A stretch of 64,000 bases of DNA from assembly GCA_030765065.1 (NCBI GenBank), contig CM060986.1:80407573-80471572 (forward strand), written 5' to 3'. Source of the stretch: Deroplatys truncata. Its lineage: Eukaryota; Arthropoda; Insecta; Mantodea; Mantidae. The translations under genes were made by a program, and so were the position numbers. Positions 1-64,000 of this stretch are shown here, in pieces. The notes under the pieces are model-generated. The model did no database searches and was not told the DNA's origin. It saw only the letters and a program-made list of their open reading frames with translations. Positions within the stretch are counted from its first letter, which is position 1, and each line of letters starts with the position of its first letter.

Positions 1-469
1 GAAGCATAGGCCCTAGGCTGAACATGTCCAGTAGAGACGCTGGAATAGGATAGACAGATAGAGATTGAAAAGAGATAGCGAGAGAATGGGACACAAATGG
101 AAAGTTCAGACGCGTCATAAGGATAGATATAAAAGCAAATGTTCTCATACGACACTAAGGTGATCAGCCAATCAAAATAGTCTTTAAAATAGGGGGAAAA
201 TAGAGTCATTTGCGGGTGTATAAATAAGGCAGAACCCGAGATACGCACGTCTTTCTACAATTTCATCAGGGAATGAACTTCATGCCATTCAGACGCAGAG
301 AGTGTGAAGAAGCTATTAGAAATTTAGGAAAGATATGTCTAGTGTGAGGTACAGTTTGATAGATAGGCCGCCCCAGTCCAGTGATATAATTGTGGGATAG
401 AAGTCACGGCTAGCTGCGAACAAGTTACAGTTAAAGTGAACCTAAACTTTTATTTGGTTTTGTAGGACA
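1..469. other. no recognisable gene
   Basis: No exon-like frame or repeat is recognised here. The sequence is purine-rich and unique as far as can be judged within this window. Confidence 0.5.
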
Positions 470-810
470 CTTTATTCAGCACGTCAACATAACCACACCA
501 GGAAGGAAGAAGACGAGCAACGGAAGAGGTCCGTCGCAAAGTCCCATCATACACCAGCGAGAAGTCTTTCCAGAGCGCAAATTCCACCGAACTCCCACAA
601 CACATCTACCGCCGTCTGCTGGTCCCTCAACCTGAAATAGATGAAGAAATGATGGGGACAGGAAATTCGGTAGAAGGAAACTGCCCAAGAATTCGCCTAC
701 GGACCCGGGGAAACCACGAAAAAACCCATGGGAACAGGTCCGGCCCAACGTGAGTCGAATCCAGACCTTCCGATAGCAAGCCGCAGGTCATCGCGCTCGT
801 TGGTGTTGCA
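470..810 (-). mobile_element. tRNA-derived SINE (minus orientation)
   Basis: On the minus strand a tRNA-like head lies near 745-805. Its B-box-like stretch is ggtctggattcgactc, and it is followed by the phrase gtttccccgggtccgtaggc. That phrase recurs in slightly altered form (gtttccccgggtcgacaggc) in the SINEs at 16.5-17.0, 55.2 and 57.0 kb. The body after it is GC-rich and has a 90-codon open frame that I regard as chance. The 3' end is only approximate, and no target duplication was found. Confidence 0.6.
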
Positions 811-2124
811 GAAGTTTGGCTTTAAAAGTGTCACGAAAACACATACAGGAATTTCTAAAGCATTGAAGCCAGGACAAAAGGAAATAAGGTTAAACTGATA
901 TTGGACTTTAGGCAGAGATCTCGCAGGTAAATAACCACTCCATCCCTCCTACAGGCTTTTGGGATTCCAGTCAAAACTCGGACAGATTTTTACCTGTCTG
1001 TCAGTGACCCTTGGCTTCCGATGTTTTGTGTTTTCTTGTAATGATAATGGCTTTATTGTAGATAACTGGAAGCTAACTGCTTAAAAATTCCTATGCCTGG
1101 TCATGAAACCTTGGAATGCTGTCTCATACAGTTTGCAGATATTTTAGTAGGTTAAGCGACTGTCCAACAAAATTTCGAGATAGTGTGTTAATACTGAGCA
1201 GAGGGGCGTTTCCGTAGTAACGGAAGATTATCGGTAAACACTATCGTTTTGGACGTATCCCCGTTAATTTTCATCTCCGTTTTGTGGACCACTGCGTTAA
1301 TTCATCTAGAGTGGACTGAAGTTGTTCACAAACGTAATCAATGTAATGTTTAAAGCAGGGGTTTTCTGCCTGTGCTACGCGTACCACTGATGTTACGTGA
1401 ACCTTTGCCGAGTGTGCGTTTAGATTTTAGTAAATAAGATAAATTAACGTTATAACAACAAATATTACGCAGTTCTACCATAATTAAAAAAGTAAAAATA
1501 GGTTTCACATATAACGAATATTCAGTGTGATACTGTATAAAAATAATATGGAAGTTCAGTTTCAAACCTACGACAATGACGGCGCAACTTAATAACACAG
1601 TGCGGACCATACCAAACCTGCCGGCGTTCTAGAGGGCCGCAATCCGCGTGTTTACTGGGGAGATCTGAGCACGCTCTCACACGATACAAAAACCCACCTG
1701 CAATGAATAATGGAGATTAGCACTACTGTCCCATACAAATAATGTGCTGGTAGAAGGTAATAAGAATACATAACGTACCTTCTATCAAAGCATATGTTGA
1801 AAATTATATCCTTCCTTCTGAATGCAAACATCACAACGGTTTACAACATTCAAAACACTTTCTGAACTCTCTCTGTAATTTCACTGAGCACTCGCTCATG
1901 GATTGCTTATTTCATTTTCTGTTTTAGGTCCTCCCACAAATAAAAACATTTTATCGACCATTTTAATCAAGGGATTTAGTGTATCTCACGTGTTTTCAAC
2001 AAGGCATTAGAATGTCATTGAGCGGTCGGTGATGATTGGGTTTTTTCTCGCGAGGAAGCGGCACTGATGGTCCGCACTGGACTTTCAGACAACTATTATT
2101 AGAAACATTTCGTGTTTTTGTTTT
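811..2124. other. intergenic stretch, nothing recognised
   Basis: AT-rich sequence with short open frames only. None shows a protein pattern or splice context that I recognise. Confidence 0.4.
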
Positions 2125-2945
2125 TTCACCCAAAAATTCGATATCTAGATTTCACCGGAAATGTATGTTTTGAGGTACCCTAAATAAAAATATCATTTTT
2201 ATAATGCTGTCTGTGTGCCTGTAAACAACACAACTCAAAAATGAAAAATCGGATCAACACCTAACTTGGTATTTAAGTTCACTACCATCCAAGGATGCGA
2301 CACAAAGACTTTCAGGAAAATCCCCCCACCCCGGACTACCCCTTCATGGAACACTTTTAAAATTTTGATTTTCTCAGAAATGTCTCTAACGATTTTGATT
2401 AAAATATCACATGTTTAAGATATTTTAATGACAAATGATATGTACGTGTATATATGTGTATATCTTGAATTTTCTGGGAATGTCCCCAAAAGTCCTCTTC
2501 ATTCTGAATGACTTTCTCATAACTGGTAACCGTAAGAAATAGACAAAATGTTATAACACAAAAAATATAGATCTCGTTAAAACACAATTTATGTCATAAA
2601 TTGTTTTTTGACGAGTGACCCATTTCCGAGATATTCCTTGTTATTTGTTTGAATTCTCCATTACTTATATTTTTCCTCAAATGGAAATTCGTTATTCATT
2701 TTTGTTATGTCCTGGACATCAAAGAGTATTGAATGCTCCATATAGCGACCAGCTCTTAAAAGATTTGACTAGGGCTTAAAGTATACCATATCCCCCTTGC
2801 ACCTACAGGAAAATTAGCAATAAGATGATAATTTCTGCAAATATTTATCCCGATTAACATGAAGTAGATTGGGAATAAGTATTTGTAAAATAGCTTGTAC
2901 AAGAGTAGAGAAAGTCATGTGAGTGCAACACATGCGATTTTTATA
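2125..2945 (+). repeat. interspersed repeat F1, copy a
   Basis: This is one of at least ten dispersed copies of a repeat of about 0.85 kb. The copy begins at cacccaaaaattcgatatc. It passes through the marker phrases aaacttggtatt(t)a, attttctcagaaatg and gtttgtttgaattctccatt. It ends at gagaaagtcatgtgagtg followed by caacacat. In complete copies the first end is tactttctctactacgtata and the last end contains gtagagaaagt, so the termini are partly inverted. No coding frame is shared between copies, which fits a non-autonomous element. Confidence 0.75.
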
Positions 2946-3795
2946 TATCTACGAGAAACATTTACAGTAACAGGAAAGCAATGGGCTTACATTATTGCTG
3001 GAAAGACAGAATCAGACTGAAAAATTCACAAATAGCATGGATTTAATCACGGGTCTTCGCCTTCAACCGAGTTAGCATAGCAACATCCCGGTACGACACT
3101 AAATTCCCCAAATGATTCTTACTTTTCCCTGTAAACCACAAGTCGTACTCAAATTCATTTTGAGATAAGATACCCCAGCAATCACTATATTTTGACCTTG
3201 ACACAATTAGTTTTTAATGCTTTTCGCAAAACAATCCATTGAGTAGGAGTAGACTGAACAATTTTTTCCAATAAATCTCTTATTCTAAAATAGCACATAC
3301 AGGAAACAAATAAATAGATCACCAATGCTTTTATAAACGCAGAGGAATATTTATTTTGACCCTTGTACCATAAAACCACGTATTTCCCTCGTAAAAATTT
3401 GTTTATTGGTAATCTAATATTCTGTGCTGAATGTAATGGTGGGTCATAGCGTCTTTGGAAAACGTTGTGAACCCCTGGTTTAGAGCAAAGGTCTTGCTAA
3501 AGAAATAGATAGTTGCTCTTCTTTTGGTCATTCTTGGAACTACTTCTTACCTGTAACGGTGGTTGAGTGAATACAATAAACCAATCGGGCCAGTCGGGCT
3601 GTGAGGCAGTATTTTTAACACTTAAATGATTTCTGTCAAATTATATAATATGTAAATTCAATAACAGCCCGCCTTAAAGCAATATGTGTATGTAAGAATT
3701 TGTAAAATGTATGTAACAGTCATTGCATATGCTTATATTATTGTAAACATGTTCAATAATGTTATGTGAATATATTACGTAACTTAATAATGTAG
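2946..3795. other. intergenic stretch, nothing recognised
   Basis: AT-rich sequence between the F1 copy and an inverted-end segment. No supported gene. Confidence 0.4.
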
Positions 3796-4189
3796 GAGCT
3801 GTGAGAATAATAAGTTAAACATTGCTACAATGAGGTAACAATGAGGTAACCTTGAGGCAATAATGTGTTTGAGAGTTTAATACTACTACTTCTGATTATT
3901 GGAATAACAATAATGCAATTTTAGTGATAGTTTATAAAATAGCCAATCAACAATCAGAAAAAGCTTTACTTAAATGAAGGTATTCTATTGGATTAGGAAT
4001 AGCCAATCAGAGACTTGAAATACAGAAATTTACAAGTTTAGACGGTTGAAATCAATTCAGTTGCTTCTAGACAGTGCTCATAACCAGACGCGAGATGTGT
4101 CCTCGAGAAATTAATTACGTATTCGTGTGGGATGAAAATAGTATACGTGTTAAAAAGTGCAAGTATTAAATAAAAGAATCTCACAGCTC
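3796..4189. repeat. 394-bp segment with 11-bp inverted ends
   Basis: The segment is bounded by gagctgtgaga on the left and tctcacagctc on the right, which are perfect inverted repeats. A motif aataaaag lies just inside the right end. It could be a small DNA element, or an LTR of TGTGAGA...TCTCACA type. No direct repeat flanks it, so the class is not settled. Confidence 0.35.
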
Positions 4190-5082
4190 TCGATATCAGT
4201 GAAGTGTTATGTAATTTGTGTCAAGGATTAATAAAAAGCATTGAATTAAAACTTAAAATCTGTGTAAGCCTACATTCTTCAGTCGTACCACAACCCTGCC
4301 AAGATATCCATGTCTCTAAAATAAATACTGACTTAGACGAGGCAAACATAAATATTAAATATTTAAAGAAACAGTTTAATTACAAAGTTAATATTTTTTA
4401 AATTTTTGGACGAAGGCTACCGGGTACTATACGTGCGGTTGCAACCAATTTCATGTTCGGATCCCCAACGTTGAAATATAATACAGCATCTACAAACTGA
4501 CTTTCAATACGTAGCAGCAACTACCTACTTCAAATCGGCTTTTCCATACGTGGAGCGTAACAAACTATTTTTCTCAGCTGTTATTATCATTTGTTTTTCT
4601 TTCTTTCCTAATCAATCATTGCCCAAAGAAATAGCGGAAATTGTAACAGAATTCTTCATTGCTTAAAACTGTATTTTCTAAGTTGGTATGCAGCTCACTT
4701 CTTATCGTGGGATACAGCAAAAGTTCCAACTAAGACTATTTTGGGTAGCATCTTTGGTTGTTATTGAATTTTGCTGACTATAAAATAAACAATTTATTTA
4801 CTCCTTCAGTATTTCTATTTATCTTCAACTCGGAGCAATAACTTCACAAGCTTCCTCCCAAATTTTTGTTTTGAACTTCTGTTACTCATCCAGGCTATAC
4901 TATGTTGTACAGAGCAGTGACTGTATTAAAATATTTACATAGTATTAATAATACCACAAAAGGCTAATTCTCAGATCGTGTAAGCAGGCACAGAGCGCTA
5001 ACCTGTAGCTCGCTCACACGTAGCCTGGCGTCTCCCTCTCCCATGTTCCCCAAAGTGCTAAGCACAAGGTCGACTACTCAGA
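4190..5082. other. intergenic stretch, nothing recognised
   Basis: AT-rich sequence with a 65-codon open frame at 4204-4401. That frame has no recognisable pattern and is not called as a gene. Confidence 0.4.
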
Positions 5083-6765
5083 ACCACCACCACCACCACC
5101 ACCACCACCACCACCACCACCACCACCACCACCACCACCACCACCACCACCACCACCACCACCACCACCACCACCACCACCACCACCACCACCACCACCA
5201 CCACCACCACCACCACCACCACCACCACCACCACCACCACCACCACCACCACCACCACCACCACCACCACCACCACCACCACCACCACCACCACCACCAC
5301 CACCACCACCACCACCACCACCACCACCACCACCACCACCACCACCACCACCACCACCACCACCACCACCACCACCACCACCACCACCACCACCACCACC
5401 ACCACCACCACCACCACCACCACCACCACCACCACCACCACCACCACCACCACCACCACCACCACCACCACCACCACCACCACCACCACCACCACCACCA
5501 CCACACCACCACCACCACCACCACCACCACCACCACCACCACCACCACCACCACCACCACCACCACCACCACCACCACCACCACCACCACCACCACCACC
5601 ACCACCACCACCACCACCACCACCACCACCACCACCACCACCACCACCACCACCACCACCACCACCACCACCACCACCACCACCACCACCACCACCACCA
5701 CCACCACCACCACCACCACCACCACCACCACCACCACCACCACCACCACCACCACCACCACCACCACCACCACCACCACCACCACCACCACCACCACCAC
5801 CACCACCACCACCACCACCACCACCACCACCACCACCACCACCACCACCACCACCACCACCACCACCACCACCACCACCACCACCACCACCACCACCACC
5901 ACCACCACCACCACCACCACCACCACCACCACCACCACCACCACCACCACCACCACCACCACCACCACCACCACCACCACCACCACCACCACCACCACCA
6001 CCACCACCACCACCACCACCACCACCACCACCACCACCACCACCACCACCACCACCACCACCACCACCACCACCACCACCACCACCACCACCACCACCAC
6101 CACCACCACCACCACCACCACCACCACCACCACCACCACCACCACCACCACCACCACCACCACCACCACCACCACCACCACCACCACCACCACCACCACC
6201 ACCACCACCACCACCACCACCACCACCACCACCACCACCACCACCACCACCACCACCACCACCACCACCACCACCACCACCACCACCACCACCACCACCA
6301 CCACCACCACCACCACCACCACCACCACCACCACCACCACCACCACCACCACCACCACCACCACCACCACCACCACCACCACCACCACCACCACCACCAC
6401 CACCACCACCACCACCACCACCACCACCACCACCACCACCACCACCACCACCACCACCACCACCACCACCACCACCACCACCACCACCACCACCACCACC
6501 ACCACCACCACCACCACCACCACCACCACCACCACCACCACCACCACCACCACCACCACCACCACCACCACCACCACCACCACCACCACCACCACCACCA
6601 CCACCACCACCACCACCACCACCACCACCACCACCACCACCACCACCACCACCACCACCACCACCACCACCACCACCACCACCACCACCACCACCACCAC
6701 CACCACCACCACCACCACCACCACCACCACCACCACCACCACCACCACCACCACCACCACCACCA
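5083..6765. repeat. giant (ACC)n trinucleotide microsatellite
   Basis: About 560 ACC units run almost without error for some 1.68 kb. The only slip seen is a missing base near 5503 (ccacaccacc), which moves the reading frame so that poly-His becomes poly-Thr in the plus-strand frame. The phrase actactcagaa stands on both sides of the tract (5074-5084 and about 6768-6778), so the array is itself bracketed by a direct repeat. The complementary strand is (GGT)n, a sequence type able to form G-quadruplexes. The long frames through it on either strand are artefacts of the repeat. Confidence 0.98.
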
Positions 6766-8222
6766 CTACTACTCAGAAACACTCTAAAATGGCCCTAATA
6801 ATAATCCTGGACGAACAAAATTTTAATTTGTAGGAAGCGCATCATCCTACTTACCCATATAACCCGCCAAAGGTGCACAGACTTTATAAAAGAATATAAT
6901 ATAGACACGTTGGGACAATAATGTGTTGTTGGAAACCAACACTTTTGCTGCTGGACACCACTAGAATTATTCCAGTAAGTTTTAGTACTTTGGTAAATAG
7001 GTAATATCTATTCTAGTTATTGTAGATGCGGGCTTCCAGTACTAATAATAATTCACGAATGCTTTGTTGACTTTATGGTAGTTACAGTTTAATTGCAATT
7101 TATTTTATTTTGTTTTAATTTACTTTAATTTTATGTTAGTAGTTAGTATTAAATCTGTATATACAACCATATTGTATAAACTAATAAGGCTAAGGGAAAT
7201 AAATAGAAAATTTGGAATACACGTCCTGTTGTAGACAACTAGATGCCAGGAAGGAGCATTACAGATTTTATTTTATTTTATTTTTAGTTTGTTTCCAGAG
7301 GGTGTAGTTTTCCTTGAAACACAGCTACAACAGAGGTATTTAAAGGCTAAGTATTCATATTTATTTCAAGGTCTCACTGTGATCAAATTGTATTATTAGC
7401 CTTTCTTGACGATAATTCAACTTAGATCCTTCAAAGACTTCATTTAATTTTCAAGAAACAAATCATAATATTATCCCCAACTTTGCTGATTACCATTCAA
7501 TACAACTAATGGTAACTTTAGAGTTTATATTTGCAACAAATCACATTACGGCTTATTGTAACAAAATAAGTGTAATACGCATATAAGGTACTTTTTGTAT
7601 AGAAACCTTATAAGACTATATATTTAAAATTTTATAAATGTGCAGTTAAATTACAAAATATTGCAACATATGTAAAAGAGAGCGGATGATATTGTGCGAT
7701 TTCCGACCTAAAAGCTAAATATCGTAGTATAAAGAATATATTTAACAAGTTACACCATCTGAAATATGTATAAGCCAGCGATGTTTTAAAATACCAAGCT
7801 GCTTTGCACACACTCTCCTAGACAAATAAATGTTGATTCATTGAAATGATGGAATATCCTTGTTTAACATTTCCATTATTTATTTTTTGTATGTAACAAA
7901 TGTTTAGTTTTGTTACATTAAAAACAAATAGTTTCATTGTTTGAGTTAGAAGTCCGTTTCAGATTACGTAACAACAGAATGTTGTTTGAAAGCAACTTTA
8001 GTTTTTCGCACGTAATTTTGCTAACACTTTTACAAAATAAAGCTGATTTGTGTGCATGTATCTAGTCAACTTTGGGATGCGTTCGGCTTTTACTGCCAGA
8101 AGTTAATTTATTAAAACTTGGATATATACGGTTCACTAAGAATTTGGAATTAGCAAACTAAATTGAGTACAAAGCACATTTAAGAAGAGTACACAATGAT
8201 AGTAGTGAATGCTTACTTAGTA
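6766..8222. other. intergenic stretch, nothing recognised
   Basis: Very AT-rich DNA with no supported coding frame. It lies downstream of the 3' end of the CRAL-TRIO gene. Confidence 0.4.
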
Positions 8223-8224
8223 TA

Positions 8225-8548
8225 CAGGCTGGACCATTTAGGTTGAGACTGTACAATATTTTCAAAACTAAGCGTTATAGAAAGAAATGTTTTGAATAAA
8301 AGTTGCTTGATATTACGAGGGAACGTAAATGCCATTAGTCGTATTTTATTTGGAGGACGTTGTGATGGTTCCCATTAGAAAAAGTTAAATTGGCCCTAAA
8401 ATGACTATCATAACGTCCTCCAAACAAAACACGACTAATGGCATTTGCTTTCCCCTATAAAATCAAGCAACGTTTATTAAAGACATTTTTTTCTATAACG
8501 CTTAGTTTTAGAGGTATTGTACAGTCTCAACTTAAGTGGTCCGCCCTG
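8225..8548. mobile_element. fold-back MITE with TA target duplication
   Basis: The two halves are inverted copies of each other over roughly 90-150 bp. The left half reads caggctggaccatttaggtt and the right, reversed, reads cagggcggaccacttaagtt. Both halves contain gagactgtacaata and aactaagcgttatagaaa. The element is flanked by TA at 8223-8224 and 8549-8550, within TATA on each side. TA duplication and CAGGGCGGA-type ends point to a Tc1/mariner-mobilised MITE. It encodes nothing. Confidence 0.85.
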
Positions 8549-8985
8549 TATACTGCAAATCGTAGACTTAGAAATTCAGTTTGGAATTGTGAACTTGAAA
8601 AAAAGTTATAGCATTTTAAATGCACTTTTTTCTTACTTTTCAAAAGTAGTACGTAAAATTGTCATAATAACAGAAAATGACTTTAGGAAATTTAGGAAAT
8701 TCAATTTTCGCCCTCCTCCCGGCCTTGCATTTTGAATTGGTGGGAGAATACATTTAAAGTATTTACTGAGAATACAGGCGATTTAGAATTTTAAAAATAT
8801 GATAAAGTATGACTTGAAATTGTTAAGTTTCTAATACTACGTTATTTTTAAAATATATATCAAAATATAAAATAGTTTTGTATATTTTGTCTCTGTTCTC
8901 TGTACTTAGTTGGAAACCAAAGTAGCCAATGATGGGAATAAAGGTTAGATGTTAAAATAGAAAATAAATTGGTATACGTGGAAGA

Positions 8986-8991
8986 TTTATT
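8986..8991 (-). promoter_or_regulatory. candidate polyadenylation signal
   Basis: AATAAA on the minus strand, about 125 nt past the stop codon of the CRAL-TRIO gene. It is the nearest canonical signal I found downstream of that stop. The mRNA end itself cannot be seen. Confidence 0.45.
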
Positions 8992-9114
8992 TCTAGACTC
9001 AGGGTTGGTAAATACTAAAGCTTTTGCACGCAATTTGAATAATGGGAATATTAGAGTAGTTCCGTATTTTAATTCTCTGCAGCTTCAGCGGAACAAATAA
9101 ATGAGAATGAATAT

Positions 9115-9269
9115 TCAATCGATAACAAGTTGCCGGAATGAGCCATCGAGACCGAAAAGGTCTTCCTGCGTTCTTGGTTTACCTCCTGGTCGCTTCTTCT
9201 CGTCGGATTTGTAGACTTGGTCATCCAGAAACCATTGGCGATTTTCCTCTACTTTGCGTTTGCATATCT
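9115..9269 (-). CDS. CRAL-TRIO gene, terminal coding exon 6
   Basis: 155 nt from tttttcag to the TGA at 9117-9115. It encodes residues 259-308, with VEENRQWFLDD, then KRPGGKP and EDLFGLDGSFRQLVID. This C-terminal tail, after the lipid-binding fold, is a hallmark of insect alpha-tocopherol-transfer-protein-like proteins. Confidence 0.93.
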
Positions 9270-11413
9270 CTGAAAAATAAATTTGCATTTCATCAAAACT
9301 AACGTTACACTTTTAAAAGTCAAGGTATTAGCTTATGGTGTGTTTATCACACATACTTTGAAACATTTAAATATTTGCTATCTCATAATTAAAGTTAATA
9401 CATATGCGCTATAGCAAGCAGAAGAAGAATATGAGACAAAAGAGTGCTAAGCATTAAAGTCCTTTGTTCGATGCCAGGCATTAATAATGCTGCACTAAAC
9501 CAGTTGGTATAATGAATGACGAGAGTGACAACCATGTATTAAACTTTGCCAAGATCTGTCATATCGTAACAGTATCATAACATTTACTTTATAACGGGAC
9601 AGAAATACACTCGATAACGGATACAAAATTAACGAGTACAATGACTACTCATCGCTGGAACTCGATAACTAAACTCCCTCAGGTATTATTGTACTACTTC
9701 TGAAGATAGCGTGGCACTATCACTGTATTATACCAATTGGATGCATAATGTAAATATTTTAAATTTCTTATAGCTAATTTTTCTCCTACCTTTCAAAGCA
9801 AACCGCAATCGGGATACGAAATAAGTAGGTAAATGCATGAAAACTGATTTCATGTTTGTAAATAATCATTAATAAAAATGTGATTTCGCCCGAAAAAATT
9901 TGTTTTTATAATATTGAGTCAATATACAGTGATTTTCCTTCACATTGTGGCCATCGCACGGCAGTTTGCGCGCCGGCCGCCTCAGCTCGGTCTAATGCCG
10001 AGAGATTTATCATATTCCCGCAACCACCTCACGTTCTCATATATACAGTTAAAATGCTAACAAGCATAAGAGATATAAGAGATATTAAAAACGTTGTGCT
10101 TTTATATCCGCATATTTTGGCCTCTTCTCAGGAGATTTTAATTCAAATTCGATGATTCAACATCGCAAATTGAGTGAATTTCTTGCTTAATGTTTTCCTT
10201 TAGTTCTTAAATGTATGGGATTTGTTACACACACCTTTTTTGAGGTTCCCCTACAGATAAAAATCACAGACGGTTAAATCAGGAGATCGTAAGGACCATA
10301 ATTATTTACTAATTACTCTATCTTCAAACTTTTCCTTATTAAATGTAATGACTCAGGCGTATGCGCGGTAGCAAATTTATTGGAAAAATCCAGACTGACA
10401 TTCAACGTCGATCAGCTGTTCAAAACATGGTATGAGTAAGTCATTTCTGTATCTCTGTGAATTTATCGTTTGTTAAAACAATATGGGTCCTATTATACCA
10501 TAAAAATGTACTGCGCATCAATTTTTCCTTTATTCAAGAGAATCTCGTGTGTAGAATCGGGTTTCTCTGTACTCCAATATCTGTTGTTTTGCGACGAAAC
10601 ATAGCCATATACATACGGAGCGAGATGGATCCGCAGTAACGTGTGAGGCTCGCATTCTGGAGGTCCCGGCCGCTCACTCTGACCATGGGCTTTTAGTGGT
10701 TTTCCCTGGTTGACAGAGGCAAATGCTGCCACGGATTTCCTCCCTACCTCCATTTCCTCTAATTTCATTTCTCTTCTATGTCATGTTTCATGACGTGGTT
10801 CTGTCGGTGTCTTGCGCCGAGGCTTGCGATTTGGAACTTCTTCTCTGCCCTGCTAGAGGTAAGCCTGTCGGTCCTCCACTGCTGCGTGGAGTTTTCCCGG
10901 TCACACTAGAGGGACGTCTTCGAGCGACCCTCCCGTGGCCGAGTGGTCAAACCTGGAAATATTAGGGAACTCTACGCGTCTGTGTCGACTTGCGTCGGCC
11001 ACGCTCTACAATCCATATGTCTCCTGCGGTTCCCTCACCTCATCCGTTCCTCCCGGAGGTGTAGGCACAAAAGATCCATCGGTGGTCAAGGTGCTATAGT
11101 CCTATGTTGTAATAGCCATATATAAGACACGGTGAGAAAAGAGTGAAGTTATAAACTTAAACTCAATTAAACAACAAACTATAGCATGCAAGAACATTTA
11201 AGTTAGAAGTATCATTTTATGTTGAAAGGGCATAATGAAGCTTTACTAAAATGCTTAAAATTAAATGCGTCATGAGTTTCTCTTCATAAGTCAAAATCCA
11301 CGTCCTCCGGTAGTAGGGAAGGTGGTAGTTTTTCCAATAAACACACGAGTGGTTAAAAACGGTTGCAGATAGTAATAATCCATTCTATCCGCAACTCGCA
11401 GCAAATTTATTCT

Positions 11414-11450
<37 letters not shown>

Positions 11451-11475
11451 ATAAATTATATATAAATATGTATAA

Positions 11476-11506
<31 letters not shown>

Positions 11507-14500
11507 GGAACCATACTTCATCAGAGAAGAATATTAACCGAGGATCAATTACTGTATCATTTCGCAAAATCCAATTACGGAATTTATCTGAACTTTGATG
11601 ATTACATGAAAATAATGCGTGTGCAACAAACCCCATACATTTTAAGATCTAAAAGAAAACGTTAGTCGAAAAATTTACTGAAATTCAAATATTGAACTCT
11701 CGCGTGCAATGAAAATTTCATAATGATGCCAGAAATATGCGGATAGAGGAGCACAACATTTCCAAAATCTCTCATAAGATATGTGCTTTATAGTTTTTAT
11801 AGCGACTATGAGAACCTGAGGCGGGTACGGGGTATTATAACTACTTCAGCGGAAGTACCTTCTTCCCCAGCCGGCGCGGGAGTCACCATGCGATAACCAC
11901 ATTGTGAAGGAAAAGCCTTGCATATAATGAAGCTGCAAATTTACTGACATTATTTAATTATTTTGTATACTTTACCTGTATTCCGCCGATAAATTCTATA
12001 GAACTCTAAATTCTAAGTTCTAACAGGCGGGAAGGTTTAATATTGTGTTTTTGTTTCAGATGAGCTTAAAAGTGTGCATGTTAGGTGGTACTTCGTACGA
12101 AAATGTTGAGTCGATTGCAATACTTCTTCTACCAGGTTGAATGGTATGGAAACCCGTAAGAGATCCAATCTGCTTCTTTCGATAGATGCATAATATATGA
12201 CGTATAGCCCAAGAGTAAATTATGATTGGATATTCTGTTTCCTAGAAAATACAATTTTTCTGGCAGCAGCAGCATTGTCGTCATCGTCGCAGTTAGAGTC
12301 TTAAATAGTTCCGACTCTAAAATCCTCCTTTAATCACCTTTCTAATCATTCTGTATCTTTTTGGGTTGTATGTTATTATTTTTTAATCTGTATCTTCTAG
12401 CCGCATAGCCAGTTGAGAAGTGGTCCATCATAATCTGCTCTTTGGAAGTAGGGGAGGCGTGACAAAATTATCAAATACTCCTTAAAAGTATTGCACATGA
12501 TTTATATTTTATGTAATGGTAGGCTTAAACTACTGGACAAAGAGATTGTTTTCTATAATGTCCTTTAATATTTTAGTGCTGGTTATACCTAATTGGATAG
12601 ACTATTTTCTCTAACAGTTTAATCATAGCAGATCTGGCTTATTTAAATTTAAGGGCTTAGTTTCTCAGTCTTTTAGTCTGCTAAACTCGGAGATTATAAT
12701 TATGTTAATGTCATTTTGATGACTGTTTCTAATGTAACTAAATACCTGTTAGTTCTTCCACCGTTCCTGCCTCTCCTCCATATTCTTTAGGGAATATTCT
12801 TTGGGGCACTTGTTTGAAGACTTCCTCCATACCATCTGCATGAACGTGTATCTGGAACAAAAGTATCAAATTACCTGAACTAATGAACTATTAAGTGAAA
12901 AGATTTAAGAATGCGTTTCTGCATTTCGTGATTTATTTAAAAAAGGTCTAAAATACGCACTTCATTTCTGAATAACCTTATACATTCGGGAAAATAAATA
13001 TTTTATTAAATATTTTGTTAGATCCATAGAAAATGTGCCATGAACTTCGTTAACTTAAGTTGGTGTTGAATTAATAGTAAACTTCTACAGGTTTTAACTT
13101 CCGTGTATTCAATAATCCTATTCCTCTCACTTCACAGTCGGCAGGACTTTGTATCATATAGTATATTTTGAACATTTACAGCATACACAACAACTTATTT
13201 TGGCTGTTACTCACACAACATTGAGAAAATATGTTGAGAAAACTATTGGGCCTTGGATATAAGCATGATAGCGAGTAGTCGTTACTTCCTGGATTATCCT
13301 TGTACATTATGTATTTATCCACCATAATTATTTTCTTCCATACTGCGGCCAGGCACAATGGCTCGAGCGCCGGCTGCCGCAGCTCGGACTCATACCGAAA
13401 CAGATTATATCTCCGCAACCGCCTCACGTTCATGTTAGAGTTACAATTACAATGATAAATAAGTACGAGGGCGGATTGATAAGTCCATGACTTTGATGAG
13501 AGATAGCGTTCTAATCCAGGTCTTGTTTGCATCCAATTCTTACATCTAATCTGGTTATAATCGCAGAAATCTGTCGTCATTTGTTTTTTAAAACATTGCT
13601 GAGAACGTCTAAAATAAGCAGATGTGTGTTGCTTCGAAGAAAATGGATAAAAGCGAATTTCGTGTTCTGATAAAGCACTACTTTTTTGCGAGGTAGGACG
13701 GTAAAGGAAACGGAAGAAAAGCTGAACAAGTATTATGGGGACTCTGCTCCATCACACGACATGATTCACAAGTGGTTCACAGAATTTCGATGTGGCCGTT
13801 CGAGCACAAGAGATGCCGTGCGCACAGCACGGCCGGTTGAGGTCACAACAGAAGAAATGGGGAACAAGGTCCACGATATTGTGTCGGACGACCACCGAGT
13901 GAAAATCCTTGAGATAGCCAACACCGTAAACATCTCGAGTGAACGGACGTATAACATTCTGCACGAATTTTTGGGTATGAGAAAGCTGTCAGCAAGATGA
14001 GTGCCGCGACTGCTCACCGTTGAGAACAAGCGGAATCGTGTGAACATTTCACAGGGATGTTTGAACATGTTCCAGTCAACCCAAATAGGTTTTTGCGGCG
14101 TTATATCACGGTTGATGAAGCTTGGATCCATTACTATCAACCTGAAGCCAAACAACAATCAAATCTGTGGATTTCCATCGGTGAATATGCTCCAAAGAAA
14201 GCAAAACCCATTTCTTTGGCAGGAAAAATCATGGGAGCTGTCTTTTGGGATTCACAAGGGGGTGATAGACATTTACTACCTGGAAAAGATTAAAAAGATC
14301 ACCAGTTCATATTATGCCGCAATGCTAGATCATTTTCACAAGGAATTGTTAAAGAAACGACCCGATTTGGTGAAGAAAATGTCCTATTTCACCAGGATAA
14401 TACATCCGCGCACAAGTCAGACATTGCTATGAAAAATATGTGGAATTGGTATACGGACTACTCCCTCACCCACCATATTCTCCAGATTTTGCTCCGATTG

Positions 14501-17500
14501 ACTTCTTCCTCTTCGCAAACCTGAAACATTTGCTCTCTGGGAAGAAATACACGTCCAGTGAACACATAAAGGCAGAAAAAAAACTTCATATTTTGCAGAC
14601 TTCGAAAATCATATATTTTGGAAGGTTTAAAATCTTTGGAGAAACATTGGAAAACGTGTATTGAATTGAAAGGAGACTGTGTTGAGAAATAAAGTTAATT
14701 TTTTGAGAAAAAAATTGTTATTTTCTTTAAAAAGTTGCTGACTTATCAATCCGCCCTGGTACATACCTTATTATAAAGAATGTTGGAGATGTTGTAGCAT
14801 CTTCTCTTCACTCGAGATTTCAATAACTGAAATTAACTCAATTCCTCGCCTGTTATCTTATAGTTCTTCCAATGTATGGGGTTTGTAGCAAACATTTTAT
14901 TTTTAAAGTTCCTCTACAGATAAAATCACATACAGTTAGATCAAGGTATCTTATGGGGTATAATCCTTTGGCAACTACCCTATCTTCAAATATTTCCTGT
15001 GTTTCCGTATGTGTTGTTTTACGACGAAACTGAACGATGTAAATGGATTCGTCAGAGAGGAATATTAAGCGTGGATCATTACTTCATCACTGATATTTCA
15101 CAAAATTCAAATCCGAAATTTACCCGATTCAGATAATCACATGAAAAATAGTGTCTATAACAAATCCCAGATATTGGAAGAACTAAAAGAAAACATCTGC
15201 CGAGAAATATTCGTATTCGGATATTGAACTCTCAAGTGTGAATGAAAATTTCCTGAAAATATATCTGAAATATGTAGATAGAGAAGGATAATATCTCCAA
15301 CATTTCTTATGATAAGGTACTGGTTGGTCATGACATGAATGCGTTCGATGGGAACAAGTGGGCGAGGCATCGAAATGGCGAGTAAAGGCAATATCTGAAG
15401 TTCCAAGTTGCATTTACTGGCGAGGCCGAGGCCTGCAAATGTAGTACTGCTTTATTGTGCAACTGTACATTCCCCTATCGTCTTTCCCTCACTCCCCTCA
15501 GATCCCTAGCCTTAATGACGTTAGGCAATGTCAACGAAAACAGTGAGGCTTTTCCCCAACCGCACTCACATCGTGGCCGACTGTATGTGCTTATTATCAC
15601 TATAATTGTAACTATTAATATGAGATCGTGTGGCGGTTGCGCGGATATTATAACTATTTCGGCGAGAGTTCGAGATGTAGCGATCGTCGCATGGGCGAAA
15701 CGTCCCGTAATTTATTTAACTGATGAACCGTTCTCTCTAAGTGAGGCATTAAATTTCTGTACTAAACAAAATAAGTTTAAAATCAAATAATCCTCTTGAA
15801 TTCAGGGCAGGAGATTTAGAATCTGAATATGGTGGTTTGTCATGGATAATACATGTTGGAGAAACAGTTATTGTTTAAGTCCAGCATTAGATATTTTAAT
15901 CTGCGCTTAGGTATGTTGTCTTAATTTGTAACAGTTACAGATTTAAATGTAGAAATATATTTAACATCAAGTGCATTATATCATTACACCTGCGATTATT
16001 TTCTGCGAGTGTTTCTGAAACACTTTCTCCTCATTTTGACTCCACACACAAGTGCAACAACTTCCTGCTCGTTAAGCAAATGTTAATGAATGTCAATAGA
16101 CTTTAAGATAGATGAAGTAAAGAATTTACCTACTGTTCGAGAATAAATTAACCTATACTTACCCTTTTTTGTAGTTTCTCCTTCATGAATGATTTGAATA
16201 CGTTAAATACTGTTAAGAATCCAACTGGAAGATGGAAATGATGCATGGCCTTTGGACGCAAAGGATATCCATCCTGCAATTCACAAATATAATTTAAAAG
16301 CTTGAGGAGTTGTAAATTCAATTACTATTACATTCTCAGTCTGTTAGTATGTTGTCGAAAAGGTACTGCAGAGAAGGTATTATATTCCACCCAAAATTTC
16401 TATGTCGAGAATTCACCGTATACACATGTTTGAAGGCCTAGAACCCCTAAAACGTTTTTTAAAAGGTTCGCGTATGTGTGCGCGCGTCTTGAACATAAGG
16501 TAAAGGTACGAACTAACGGAGGGGAGGGTCGAAATTGGGGCAGAGCACGCACGCAGGCCAGGTCAGTGATCCCTGGGAGGGAGGGATGAAGCGCGAGAAT
16601 CGGCGGGCGACCAGATTGGGCGCAAGCACAGGTGGGGACCCTAATGTTTCCAGATTGAACGTATCCGACACGTTGCCCAAGCAATCAATCTCAAGCGTCC
16701 CCGGAGCGGAGCCCACTTGGAAGAGAGACCTAACTGAGCACAACCCGCAGCGACTCTAGGGAAGAAACCTTTACAGTGCACAAGCCACACCCAGCTACAA
16801 TCCGCCGAGCACCGTCGCCTGGTCCTATAACACTGAAATATATGACAAGGAAAATTAGGAGTACAGGAAATGGGAGAGAGGAGAGTCGTGGTAGAAGATG
16901 AAACACCCCAGCATTCGCCTGTCGACCCGGGGAAACCACGGAAATTCCATGGGACAGATTGGGCGGTCACTGGGATCGAACCCTGGACCTCCCGAATGCG
17001 AGACACAGACGTCTCAGCATAGCGTCATCCTGCTGGGTTGTGAAGAGCATAACTCAGTAAAGAATTGTTGGACAAATACCAAACTTGGTATTAAGCTCAG
17101 TATCTTTCATAGATGCGACACGAATATATTTAAGAGAATTCCTAGCTCAAACTATATTTTACTTGGAACACCTTTCTATTTTTCTTTCTCTCTAATTATT
17201 TTTATTCAATTACCATATACTTAAGATGTTTACATAATAAATAATGTGTGTATATCAAATTTTCTCGGAATCGCCTCTGAAGTCCTCTTCATTCTGAAGG
17301 AACTTAATACGTATAAGATTCTATAACCGGTAAACTTGAGCAAAAACGTACTCCATTAAAAATATAAAACTCTTTAAAACACACCATTTATTTAAATAAC
17401 TTTTCCATGACACCAATATTGTGGCGTATAATTCATTTTATTGTCATTTTTGTGCTGTATTGTTGCTACCAGACGTAGCATTATTGTGTCTCTTCAGTTA

Positions 17501-20500
17501 TATTTCGGCCTGACGGTTTTTCCTTTCGGTGCGGGCTATGCCAAAGGGAAAGACCTGTTTGAAACTGTCTGGTATGACGTCAACCCTGTCTGGTTTTAGC
17601 TAGACACTGTTGGTGAGGGCAAAAGAAGTCTCACTCCAGTGCAAGTGGTCGTTGGAGCCAGACGTGTGTGTGGCCGGTCTACGGTTTAGTAGCATCTCCC
17701 TCCACCCTGTTTCCTTTGTTAATTATGTAGAGTCTCGCCAAACTTTTTATGAATAAATCCCAAATACGTGAAAGTAATATGTGCTATGTAATTTCTCAGC
17801 ATAGCACAAAACTCACGCCTTCCCCTTAAATTCCAGACCAAGGTCCCGGACAATTCGCTGCCAGCGAGTTACGCCACCCGAATGTGCGTGTTGGGGTGAT
17901 CTAAATTAATTTATTTTTCTGTAACCTTTTGAACTAAACCCCAACATGTAACAATATTTTGTGGTATATTGTTACTATTGGTTTAAGTTTTTCAAATCTT
18001 TACCATTTTTTAAAAACCTTGTCTCTACTCAGATGTTTCTTGCGATGTCAAGCAAAGAATATCAAATTTCAAGGCAAGCATATAGCGATCAGCCTTTAAA
18101 CATCTGAGTATCGATTAGGCTTCCTCTATCACTCAGGTACCTACAACGAAATATGTAGTTTAACTATTTCTGCAAAGGTTTATCTCGATTAACATGAAGT
18201 AGAAAGAAACGTAAGCGTTCGTAAGAATAATGAGTAAAACTTATATACAAATATACGATAGAGGGTAGAGAATATAATATGAAGGTAACACAGATATTTT
18301 TTGTTCTCTTGTCCATTTTTCTTACATGGGAACTTTCAATTACATCTTTATTTTCTACCATAAAGGCAACTCTTTTAATATTCCAGATATTTAGAGCCAT
18401 TTATAAGAACAGGTATTGCCATTATATTATAGTGCTTCTAAATAGTTCCACATTACTTGACCGTTCTTATCTTTATAGCTCCGCATATATTTAGTTTTAA
18501 GGATATCTTGGTTATTTAATGAAATATTGTAACCTAAATAATTCAATATTTACACATGATCAATGTCATTACTAACTACAATTCTGGAGTTCATCGGAAG
18601 TTTACAGTATACCGCCACTTTCAAGCTACAGATTACGCTTGGCTACTATTTCTTTTAAGTGATGCGTTATTCTCTGTAAATCGGATACTAAATCTTCCAC
18701 TATTATATTATTGTTAGTATTTATTAAATCTACGAGTGGTTTCAATGCTTCGGGCAGTTAATAACTTTCTTAAAGTTTAGGCAAACAAAAATACAATATT
18801 CTGTATTGATTCTGGAATCATGCAACGAGAAAATAAAGCACAATAAAAGGGTAGCATACTTGCTTCCATTTATCCGTCCCCGCAGCATTGGGAGGCATTC
18901 AATTGGCCTTCGCAAATGGAGTATGTATCAATATCAAGAAGGAGGTATGTGTGTACGAGATCAGTTTACCTTTCCACGCATGCAATGGCATTCTGTTTTA
19001 CGTGCACAATTCTGAATTATTCTCATACAAATATATAACTTTAAGCAATAGCTTTTCTCGTCATCACTTATAATAACCATGTTTAAATATATAAACTAAA
19101 TAAAAATCTTTCTTGAAAAAAATCTTTCTCATGGCAATGTAATGTAAAACTGAAATGCATTATACTTTTCATTCTCAAAGACATTCTCATTGGCTAGACA
19201 TTATTGGTACCATTTATCCAACCCAAATATGCAACTAAATAAAACAGCATTTCACACAATTTTTGCATGAAAAACTATTTTTAATGACAATACAATGCAA
19301 AACTGAAGTAAATGATACTATTTTACTCTCAAAGAGGAAACATTTACTACACATTATTTTAATAACCTCTCCATTCTTCATTGTTGTACAATGCCCGATT
19401 TAGCGTCCGACACTCAATCACTTAAATGCTGGAAGAACTCTGGTTCTAAACGCACATGGCAATGTTCCCATTAGATCTCATTTAGGTCGCAGTGCGCGAT
19501 GTGTTCCCCTCCGTTGTGAAATCCTAGCCGTAACATCTGCCAGAAACGGATTATATACTCCAAATTTTATTTTGCGGAAATAAATTAACCCTAATAAAAA
19601 TAATCAACCATCTTATTAACATAAAACTACTTCCAAAACAGTGCTTAGTTCTTTTTATCAGCCTAAAATTTAATTCAGCTGTGTTGAATAATTACTCAGG
19701 AAACGGATCATTTATACCAGAAAATGTCATCCCAAAAATAACCTGTTCAAAGCAAAAATAGAGAAAAGAAACTCGTACAATATTTGCAAAGAAAGAATCC
19801 ACATGGCTTGAGAGTAAAAAATGTGTCCAATTGTAGTGCCAATTTGTGGAGCAAAACTTCCCCTAAAAGATGGGCTAAGTTTATCTGTTCATTTCAAACT
19901 GTACCTACACACTTTTACTTTCCCTACTACGTATAGTAAGCAGGGGAAGTATTGTATTCCACACAAAAATTCGATACCGAGATTTCACCAGAAATTTATT
20001 CACCTCCCAAAAAAATCATTTTTAGGAAAATGTCCGTGTCGTGTGTGAGTGCCGGTCTGTCTGTCTGTATGTGAATTGCATAACTCAGAAACGAAAAGTC
20101 GGATAAATACCAAACTTGGTATTTAAGTTCAGTTTCTTCTAAGGATGCCTCAAGAATATTTTCAAAAATTTTACCCAAACTGCCCTTTACATGGAAAATT
20201 TTTAAAAATTTTTGATTTTATAAAAAGTGTAATATAAAATACCGTATATTAAAAATATTTACATGGCAAATAAAATGTATCTCTTGAATTTTCTAGGAAT
20301 ACCTTGTAGTCCTCTTCATTCGGAAGGAATTTTCTATAATCTTGCATAACTGGTAAACATAGCGATAGACAAAGCGTACTACACAAACATGTAAATCTCT
20401 TTAAACACGCAATTTATTTTATGTAAGCTTTTCTGCAGCAGTAGCCATTTCTGAGATACCCGTTATTAATTTTTCGAATTGTTCATTACTTGTTCTTTCT

Positions 20501-23500
20501 TTTAAAGTCTTGACAACATTCAGTTGTTTCTCACGATTGCATGGAAACAGTATGCAATTTTAAGCGCCAGCATATAGCATTGAGTTGTTAAATATTTGAC
20601 TATCGTTGTTCTCTTTGTATCTGTAACGAAATGTGTAATGCAGCTATTTCTGTAAAGGATTATTTGGATTAAAATGGAACAGACAGAAAATAAGGTTTAG
20701 TAAGAATGTTTTGTATACCCGAAAATAAAAGATAGAGGATAGGGAAGTCATGTGAATGTAACACATCAGCATTTTTTCTGTGAAGTGGTGCAGAATTCAC
20801 AGTACGAATTGGTAGATGCAGAAAAATGTTCAAAATATATAAAAATAAAATCTGATGTGTTACACTCACATGACTTTCTCTACTCTTGTATAAACTATTT
20901 TTACAAACTCTTATTCTCCATTTATTTCATCTTAATCGAGATAAAACATTAGCAGAAACGATCTTTTGACATGCAAAGAGAATTACGTTTTACACATAGC
21001 GACCAGTTCTAAAAATATTTGACTTTCGCTTAAGGCGTACTATGTTCCCCTTGTTTTGTAATTGCAAGGGCAATATAGAAATACAGTAGACTTTAAGCAT
21101 AGACATATCTCTTAATATCTGGTTGCTATGTGCAGTACCATTCTCTTTGCCACAGATTAATGCTCTTTGCATATCCAAGACAAAAAAATGAATAACGAAT
21201 TTCCATTTGAGAAAAAAGTATTGATAGTTTAAGGGAATAACAAGCAATATCTCGAAAATGGTTCACTCAACAAGAAAAAATGTATATGACATAAATTGTG
21301 TATTTTAACGCGATCTACATTTTTGGTGTCTATTTCTTATGGTTTACCAGTTATGCAAAAGTCGTTCGAAATGAAGAATACTTTTGGAGACATTCCCAGA
21401 AAATTCGAGATATACATTTCATTTGTCATAAAAATATCTTAAACATATGATACTTAAATCAAAATAGTTAGACATTTTTGAGAAAATGAAAATTTTCGAA
21501 AAATCTTCCATGTAAAGGTAATCTGGGGTGGGGGATTTTCTTGAAAACCTTCGTGTTGCATCTCTGGAAGATATTGAACCTAAATACCAAGTTTGGTGTT
21601 TATCCGACTGTTGGGTGGAATACAATACTTCCCCTACTTACTACACGTAGTAGAGAAAGTAATAATTATTGTGTCTACAATGATAAAACACGTATATGAA
21701 GCTAAAGGAGGAAACTACAATTAATAAGACAGCAGAAAAACTAAACGTATCTTTGTTTTGGCAATTTTCGCCATTTAGTTTCCCCTTAACAACTTTATCT
21801 TATCCTTTTATTATAAGAAACTCGTACTTAAAATAAATAAGTTTTCTGAAGGCCAGCTACAGAGAATGATTACATAACATATCATTTTATTGTACTCTAA
21901 CAGAAGGTGTGAAGATGTCAGAAATTATTACCTGGAAGATAACTGTAGCTTTCTTCATCAAGGATGGAGTGAAGTGACTAACTTGAGCTAGGGTGCTGCC
22001 GGAGTGGTCTAGCAACCCCACAGTGCCGTTGATGATTGCGCGATCGTCGTCTCTGATCATTAAATCCATGACCATAAGTTGAACCTTAAGAATATCTGGA
22101 AATTTCATCTCCTCTGGATCATAGCCGCCATTTCTCATCAAAATCACTCTTCTTCCTTCAGGATCTGGTTCAGGCAGGGGTATCATAGGCCTATTCAATA
22201 AGAATTTGTTATACAGTTGTTGATCTAGATTAGCCACTTGAGAGAATGCGGTTTGAGATGTTAGACTTAGGACTTACTTTTACGAAGGACAGAAAATAAG
22301 ACGTTTGGTCACTTAAAAGTATTCGATAGTGGCTTGATGTAAACAAACGTAAGGTCGCGGACCTCCTGCAAGGGGCGGGATTACTTCGAACAATGTATTC
22401 GCTTCCTTGTTTAATGATGGAGGTTGTATTCATTCCTTCATTCCTAAATGAAGTGCTGGACAAAATGGGGCCCGGACTGCGTGCTGAAGCACTTGAATTT
22501 GAAATGTATTGATGCCCCTTAATTTAATGAAAACCTTGTATATTTTTGCAAAAATTATTAATGTTGTATAATTGAAGAGCAGAAAGGGAAAAGGGTAGGT
22601 ATATGTTGCCGCTAGATTTGGAGAAAGGTTAGAAAATATTTACATTGCATTCTAAATAAATTGTTAATGCCTTCCTTGTATGTATAAATGTCCTTGTTTT
22701 ATAAACAACGTAAGTGCACTTTATATTCTACATTTCGGCCTTTATATTAAAACAGGGTTCTATAAAGATTGTGGTACTTAATGTCTATTTACCCTAACTT
22801 GGCAACGAGGCCCTTATTTTGTAAGAATTATATAATAACATTTTTGTGCTTGTAACCAGTACTGCTGCATAGGCATGGGGAGTACATTTGTTTCCATAAA
22901 AATGTTGTGTTTTATTTTTGAGGGCATTTATGTCCTTTTCCCCGTTCGTGCTTCAATTATGCTTTATCATTAATGATACATATTTTAGTTTCTTTGTACT
23001 CGTTGAATATGAACTTGCTGTTTAGTTGTATAATTTTAAAACCTTAAATACACTAAAAGCAACATTTTCCCCATATTTGAAAACATTTAAGTTCTGGTAT
23101 GCCGTAGTTAAATTCAAATGTGAAACTGTGTGTGTTTTAGAGAGGTCCATTCATGATTTAAATGAAAACTCTTCGCTAACAAACATTACCGAGGCCATTA
23201 AAGGATATCCTGCTGAAACAAATTATTTTTAACGAACGTTTATATAATATATAATGACGTATATAGAGTTAAATTACATTTATGAAACCTATCGTTTGTT
23301 AATTACTGCTTCTCACCTTTAGAATTAATTTGACTAGCTTATAAAGCTATTTTTCCTCTCAAAACGTCGTACTCTACAGTTTTATAATAACTGATTTCTT
23401 ATTACTAGCATAAGATTCTTTAGCAATTGACTTGAACTTATCTACACTCAAACCATTGTCACAACAAATCATGTAAACAATATTGGCTACGAATCACTGA

Positions 23501-26500
23501 CGGACGGGTAAACACGGTCTGGTGAGTGCTATGTGTAACGCCAACAGACTATACAAGAGATGGGTGGTTTGTAATTACGTAAAGTCCAGTAACACTTCAA
23601 CTCCATTTTCTTTCTCCTGGCTATATTGCTTAGAGATTCCTATGCCTGTTTATTACTGTGCTATAAAATAATATTATTTTTAAACTATTGCACACTTAAA
23701 AATTTTCATTTTGTGTAATTTTTATTTTATTTATTAAACTCATTTTTTCAGATATTACGTTGGTATTTGTATATCATCTTACTTCCGGTAGGTAAAGAAG
23801 GTACTGCATTCCATCCAAGGCAATGGCCGCAGTGGGAAGGAAAAATACTGTATATCCCTTGAACCAATATACGGAGTGTGACAAAATATTAACAATCTAA
23901 TTAAAACCTGATATTCTTATATGTTCTCGTAGGCTTCCGTGGCTTTTTCTGGTTGCCGCCACGTCATTGGGTGGTATTAATAAAAGCGAGCCATGACTTA
24001 AAACTCGCAATTTCTGAATCATAACTCACTTCCGTATTAATAAAACGCAAGCTTAGCGTGACCTTCGGCGTATTAACGACTCAACCCCTCCGCGGCTCTA
24101 GCCGCGGTATTAATAAAATGGAACTGTGATTTCACTTTAAGAGCCATGGCTTACGATTTCTTAAGCCACCTCAGTAGCTGTCTCAAACTTGAAGGCGATG
24201 GCTCAGTTGCAAGTGAACGTCAACCTGAGAAATGAAAAATACTATAAAATGCTCTGGAATTCTGATGACTACAATTATAAACAACTTTATAGGTTTGAGA
24301 AAGAAAACGTGAGGTGGCCCGCCCGGCATTTCCTTCCGGAAACTGTGTAGACAAGAGGAAAGGCCCTTATGCACTAGAGATGGAAAAATGAGAATATTTC
24401 TATGCTGCATTGGGGACCCCATATTCCAGAGGACTTGTACGTTTCACAAGGTACAGTTTAAATATATTTTGGAAAATTTCTTCTGACATTAAACAAAAAT
24501 TGAGAAACTGGATCAAATTCCCAGCAACCACTGCAGCACTACAAGCTGCTAAATTTGAACGGCAGCGTTATTTTACGTTATTGTAACCTCTCAAAAACAG
24601 CAAAAAGTTTTGTAACCTTGAATTATTTCATAAAACAGAGCTGGAGTATACAAGAAAATCGCCCTTACTATTCTTACCTCTTAACGAAACTATAGATGGA
24701 TTTGATTCCCCTTGAATAAGGTCTAAAAACTTGTTTTCCCAGTTCTTCAGGGCTATGGGCTTGTTGCCTGTCCGTCGCAGATCAGTCTTTACTTTTAGGC
24801 GACTTTTCATGTTTCTTATTTTCTTCGCTGTCTGGTCTTCTGTTAGGCGAAGATTCAGATTCTCTTTTAGTTTTCGCTGCACTTAGGTCATAGCAGAAGC
24901 CTTTTCCGCAGGCAGCTGAGATTTGCTCATCTCTTTTGTTGGTTTAATTCACAAAAGAAGATACAAACTGATTGCTTTCTTCAGTCATTTCTGATGGATA
25001 TACTGCCACTGAATCGAATGTTTACTGCCGCTCGACAATAATGCATTTGCAATCAGGAAGAGGGGAAACACGAGTCAGAGACTCGCAACCATAGAGCCAA
25101 GGCTCAGCACGGAGGGGAAGTTTTTATTAATGCCAAATCTGTGACTCCCGACTCGCTGCTACCGACGACTCGGTTTGCTACAAGCCATGGCTCATTAGTC
25201 ACGGCTCGCTTTTATTAATACCACCCATTGTTTCTCTCTCCAACGTTTCAACCTCTTGTTGAGGTCGTCTTCAGGGCTGCACTCTTTTTATACTAGAAGA
25301 CCCGAGAAAGGGCGACAATTCGCAGCATGCGGTGCAGTGCAACCCGAAAGACAGCCTCCACAAGAGTTCGAAACGTTGGACAGAAGAACAAGATTATTTA
25401 AAGTTATTGATTTTGAAAAGAGATTATGTACTAATTTGATTTTAAATAATTACGGCGGCAACCAGAAAACAGCCACTTGATATTCGTATATCCTTAATGT
25501 GTACGATAAGAAAACCTTAGAACTTGATAAGGAGTTTGCCTTACCCATACTTGAGGATCGCCTGAATCTCCGGTCGCAAAGGATCACGGTTCGAAAAGCA
25601 TTCAGGCACCGCTGTCCTTAGAGTGTGGTATGTGTCTAATTTGCTCTTGGTCCGCTCTAAAGAGAACTTGCAGCCTCTGAGGAACGTAAGCAGCCATTGA
25701 GGATCTGGAACACAGTCAGATCTATAGAAACCAGTAGGAAAGTTACATCAGAAGTAATACGGTGTTGCAAAATCGCAACACATACTTCAGTTTGTGCTTT
25801 TCATTAATACCACATGTTCAGAAACTAAACTACCAAGTTTCTAAGAGAGAAAGAAGAAACAAAGATGAATAATTTAAATGAATAATCACTGAGCATTAAT
25901 ATTTTTCTGTAGCGGGTACATAAGTACTCAATCTAATACATTTTAATTAGGGATGAGACCTCGGTACCCTCGATACTCGCTGGTATCGAAGTATGTCCAA
26001 TACTTTGAGATAAACCTTCGACCGTTTCGACACTATCAAATTTATAGGTTTTGCATTATTGGAAGTTGTTATATTTAACTTTAACTAGATAAAGAGTGAA
26101 AGGAACCCAGGCTTCATGTTATTGCCTCGCACGTGTCCCCAAGGAGCTGCTGAATATAGTTCTTGATGGACCCTGACTGCGTTTTCTGAGGGCGAATCAA
26201 TGCAACATTTTATGGACTTCTGTTTCTAAATGAAAACGTACAAAACAATGAGGGAAGGGGTGGAAGTCTCATGTAACATGTAGCGTCAAATGAGTTGTGA
26301 ATAAAGCTGTTTTAACTGATACACTAAATCACATTTCTGCAATAACTGGCTGGGTGACATGCTCTCAGCCATTAGATTTCCGTCTCTGGTAACCAAAATC
26401 TGTGAATGCAGCAGAAACAAATCAGAACTTAAGAGTGTGATAATACACCCATGGAAACATTTGTTCTCTCCTTCTATCTGTTAGTTTGTGTTTACGCAAG

Positions 26501-29500
26501 TCAAACTCGGGTCACGAGCATATTGTAAACTAATTTACATAATATAGATAGAAAACGACAAAAGAATGTTTTCAGCAGTATACCTTTTTCACTATAAGCT
26601 GAAAGGAGAAGTAAACAAAACTACGTGACAAGTCAGCACCTCATTGCTGGTGGACAAATTACAACCTTTCTCGCTTAGCATGTCATCTCTTCCTCTACAA
26701 GAAACAGTTCGGTTCATATCGTAACATTTTGTGATTATTCTCATGCAGAGAAATTTAAAAAACGCATTATTGTAACAGTTAAATTTATGAAACTAATTGT
26801 GTTTGTTCAGATTCACCTATAACTACATGAACCGTTATAGCAGAGGGTTTAAGAGACTCTGCGCAGACACAGCAGTTCGTTTCCGGCTGAGAATCTTCTG
26901 CTACTGTAGAAAACATAAACGAGGGAAATGGAAAGGAGACAATTGTGTTAAATGCTTTTAAAAATTCTGTGAAAAGTATCCACCTTTAATCGACAATGAA
27001 TATGGTTGGCCAATGTTTAGCAGTAATTGAACTTCTTTGTTAGTGGTGTAGAATTGTTGCATGGATAGCTTGGGTCGCTTTGTTTTCTATTGTGTTTTAA
27101 CCTATAAATCGTTATTTAACTTGTTGACTCATAAAATGTTAAAGCAAAGGTGGTATACTGATATTAGCCATTAAATAAATGATTTCTAAAACCTGAAGTT
27201 AAGAACAGCTTAATCCAGTACCTTTAAACACAGATGCCGAACTGTTTAAGTACAACTCTTATTTGTGTGTTAGAAGTTTAGGATGTAAGGCAAAATATAG
27301 GAATAAGACACACTGTGTTTAAAAGCTAATGATACAATATACTGTAATCGCATTCTGTATGAAGCAATTTCCTCTCACGGGTCTTAGTTCACGTCATCCT
27401 CCACGTGGTGCTGTCATGTGCTCGGCGGAGTGATACATTTAAGTTGTGTTTACTTCTCATTTCAGCTTATAGTGAAAAAGGTATAAATATAGTTACATAA
27501 AAAGGGAAGCAAAGAAATTAGTACAATTATTACAAATTATTATTATTACTATTACTATTATTAGCCTTGATTAACAATATGGTATATATGAGCTGTGGCA
27601 TTATCAAGATAAACAATTGCTGCCAACAGGAACCATTTCGAATCAACATACAATACAGAATTAGTTGCATGCGTTTGTACACAGAAAACCACTAATAACA
27701 TAATTCAATGAACAAACTATCGCTTTACTGTTTTTTGAAAAGTGTGTGTCGGTGCTCAAAGATCAATATTGGTATCGAGTATCGAGGAATAGTGGTATCT
27801 TTCCATCTCTAATTTTAATACTAAACATAAAAGTGGCAGTGAAATTGTTTATATATCGAATGAGTCACCTAAAACTACCACAGCAAATATCTCTGTAACA
27901 AAAATAGGAATTAAAAAACGACTTTCACAAGCATGAAGACAGAGATGGGACTCGCTAAAGTAGATGATATAGGCCATTCAAAAATGTAAACAAATATTAT
28001 AATTTTCAACGCAAACTTATGTTTTTAAATGGAAACCTTATATTATTTTGACGCAATTACTATCATAGAAAATAACATTAAGAGTGGTGTATTTTGCATC
28101 GCATAGGTCAATTAAATCCTAAGAAATTGTAACTTAAACCTGACATTTTATTAGCACCACTACCATCCGACCATTACCCACACAGCTTTGAAGGGAGAAA
28201 GGAGGCGAATGACACCGAGTGGCTCAAAATAACATAACTGCTCGAGGGGATGAAATATTATCGTGTACAACGCTTAGAGCTACCTCTGGGTAATAGTGGC
28301 ACTATTGCTTCCCTTATTTCACTCAAAGGGCCGATTCGTCCCTCAACATTGCTGTAAGCGATGGTTTCTACGATTCTTTGTTCCCATGTTCACAAAACCT
28401 AAATATGGGGCTGCTATGTAGCAATGAATCTAAAAAACGTGAAATTCAGAAGGCTACCACTCCACTAGACAGTGCAAGAGATAACGATGAAGTGTCGTGT
28501 TGATAGAATAAAGCGTGCCGAATGCACTTGTTTGATAGCATCCTTATCTTGGTTTGCAGTTAAATTCATGAAGTAATTTATCTCACAAGTAACACAACAT
28601 GAAAATAACTTAACCATAATACTATTAATAAAAATATTTTGTGATACATTCACATGACTTTCTCTGTCCTCTATCGTTTTTAGTAGCTATATAAATTATT
28701 TTTACTCACGCTTATTTTTCAATCTACTAAATTTTAAATCAAATAAACCTTTGCAGAAATAGCTACATTACATTTCGTTATGGATACAAAGAGAACAGCG
28801 ATAGTCATATATTTAAGAACAGGACGCTATACGCTGGCCTTAAAATTCCATACTGTTTCCATGCAATCGCAAGAAGCAACTGAATATTGAGAATACTTTA
28901 AAGAATGACCAAGAAATGAACAAGAACCTTTAATAACGGATATATCAGAAATCGCTTATATCACAAAAAGATTATTTTAAATAAACTGTGTTTTAAAGAA
29001 ATCTACCTTTTTTAGTGCAGTACTTTTTCATCTGTGATTTAACGTTTACGAGTTACACAAGATTATACAAAATTCTTCCAAATTAAGTGGGCTTCACAGG
29101 TTCTACCCAGCAAACTCAAGATATAAATTTTTTATTTTTCATGTAAATATCTTTAATATATAGTATTTTAATCAAGATCGTTAGTGCCATTTTTTTAGAA
29201 AATATAATTTTCGAAAAAGTCTTCCATGTAAAGGGTAGTCTAGGGTGGGGGATTTTCTTGAAAATCATATGTCGTATGTTTGGAAGGTATGGAACTATAA
29301 TAACAAGTTTGGTGTTGATCCGAGTTGTCGTTTTTCAGTTATGCTGTTCATTAACACACACATACATACACACAGACCTTTTTATAAATGCCTTTTGTAG
29401 GGCTTTTGTTGGAATCAGGAGCCTCAAAGCGTGTTTTCGGTGAAATCTCGACATCAAATTTTTGGTCGGAATACAATAAGCCCATGTTTGAAAAAGTTTA

Positions 29501-32500
29501 AGTGTCAGATGGCTTGAAAAAATTTACAGTGTCACAGTAGAAAAGAGTATCTTGCATGGGGCAGAGGTATGGGGAGTAGATGGTTGGAGAGAGGTTGACA
29601 AAGTCAATAGATCTTTTAGGTATATCAATAGCATCGCCAAATGAGCCAGCAAAATTTGAACTTGGTGAGAAGGTAAAAAATTTTCACAAGAACTATAAAA
29701 TATTTGTATAGAATCTCCAACCTGGAACATAGCGACATTATCAAAGAATGTATTCATATGCAAGAGGAAATTAAGTGGAAAGCGTCATGAGTATTAAAAG
29801 TCCAGGAAGTTATGGAATAGATAGGTGTGCGAGATGCGTAGATAAATGCAGAATATCACCGGTTACACCAACAGATGCTAAATGTTAACACATTGTTAAA
29901 CTGATTTAACACTGAAGTTAACACAAATTCTGTTTCATCAAACAATGTTAACTTTAACATTGCCATTGCCATGAATATAAATAGTTGTGGGCTACTTACA
30001 GAGAGCGCGGCAATCCATAGACAAAAGTGCATCGGAGTACGTTCAGAAGCAGTGTAGTTCGGCCACCGCCCTCTCGAAAGCTGGCGTTCGCAGTTGTCTT
30101 TGACGTTAAAAACGTGTTAGCTAACAATTTGCTTTAAAAGCTTGATGAAACGCAACAGTTTTAACTTTATGTTAAACTTTGAACAACTAGTTAACAAACA
30201 AGGGGTTAGAGTGTTTATAACATCGGTTTTTGGAAAGAGTAGAATTAAGGCTAGAAGATTTTGATAAAAAACATTTTTGGCATTACAAGAGAGAAAAGCT
30301 TCTTGAGGGTATATAGGGGAATAAAACTGTAGGAGAGGGAAAAGTACATGTAGATATGCAATAAATTTGGGCGTGAAGGATTTGCACGAGTTAGAAACTT
30401 GAATGGAAACAAAGATATGGAGAGAATACGTGTGACAACAGAAATGGAAAAACTTCGATTAGAAAGTATTAATAAGAACGATTGACTGTGAAGGGGGATA
30501 AAAATATAAAAGCTGTGCGAAACTATTTGGGTAAGGTCAAAGAGGAATGGCTAAGAATGACTATAAAGAAGATGGGGTCACAGGCAGGTGAATTAGACAA
30601 ATAATGTAAGCAAGTGGACAGTGGGTCAACAATACATGGAAATCCAGGAGATAAGTATAGGAAAGCAACCAACAAGTGAATTTATAGCGCGAAAAGCTAA
30701 ATATTTTCAAATATTCTTATAGTATAAAATTATGTAGCTTAATTTTCTAATTGTGAGTGTTGAGAAATAAATGTTCATTCATATAATTGTTCATGTGGAA
30801 ACATCTTGCATGTTGTATTCTGTTATTTCGGTGATTTCATTTCCCAAATAGGTCAATATTTACACAAACACTCAGGGATGCACATTAACGTTTAAAGCAC
30901 CATTCAATTTTTCTAACACGAATGATAATTTTTTTCATGCATTTCTATTACCTTTCCAAGCATAGTTAGCGGATTCCTTAAACTTACTTTTGAGAGAAAA
31001 TGCTGATTAGATCCTTCGTGGTCAAAGAAGTACCAACTTTGCTCAATTGTATTAGCACAATAATGTATAATCAAATAATAATTCTATGTATAGCAAATAC
31101 TGCTGTTCAACTGTTATTATAAACATTTATTACTCACTATCTTTAGCGCAATATCTATCACACAGATACCCAGAATCCTCACCATCATCATTTTGTTCAT
31201 AATTAGCAATAAAAACAAGATAATGCCGCCGATTATGTTGTATTAAAAGCTTTTGGATATCATCTTTATACGAGACTAGAAGTAAACTGAAAGACACTTT
31301 TCTGACTTCTTTCATAGATTTGTGAGAAAGAACAAATAATAAGAAGTAGAAATGTTTGAAACAGCATGCTTTCCTTTACGCTGGTGAGAAAATCGTATTT
31401 GACGGGTAAGGCGAGGACTGTCGCAGAGTAGAACGCACGCTCTGTCTCCGATGCCGCTGTGAACTACGAACACTATATAAACGTTGCTAGTGGTATAATT
31501 AAATTATTATATTATTACATAAATTATTCTTAAGGGAATGAAAACGATTAAAACACAAGCATGTTAATAAGCAATAAATAAAAACAAGCATTTTAACGTA
31601 AACTTTCCTATTATACACTTTGTGTAATAAAACCCAAACAAGCAAATCAGATACAAAAATTAGAAGGTACTTATAAAAACTTTCGGTGATAATAAATATA
31701 GTAAAATAGGACTTTTTATTTAATAACTTAAGAAAATGCAATAAAACAAAATAAATTATTTTATTTAATCCAAGAACAGGCCTCTCTAAACACTTGATGC
31801 GTATAAGCCAAGTAACAGGTGCTTAATCTGCATAAGTCTTGCTCACTTACTACCATTTTTCAAAACATATGAAGAAAGGATACCTTTATTTCACATAAGG
31901 GTCTATTAATGCTTTTCAAAGTACAATGAGAGAGTGCTTAAAACCTTTGCTTGTGAATTAATATTTTCACTGGATTTTGAAGGACTTTTAAGCAATCAAA
32001 ATTAAGGTACCTACTGAACTTTTAAAATTGTAATAATACATCGGGTGCATTTATTTCTCGTAACTACAATCTAGATGAGATGGAATAGGAACGACCTGAC
32101 CGAGGGCTGACTGAATTTAAAATTTAGCTATTCTGCCCCAAAATACGAATGTTGCAATTCAAGTGATAGAGCAGGAATTACATAAACCTGAACTTGTTAT
32201 TTAAATACAATTTAATTATTAAATTACGAAGAAATATTATAGGATATACAACGGATGAGAACACCTTGCGACCTGCGACCTACGTGAGATCTATTTGGCT
32301 ACTAACTCGGAGTAAGGAATGAAATGAAGGAACCACAGGATGCTACAAGCCGCAGGCAGACAAGCCACAAAGACGCATGAAAGTCCCTAATTCCTGGCTC
32401 GAAAAGCTCCGTCCCACTACTAGAGCTATCCAGGGAGGGCGATGAACGACCCGTGGAACCAGACAGCCCTCTAGTGTCCACGGGGAACACTCTTTCCTTG

Positions 32501-33308
32501 GAGCAAACATCCCGGCTATCTGCCCGGCACCGCCTCACGCCACGAAACCTAGAAGCATACTGAAACATGAGAAGGAAACGTAATGAAAGAGAAATTAAAT
32601 CGTGTAGATGAGCAACCAACACAGCATTCGTCTACCGACCAGATAAAACCACAAGAATCCAAAAATCTGAATCAGGAATCAAACCCGGACCTCCCGATGC
32701 GAGCCTCATGCGTTAACAACTCGCCAACTCGCTCGATACTAAGAAATATTAGTGAGCCCTTTAACAGTGATGACGTCACAAGAAACCAAGCGCGTTTTTA
32801 TACATCATCTAACACAAATGCCAAGGAAGGTACGAGCCGAAAATCCTAGCTTAATTAAAGGTTCGGCTTTGGCTTCAAGAATTAAGAGTAGTCTGTACTG
32901 AATTTGGCTATTTCGATAAATTTCAACCGATTAAGCTGAGGCTTCTATCACATATTTATTACGCAAAATTATATTATGAATTTAAATTTCATAGCCTTAC
33001 TGTCCTAACTTTGGAAAATAATACTCAAAACATTCAAATCCAATTTTGCATCTTATGCGGAATAATCTAACTAAGGAAAAAATTCTCATCCTCCAGCCGG
33101 GAATCGAACCCAGGACCTCTGGATGTTGAAGCTAACATACTACTCGGATATTGTGTCGATTGTAAACTGTACCTTTTCTGACGTTGAGATGAGGTTGTTT
33201 CTTCAACCACTCCAATATATACTCCACATCTCGTTCCCTTCTTGCAGGGTCCTCGTTTATCAGACGAATTGCAGCTTCAAGGTCCGCACTCAAAGGCCTC
33301 ACCTCCAT
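9115..33308 (-). CDS. CRAL-TRIO lipid-transfer protein (alpha-tocopherol transfer protein-like), six coding exons
   Basis: The coding parts are 33308-33173, 25704-25545, 22190-21932, 16273-16163, 12851-12746 and 9269-9115. They total 927 nt, which is 308 residues plus a TGA stop. All five introns are GT-AG, and the phases (1, 2, 0, 0, 1) fit at every joint. Residues 1-90 are a CRAL-TRIO N-terminal helical region with EWLKKQPHL and LLTFLRGCKFSLER. Residues of about 98-260 form the lipid-binding fold, with PDPEGRRVIL, FTPSLMKKA, YPLRPKAMHHF and FPKEYGGEAG. The tail RPGGKPRTQEDLFGLDGSF then LVID is typical of the insect members. The family binds small hydrophobic ligands such as tocopherol, retinoids or phosphoinositides in the cytosol. 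The ligand of this protein cannot be read from sequence. No stop or frameshift breaks it, so it looks functional. Untranslated exons and the promoter were not located. Confidence 0.93.
10625..11130 (+). mobile_element. tRNA-derived SINE nested in transposon copy A
   Basis: The head-like stretch near 10640-10680 (gaggctcgcattctggaggtc) matches the head of the SINE at 32.7 kb. It is followed by gtggttttccctggttgac and a GC-rich body. It sits between the two conserved parts of the transposase, so it entered after that element. Open frames in it (10723-10965, 10943-11125) are chance. Confidence 0.65.
11416..11507. repeat. (TA)n microsatellite, two tracts
   Basis: Two TA tracts of about 30 bp each are separated by gagaataaattatata-type sequence. 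They lie next to the SINE insertion in transposon copy A. Confidence 0.9.
12746..12851 (-). CDS. CRAL-TRIO gene, coding exon 5
   Basis: 106 nt between gttccag and ACAG/gtattt. It encodes residues 223-257 and one base of codon 258: IHVHADGMEEVF, then FPKEYGGEAGTVEELT. The EYGG motif is the most constant signature of the C-terminal part of CRAL-TRIO domains. Confidence 0.93.
13466..14759 (+). mobile_element. mariner element, 1,294 bp, with TA duplication
   Basis: The terminal inverted repeats are cgagggcggattgataagtc on the left and gacttatcaatccgccctgg on the right. They are flanked by TA at 13464-13465 and 14760-14761. Length matches the 1.25-1.3 kb of mariner elements. It lies inside DDE transposon copy B, which dates it as the younger of the two. 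Confidence 0.93.
13643..14664 (+). pseudogene. mariner transposase, inactivated
   Basis: The frame begins MDKSEFRVLIKHYFF and shifts by one base into TVKETEEKLNKYYGDSAPSH. It continues through the helix-turn-helix region to MRKLSAR, where a TGA replaces the expected tryptophan before VPRLL. After another shift the first catalytic aspartate appears in TVDEAWIHYY (about 14114). The second is in FHQDNTSAHKS (about 14390) and the third in PPYSPDFAPIDFFLF (about 14475). All three catalytic residues of the D,D34D type can be placed, but at least three frameshifts and one stop separate the parts. Transposition activity is therefore not expected. Confidence 0.9.
16163..16273 (-). CDS. CRAL-TRIO gene, coding exon 4
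   Basis: 111 nt, 37 whole codons, between gaattgcag and AAAGG/gtaagt. It encodes residues 186-222: DGYPLRPKAMHHFHLPVGF, then VFNVFKSFMKEKLQKR. In relatives this segment forms part of the ligand pocket and the mobile gate helix. The usual INTP-type stretch is here FHLP. Confidence 0.92.
16495..17040 (-). mobile_element. tRNA-derived SINE inside F1 copy b
   Basis: On the minus strand the B box reads gggttcgatccc (about 16972-16990). It is followed by gtttccccgggtcgacaggc and the GC-rich body. Similar bases lie at both junctions (gaacataa and gagcataa), suggesting a decayed target duplication. Open frames in both directions are chance. Confidence 0.75.
17420..17953. mobile_element. solo LTR (Gypsy-like), 534 bp, with ATAT duplication
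   Basis: It starts TGTGGCGTATA and ends CATGTAACA, a TG...CA pair. ATAT flanks it at 17416-17419 and 17954-17957. It interrupts F1 copy b exactly, and the F1 sequence continues on each side. Its last 150 bp resemble the end of the sequence near 61.9-62.04 kb. No internal retroelement genes are attached, so it is a recombined solo LTR. Confidence 0.8.
18301..19915. other. intron 3 DNA, nothing recognised apart from a short repeat fragment
   Basis: AT-rich sequence. A stretch near 19481-19540 (tagatctcatttaggtcgca) resembles 57411-57450 and may be a piece of a dispersed repeat. Confidence 0.4.
19916..20775 (+). repeat. interspersed repeat F1, copy c
   Basis: It opens with actttccctactacgtatag and agcaggggaagtattgtatt. 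It ends with ggaagtcatgtgaatgtaac. The order of internal markers is the same as in copy a. Confidence 0.85.
20845..21655 (-). repeat. interspersed repeat F1, copy d, inverted relative to copy c
   Basis: It begins tctgatgtgttacactcaca and ends cttcccctacttactacacg plus tagtagagaaagta. Copies c and d stand tail to tail, only about 70 bp apart, so they form an inverted pair of about 1.7 kb in intron 3. Confidence 0.85.
21932..22190 (-). CDS. CRAL-TRIO gene, coding exon 3
   Basis: 259 nt, entered in phase 2 after gaatag and ending in phase 0 at TTCCAG/gtaata. It encodes residues 99-185: PMIPLPEPDPEGRRVILMR, then an acidic turn and LLDHSGSTLAQVSHFTPSLM. The frame stays open for another 15 codons upstream. 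I chose the inner acceptor because only it fits the phase of exon 2 and gives a start that matches the family (LPxPDxEGRRV). Confidence 0.92.
22600..23904. other. intron 2 DNA, nothing recognised
   Basis: AT-rich sequence with no supported exon or repeat. Confidence 0.4.
24240..24585 (+). pseudogene. Harbinger transposase relic
   Basis: Plus-strand fragments read RFEKENVRWPARHFLPETV, then GKALM and LRNWIKFPATTAALQAAKF. They match the N-terminal part of HARBI1-like nucleases in insects. The frames are broken by shifts and stops, and the catalytic DDE part downstream is missing. It is a truncated, dead gene. Confidence 0.8.
24628..24882 (-). pseudogene. Harbinger Myb/MADF-like accessory protein fragment
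   Basis: The minus-strand open frame contains RLTEDQTAKKIRNMKSRLKV and later ALKNWENKFLDL. This pattern fits the trihelix/MADF DNA-binding proteins that Harbinger elements encode beside their transposase. The N-terminal half is missing, and a GTG rather than an ATG may not be the real start. Placement inside the element's inverted repeats supports the call. Confidence 0.6.
25240..25275 (-). ncRNA. hammerhead-like motif, probably degenerate
   Basis: On the minus strand CTGAAGA (25274-25268) is followed by a stem, ACCTC...GAGGT, and then GAAAC (25249-25245). This is the order CUGANGA, stem II, GAAA of a hammerhead core. Stems I and III could not be shown, so cleavage is doubtful. It lies in the Penelope-like repeat. 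Confidence 0.35.
25545..25704 (-). CDS. CRAL-TRIO gene, coding exon 2
   Basis: 160 nt, entered in phase 1 after ttccag and left in phase 2 at TATGG/gtaagg. The split codon with exon 1 becomes GAT. It encodes residues 46-98, with LLTFLRGCKFSLERTK and then LRTAVPECFSNRDPLRPEIQ. This is the usual transition from the N-terminal helices into the lipid-binding domain. Confidence 0.93.
25948..27811. mobile_element. hAT element, 1,864 bp, non-autonomous, 8-bp duplication
   Basis: The left end tagggatgagacctcggtac and the right end (reversed) tagagatggaaagataccac are imperfect inverted repeats. Both continue into ctcgatactcg. The 8-bp duplication attttaat stands at 25940-25947 and 27812-27819 exactly at the ends. 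No transposase frame is visible. A second inverted pair (26579-26617 and 27446-27484, tatacctttttcactataag on the left) lies inside and may be a nested element. It is in intron 1. Confidence 0.92.
27820..28629. other. intron 1 DNA, nothing recognised
   Basis: AT-rich sequence with no supported exon or repeat. Confidence 0.4.
28630..29490 (-). repeat. interspersed repeat F1, copy e
   Basis: It opens gatacattcacatgactttc. It carries the markers agtctagggtgggggatttt and accaagtttggtgtt in a diverged form, and ends tttttggtcggaatacaata. It is more diverged than copies c and d. Confidence 0.75.
29525..29862 (+). pseudogene. LINE open-frame relic (C-terminal region)
   Basis: The plus strand reads SILHGAEVWGVDGWREVDK and then VNRSFRYI. 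This matches the segment after the palm of non-LTR reverse transcriptases (the usual pattern is LLYGAEIWG..). Stops and shifts follow immediately. The upstream palm motifs are absent, as expected for a truncated copy. Confidence 0.6.
29876..30205. mobile_element. probable fold-back MITE, about 330 bp
   Basis: The two flanks are inverted copies. The left has gaagttaacacaaattctgt then ttcatcaaac, and the right, reversed, has aaagttaaaactgttgcgtt then tcatcaagc. The core is a GC-richer unique stretch. No clean target duplication was seen. Confidence 0.45.
30206..32296. other. intron 1 DNA, nothing recognised
   Basis: A 61-codon minus-strand frame at 31130-31315 shows no family resemblance that I can name. 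No repeat was identified. Confidence 0.4.
32297..32740 (-). mobile_element. tRNA-derived SINE
   Basis: On the minus strand the head is near 32740-32670 (gaggctcgcatcgggaggtc then cgggtttgattcc, a B-box type sequence). A GC-rich body follows with ctagtagtgggacggagc. The same head occurs in the SINE at 10.6 kb. Open frames on both strands are chance. Confidence 0.7.
33088..33135 (-). repeat. tRNA-like fragment of a SINE
   Basis: On the minus strand the sequence reads cagaggtcctgggttcgatt and then cccggctgg, a T-arm-like stretch with a B box. No acceptor stem or anticodon arm can be built, so it is a SINE fragment rather than a tRNA gene. It lies 38 bp from the donor site of exon 1. Confidence 0.5.
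33173..33308 (-). CDS. CRAL-TRIO gene, coding exon 1
   Basis: The exon encodes residues 1-45 and one base of codon 46. The start is the ATG at 33308-33306 in the context gaagATGG, with A at -3 and G at +4. It opens MEVRPLSADLEAAIRLINED and continues through RRERDVEYILEWLKKQPHL, matching the helical start of the family (VRPLS..L and EWL.KQPHL). The donor is AAAG/gtacag. A good acceptor, gaatgtcag, stands 14 bases before the ATG on the minus strand, so an upstream noncoding exon is likely. Confidence 0.9.
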
Positions 33309-33599
33309 CTTCTGGCTCCTGACATTCAGGTAGAGACGATCACCTATTCTAATGACCATGATACACAAAGTCTCAACCAAACAGGCCTTTAGTTCAGATT
33401 AGATAAGCATGTCTTATCTGCAGATTAAGGATGACTGTGTTTGCACACGTTTACGGTTTCCAAAGGCTAACAATCTAATTTACGTAAGTTCAATAACACA
33501 CATCTAACCGTAAATGCGTAATGGACAAATATATCTGCTATTATGTTTAAACTCCTCAATAATAGAAAACAAAATGAGTCGGTTAGTTCTGTAATTGGC

Positions 33600-33975
33600 A
33601 TTAATGTAGGAGTAATCAGACGGAGAGGCCTTCAGTAGCTGGAGCAGAGCACCGGAAGTACGCCATGGTGTACCCTTTGTGCTTCCAATGCGACCCCTGT
33701 GAGGAAGGGAAGCCCAGAAGGGCGACCAGATGCGGACGACGACGTGCGCTATCAAGGACAGGGCCCCTAACGACTCCAACATGATACCCATCCTGACGCC
33801 GACTACACTTGCCTTACCCACCCGCAACCTGAGAGTCCCGGGTGTGCACAAGACACTCCCAGGAAGGAAAGGGGCCCCAGCAGTCTCGTCAAGCACCAGG
33901 GAAAAATATTCTCAGAGCCCAAATTTCACCGTTCTGCCGCAAGAGACCAATCACGTCCTACAACCCTGAAACAGA
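33600..33975 (-). repeat. SINE-body-like GC-rich segment upstream of the CRAL-TRIO gene
   Basis: The stretch is GC-rich against an AT-rich background. Its minus-strand phrase ctgtttcagggttgtagga resembles the part near 55.41 kb of the nearly full SINE. The tRNA head is missing. It could also overlap the CRAL-TRIO promoter, which I could not locate. Confidence 0.4.
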
Positions 33976-33984
33976 TGAGGTGAA

Positions 33985-34700
33985 ACAGAAAATCTTATGT
34001 GATACATTCAGATGACCTTGCTTAACCTTTATCGTTTATTAGTCTATATACAAACAACTCTTACGGAAACATGTTAATCCAGTTAAACCTTTGCAGAAAT
34101 AGCTGCATTACACATTTTGTATACAGATACAAAGGGAACAGTGATTGTCAAATGTTTAAGAACTGGATGCTATACTCTGGCCTTAAAATTCCATACTGTT
34201 TCCATGCAATCGCGAGAAACAACAGAACGTTGATAGGACTTTTAAGAAAATGACAAGAAATAAACAATTCGAACGTTTAGTAACGGATGTCTGCGAAATG
34301 GAATTGTGTGTTTTAAAGAGATCCACATTTTTGTGTAGTACGTTTTCGTCTATTGCTTAACTTTTACCAGTTATACAAGATTGTACAAAATTCCTTCCGA
34401 ATGAAGCGAACTGCATAAGCTATTGCCAGTAAATTCAAGATATACGTTTTATTTGTCACGCAAATATCTTTCATATATGTTATTTCAACCTAAATCGTTA
34501 CAGCCATTTTTAGAAAATTAAAAATTTCGAAAAATACTTCATGTAAAGAGTAGCTTGGGATAAGGGGATTTTCTCGAAAACTTTCGTATTGCAACTTGGG
34601 AAGGTACTGAACTGAAATAACAAGTTTGTTGTTGATCCGACTTTTCCTTTTTGAGCTAAGCTGTTCACACACACACATTCATATGCGAGGACCTTTTTAC
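33985..34700 (-). repeat. interspersed repeat F1, copy f
   Basis: It begins tgatacattcagatgacctt and runs through ccatactgtttccatgcaat. It ends near acacattcatatgcgagg, so its outer end is truncated. It abuts copy g, which is inverted. Confidence 0.75.
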
Positions 34701-34701
34701 T

Positions 34702-35500
34702 TTCTCTACTACGTATAGTAAGTAGGGGAAGTATTGTATTCCACCCAAAAATTCGATACCGAGATTTCACCGGAAATACATGTTTTGAGACCCCCTGAAT
34801 CCGAAAAACCGCATTTTTGGAAACATGTCCGTGTGTGTGTGTGTGTGTGTGTTTGTTAACAGCGTAACTCAGAAACGAACAGTCGGATAAACGCAAAACT
34901 TGGTATTTAGGTTCCATATCTTCCAGAGATGCAACACAAAAGTTTTCAAGAAAATCTCCCCACCCTAGATTACCCTTTACATGGAACATTTTTCGAAAAT
35001 TTTAATTTTCTCAAAAACGGTCTTAACGATATTGATTAAAATATCATATGTTTAAGATATTCTCATGACAAATGAAATGTATATCTCGAATTTTCTGGGA
35101 ATGTTTCCAAAGGTATTCTTCATTGTGAACGACTTTTGCATAACTGGTAAACCATAAGAGATAGACAAAATTGTACTACACAAAAAATGTAGATCGCGTT
35201 AAAATACACAATTTATGTATACATTTTGCTTTGTCGAGTGAACCATTTTCGAGATATTCCTTGTTATTTGTTTGAATTTTCCATTGCTTATCTTTTTCTC
35301 AAATGGGAATTCGTTATTTGTTTTTTTTATGTCCTGGACCTTCAAAGAGAATGAAATGCTCCACATAGCATTTAAAGATTAAAATATTTGACTATCGCTT
35401 AAAGCCTACCAATATTCCCCTTGCATCTACAAGAAAATTGGCAATAATATTAACATCTCGATGTCTCAATTAATATGAAATAGATGGAGAAAACAACCCA
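34702..35500 (+). repeat. interspersed repeat F1, copy g
   Basis: It opens with the full end tactttctctactacgtata and gtaagtaggggaagtattg. It includes a (TG)n tract at about 34829-34853 and ends near aatatgaaatagatggag. With copy f it makes a head-to-head inverted pair. Confidence 0.85.
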
Positions 35501-35509
35501 GGAAATGTA

Positions 35510-35700
35510 TACGCAGGTAGTCAACTGGTAGGACCTCAGGTGGTAGTTTGCGTAAGTGTTGAAGTACAGCAGCCTTCCTGGGTTTTTGGAGCGTGATTCA
35601 GTCGTCTTTCAAACGCTGATGATGAGGTCTTGATAACCTCGAAACGATCGTCCATCTTTTGACCATCTAGATGTAAGTGAAGGCTTTTAATATCATTTCG
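35510..35700 (+). mobile_element. Penelope-like repeat fragment with hammerhead-like core
   Basis: CTGATGA (35616-35622) is followed by the stem GAGGT...ACCTC and then GAAAC (35641-35645), running on into GATCGTC. Order and spacing match the hammerhead core carried by Penelope-like elements. The C-GA-UC-G stretch after GAAA could make a minimal stem III, but stem I does not pair well. Confidence 0.45.
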
Positions 35701-36485
35701 ACTCATAATTTTATATATTTAAACTAATATGTTTTTTCTATATAGGGCTTAGTATGGGATAGGGGGATTTTCTCGAAAATCCTTGGAAGATACATAAATA
35801 CTACGTATGGAATTTATCTCACCTTTTATTTTTGGATTTTGTTGTTCACCATTATTTATTTATTTATTTATTACAGCATGTTAGGGTTAGGGTTAACTTC
35901 TTTATATTAAGATTTTAATTCTATATAAAATACAGTAGAATGTATTTTCAATATTACTGTAAAATAAGTACTAATGTAATTTACATAGTTTTTAGGTTTT
36001 CGAAATTAATTTGTTAACAAATATGAACAATTTTTTATATATTTAAGGGGACCCATTCCATTTAATTTTGTTACTTTTCTCTTAAACTGCATTCTTTCAC
36101 TGTCTAACAAAGTACAATCCTTTTGTTTCATCAGAGTTTCTAGAGGCAGTGGAAGGAGCAGATAAGGACGTCGCGCGGCCGATGTGGTAGCTATGACAAT
36201 GTGCCACCACACCTAGCCGACCTAGGCACGAGCAACCGATTTACTAACCTCCCCCATCCACAGCCTCAAAAGACTGAACAAAGACCATATTAGATCCTCT
36301 GTAGTCTGATCGTTCTGTTTGCACTTGCACATAAGGTCGCCATTCGTTTTAAATCTATGGAAATATGCATTTATGTTTCATATGAGTGTTAAAAATGTGC
36401 TTTGCTTCTATGTTGTCATGCACGGTAGGGAAATACGCTTTTATTTATTTTGCAATTTAAGTTATTGCCATTCTGTATGCCATTT
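35701..36485. other. left flank of the giant palindrome
   Basis: AT-rich DNA with a (TTTA)n tract near 35850-35872 and two and a half TTAGGG units at about 35880, too few to be telomeric. No gene is supported. Confidence 0.4.
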
Positions 36486-36491
36486 CCCGTT
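36486..36491. repeat. left 6-bp target-site duplication CCCGTT
   Basis: It directly abuts the first base of the palindrome (36492). The same six bases directly abut its last base on the other side (53659-53664). Confidence 0.85.
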
Positions 36492-36501
36492 AGTAGTAAT
36501 A

Positions 36502-36650
36502 GTCCCGGATGAGCCAATTGTTTTAACGATAATCCTGCCGCTAGGGGCGCTAGTGTCGCTAGTGTCGCTGCGTGCGACGGCGGCGGCGGTAAGTTTGAAA
36601 AGCGCCCTGAGCGGTAGGATTATCGTTAAATCGGTTGGCTCATCCGGGAC
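36502..36650. repeat. 149-bp subterminal hairpin, left
   Basis: gtcccggatgagccaattg starts it and its inverted copy ends it, with 41-bp imperfect inverted arms that continue through aacgataatcct. The loop holds gctagtgtcgctagtgtcgc and cggcggcgg. It begins 10 bp inside the end of the giant element. Confidence 0.85.
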
Positions 36651-39260
36651 GAGTTGAAAGAATTGAGGAAGTGACGTGGAGTGTTTTGATTGGTTCGTTA
36701 ATTTGGGGTGGGAGATGGAGGAAGGGAGATGGAGGAGTATGGAGTTCGCGTGATGGAGAGGAGCTGGGTGGCGAGGTGTTGTCTGTGCGGAGGTCGGTAC
36801 TGAAAGAGGGGTAAAGATGGGGAGCGAGGGATAAAAAGTGTAAAGGAAAGTGACGTGTGAAGTTGTGATTGGTGGGAATAAGAAGTGATTTTATTGGTGG
36901 AAAGGAGCAAATGAGAGTTGTTGATTGGTAAGAATAAGAGGGATTATGATTGGTGGAAAGAAAAAGGTGTGGGAGTGGGGTATGTTGGAGGTGATGGGAA
37001 AGGTAAGCTTTGCTAGCAGCAAGATTTGCAAAAGCCTGTCGTGAACTGATCAGCAATTTTTTTGAACGTTGGATGGTAGTTTTTTCTTGAGTGGATAGAG
37101 AGATGGGGGGCGATATGAGATGCGGTGGCGAAAATGGGAACTAAACAAGGTGTTTGAGACAAGAGGTTTAAGGACGAGGAAATTTTGAGGTTAGTGGTGA
37201 ACATGGCGGTCGCAAGAGGTGGGGGGTAAGGAGACGCGGTGGTGAGAATGGGAACTAAAAGAAGATGGGGGAAGCAAGAGTTTAGAAGAGTAGATTTTGA
37301 GGTTAAAATAGTGGGAACTAAAAATGGCGGAGGGTCTGCGACAAGGAGATGCGGTGAGAACTAAACAAGATGGCGGACGCAAGAGGTGGGTAAGGAGGTT
37401 TGAGGTTACAGTACGAAAACACGAAAGGATATATTCCTACGCCAAGCAGGTCCGAAAAATAATTATGCGTGTGGTACTTACCTGTTACCGGTGTGGATGC
37501 GTCACCAAAAGCGCGGCACGCGACGCGAAAAAATAAAAGCAAACTGTTTTTGAAAATGCTTAACCAGCTTTAAGATCAACCAACATCACTACGCACTGAT
37601 ATACCTAGGTTTTTAAAGCGGTACAGACACCCTTTGCAGAGGCGTAATTTAACTATACCAAAAACCTGGTACTGGACCATCGTGATGGTCGCTAGCGTAC
37701 GTAGGAGCAGGGTTCTCAAGCCGGTCGAAAGCGGTCAAAAACGTGTACGACGTAGGTGTTCGCAGTAGCTGCTGTCGAGTCAACCGTCGAGGTGTGAATA
37801 AACGAGATCTGTTCTCGCCGGCAATTTGGTTCGGAGATGTGAGCAGCGGCGAGGTGTTGTCTGTGCGGAGGTCGGGACTGAAAGAGGGAAAAGATGGGGA
37901 GCGAGGGATAAAAAGTGTAACAGAAAGTGACGTGTGAAGTTGTGATTGGTGGGAATAAGAAGTGATTTTATTGGTGGAAAGGAGCAAATGAAAGTTGCTG
38001 ATTGGTAAGAATAAGAGAGGTTATGATTGGTGGAAAGAAAAAGGAGTGGGGTATGTTGGAGGTGATGGGAAAGGTAAGTTTTGCTAGCAACAAGATTTGC
38101 AAAAGCCTGTCGTGAACTGATCAGCAATTTTTGAACGTTGGATGGTAGTTTTCTTGAGTGGATAGAGAGATGGGGCGATATGAGATGCGGTGGCGAAAAT
38201 GGGAACTAAACAAGGTGGTTGAGACAAGAGGTTTAAGGACGAGGAAATTTGGAGGTTAGTGGTGAACATGGCGGTCGCAAGAGGTGGGGGTAAGGAGACG
38301 CGGTGGTGAGAATGGGAACTAAAAGAAGATGGCGGTAGCAAGAGGTTAGAAGAGTAGATTTTGAGGTTAAAATAGCGGGAACTAAAAATGGCGGAGGGTC
38401 TGCGACAAGGAGATGCGGTGAGAACTAAACAAGATGGCGGACGCAAGAGGAGGGTAAGGAGGTTTGAGGTTACAGTACCAAAACACGAAAGGATATATTC
38501 CTACGCCAAGCAGGTGCGAAAAATAATTATGCGTGTGGTACTTACCTGTTACCGGTGTGGATGCGTCACCAAAAGCGCGGCACGCGACGCGAAAAAATAA
38601 AAGCAAACTGTTTTTGAAAATGCTTAACCAGCTTTAAGATCAACCAACATCACTACGCACTGATATACCTAGGTTTTTAAAGCGGTACAGACACCCTTTG
38701 CAGAGGCGTAATTTAACTATACCAAAACCTGGTACTGGACCATCGTGATGGTCGCTAGCGTACGTAGGAGCAGGGTTCTCAAGCCGGTCGAAAGCGGTCA
38801 AAAACGTGTACGACGTAGGTGTTCACAGTAGCTGCTGTCGAGTCAACCGTCGAGGTGCGAATGAACGAGATCTGTTCTTGCAGGCAATCTGGTTGGGAGA
38901 TGAGAGGCGCGGTGGTAAAAATGTGAACTAAATAAGATGGCGGAGGCACGAAGTTGAGGTTAAGGAGCGGTGAGGCGTTGTCTGTGCGGCGGTTGGGGTC
39001 TGAAAGAGGGGGAAAGATGGCGAACGAGGGATAAAAAGTATAACAGAAGTGACGTGCGAAGTTGTGATTGGTGGGAATAAGAAGTGACGTTATTGGTGGA
39101 AAGGAACAAATGAAAGTTGTTGATTGGTGAGAATAAGAGAGATTATGATTGGTGGAAAGAAAAAAGGTGTGGGAGTGGGGTATGTTGGAGGTGATGGAAA
39201 AGGTGAGTTTTGCTACCAACAACATTTGCAAAAGCCTATGCAGAACTCATCAGCAATTTT
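36651..39260 (-). repeat. tandem 1,064-bp units, left arm
   Basis: Two nearly identical units are offset by 1,064 bp (for example gcggagggtc at 37327 and 38391), and a diverged partial third reaches 39260. Read on the minus strand each unit has CCAAT boxes, ACGTCAC, TTTTTATCC, TCAGT, a splice-donor-like cag/gtaagta, and repeated cgccatctt...tttagttc blocks. Open frames of 63-138 codons in the units are not conserved between them and are not called. Confidence 0.85.
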
Positions 39261-39700
39261 AAATAACTAGTGTTTCGGGGTTTTCTCTGGTTGGTAGACG
39301 AATGCAAGCTGTTTCTGCCATACTTATATTATTCGACTTTTCCTTTTTTTTTCGTCTTTTTTAAAAAATAACTAGTTTTTGGGGTTTTCTGCGGATGGGA
39401 AACGAATGCGAGCTCTTTCTGCTTTTTCATAGGTTTTCCCTGGTCGGTAGGCGTTTTCTGTACTGGTTGACGAAGGCGTTTCTAATTTTGGAGGTTTTCT
39501 CAGGTTTTTAGCGGTTGTCCCTGCCCGGTAGGCAAATGATGAAGTTTTACCTTGTCGGCGCACGGATACTAGGCACGTACTGGCGCGCACACACACACAC
39601 ACACACAGAGAGAGACAGATAGACACACAGACAGGCACACACACACACACGGACATGTTTCCAAAAATGCTTTTTTTTTTTTTTTTTTTTTTTTTTGATT
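39261..39700 (+). repeat. degenerate SINE-tail repeats and microsatellites, left arm
   Basis: Several copies of a phrase like gttttccctggtcggtaggc recur every 40-70 bp, then a (CA)n/(GA)n tract and a poly-T run (39671-39696). The phrase is the one found after the tRNA head of the window's SINEs. Confidence 0.6.
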
Positions 39701-40016
39701 CAGGAGGTCTCAAAACGTGTATTTCCGGTGAAATCTCGGTATCGAATTTTTGGGCGGAATGCAATACTTCCCCTACTTACTATACGTAGTAGAGAAAGTA
39801 AAAAAGTATTGAAAAATTTAAGGAAATAACAAGCAATATCTCAAAAGTGTACTATCTTGTTTTCAAGGGTTTTCCAGATCGGTAAGCGTTAGAATACTCT
39901 TAGAGCTTTTTTCAGGTTTTTTAGCGGTTGTCCCTGGCCGGTAGGCAATTGATAAAGTTTTTCTATAACGACGTCGTTTTGGCTTGTGGCGCACGGTTCC
40001 TAGGCACGTACTCGCG

Positions 40017-40065
<49 letters not shown>

Positions 40066-42480
40066 ATAGTAGCGTATAAAAAACTGATTTGTTACACTCA
40101 CATAACTTTCTCTACTCTTGTACAATCTAATTGGTAGCTTTTAAGCGATAGTCAAATATTTTAACGCTGGTTGCTATGTGGCGAATTCCATTCTGTTTGC
40201 ATGTTCAGGACATAAAAAAAATGAATAAACGAATTTGAGAAAAAGTATAAGTATTGGAAAATTTAAGGAAATAACAAGCAATATCTCGAAAACGGTTCAC
40301 TCAACAAAAGAAACGTATATGACATAAGTTGTGTATTTTAACGCGATCTACATTTTTTGTGTAGTAAAATTTTGTCTATCTCTTATGGTTTACCAGTTAT
40401 GCAAAAAAGTCGTTCACAATGAAGAATATTTTTGGAGACATTCCCAGAAAATTCGAGATATACATTTTATTTGACATGACAATATCTTAAACATATTATG
40501 TTTTAATCAAAATCGTTAGAGCCGTTTTTGAGAAAATTAAAATTTTCGAAAAATGTTCCATGTAAAGGGTAGTCTGGGGTGGGGGGATTTTCTTGAAAAC
40601 CTTCGTGTCGCATCTCTGGAAGATACTGAACCTAAATACCAAGTTTGGTGTTTATCCGACTGTTCGTTTTTGAGTTATGCTGTTCACAGACACACAGACA
40701 CACAGACAGACACACACACGGACATGTTTCCAAAAATGCTTTTTTTTTTTTGGATTCAGAGATTCTCAAAACATGTATTTCCAGTGAAATCTCGGTAACG
40801 AATTTTTGGGTGGAATGCAATACTTCCCCTACTTACTATACGTAGTAGAGAAAGTAAAAATGAATAACGCATTTGAGAAAAAGTATAAGTATTGGAAAAT
40901 TTAAAGGAAATAACAAGCAATATCTCGAAATACGGTTCACTCAACAAAATAAATGTATATGGCATAAGTTGTGTATTTTAACGCGATCTACATTTTTTGT
41001 GTAGCAAACTTTTGTCTATCTCTTACGGTTTATCAGTTATGAAAAAGTCGTTCACAATGAAGAATTCTTTTGGAGACATTACCAGAAAATTCGAGATATA
41101 CATTTCATTTCTCTCGACATTATCTTAAATATATGATATTTTCATCAAAATCGTTAGAGCCATTTTTTAATACAAAGAGAACGGGATTTCACAAGTGAAA
41201 CAGTACTGTGATAACGATACCACTGAAACAAAAAAAAAAATCTGATGTGTAACACTCACATGACTTTCTCAACTCTTGTACAAAGTATTTTTACAAACGC
41301 TTATTCCCCATCTAGTTCATGTTAATCGAGATAAACATTTGCAAAATCTATTTTATTGCTAATTTTCTTGTATAAAAAAAAAATCTGATGTGTAACACTC
41401 ACATGACGTTCTCTACTCTTGTACAAAGTATTTTTACAAACGCTTATGCTCCATCTAGTTCATGTTAATCGAGATAAACATTTGCAAACTCTATTTTATT
41501 GCTAATTTTCTTGTAGATGTAGGGGAAAATATATTTACAAGGGGAATATAGAAAAACAGTAGCCTTTAAGCACATACATATCTCTTAATAGCTGGTTGCT
41601 ATGTGCAACACCATTCTTTTTGCCACAGATTAATACTGTTTGCATATCAAAGACAAAAAAAAAAATGAATAACGAAGTCCCATTTGAGAAAATAAATATT
41701 GGAAAATTAACAAACAATATCTCGAAAACGGTTCACTCAACAACAAAAATGTATATTACATAAGATGTGTATTTTAACGCGATCTACATTTTTTGTGTAG
41801 TAAAATTTTGTCTATCTCTTACGGTTTTTCAGTTATGAAAAAGACGTTCACAATGAAGAATACTTTTGGAGACATTCCCAGAAAATTCGAGATATACATT
41901 TCATTTCTCACGACATTATATTAAACATACGATATTTTTCATCAAAATCGTTAGAGCCATTTTTTTTAATACAAAGAGAACGGGATTTCACAAGTGAAAC
42001 AGTACTGTGATAACGATACCAACAAAACTAATTATTATTCACCCACTGAAACACATAAAAAAAATCTGATGTGTAACACTCACATGACTTTTCTCATCTC
42101 TTGTACAAAGTATTTTTACAAACGCTTATTCCCCATCTAGTTCATGTTAATCGAGATAAACATTTGCAAACTCTGTTTTATTGCTAATTTTGTTGTAGAT
42201 GTAGGGAAAATATATTTACAAGGGGAATATAGAAAAACAGTAGCCTTTAAGCACATACATATCTCTTAATAGCTGGTTGCTATGTGCAGTACCATTCTTT
42301 TTGCCACAGATTAATACTCTTTGCATATCAAAGACAAAAAAAAAAATGAATAACGAATTCCCATTTGAGAAAATAACTATTGGAAAATTTAAGTAAATAA
42401 CAAGCAATATCTCGAAAACGGTTCACTCAACAATAAAGATGTATATGACATAAGTTGTGTATTTTAACGCGATCTACATA
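39700..42480 (-). repeat. cluster of F1 repeat copies, left arm
   Basis: At least four partial F1 copies lie here, in both orientations. Markers are cttcccctacttactatacg (39768 and 40824), tctgatgtgtaacactcaca (41249, 41387, 42066) and cgttagagcc (40513, 41152, 41948). A (CA)n tract lies at 40025-40061. A similar set is mirrored in the right arm. Confidence 0.8.
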
Positions 42481-42936
42481 CTTTCGTACTCACCTATAAG
42501 ATATAGAGGGTAGAGGTCGTACGAACGTAGCACTTTGAGAATCTATATTCAACAGTTGGTGTTACTCCTTAGAAAGGAAGTATCTGCTGATTTTTATTTA
42601 ATTCTTTACATTTTACATAGCACGTATGCACTGGCACAACACAAAAGCACTACACACAATTCTCAGTTTTAATATTTGCACTAATAACATCAGGAATAAC
42701 TGAAGTCTGCAAACAGTCATTTCCCATGTGCAGCCTTACGTACAGAAAACGTGTGTGGCTGATCTATGTGTAAAAAGAGCCTGAGAGCGGATGTACGTCA
42801 GCGGTAAAATCTTTTAAATGCATTTTTATTGGCGATGGTAGAAATCGTGCAGTGGTGGATCGTGAAAATTCATATAAATGGATGTATCACCTCATAATAA
42901 GCCTCTATATACCAAGAATATTGAGTTTTTAAAAAG
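42481..42936 (-). other. unique arm segment with outward splice-donor match
   Basis: On the minus strand it ends tatcttatag/gtgagtacg, a good donor match, just before F1 sequence starts. No coding frame accompanies it. The mirror is 47223-47680. Confidence 0.35.
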
Positions 42937-44503
42937 TCAGCAACTGTACCTGTGTTTCTATACGTGAACGTCAGATGGCAGCTTCGATACGTGTCCACGG
43001 AGACCTTAGTGCTAGGCAACTGTACCTCTGTTTCTATACGTGAACGGCAGATTGCAGCTTCGATACGTGTCCACGGAGACCTTAGTGCTAGGCAACTGTA
43101 CCTCTGTTTCTATACGTGAACGGCAGATTGCAGCTTCGATACGTGTCCACGGAGACCTTAGTGCTAGGCAACTGCACCTCTGTTTCTATACGTGAACGGC
43201 AGATTGCAGCTTCGATACGTGTCCACGGAGACCTTAGCGCTAGGCAACTGCACCTCTGTTTCTATACGTGAACGGCAGATTGCAGCTTCGATACGTGTCC
43301 ACGGAGACCTTAGTGCTAGGCAACTGTACCTCTGTTTCTATACGTGAACGGCAGATTGCAGCTTCGATACGTGTCCACGGAGACCTTAGTGCTAGGCAAC
43401 TGTACCTCTGTTTCTATACGTGAACGGCAGATTGCAGCTTCGATACGTGTCCACGGAGACCTTAGTGCTAGGCAACTGCACCTCTGTTTCTATACGTGAA
43501 CGGCAGATTGCAGCTTCGATACGTATCCACGGAGACCTTAGTGCTAGGCAACTGCACCTCTGTTTCTATACGTGAACGGCAGATTGCAGCTTCAATACGT
43601 GTCCACGGAGACCTTAGTGCTAGGCAACTGTACCTCTGTTTCTATACGTGAACGGGAGATTGCAGCTTCGATACGTGTCCACGGAGACCTTAGTGCTAGG
43701 CAACTGCACCTCTGTTTCTATACGTGAACGTCAGATTGCAGCTTCGATACGTGTCCACGGAGACCTTAGTGCTAGGCAACTGCACCTCTGTTTCTATACG
43801 TGAACGGCAGATTGCAGCTTCGATACGTATCCACGGGGACCTTAGTGCTAGGGAACTGCACCTCTGTTTGTATACGTGAACGGCAGATTGCAGCTTCAAT
43901 ACGTGTACACGGAGACCTTAGTGCTAGGCAGCTGTACCTCTGTTTCTATACGTGAACGGCAGATTGCAGCTTCGATACGTGTCCACGGAGATCTTAGTGC
44001 TAGGCAGCTATACCTGTTTCTATACGTCAACGGCAGATTGCAGCTTCGATACGTGTTCACGGAGACCTTAGTGCTAGGCAACTGTACCTGTGTTTCTATA
44101 CGTGTCCACGGAGACCTTAGTGCTAGACAACTGTACCTCTGTTTCTATACGTGAACGGCAGATTGCAGCTTCAATACGTGTCCACGGAGACCTTAGTGCT
44201 AGTGCTAGGCAACTATACCTCTGTTTCTATACGTGAACGGCAGATTGCAGGTTCGATACGTGTCCACGGAGATCTTAGTGCTAGGCAACTATACCTGTTT
44301 CTATACGTGAACGGCAGATTGCAGCTTCGATACGTGTCCACGGAGACCTTAGTGCTAGGCAACTGTACCTGTGTTTCTATACGTGAACGTCAGATGGCAG
44401 CTTCGATACGTGTCCACGGAGACCTTAGTGTTAGGCAACTGTACCTCTGTTTCTATACGTGAACGGCAGATTGCAGCTTCGATACGTGTCCACGGAGACC
44501 TTT
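42937..44503. repeat. 76-bp minisatellite, about 20 copies, left arm
   Basis: The unit contains ctgtttctatacgtgaacgg, cagattgcagcttcgatacg and tgtccacggagaccttagtg. Cggcag recurs at 43045, 43121 and onward every 76 bp. Some units are shortened (44075-44100) or have a duplicated gtgcta. As 76 is not a multiple of three, the open frames that cross it change frame at each unit and are not genes. Confidence 0.97.
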
Positions 44504-45066
44504 CGCTTCAGGTGACAAAATAACACTAGGCACTTGTGTGCCGTGGTGTAAGCCGCAATCACGGTATTGGTAGCGTGGATCTCCTTGGGGCTCTCCTCGG
44601 AGTTACCTCAACACCACGTACATGACCTGGTTCGTCACGGGTACGCAGGTCTGCACTACCACTTCCTCGGCGTTGAGCAGGCCCAGGAGGCGATCGTACC
44701 GGTACACCAGCTAGCACGTGGACATGTTATCGCGCTGTGGTGTTGCGTGTGCGAGGTATGGAAACTCAAGGACGCAAAACATGCACGACCGAGGGTTAAA
44801 AAGCAGAACAAGTAGTGACGTGGAGCGTTGTGATTGGTGTAAATAAGACGATCTCTGATAGGTGGACAAATTGAAATAACGTGATGTGATAGGCGAAAAT
44901 AAAATCAAAGGTGATTGGATGAAAAATGACGAGAAGGAATTAGCGGTGAATTTGTGAACTAAGATGGCGAAGATTTTTTTTTTTTTTAAAAAAAAGGATA
45001 ATATAAGTACGGCAACTGTAACGGTTTACGGCAAACGCGCGCCGCGCAATGCGTCACGCCCGGGCA
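44504..45066. repeat. inner module of the left arm
   Basis: A GC-rich stretch (44560-44800) is followed by a block whose minus strand holds CCAAT, ccacgtcac and an AT run, a relative of the promoter-like blocks. Then come an a/t-rich run and a 60-bp GC-rich end at the centre. An 82-codon open frame at 44567-44815 has no recognisable product. Confidence 0.6.
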
Positions 45067-45093
45067 ATAAAACAAAAATCATATTGAGCAAGA
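45067..45093. other. 27-nt spacer at the centre of the palindrome
   Basis: AT-rich spacer between the arms (ataaaacaaaaatcatattg starts it). The innermost arm bases (gcccgggca and tgcccggc) differ by one base. Confidence 0.85.
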
Positions 45094-45652
45094 TGCCCGG
45101 CGTGACGCATTGCGCGGCGCGCGTTTGCCGTAAACCGTTACAGTTGCCGTACTTATATTATCCTTTTTTTTAAAAAAAAAAAAATCTTCGCCATCTTAGT
45201 TCACAAATTCACCGCTAATTCCTTCTCGTCATTTTTCATCCAATCACCTTTGATTTTATTTTCGCCTATCACATCACGTTATTTCAATTTGTCCACCTAT
45301 CAGAGATCGTCTTATTTACACCAATCACAACGCTCCACGTCACTACTTGTTCTGCTTTTTAACCCTCGGTCGTGCATGTTTTGCGTCCTTGAGTTTCCAT
45401 ACCTCGCACACGCAACACCACAGCGCGATAACATGTCCACGTGCTAGCTGGTGTACCGGTACGATCGCCTCCTGGGCCTGCTCAACGCCGAGGAAGTGGT
45501 AGTGCAGACCTGCGTACCCGTGACGAACCAGGTCATGTACGTGGTGTTGAGGTAACTCCGAGGAGAGCCCCAAGGAGATCCACGCTACCAATACCGTGAT
45601 TGCGGCTTACACCACGGCACACAAGTGCCTAGTGTTATTTTGTCACCTGAAG
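45094..45652. repeat. inner module of the right arm
   Basis: Mirror of 44504-45066. Confidence 0.6.
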
Positions 45653-47222
45653 CGAAAGGTCTCCGTGGACACGTATCGAAGCTGCAATCTGCCGTTCACG
45701 TATAGAAACAGAGGTACAGTTGCCTAACACTAAGGTCTCCGTGGACACGTATCGAAGCTGCCATCTGACGTTCACGTATAGAAACACAGGTACAGTTGCC
45801 TAGCACTAAGGTCTCCGTGGACACGTATCGAAGCTGCAATCTGCCGTTCACGTATAGAAACAGGTATAGTTGCCTAGCACTAAGATCTCCGTGGACACGT
45901 ATCGAACCTGCAATCTGCCGTTCACGTATAGAAACAGAGGTATAGTTGCCTAGCACTAGCACTAAGGTCTCCGTGGACACGTATTGAAGCTGCAATCTGC
46001 CGTTCACGTATAGAAACAGAGGTACAGTTGTCTAGCACTAAGGTCTCCGTGGACACGTATAGAAACACAGGTACAGTTGCCTAGCACTAAGGTCTCCGTG
46101 AACACGTATCGAAGCTGCAATCTGCCGTTGACGTATAGAAACAGGTATAGCTGCCTAGCACTAAGATCTCCGTGGACACGTATCGAAGCTGCAATCTGCC
46201 GTTCACGTATAGAAACAGAGGTACAGCTGCCTAGCACTAAGGTCTCCGTGTACACGTATTGAAGCTGCAATCTGCCGTTCACGTATACAAACAGAGGTGC
46301 AGTTCCCTAGCACTAAGGTCCCCGTGGATACGTATCGAAGCTGCAATCTGCCGTTCACGTATAGAAACAGAGGTGCAGTTGCCTAGCACTAAGGTCTCCG
46401 TGGACACGTATCGAAGCTGCAATCTGACGTTCACGTATAGAAACAGAGGTGCAGTTGCCTAGCACTAAGGTCTCCGTGGACACGTATCGAAGCTGCAATC
46501 TCCCGTTCACGTATAGAAACAGAGGTACAGTTGCCTAGCACTAAGGTCTCCGTGGACACGTATTGAAGCTGCAATCTGCCGTTCACGTATAGAAACAGAG
46601 GTGCAGTTGCCTAGCACTAAGGTCTCCGTGGATACGTATCGAAGCTGCAATCTGCCGTTCACGTATAGAAACAGAGGTGCAGTTGCCTAGCACTAAGGTC
46701 TCCGTGGACACGTATCGAAGCTGCAATCTGCCGTTCACGTATAGAAACAGAGGTACAGTTGCCTAGCACTAAGGTCTCCGTGGACACGTATCGAAGCTGC
46801 AATCTGCCGTTCACGTATAGAAACAGAGGTACAGTTGCCTAGCACTAAGGTCTCCGTGGACACGTATCGAAGCTGCAATCTGCCGTTCACGTATAGAAAC
46901 AGAGGTGCAGTTGCCTAGCGCTAAGGTCTCCGTGGACACGTATCGAAGCTGCAATCTGCCGTTCACGTATAGAAACAGAGGTGCAGTTGCCTAGCACTAA
47001 GGTCTCCGTGGACACGTATCGAAGCTGCAATCTGCCGTTCACGTATAGAAACAGAGGTACAGTTGCCTAGCACTAAGGTCTCCGTGGACACGTATCGAAG
47101 CTGCAATCTGCCGTTCACGTATAGAAACAGAGGTACAGTTGCCTAGCACTAAGGTCTCCGTGGACACGTATCGAAGCTGCCATCTGACGTTCACGTATAG
47201 AAACACAGGTACAGTTGCTGAC
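45653..47222. repeat. 76-bp minisatellite, right arm
   Basis: Mirror copy of the left-arm array. It has the same order of variant units, including the truncated unit (near 46060) and the gtgcta duplication (near 45957). The array was therefore copied whole rather than grown separately. Confidence 0.97.
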
Positions 47223-47679
47223 TTTTTAAAAACTCAATATTCTTGGTATATAGAGGCTTATTATGAGGTGATACATCCATTTATATGAATTTTCACGATC
47301 CACCACTGCACGATTTCTACCATCGCCAATAAAAATGCATTTAAAAGATTTTACCGCTGACGTACATCCGCTCTCAGGCTCTTTTTACACATAGATCAGC
47401 CACACACGTTTTCTGTACGTAAGGCTGCACATGGGAAATGACTGTTTGCAGACTTCAGTTATTCCTGATGTTATTAGTGCAAATATTAAAACTGAGTATT
47501 GTGTGTAGTGCTTTTGTGTTGTGCCAGTGCATACGTGCTATGTAAAATGTAAAGAATTAAATAAAAATCAGCAGATACTTCCTTTCTAAGGAGTAACACC
47601 AACTGTTGAATATAGATTCTCAAAGTGCTACGTTCGTACGACCTCTACCCTCTATATCTTATAGGTGAGTACGAAAGTA

Positions 47680-50093
47680 TGTAGATCGCGTTAAAATACA
47701 CAACTTATGTCATATACATCTTTATTGTTGAGTGAACCGTTTTCGAGATATTGCTTGTTATTTACTTAAATTTTCCAATAGTTATTTTCTCAAATGGGAA
47801 TTCGTTATTCATTTTTTTTTTTTTGTCTTTGATATGCAAAGAGTATTAATCTGTGGCAAAAAGAATGGTACTGCACATAGCAACCAGCTATTAAGAGATA
47901 TGTATGTGCTTAAAGGCTACTGTTTTTCTATATTCCCCTTGTAAATATATTTTCCCTACATCTACAACAAAATTAGCAATAAAACAGAGTTTGCAAATGT
48001 TTATCTCGATTAACATGAACTAGATGGGGAATAAGCGTTTGTAAAAATACTTTGTACAAGAGATGAGAAAAGTCATGTGAGTGTTACACATCAGATTTTT
48101 TTTATGTGTTTCAGTGGGTGAATAATAATTAGTTTTGTTGGTATCGTTATCACAGTACTGTTTCACTTGTGAAATCCCGTTCTCTTTGTATTAAAAAAAA
48201 TGGCTCTAACGATTTTGATGAAAAATATCGTATGTTTAATATAATGTCGTGAGAAATGAAATGTATATCTCGAATTTTCTGGGAATGTCTCCAAAAGTAT
48301 TCTTCATTGTGAACGTCTTTTTCATAACTGAAAAACCGTAAGAGATAGACAAAATTTTACTACACAAAAAATGTAGATCGCGTTAAAATACACATCTTAT
48401 GTAATATACATTTTTGTTGTTGAGTGAACCGTTTTCGAGATATTGTTTGTTAATTTTCCAATATTTATTTTCTCAAATGGGACTTCGTTATTCATTTTTT
48501 TTTTGTCTTTGATATGCAAACAGTATTAATCTGTGGCAAAAAGAATGGTGTTGCACATAGCAACCAGCTATTAAGAGATATGTATGTGCTTAAAGGCTAC
48601 TGTTTTTCTATATTCCCCTTGTAAATATATTTTCCCCTACATCTACAAGAAAATTAGCAATAAAATAGAGTTTGCAAATGTTTATCTCGATTAACATGAA
48701 CTAGATGGAGCATAAGCGTTTGTAAAAATACTTTGTACAAGAGTAGAGAACGTCATGTGAGTGTTACACATCAGATTTTTTTTTTATACAAGAAAATTAG
48801 CAATAAAATAGATTTTGCAAATGTTTATCTCGATTAACATGAACTAGATGGGGAATAAGCGTTTGTAAAAATACTTTGTACAAGAGTTGAGAAAGTCATG
48901 TGAGTGTTACACATCAGATTTTTTTTTTTGTTTCAGTGGTATCGTTATCACAGTACTGTTTCACTTGTGAAATCCCGTTCTCTTTGTATTAAAAAATGGC
49001 TCTAACGATTTTGATGAAAATATCATATATTTAAGATAATGTCGAGAGAAATGAAATGTATATCTCGAATTTTCTGGTAATGTCTCCAAAAGAATTCTTC
49101 ATTGTGAACGACTTTTTCATAACTGATAAACCGTAAGAGATAGACAAAAGTTTGCTACACAAAAAATGTAGATCGCGTTAAAATACACAACTTATGCCAT
49201 ATACATTTATTTTGTTGAGTGAACCGTATTTCGAGATATTGCTTGTTATTTCCTTTAAATTTTCCAATACTTATACTTTTTCTCAAATGCGTTATTCATT
49301 TTTACTTTCTCTACTACGTATAGTAAGTAGGGGAAGTATTGCATTCCACCCAAAAATTCGTTACCGAGATTTCACTGGAAATACATGTTTTGAGAATCTC
49401 TGAATCCAAAAAAAAAAAAGCATTTTTGGAAACATGTCCGTGTGTGTGTCTGTCTGTGTGTCTGTGTGTCTGTGAACAGCATAACTCAAAAACGAACAGT
49501 CGGATAAACACCAAACTTGGTATTTAGGTTCAGTATCTTCCAGAGATGCGACACGAAGGTTTTCAAGAAAATCCCCCCACCCCAGACTACCCTTTACATG
49601 GAACATTTTTCGAAAATTTTAATTTTCTCAAAAACGGCTCTAACGATTTTGATTAAAACATAATATGTTTAAGATATTGTCATGTCAAATAAAATGTATA
49701 TCTCGAATTTTCTGGGAATGTCTCCAAAAATATTCTTCATTGTGAACGACTTTTTTGCATAACTGGTAAACCATAAGAGATAGACAAAATTTTACTACAC
49801 AAAAAATGTAGATCGCGTTAAAATACACAACTTATGTCATATACGTTTCTTTTGTTGAGTGAACCGTTTTCGAGATATTGCTTGTTATTTCCTTAAATTT
49901 TCCAATACTTATACTTTTTCTCAAATTCGTTTATTCATTTTTTTTATGTCCTGAACATGCAAACAGAATGGAATTCGCCACATAGCAACCAGCGTTAAAA
50001 TATTTGACTATCGCTTAAAAGCTACCAATTAGATTGTACAAGAGTAGAGAAAGTTATGTGAGTGTAACAAATCAGTTTTTTATACGCTACTAT

Positions 50094-50134
<41 letters not shown>

Positions 50135-50450
50135 CGCGCGAGTACGTGCCTAGGAACCGTGCGCCACAAGCCAAAACGACGTCGTTATAGAAAAACTTTA
50201 TCAATTGCCTACCGGCCAGGGACAACCGCTAAAAAACCTGAAAAAAGCTCTAAGAGTATTCTAACGCTTACCGATCTGGAAAACCCTTGAAAACAAGATA
50301 GTACACTTTTGAGATATTGCTTGTTATTTCCTTAAATTTTTCAATACTTTTTTACTTTCTCTACTACGTATAGTAAGTAGGGGAAGTATTGCATTCCGCC
50401 CAAAAATTCGATACCGAGATTTCACCGGAAATACACGTTTTGAGACCTCC
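47680..50450 (+). repeat. cluster of F1 repeat copies, right arm
   Basis: Mirror of 39700-42480. The (TG)n and poly-A tracts are a few units shorter than in the left arm, which is the main difference between the arms. Confidence 0.8.
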
Positions 50451-50989
50451 TGAATCAAAAAAAAAAAAAAAAAAAAAAAGCATTTTTGGAAACATGTCCG
50501 TGTGTGTGTGTGTGTGCCTGTCTGTGTGTCTATCTGTCTCTCTCTGTGTGTGTGTGTGTGTGCGCGCCAGTACGTGCCTAGTATCCGTGCGCCGACAAGG
50601 TAAAACTTCATCATTTGCCTACCGGGCAGGGACAACCGCTAAAAACCTGAGAAAACCTCCAAAATTAGAAACGCCTTCGTCAACCAGTACAGAAAACGCC
50701 TACCGACCAGGGAAAACCTATGAAAAAGCAGAAAGAGCTCGCATTCGTTTCCCATCCGCAGAAAACCCCAAAAACTAGTTATTTTTTAAAAAAGACGAAA
50801 AAAAAAGGAAAAGTCGAATAATATAAGTATGGCAGAAACAGCTTGCATTCGTCTACCAACCAGAGAAAACCCCGAAACACTAGTTATTTAAAATTGCTGA
50901 TGAGTTCTGCATAGGCTTTTGCAAATGTTGTTGGTAGCAAAACTCACCTTTTCCATCACCTCCAACATACCCCACTCCCACACCTTTTT

Positions 50990-51152
50990 TCTTTCCACCA
51001 ATCATAATCTCTCTTATTCTCACCAATCAACAACTTTCATTTGTTCCTTTCCACCAATAACGTCACTTCTTATTCCCACCAATCACAACTTCGCACGTCA
51101 CTTCTGTTATACTTTTTATCCCTCGTTCGCCATCTTTCCCCCTCTTTCAGAC
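50990..51152 (+). promoter_or_regulatory. promoter-like block 1, right arm
   Basis: Four CCAAT boxes about 30-40 bp apart are followed by gcacgtcac, then TTTTTAT (51113-51119) and TCAG (51147-51150). The TATA-to-initiator distance is about 36 bp. The mirror is at about 39000-39160 on the minus strand. Confidence 0.5.
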
Positions 51153-52116
51153 CCCAACCGCCGCACAGACAACGCCTCACCGCTCCTTAACCTCAACTTC
51201 GTGCCTCCGCCATCTTATTTAGTTCACATTTTTACCACCGCGCCTCTCATCTCCCAACCAGATTGCCTGCAAGAACAGATCTCGTTCATTCGCACCTCGA
51301 CGGTTGACTCGACAGCAGCTACTGTGAACACCTACGTCGTACACGTTTTTGACCGCTTTCGACCGGCTTGAGAACCCTGCTCCTACGTACGCTAGCGACC
51401 ATCACGATGGTCCAGTACCAGGTTTTGGTATAGTTAAATTACGCCTCTGCAAAGGGTGTCTGTACCGCTTTAAAAACCTAGGTATATCAGTGCGTAGTGA
51501 TGTTGGTTGATCTTAAAGCTGGTTAAGCATTTTCAAAAACAGTTTGCTTTTATTTTTTCGCGTCGCGTGCCGCGCTTTTGGTGACGCATCCACACCGGTA
51601 ACAGGTAAGTACCACACGCATAATTATTTTTCGCACCTGCTTGGCGTAGGAATATATCCTTTCGTGTTTTGGTACTGTAACCTCAAACCTCCTTACCCTC
51701 CTCTTGCGTCCGCCATCTTGTTTAGTTCTCACCGCATCTCCTTGTCGCAGACCCTCCGCCATTTTTAGTTCCCGCTATTTTAACCTCAAAATCTACTCTT
51801 CTAACCTCTTGCTACCGCCATCTTCTTTTAGTTCCCATTCTCACCACCGCGTCTCCTTACCCCCACCTCTTGCGACCGCCATGTTCACCACTAACCTCCA
51901 AATTTCCTCGTCCTTAAACCTCTTGTCTCAACCACCTTGTTTAGTTCCCATTTTCGCCACCGCATCTCATATCGCCCCATCTCTCTATCCACTCAAGAAA
52001 ACTACCATCCAACGTTCAAAAATTGCTGATCAGTTCACGACAGGCTTTTGCAAATCTTGTTGCTAGCAAAACTTACCTTTCCCATCACCTCCAACATACC
52101 CCACTCCTTTTTCTTT

Positions 52117-52273
52117 CCACCAATCATAACCTCTCTTATTCTTACCAATCAGCAACTTTCATTTGCTCCTTTCCACCAATAAAATCACTTCTTATTCCCA
52201 CCAATCACAACTTCACACGTCACTTTCTGTTACACTTTTTATCCCTCGCTCCCCATCTTTTCCCTCTTTCAGT
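52117..52273 (+). promoter_or_regulatory. promoter-like block 2, right arm
   Basis: Four CCAAT boxes precede cacacgtcac, TTTTTAT (52236-52242) and the arthropod initiator TCAGT (52269-52273). A strong splice-donor match, acag/gtaagta, lies about 400 bp downstream (52665-52672). The mirror is at about 37877-38033 on the minus strand. Confidence 0.55.
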
Positions 52274-53193
52274 CCCGACCTCCGCACAGACAACACCTCG
52301 CCGCTGCTCACATCTCCGAACCAAATTGCCGGCGAGAACAGATCTCGTTTATTCACACCTCGACGGTTGACTCGACAGCAGCTACTGCGAACACCTACGT
52401 CGTACACGTTTTTGACCGCTTTCGACCGGCTTGAGAACCCTGCTCCTACGTACGCTAGCGACCATCACGATGGTCCAGTACCAGGTTTTTGGTATAGTTA
52501 AATTACGCCTCTGCAAAGGGTGTCTGTACCGCTTTAAAAACCTAGGTATATCAGTGCGTAGTGATGTTGGTTGATCTTAAAGCTGGTTAAGCATTTTCAA
52601 AAACAGTTTGCTTTTATTTTTTCGCGTCGCGTGCCGCGCTTTTGGTGACGCATCCACACCGGTAACAGGTAAGTACCACACGCATAATTATTTTTCGGAC
52701 CTGCTTGGCGTAGGAATATATCCTTTCGTGTTTTCGTACTGTAACCTCAAACCTCCTTACCCACCTCTTGCGTCCGCCATCTTGTTTAGTTCTCACCGCA
52801 TCTCCTTGTCGCAGACCCTCCGCCATTTTTAGTTCCCACTATTTTAACCTCAAAATCTACTCTTCTAAACTCTTGCTTCCCCCATCTTCTTTTAGTTCCC
52901 ATTCTCACCACCGCGTCTCCTTACCCCCCACCTCTTGCGACCGCCATGTTCACCACTAACCTCAAAATTTCCTCGTCCTTAAACCTCTTGTCTCAAACAC
53001 CTTGTTTAGTTCCCATTTTCGCCACCGCATCTCATATCGCCCCCCATCTCTCTATCCACTCAAGAAAAAACTACCATCCAACGTTCAAAAAAATTGCTGA
53101 TCAGTTCACGACAGGCTTTTGCAAATCTTGCTGCTAGCAAAGCTTACCTTTCCCATCACCTCCAACATACCCCACTCCCACACCTTTTTCTTT

Positions 53194-53351
53194 CCACCAA
53201 TCATAATCCCTCTTATTCTTACCAATCAACAACTCTCATTTGCTCCTTTCCACCAATAAAATCACTTCTTATTCCCACCAATCACAACTTCACACGTCAC
53301 TTTCCTTTACACTTTTTATCCCTCGCTCCCCATCTTTACCCCTCTTTCAGT
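53194..53351 (+). promoter_or_regulatory. promoter-like block 3, right arm
   Basis: Same layout as block 2: CCAAT boxes, cacacgtcac, TTTTTAT (53313-53319) and TCAGT (53347-53351). Transcripts from it would run out of the element into the right flank. The mirror is at about 36799-36956 on the minus strand. Confidence 0.5.
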
Positions 53352-53501
53352 ACCGACCTCCGCACAGACAACACCTCGCCACCCAGCTCCTCTCCATCAC
53401 GCGAACTCCATACTCCTCCATCTCCCTTCCTCCATCTCCCACCCCAAATTAACGAACCAATCAAAACACTACACGTCACTTCCTCAATTCTTTCAACTCG
53501 T

Positions 53502-53648
53502 CCCGGATGAGCCAACCGATTTAACGATAATCCTAACGCTCAGGGCGCTTTTCAAACTTACCGCCGCCGCCGTCGCACGCAGCGACACTAGCGACACTAG
53601 CGCCCCTAGCGGCAGGATTATCGTTAAATCAATTGGCTCATCCGGGAC
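53502..53648. repeat. subterminal hairpin, right copy
   Basis: Mirror copy of the 36502-36650 hairpin at the other end. It has one a/c and one a/t difference in the stems. Confidence 0.85.
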
Positions 53649-53658
53649 TATTACTACT

Positions 53659-53664
53659 CCCGTT
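53659..53664. repeat. right 6-bp target-site duplication CCCGTT
   Basis: It directly follows the last palindromic base. Joined to the left flank it gives a plausible empty site, ccatttcccgttgctcatg. Confidence 0.85.
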
Positions 53665-53714
53665 GCTCATGTTCTGCGTTTGGTTGAGTGTTTTACACTA
53701 TGGCATTTTGTTGT

Positions 53715-53815
53715 AGCTTACGCACACACACATAGAACATTTTTTAAAATAGGGAACTCGGAACATGTATTTTCGGTGAAATTTCGATAGCCAACTTTTA
53801 GGTAGAATACAATCT
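53715..53815 (-). repeat. F1 repeat fragment, copy i
   Basis: It contains cacacacacatagaaca, then acatgtattttcggtgaaat and ggtagaatacaat, the start of F1 in minus orientation. Confidence 0.6.
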
Positions 53816-53829
53816 ATCAACAATACTTT

Positions 53830-54770
53830 TTATGTATGTCCACATCTTCCATATTTTCAATCTCCAAGCTTTTCTATCCTCCCATAGATTTTTAGGAATA
53901 ATTTTCTCCTATATGTCTTTTTGGGTCGGCCTCTCTTCTTTCTGTCCAGAGGATTCCATCTGAAGATTTTCTTTGGTATACTTTCCTTCCCCATCCTTCT
54001 CACATGATTATACCGTACAAGAGGTTTTTCTTAAATTTGGTCTGTTATAGTATGTTGCACTTTCATTTGTTCCTGAATTAATTCATTTATAACTTTTTCC
54101 ATCCTAGAAGTTCTATTTGCTCTTCCTCTAAAATTCATTTCTGTTGCTAACAATTTCCTTTCTTCTCCTCTTTTTGTTCTCCAAATTTCTGAACCATATT
54201 TTATTACTTTCTTAACTACTGAATCATAAATTTACTTCCTTTCTTTCTCGTGCTATTCCACTAAGGAGGGATATCGCTTTTGTTCCCGAGTGTTTCTGCT
54301 CTGAATTTCGTTTTCCATTCCACCATTTTTGTAAATTGTAATGCCTAAATATTTGAAGTTCTCTGGATTTTTAATAATCAAGTTATAATTTATTGTTAAA
54401 TTTAGTTGAATTCCACCGATGCATATAACTTGTTTTTTTCCTTGTTGATTGCCAAAACACCATTCTTGTATTCTGAATTTATTTTCTTGTCCTAAATTAA
54501 ACATATTCATAATCTTGTGCCATTAACACTTGGTCGTCTGTAAAATCTAAAAATTAGATCATATCAATTCCTATTCCTATCAATTTACATGCCTTTTTCC
54601 AGTGTTTTAATATGTTCTCTAAATAAAGTTTGAATAACATAGGACACAGAGTGAATCCTTGTTTCAAACCTTTGTTCACATGAAATTTTTCTGTTAGTTT
54701 ATTTCCTATTTTAATAGATGAGGGCTTTCCTTTATATAGTAGTTTGATTGTGATACAAAGGTTTAAAAAT
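53830..54770 (-). pseudogene. LINE reverse-transcriptase relic
   Basis: Read on the minus strand, the palm motifs follow in order: GLKQGFTLCPMLFKLYLENI (about 54670-54610), the catalytic box as FTDDQVLMAQD (about 54545-54515), and FKYLGITIYKNGGMENEIQS (about 54355-54295). Then come SEIWRTKRGEERKLLATEM (about 54195-54140) and RPKKTYRRKL (about 53930). The active-site YADD is here TDD, and stops and shifts lie between the parts. It is a truncated, inactive non-LTR retroelement. Confidence 0.85.
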
Positions 54771-54779
54771 TGACGATAT

Positions 54780-55206
54780 TAAGAAAATAATATTGTAACA
54801 TGAAAACACCAGCTGGAATCACTGAATTTTACTCCTTTTTTATCAACGCTTTGAAGGAGAGGCATAGGCGAGCTTAGACGACACTATTTTATGCTTAAAA
54901 GTTGTGAACTATAACATCCATAAACTAATAGCTTAACATTTCATACAAGTCGTTAGCCAAGTTGAAACTATTTAGTAGACGAGAAAATTTTATTATTTAA
55001 CATTATTATTAGTAAATAGCAAATTAATTTCCGTTAAAAGTCTATAAAACATGAAGATATAAACTATTTAACATCTTTATACTGTTTCTCTAGGAATCCT
55101 TTTTCATACGAGTTCAAATAAATCCATATATATTAATCGAAAGGCAGAAAAGAACAGGAAGAAATGCAGTGACTGTCAGTAAATAAGCTGAGACTTCATT
55201 GCATTT
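54780..55206. other. intergenic stretch, nothing recognised
   Basis: AT-rich sequence between the LINE relic and the SINE. Confidence 0.4.
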
Positions 55207-55700
55207 ACCGGGCGGGATGGCTCAGGCGATAACGTCGGTGGCCCGCATTTGAGAAGCCTCAGGTTCGATCCCAGGCGACTGCCCATTCTGACCTATGGGT
55301 TTTTACGGGGTTTTCCTGGTTAGGCGAATACTGGATTGGTTTCTTTCATCCCTCCATTTCGTTCCATTAATCATTTCATTCATGCTTCACCCCTTTGAGC
55401 TTCTATTTCAGGGTTGAAGGTGTCGGTGAAAGTGTTTAGGTGCAGCGTAGCAGGGGAAAAGGATGCTCTCTGTGCATTTTCTCAGTCCCTGCTTGTTGAG
55501 TGCCGGAGCGTATCAAACTGTAGCGCCCCTATCATTCCTGTGCCGTCACTCCTGGTTCCGACCGCCCGGTTTCTCCCTTCAACCTTCAAACCTCCCTCCC
55601 ACACGGTGCGCCCCCTCGTGGGGTGTCGGTTCAATAACCGGATTCACAGTATCAGTACCGAATCTCCTCCGCTTTCCAATCCAATCCTTATTTTAAAGTA
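55207..55700 (+). mobile_element. tRNA-derived SINE, nearly full length
   Basis: The tRNA-like head has an A box (tggctcaggcg, near 55220) and a B box (ggttcgatccc, near 55262), about 40 bp apart. These are the internal RNA polymerase III promoter. Then come ggggttttcctggttaggcg, a GC-rich body and an AT-rich end. It is the best copy in the window and defines the family whose pieces lie at 0.5, 10.6, 16.5, 32.5 and 57 kb. Open frames at 55414-55701 are part of it and not genes. Confidence 0.85.
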
Positions 55701-55889
55701 ATTTATTTCGCTTTCCTTTAGTCAACCTCCGCGTACCATTAGAAGAAGCTATTCTGTGTTCGAGCTGCCGTCTCGGAGACTTATTTGTTCTCGTTAACCT
55801 ATTCAAATGCTTCTTACAATTTAGGTTGAGAGTAGGAAGGTACCGGGCTTGCCTTTGTATTACAGCATTAAAACGACATTTTGGCAACT

Positions 55890-56425
55890 CTCTCGACTTA
55901 GAGTGAAATGCTGCCTGAACGCTTCTGCAGTAGAGCGGTCGATTTATCGACGGCTCACTCCCATAGATAGGAAATATTTCCTGAAGATTTATGAATTTGA
56001 TAAATGGCTTGGTGTAATATCCTTCCTCAATATTTCTGTAGTCGAGAAGTCGATTTGTCAAGGGCTTTCTCGGCTTGAAGGAAAATGTTTCCTGAACTTT
56101 TCTGAAGCCAAATCGACTTATTGAAGGTTCAATCGGTTTGATGGGAAATTTTTCCTTAAGATATCTTAAGCTGAGATGTCGATTTATTGAGGGCTCACTG
56201 GCCTTGGTGAAATATACTTTCTGAAGATATCTGAAGTGGAGAAGTCGATTTCTTGAAGGCCCAGTCAGCTTGATGCGAAATGGTTCCTGAAGATATCCGA
56301 AGTCGAGATTTCGACTTCTTGAAGGTCCACTCGGCTTGATGGGAAATACTTCCTGAAGGTATCTGAAGCCAAGAACTCTATTTATCTGCGGCTTACTCGG
56401 TTGGGTAGAAAGTCCCTCCTGTTAA
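55890..56425 (+). repeat. degenerate tandem repeat of 63-66 bp
   Basis: About seven units share tcgattt(a/c)ttgaagg, ctcggcttgatgggaaata and cttcctgaagatatctgaag. Units from 56049 on are 63 or 66 bp. The plus-strand frame gives a 22-residue motif (EKSIYRGLTRLDGKYFLKIS), but the same TGA occurs at one position in most units, so an expressed repeat protein is unlikely. Confidence 0.8.
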
Positions 56426-56880
56426 GAATAATACAGTATTACATATGGACTTGCTTTATTTCAGTTGAACTGAAAAATAAGAATAAAGTAATAATTTGAA
56501 ATTCTCTCTTCTAAAACACTAATATATTTCAATTTGCTGGTGAAATATTGATTATTCTCTCCATCTGAAATTGCAGTTTCTACAACAATTCCAAGTATTA
56601 TACAACAATTACAATTTGACTAAAAAATTATCTCATTTTTCATAGAATGTTATCAGTTACTAAATTTCATTGCTTACGTTCAATATGAAATTTGTTTTCC
56701 GGAATTTATTTTACGTGAAAATATTTGAAATGCAGCAAACGCATGGTATCTTCCATAAGTTATCCTTTATTTTCTTGGCTATTATGCATATTACTCGTTT
56801 AAGGGCTTATTTTTCTGTTTAATTTGTGTTAATGATGTCAAATACTCGTTAGAGATGGTTTAGTAAATGTATTCGTTTGG
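56426..56880. other. intergenic stretch, nothing recognised
   Basis: AT-rich sequence with no supported feature. Confidence 0.4.
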
Positions 56881-57480
56881 GTAGGCAGAGGTGGCTGAGG
56901 CGATTGTGTTCTGTTAAAAAAAAGCAGAATGAAATGCAATTAATATTGCACATTCTGTATGAGGAATAAAATAACAGACATAACATATAAATAGTGTTGA
57001 AAATTTTATAAAATGCATCGATAATGCTGTTTTTTGTGGTTTTCCCTAGTCGATAGGTGTATGCTGGGGTGGTTTCTTATCTACCACGATTTTATTTATA
57101 TAAAATCCTATTCATTCAGTTTTGTTTTCATGTTTCTGATGTGCTTCTAGGTTTCGTGGCGTTGGGCTGTACCGGACAGGTGGCGCGGATGCTTGCTCCC
57201 TGGAAATAGTATTCTCCGTGGACACTTGAGGACTGCCTGGTTCGACGGGCCGCTCATCGTCCTCTCTGGGCGGCTTTAATAGTGAGACGTGTCTTCGAGT
57301 CAGCAACTGTTAGGGATAACCACGCGTATTTGTGGTCTGTCTACCTGCGGCATGTAGCCTCTTGTGATACATTCACTTCATCCCTTCCTCCTGGGGGATA
57401 AGAGCCGCAATAGATCTCACGCACGTCGCAATGCGCGAGATGTCCTGCTCATCATCTTCTCGCTATGAGCCGCTGAAACT
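56881..57480 (+). mobile_element. SINE copy, interrupted
   Basis: A head-like piece, gcagaggtggctgaggcgat, at 56885-56910 is followed by about 120 bp of unrelated AT-rich DNA. The rest of the SINE then starts at gtggttttccctagtcgata (57037) and runs through a GC-rich body. The minus-strand frame at 57112-57306 is part of this body. Confidence 0.55.
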
Positions 57481-57489
57481 TGGAATACC

Positions 57490-58052
57490 GGTATTATGCC
57501 ATTGCTATAGGAAATGCGTCATGATTTTTTATTAGCAGCTTGTCATAGTGAACCAATTATATAGTAATAACATATTTATATTGCTCCGGTTGCATAAAAT
57601 ATTGTGATATAATAAATTGCAGATGTAGTTAACATATTATTAACTACACGGTAATATAAACAATTAATTAGTGTGCTATTTTGTTTTATAGGAATTGGTT
57701 CACAACTTGAAAATTAAATTGCTCTCATGAGAACATTATTTAATTAATTTGTTCTTTGCGTAGTGATTTAAAACAAAGTAGCATTCAAAAGTGTAAGGTA
57801 GATTCAACAAATACCTAATGTTGTGTAACTTCTATTTATACATTATTTTGAAGTTTGCAGTACTAAAATACAAAGTATTTCAAAATGAAATATCTCATAA
57901 TGCGTATTAACAAACCTGCAATACTGAGAATAACTATTAAACCGTAAAACTTTTTCCATACTATTTTGAGTTTGGTAAAGATATACTTATACATCAAAAG
58001 TAAGTACAAATGGACTTACCAATCCCAAGATGTTCATCTCAACGTCTCTCAC
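57490..58052. other. intergenic or intronic stretch, nothing recognised
   Basis: Very AT-rich. A strong donor match (gattg/gtaagtcc) occurs on the minus strand at about 58020, just downstream of the candidate exon. Confidence 0.35.
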
Positions 58053-58154
58053 CATGCTTTGGCTACGTAATTATTAGCCTCGCTTTCCTCTCCAAAAGCA
58101 ACACAGGCTACAATGAATAGTACTACCAAAAACACGGCAGTAGCTTTGCATTTC
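58053..58154 (-). CDS. candidate exon encoding a signal peptide
   Basis: On the minus strand, after the acceptor ggttccag, the frame entered in phase 2 reads KCKATAVFLVVLFIVACVAF and then GEESEANNYVAKA. A GT donor follows (GCATG/gtgagag). If the upstream exon ended in AT, the joint codon would be ATG, giving a Met-Lys start followed by a 15-residue hydrophobic core and a small-residue cleavage site. This is a classic secretory signal. The 102-nt exon has phase 2 at both ends. The rest of the gene is not identified. A stronger donor 35 bp farther on would require a frame change. I do not recognise the mature product. Confidence 0.45.
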
Positions 58155-58309
58155 CTGGAACCATTTTAAATATCTAATATGTAATGAGTGTGTTTGTGTT
58201 AACTCGAAAATCCAAAAGTTTTAAACTTTAAAGGAGAAAAAAGCAATTGGGATTAGAAAAGGATACTCCTGTACTGATAACATATTTTCGATTAATCATA
58301 ATAATTTTA

Positions 58310-58860
58310 AAAAATCTGATATGTTACACTCGCATGACTTTCTCTACTCTTGTACAAACTATTTTTACAAACTGTTATTCTCCATCTATTTCATATTAAT
58401 CGAGGTAAACATTTGCAGAAACGATCTTTTGACATGCAAAGGAGAATTACATTTTACACATAGCGACCAGTTCTAAAAATATTTGACTATCGCTTAAGGC
58501 GTACTATGTTACCCTTGTTTTGTAATTGCAAGGGCAATATAGAAATACAGTAGCCTTTAAGCATAGACATATATCTTAATAGTCAAATGTTTTAAGAGCT
58601 GGTCATTATGTGATGACTTTGTAATTCCTTTCTCTTTGCATGACCAGGAGAAAAAGAAGGAAACGAAGAAACAAAAATAATAAGGATGCCCATTTGGGAA
58701 AGGTAAGTATCTGAAAGTTCAAACTAATAAAAATATCTCCGAAACTGTTAGCTCAAAATAAGTGTTGGATATAAATTGTGAGCCTTAAGGGGATCCAAAT
58801 TTTGTGTGTAGTAGGATTTTGTATGTCACTTATGGTTTGCCGTATAGTATGTACGGATAG
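58310..58860 (-). repeat. interspersed repeat F1, copy j
   Basis: It opens aatctgatatgttacactcg and runs through atagcgaccagttctaaaaa. It ends within the gtgtagtaggattttg region, so it is partial. Confidence 0.8.
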
Positions 58861-59580
58861 ATAAAGTAAATATCTATCAAGAAACGAAGATTAATAACAT
58901 TTTGGGAAAATTGGAGTGTTTCTGTTTCTTGATACAGTTAAGGAAAGGAGCCGTGTGTCTCTGCTGTTATTTAATATTTACTTACACATTTTTCTCCGAA
59001 GTTTAAATCAGAATATCAATTGAATTTAAAAAAACTCTTTCAATGTGCTGATCTTTCAGAGGATAATATTTTGATTCAAGGTAATGAAAACAAGTTACAA
59101 ATAAGCATACATTAAGATACAAAAATTGGCCCAAACTACAATACGATTATCTGAATTTAAAAATCAAACGTAGGTCTAAGGGAAAAAACGACAACTACTA
59201 AAATAGGTTAAATAATAAAGTACTGCTACAGGTCGAAAAACATAAAAATAACCACGAAGAAATAAATCATGTATGTAGTGAAAGCAACATTAAGAAAATT
59301 CAAACAGAAGGAATGTTTAAATTCTACAGGAAAGGTTATTCCGGTTTTATTATATGCTTTATAAACACGGACGGTAAAGAAGGAAGATTTGAACCATGTT
59401 CAAAGCAGCGAAAATAAAATAGTTCCGAACCGTGAAAGATTGCTCTAGATCATACCAAATTAAAAATTGGTATATACGGTACGATTAGATGTACTTTCCG
59501 CTGAAAAGATTAAAAATTACAGGGCAACGCGGAAAAAGCCGCCATTGAATATGGGTAATGGCCGTATTACACCACACATT
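58861..59580 (+). pseudogene. LINE reverse-transcriptase relic (RTE/CR1-like)
   Basis: Plus-strand fragments read LLLFNIYLHIFLRSL, CADLSEDNILIQGNENKLQ (decayed FADD box), LRKFKQKE, then VIPVLLYAL and KKEDLNHVQSSENK, and finally LSAEKIKNYRATRKK. The order is that of a non-LTR reverse transcriptase from the palm to the C-terminal region. The catalytic aspartates are not intact and shifts occur throughout. Confidence 0.7.
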
Positions 59581-61637
59581 TATAGATAAATATTTACGGA
59601 GACTGTTGAAACATGCACGGTACGTGAGGCCTGCCCAGGAGTGCTCCCCTATTCCTTGATAGATTTATAGGGGCAATATCTGCCTCACATTAAATATAAA
59701 GGAATTATATAAAAGAAAAATGTTAAGAAAAAATATTAATAACTGTAGGGGGAAACAAACCAAAGAAGGAAATAATGATAGAATAAGAGACAGTAAATTA
59801 AGAAATAATTGGGCATGAGAAAACAGATAGGAATAGTAAATAAGTATGTAAACAACTAATATAATATTATTAAGAATACGCATGCAGAACTAAATATTGG
59901 AAAACAAAGTTTGTAAAGGAAGATGGCTAACAGTGAAATGTATTAGCAACCGAACTACATAGGGTAGCGGGGAAATACCCATCACATAAGAAAGCTTAAT
60001 AAGTGACCTAAGAACATAGAAACAGTCAGACATTGTGAGTGAGACAGTAATGATAGAAATAGACAAAGTCTTCATGGAATTTCCAAAGCAGTCATTGTTT
60101 GGCCAGAGAAAGATATTTTAATTATTCTATTTTCGTTAGACCCCAAAATACTAGTCAAATGGAAACACATTACATTACAGTGTGAAAATCTGTTCCTGCT
60201 GGCAGAGTATAAAAGTGAACAATTCCGAGAAACCTTCTTCAAATTCTGATCTTCAAGAGTCCACTTCACGCCGGTCTCAGTGGGAAGCGTATGAAGTCAG
60301 ATGTAGGTTCAACTTAAATCTTGACAAAGTAGGAGGAGTTAACGGGAAATAATATGTAATTTAGGGAATTCCAAATTTTTCCGGATAAGTATTATAGTAT
60401 GTATGTAACTGACTAGAGGTTTCACTATCACTGTTTATTTAACTGGAATATATCCAGACAAGCAGTAACACGTGGTTTTGTTCAACTCTCATTACCCAAT
60501 CAGAGATAAGAGTAACCAGGCAAATATACGTAATTTAGGGCAACAACAAAAAACGAGAAGAAAAACACGAACTTTGAGCCAGCATCCCGGAATTCAGTAG
60601 CTCACCGCTACAGTTGACATAGGGTGCTAAGAGAAAGAGGAAAAATAGGAAGAAGAATAGGTCGAAATAGAAAAATATTATTGAATACTTTAAAGGGGTA
60701 TTTTATACATGTGGAAATAGGTTAACAACCTTGGATTTCATTTATCATTACTCTGGAAAAAACGTTTTTACTTTTAATTTCACTGTTTTCAACAAAACGA
60801 ATTTACTAAGTGTTTTTGAGAAAACATAGATAAGATATCGTATTTTGTTAAATATGTTCGAAGTCACAAACATTTGAGACAATGTTTTTCCGATTTTAAA
60901 AACTTGAATTAATTTAGAGGAGAAAATGATGGTCGCTCTTGGAAACATAATGTAACAAGTTACAGTAAATGCTTATTATTTATTCTTTAATACTTACTCC
61001 TTTTACCGCATGCTGAATCCTTTGATGGAATACAGTAGAAATGAAGATCAAAATATTCTGACAGCCAAAATATCCGTATTTCTCACTACAGGTTTATATA
61101 CTCGCCAAGTTCAATATTAAATTACTTTAATGCTAACATTTCCTTTTTATAGCTTGTGATAAACGTTTATGTTCTTTGGATGTAAATACTTTATTACAGA
61201 AAATAATCCGTATTGATTATGTAGAGTCGAGTTTATGTCTTTAGTATTCTGAGGTATAACATTGATCGTAAAATAGAAATTAATGGCTTTTTTCAAGATA
61301 TATATGTATGTGATCCATAATTATTAAGGATTTTATTTCCGAAAGCGCGGGAGAAAGCTATAGAAGTTCTATGTACTGATGTAGTTGATTAAAAGTATTG
61401 CTAATAAAAATAAAAACTCAGGAAGCTGTTTATTTTCTACGTGCATACTTCACTAAACGTGTGTTCCAAAATCAGGCATCTCATATGAAAAAAAATTATT
61501 GATTCAAAGGACGAAAGAGAACAAAATATGGAGCTGCTTGCTTTAGCAATTTGCCACATGGCACAGTGTACTATATCACAACATTGTGTATATAATTTAC
61601 ATAATTTGATTTCATGAACTACTGACCGTATTAATAA
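59581..61637. other. intergenic stretch, nothing recognised
   Basis: AT-rich DNA. A T-arm-like fragment near 60575-60625 on the minus strand is too short to call. Confidence 0.4.
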
Positions 61638-62042
61638 TTTGGGGGGTTACATTATTGTTCTACATTGTCATAACCAGAAACATTGTTGTTTACGTCACTC
61701 TTGGCTGGTAGCTTTGCTAGCCACGAGTAGTGGGGGATAACGTCACTCTCAGTTAGGATTCCGTGAGTAACGGACCGCGGGTGTAAGCCGGGCTTTGGAT
61801 AGGTGGATATCTCCCACCTTTCATTGAATCCCAAACGGTTGGGAAATAAATGTAGGAATGTGTGAGTAGATTTGTGTTAAGGATTTTGTGCAGTAAAAAC
61901 CCACGCCTTCCTCTAACCTCCACACCACGTTTCGGTCCTCCACAGCCAAGTAAGTATACGATCCCTCGTGTGCGTGCTGGGTATTAGAAATTAATTTAAT
62001 TTTCATGTGAACTTTTAGGCTATTTACCCAATACGTAACATT
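61638..62042 (+). mobile_element. probable Gypsy-like LTR
   Basis: The last 150 bp resemble the end of the solo LTR at 17.4-17.95 kb: cacgccttcc, gtgcgtg(t/c)tggg, aaattaattta and a final gtaaca. It is followed by tttttggtgaagg, which looks like the primer-site start seen after arthropod Gypsy LTRs. The left boundary and a duplication could not be fixed. No gag or pol frame follows within 800 bp. Confidence 0.4.
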
Positions 62043-62870
62043 TTTGGTGAAGGTCGCCGCGTTTTTTGTGTGTGAATGTATATGTGAAGTAATATTGGTT
62101 GATTGTGTGTCCACGTGGCCTGTGAAACAAATGTGTTGCATTTTGAGGTAAATTTGTGATACGTGAATGAAAGTGGCATGTGTTGTTAGTTTCTTATAAG
62201 ATTTACGTGATTTAAAATTTTGAGCGATCGTATGCTAGCTTCTGCAGCGTATTTGGCTTCGTAACGTACGGTTACGTAGAAATTCAAAATTGTTCCCTAG
62301 AGGTTGACGTGTTGGTTCTCTCTTTGGCGTACCTATTTTTTTATTCACCATTTCGGCACCAAATTCTTAACTTTTTAGCAGGTTTTTTATGTGATGGCCA
62401 CGTAAAGCTTTGGCGTTTCTGCATTATCTCCCTCCCCTTCTCCTTTCCTCTCCTCTCTCACTTAATCTTACTTTATAAATTTTATCCAGATTCACATAAA
62501 AAGAAAAAAAACATCCACATAGGTGATTATTTACTCTTGATATAGGTGCATGTTTTATGTATGTGATGATGAATAATTGATGTTGAATCACTAATTACAT
62601 TAGCCATTATAGATAATATTTCTAGTTACTGTAGACCTAGTTAATGCAAAATGTTTAAGACAGCCTTGTGGATGCTTGCTTCTATGAGCAGACTTTGGCC
62701 TTGGAAATGATTTTGACCGAATTGTGATTTGCATTCCTCTTCAAGAAAGAAATACAAGTTTCATATATGGTCTTCTTTTCTATATCCACCTTTTTAGCTT
62801 GGGCACGATCATTATTTTCATACCTAATGTTGGAACCAGGATTTAAGCTTCACGTGAATTGACTTCCTGT
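62043..62870. other. sequence after the probable LTR, nothing recognised
   Basis: A 78-codon frame at 62309-62545 is hydrophobic and T-rich, with no recognisable pattern. Confidence 0.35.
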
Positions 62871-62874
62871 TTTT

Positions 62875-62980
62875 TGCTTTCTCTACCACTTACTCATAAC
62901 AGGGAGAGGAAACATTGCATTCTACCCTAAAATCCAATATCGAGATTTCGCCGGAAGTGCGTATCTTGAGTTCTGTAAAA
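62875..62980 (+). repeat. F1 repeat fragment, copy k1
   Basis: It reads gctttctctaccacttactc, then ccaatatcgagatttcgccg, the start of F1 in plus orientation. It abuts an inverted copy. Confidence 0.7.
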
Positions 62981-62984
62981 TACA

Positions 62985-63745
62985 AAATCTGATGTGATAC
63001 ATTCACATGACTTTCTTTACCCTCTAACTTTATTATTTGGTATACAAACTATTCTTATTAAACCTTATTTTTCTATCTGCTGCATTTTAATCCAAATAAA
63101 CCTTTGCAGAAACAAGTACATTACACATTTAGTTATACATACAAAAGGAACAGCGACAGTCAAATTTTTAAGAACTGAATTCTATACGCTGGTCTTAAAA
63201 TTCCATACTGTTTCCATGCAGTCGTGAGAAACCACCGAATATTGACAGCACTTTAAGAGAATGACGAAAAAATGAACAATTCAAATATTAATTACGGATA
63301 TTGTGTGTTTTACAGAAATCTACATTTTTTTTGTGTAGTACGTTTTGTCTACTGCTTAATGCTTACTAGTTATGGAAGATTATACTGAATTCCATCCGAA
63401 TGAAGAGAATTTGATAGGCTATTCCCAGAAAGTTCAACATATACATTTTATTTATCATGGAAATATCTTTAATATAAAGTATTTTAATCAAAATCGTTAA
63501 AGCCATCTTTTAGAAAATGTACCATATAAAGCATAGGTTCGTTAAGGGATTTTTCTTGAAAATCTTGTCGCATCTTTGGAAGGTATTGACACTAGATATA
63601 CAGTCATCATAACAAGCGCGCGCGTTTCTTCTTCTAAAACGGTTTTTCTTATTCAGAGGATCTCAAAACATATACATCCGGTGAAATCTCGATATCTAAT
63701 TCTTGGGTGGAATGCAATACCTTCTCTACAACCTATATGCCTGGT
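62985..63745 (-). repeat. interspersed repeat F1, copy k2
   Basis: It opens tctgatgtgatacattcaca and ends ttcttgggtggaatgcaata. It resembles copies e and f more than c and d, which suggests subfamilies. Confidence 0.8.
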
Positions 63746-63756
63746 AAAGAAAGTAA

Positions 63757-64000
63757 AAAACTCTGATGTATTACACTCACATGACTTTCTCTACTCTTGT
63801 ACAAACTATTTTTACAAACTCTTATTCCCCATCTATTTCATATTAATCGAGATAAACATTTGCGAAACGATCTTTTGACATGCAAAGAGAATTACATTTT
63901 ACACATAGCGACCACTTCTAAAAATATTTGACTATCGCTTAAGGCCTGCTATGTTCCCCAAGTTTTGTAATTGTAAGGGCAATATAGAAATATAGTAGCC
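63757..64000 (-). repeat. F1 copy l, cut by the window end
   Basis: It starts tctgatgtattacactcaca directly after copy k2 and in the same orientation. It closely matches copies d and j and continues past the window. Confidence 0.85.

Follow-up and report, generated by a model that had tools for sequence, protein, structure and literature searches.

The window, a stretch of 64,000 nucleotides from the mantid Deroplatys truncata, contains a palindrome of 17,167 bp, a length within the ~15-20 kb range of Polinton/Maverick elements. Comparison of the window with itself by BLAST matched 36492-53658 to 53658-36492 in inverted orientation over 17187 columns at 99.63% identity. Outside the centre, the two arms differ by five single bases and by seven length changes, all of which fall in simple repeats or base runs. 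The termini of the palindrome are AGTAGTAATAG...CTATTACTACT, and CCCGTT lies outside the palindrome proper, adjoining both ends (36486-36491 and 53659-53664). The self-match and the arm alignment thus bore out the geometry given by a first-pass annotation of this DNA, a near-perfect palindrome ending at 36492 and 53658 with arms of ~8.57 kb and a 27-nt spacer, and the sequence confirmed the 6-bp target duplication that it had placed directly at both ends. The features of the element are as follows.

36486..36491, no strand: left target-site duplication, CCCGTT (sequence)
36492..36650, + strand: left terminal inverted repeat, (AGT)2 end-motif and ~149-nt hairpin (first 170 nt the same as those of the left end of Polinton T1)
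36492..45066, + strand: left arm of the palindrome (self-match, arm alignment)
36492..42672, + strand: left-arm segment following the Polinton left end upstream of the PolB frame (L029 41-5921), blockwise, with repeats expanded
36755..39260, + strand: G-rich repeat units R1 (36755-37849), R2 (37833-38912, 95%) and R3 (38963-39260, partial, 88%)
42940..44502, + strand: 76-bp minisatellite of ~20 units (mirror copy 45656-47218)
44500..44721, - strand: Polinton-type PolB fragment, broken, inverted, in two reading frames (mirror ~45438-45660, + strand)
44720..44924, + strand: diverged R-unit copy near the centre (64-67% identity)
45067..45093, no strand: 27-nt spacer, the turn-round point (a 28-nt pattern covers most of it)
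45094..53658, - strand: right arm of the palindrome (self-match, arm alignment)
53500..53658, - strand: right terminal inverted repeat, structured as the left one, with (ACT)2 at the end (sequence comparison)
53659..53664, no strand: right target-site duplication, CCCGTT (sequence)

The element reads AGTAGT...ACTACT, that is, it carries the (AGT)2//(ACT)2 terminal motif of Polintons/Mavericks together with terminal inverted repeats. The hairpin at 36502-36650 starts 10 nt inside the left end and is mirrored at the right end; a 229-nt stretch that includes it was predicted to fold as DNA at -62.8 kcal/mol (z -13.3), which was equalled by 0 of 200 shuffles. Such terminal hairpins suggested a parvovirus-like inverted dimer, an idea that was abandoned since Polinton T1 has the same terminal sequence. 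The motif AANATGGCGG occurs eight times within 36492-39300.

No Pfam match above the curated cut-off was obtained with either strand of the arms, whether translated as stop-to-stop frames or as whole frames with X at stops. The lowest E value (1.5e-6) was that of Catalase-rel in the 76-bp repeat array, which at 28.7 bits is below the cut-off of 30.1 and was taken as spurious. Capsid proteins, ATPase and protease gave no Pfam match over the cut-off in the window arm, and the window contains no tRNA and no RNA family at gathering score. Where a Polinton has a protein-primed PolB and an rve integrase, the arm has just a broken PolB scrap of ~200 bp. Its two pieces by themselves match nothing in Pfam or the PDB and were named solely through comparison with T1, whose PolB they resemble at 63% (E 4e-10) and 56% (E 7e-8) amino acid identity; the stretch 44524-44721 is 78% identical to L029 9472-9668 in the T1 PolB. 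The earlier statement that no Polinton gene is visible thus stands for intact genes, but each arm holds this inverted scrap.

T1 (C1:80867430-80887186, L029/L030) is a 19.76-kb Polinton that shares its ends with the palindrome and has inverted repeats of ~160 bp; among the 16 Polinton-type elements of C1, it is the only one examined whole. It encodes PolB (PF03175, E 9e-44), an rve integrase (E 1.3e-15) and a Chromo domain (E 5.5e-7), with P-loop matches and Peptidase_C5 (E 0.049) below the cut-off. Its capsid frames were recognised by eye only, with no Pfam match, and the likely major capsid frame has no sequence match in the PDB. The first 170 nt of the palindrome are those of the T1 left end, and 36492-42672 follows T1 41-5921 with main blocks at 93-96% and a last block at 86% identity; between 41167 and 42480, only repeats and a single short collinear block are matched. 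The 76-bp minisatellite has no counterpart in T1. Identity to T1 falls from ~96% at the ends to 78% in the PolB scrap, which indicates that the inner arm derives from another or older lineage. The minisatellite, the scrap and the repeat R4 argue that the founding event of this palindrome family was more than a simple snap-back of the left end of an element like T1.

The palindrome thus has its ends and flanking sequence in common with T1, a partner of autonomous type within this genome, and on the strength of this sequence comparison the window element is a non-autonomous derivative of a Polinton (Maverick). Because ends and duplication length are also shared with T1, it is likely to be spread in trans by Polinton enzymes. 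T1 is the relative with polymerase B, integrase and matching ends for which the first-pass annotation had proposed a search, and it agrees with the guess that the element is a gutted relative, as the outer part of the arm tracks T1's left end. The proposed new type of non-autonomous element is a new variant, but one that still lies within the Polintons.

The exact 24-bp terminus occurs 2083 times in the 4.29-Gb genome, and the 28-nt spacer pattern 609 times. Ten further copies, taken from among the best matches and examined whole, were all palindromic (16.6-19.2 kb). All 44 of the elements examined that carry these ends (the window's and 43 others, palindromic or not) are flanked by perfect 6-bp duplications, 43 of which are distinct. 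This result excludes a chance origin of the CCCGTT flanks. The earlier view of one inserted element with Polinton-like ends and duplication is confirmed, and a local inverted duplication was rejected. The target centre is pyrimidine-purine in 36 of the 44, versus 24.3% of window hexamers. The flanks of copy E7, once joined, align at 97% with an unoccupied copy over 585 of their 594 bases, indicating a clean insertion, and 13 of 41 joined flanks have some match spanning the junction in the genomic DNA compared; the suggested check for empty sites thus succeeded for E7 but yielded none for the window's own insertion in that DNA. On C1, 25 palindromes measure 13.9-18.6 kb and 16 Polinton-type elements have a median of 19.55 kb, and an exact Polinton-type right end, where present, is confined to one end (13/13). 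Neither a pattern for the terminus nor a degenerate one for PolB motifs matched anything in viral contigs. The palindromic element is present in several hundred copies in the genome, with no recognisable intact gene.

The arms of these copies evolve together. At 131 of 151 informative sites the two arms of every one of the ten elements compared carry the same letter, whereas 500 random arm pairings gave a mean of 3.0 concerted sites and a maximum of 23. There is no site with a fixed difference between A and B arms, and the nearest relative of an arm is its sister arm for 17 of 20. Homogenisation is incomplete: the arms of E4 are closer to E1 than to one another, E2 and E6 have in common a 7-site tract of arm difference, and among 92 arm-arm differences in the ten elements, both letters are found in other elements for 38. 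The arm differences of the window (3) and of S2 (6) are confined to the outer 0.2-0.4 kb. Restricted to the five closest elements, the comparison gives 19 concerted sites out of 27, a number also reached by the best of 500 random pairings. The arm differences of the integrated copies S1 (22/26) and E3 (13/14) are mostly private.

The window spacer is common to 9 of the 10 other copies examined, which, with the 609 occurrences of its pattern, indicates one founder for this palindrome family. A second turn-round point, that of T3, is found at ~30 places in the genome. The window palindrome and T3 both have the Polinton left end at their two termini and differ in their centres; in each, one end of the parent is duplicated around a turn-round point, as in a snap-back product, and the C1 sample contains left-end palindromic forms only. 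The second turn-round point suggests that such palindromes arose repeatedly.

We consider it very probable that the palindrome is a high-copy non-autonomous Polinton derivative, whose best explanation is a founding snap-back during protein-primed replication followed by mobilisation by Polinton enzymes in trans. During the protein-primed synthesis of a linear Polinton genome, copying would have turned back on itself; the resulting linear molecule, with a left end at each terminus, would retain two origins and two integrase ends. We infer that the polymerase of the replicating parent made this molecule. The polymerase, terminal protein and integrase of Polintons would then act on the palindrome in trans. 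The displaced, self-complementary single strand could fold into a hairpin of ~8.5 kb with a 27-nt loop, and repair or recopying in that state may re-equalise the arms before integration. Near-Polinton length suggests that the palindrome may also be packaged.

Alternatively, the founding event may have been chromosomal, through head-to-head recombination of Polinton left ends or a break-repair fold-back, the product being mobilised whole and its arms kept alike by chromosomal gene conversion, as happens in palindromes of sex chromosomes. This we regard as unlikely, though far from negligible. The window's family has a single founder on whose origin the sequence is silent, and gene conversion could equally produce concerted arms. 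The existence of a second turn-round point argues against it, even if T3-type elements could be the same palindrome with a remodelled centre, and so do the private arm differences of S1 and E3 and a ~1.95-kb stretch present in one arm only of E4, which indicate that chromosomal conversion is not fast. Movement by integrase alone, without protein-primed replication, would suffice for insertion, which strictly needs integrase ends only; it is nevertheless improbable, since hundreds of copies, an (AGT)2 end-motif and a length close to that of Polintons all agree with replication, albeit as indirect evidence. Foldback, Galileo (P superfamily), TU and MULE-type fold-back elements come to mind because Foldback, Galileo and TU typically combine very long inverted repeats with tandem repeats inside them; these three nonetheless differ from the palindrome in duplication length, enzymes and smaller size. 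A classic Foldback, Galileo or MULE element with its own cut-and-paste transposase is very improbable here, given the Polinton-matching 6-bp duplications and AGT ends, an outer arm that follows an integrase-bearing Polinton of the same genome, and no transposase domain or other Pfam match above the curated cut-off on either arm strand. An assembly or library artefact through inverted chimeric reads, a known source of long palindromes in some libraries, has a negligible probability in view of the hundreds of exact spacer patterns and thousands of exact termini, the perfect duplications with differing flanks, and the one-arm stretch of E4.

If founded by snap-back, the palindromes may record Polinton copying and spread. 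Defective snap-back genomes are expected leftovers of a free protein-primed Polinton cycle, and the palindromes touch the open question of whether the Polinton genome is copied by protein priming in a free, linear state and enters particles; according to the abstract of PMC8097293, no Maverick particles had been observed. The integrated record, with hundreds of copies, concerted arms, left-end forms only in the sample and near-parental length, allows the origin of replication, the signal for packaging and the limit on size to be tested, and it shows that very large palindromes are able to persist at high copy in a genome. Tentatively, and with somewhat less than an even chance, the palindromes may be heritable satellites of Polintons, that is, left-end snap-back forms that replicate through hairpins, are packaged via a left-end signal, interfere with their parent and became fixed in the germ line by the hundreds. 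Repeated homogenisation of the arms would then reflect a Polinton life cycle that is extrachromosomal and protein-primed.

In the sections of the top-ranked open-licence literature that we covered, we found no description of palindromic Polinton derivatives; a section of PMC4028283 reports that Tlr was once proposed as a non-autonomous Polinton derivative and that this proposal was rejected. The palindrome resembles Polintons/Mavericks in its 6-bp duplication, (AGT)2//(ACT)2 motif, inverted termini and length, ~15-20 kb for Polintons as stated in part of PMC4028283. Excerpts of PMC8097293 give (AGT)2//(ACT)2 ends with 6-bp duplications as the Maverick signature, interpret the terminal AGT repeats as required for jumping-back in protein-primed replication, and contain the value of 402 +/- 276 bp, taken here as the repeat length of vertebrate Mavericks. 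In contrast to these elements, the palindrome has no recognisable intact gene, and almost its entire length consists of inverted repeats, which measure ~160 bp in T1. Adenovirus has its packaging domain, a repeat-bearing cis signal, at the left end (PMC5033970, in part), and a putative signal of this kind next to the left terminal repeat would explain the doubling of the left end. The defective snap-back genomes of AAV, as described in a portion of PMC8235507, are self-complementary, occur in symmetric and asymmetric forms and depend on a helper. The palindromes are similar in that one parent end is duplicated, in symmetric or asymmetric form, and that helper functions would be needed. However, AAV replicates by rolling hairpins with Rep, unlike the protein priming proposed here, and it yields both 5′ and 3′ forms, whereas the mantid palindromes are integrated and, in the C1 sample, of the left-end form only.

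Alignment of the two arms bore out the near-perfect palindrome reported by the first-pass annotation (36492-53658; 99.63% identity over 17187 columns), as well as the CCCGTT duplication, which adjoins both ends directly and lies outside the palindrome itself. Apart from the centre, five single-base and seven length differences separate the arms, all of the latter within simple repeats or base runs. An extra hairpin of ~149 nt starts ten nt inward from the palindrome's end, and the arms meet at a short spacer:

45067-45093, 27-nt spacer of the window palindrome

In a search of the genome (4.29 Gb, 818 contigs) for other copies of the terminus, as had been proposed, the 24-bp terminus was found exactly 1048 + 1035 times, and its reversed sequence, the control, 0 times. 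The 100 matches listed, all on one contig (C1), form 44 opposite-facing pairs and 12 single ends. Ten further copies read whole were all palindromic (16.6-19.2 kb); this sample leans to the window's subfamily because it was picked from the best 40 scored matches, seven copies being chosen since both ends were listed. In copy E7, ~1.5 kb of the centre is non-palindromic, and in E4 a ~1.95-kb stretch is present in a single arm. A 28-nt pattern that spans the greater part of the spacer has 609 occurrences in the genome; 20 of the 44 C1 pairs contain it, at 0.46-0.51 of element length, and 15 of the 35 C1 spacers considered are outside the exact 44 pairs. The window palindrome is no artefact, and is one of many copies.

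Relatives with arms ending elsewhere and lacking a 6-bp duplication had been named as evidence against a single inserted element. A perfect duplication was present in 44/44 elements examined, namely the window palindrome and the ten others, three further C1 elements and 30/30 C1 pairs. Taken together, these include 34 of the 44 pairs on C1, some of them Polinton-type. The 44 duplications comprise 43 distinct hexamers with a symmetric target preference, roughly N-A-C-G-T-N, and 36 have a pyrimidine-purine centre, versus 24.3% of window hexamers. The search for empty sites succeeded in part: it was positive for E7 and negative for the window palindrome's own flanks, which had no junction match in the DNA fetched. 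The flanks of E7, joined with a single duplication copy, align over 585 of 594 bases, at 97% identity, to a copy of the repeat into which nothing is inserted. Some cross-junction match in the DNA fetched was obtained for 13 of 41 joined flanks, with 72.9-97% identity among the best listed.

The relative to be looked for, encoding PolB and integrase between the same ends, exists in this genome. T1 (C1:80867430-80887186), read as one element of a ~19.76-kb class, has the palindrome's ends, the duplication GATGAC and ~160-bp inverted repeats, and is not palindromic. It encodes PolB (PF03175, E 9e-44, on 1231 residues of a frame within the T1 sequence L029) and an integrase (rve, E 1.3e-15) with a chromodomain (E 5.5e-7). 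This integrase matches retroviral integrases of solved structure, the best at E 9.9e-11 and that of PFV at 1.8e-9. A P-loop frame matched under the cut-off, and an adenovirus-type protease match was sub-threshold (E 0.049). Other long frames are candidate capsid proteins, recognised by eye without database support. The Polinton load of the genome looks very high: of 11882 first-look candidates in a PolB search, 76 were scored and yielded 152 matches, with 0/14 control genomes positive. Open frames among the matches listed span 634-1350 residues, and lengths of 1261, 1276 and 1281 recur.

Window positions 36492-42672 follow the T1 left end (41-5921) blockwise, with repeat units expanded, and the first 170 nt read identically. 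Ends, left flank and duplication are common to the palindrome and its Polinton partner. The inner arm contains a 76-bp minisatellite that is not in T1, an inverted PolB scrap with 78% DNA identity to T1 9472-9668 (two frame pieces, 63% and 56% protein identity to T1 PolB), and the outer-arm repeat in diverged form. The inner arm is therefore older than T1 or from another Polinton lineage.

In the outer arm (36492-39300), the motif AANATGGCGG is also present eight times (mean 0.03 and maximum 1 over 300 first-order Markov sequences) and GATTGG ten times (mean 1.7, maximum 7), counts that are raised by tandem duplication; we take these motifs to resemble YY1/Pho and CCAAT sites. Repeats flanking the palindrome resemble the AT-rich part of the arm; either they represent a host repeat that Polinton left ends have acquired, or they are remnants of older elements. 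These and other features of the window are:

2124-2958, 21059-21612 and 34694-35413, flanking repeats, 72-90% identity to the AT-rich arm part
5083-6766, (ACC)n array, 1.68 kb, 562 units, 99% matches; gives rise to long open frames by itself
14001-14432, + strand, weak Transposase_1 (mariner-type) match, sub-threshold (E 1.4e-4, 22.1 bits vs cut-off 24)
56022-56400, 66-bp tandem repeat, 5.8 copies, 71% matches

T3 is a second palindrome, 15.3 kb long, with arms of ~7.1 kb, a centre of ~1 kb that is unpaired, and the duplication AAGCTT. Both of its termini carry the Polinton left end, as in the window palindrome, and it is possible that the two types stem from a single ancestral palindrome that was subsequently remodelled at its centre. 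The turn-round point of T3 is a different one: left-end sequence to 5457 is joined to a stretch from 6238 in inverted orientation (75% identity), just ahead of the PolB frame at 6306. Palindromes thus probably formed more than once. Of the 30 occurrences of the T3 junction, 28 are exact and one falls inside another C1 pair, T3 alone having been read. A shorter derivative of 5.9 kb (C1:233586282-233592204, duplication GGCGGC) shares the palindrome's ends, and its sequence corresponds to the centre and to rearranged parts of the arm.

Classes among the 44 C1 pairs
W-type palindromes (window's spacer present): 20/44
T3-type (junction present): 2/44
Ends inverted over 724 bp or more, with 750 bp alone compared: 3/44
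Polinton-type right end matched exactly on one side: 13/44
Just ~159 bp inverted: 3/44
Short element T2: 1/44
Unclassified: 2/44

The 25 C1 palindromes measure 13.9-18.6 kb (median 17.7) and the 16 Polinton-type elements 18.1-27.6 kb (median 19.55). None of the 44 pairs has the right-end pattern at both ends, counting exact matches alone; with 1-3 mismatches allowed, the pattern totals 989 occurrences, exact ones included.

The two arms of an element evolve together. Among ten elements with the spacer (the window palindrome plus all of the other copies read except E7), substitutions number 2.4-29 per 10 kb between arms and up to about 130 between elements. The sister arm is nearest for 17/20 arms, and the three others are the two arms of E4 and one tied case in E1. 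At 131 of 151 informative sites, every one of the ten elements has the same letter in both of its arms (500 random pairings: mean 3.0, maximum 23), and at no site are the A arms as a group distinct from the B arms. The five closest elements are concerted at 19/27 sites (random mean 2.3, maximum 19). The 92 arm-arm differences speak against a simple picture: 54 are unique to a single arm, and for the other 38 both letters are present in other elements. A 7-difference tract common to E2 and E6, and the confinement of shared differences in the window (3) and S2 (6) to the outer 0.2-0.4 kb, point to exchange between elements. Private differences in S1 (22/26) and E3 (13/14) suggest that arms drift apart after insertion.

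The palindrome is a non-autonomous, palindromic variant of Polinton; what is surprising is how large and numerous it is, and that its arms evolve in concert. It would have arisen by snap-back during protein-primed replication; a hairpin stage may even out the two arms, and the Polinton integrase would insert the product. Our search of open-licence papers found no palindromic Polinton elements. By analogy, which does not test the mechanism, the palindromes can be likened to the symmetric and asymmetric snap-back genomes that AAV naturally gives, according to a passage of PMC8235507, and the doubled left end to that of adenovirus, which carries the packaging domain (PMC5033970). Sections of PMC8097293 tie the Maverick end-motif (AGT)2//(ACT)2 to jumping-back in protein priming, report ~10% size variation around ~17 kb in vertebrate Mavericks, and document defective Mavericks in high number, with 287 in axolotl and 280 in tuatara.
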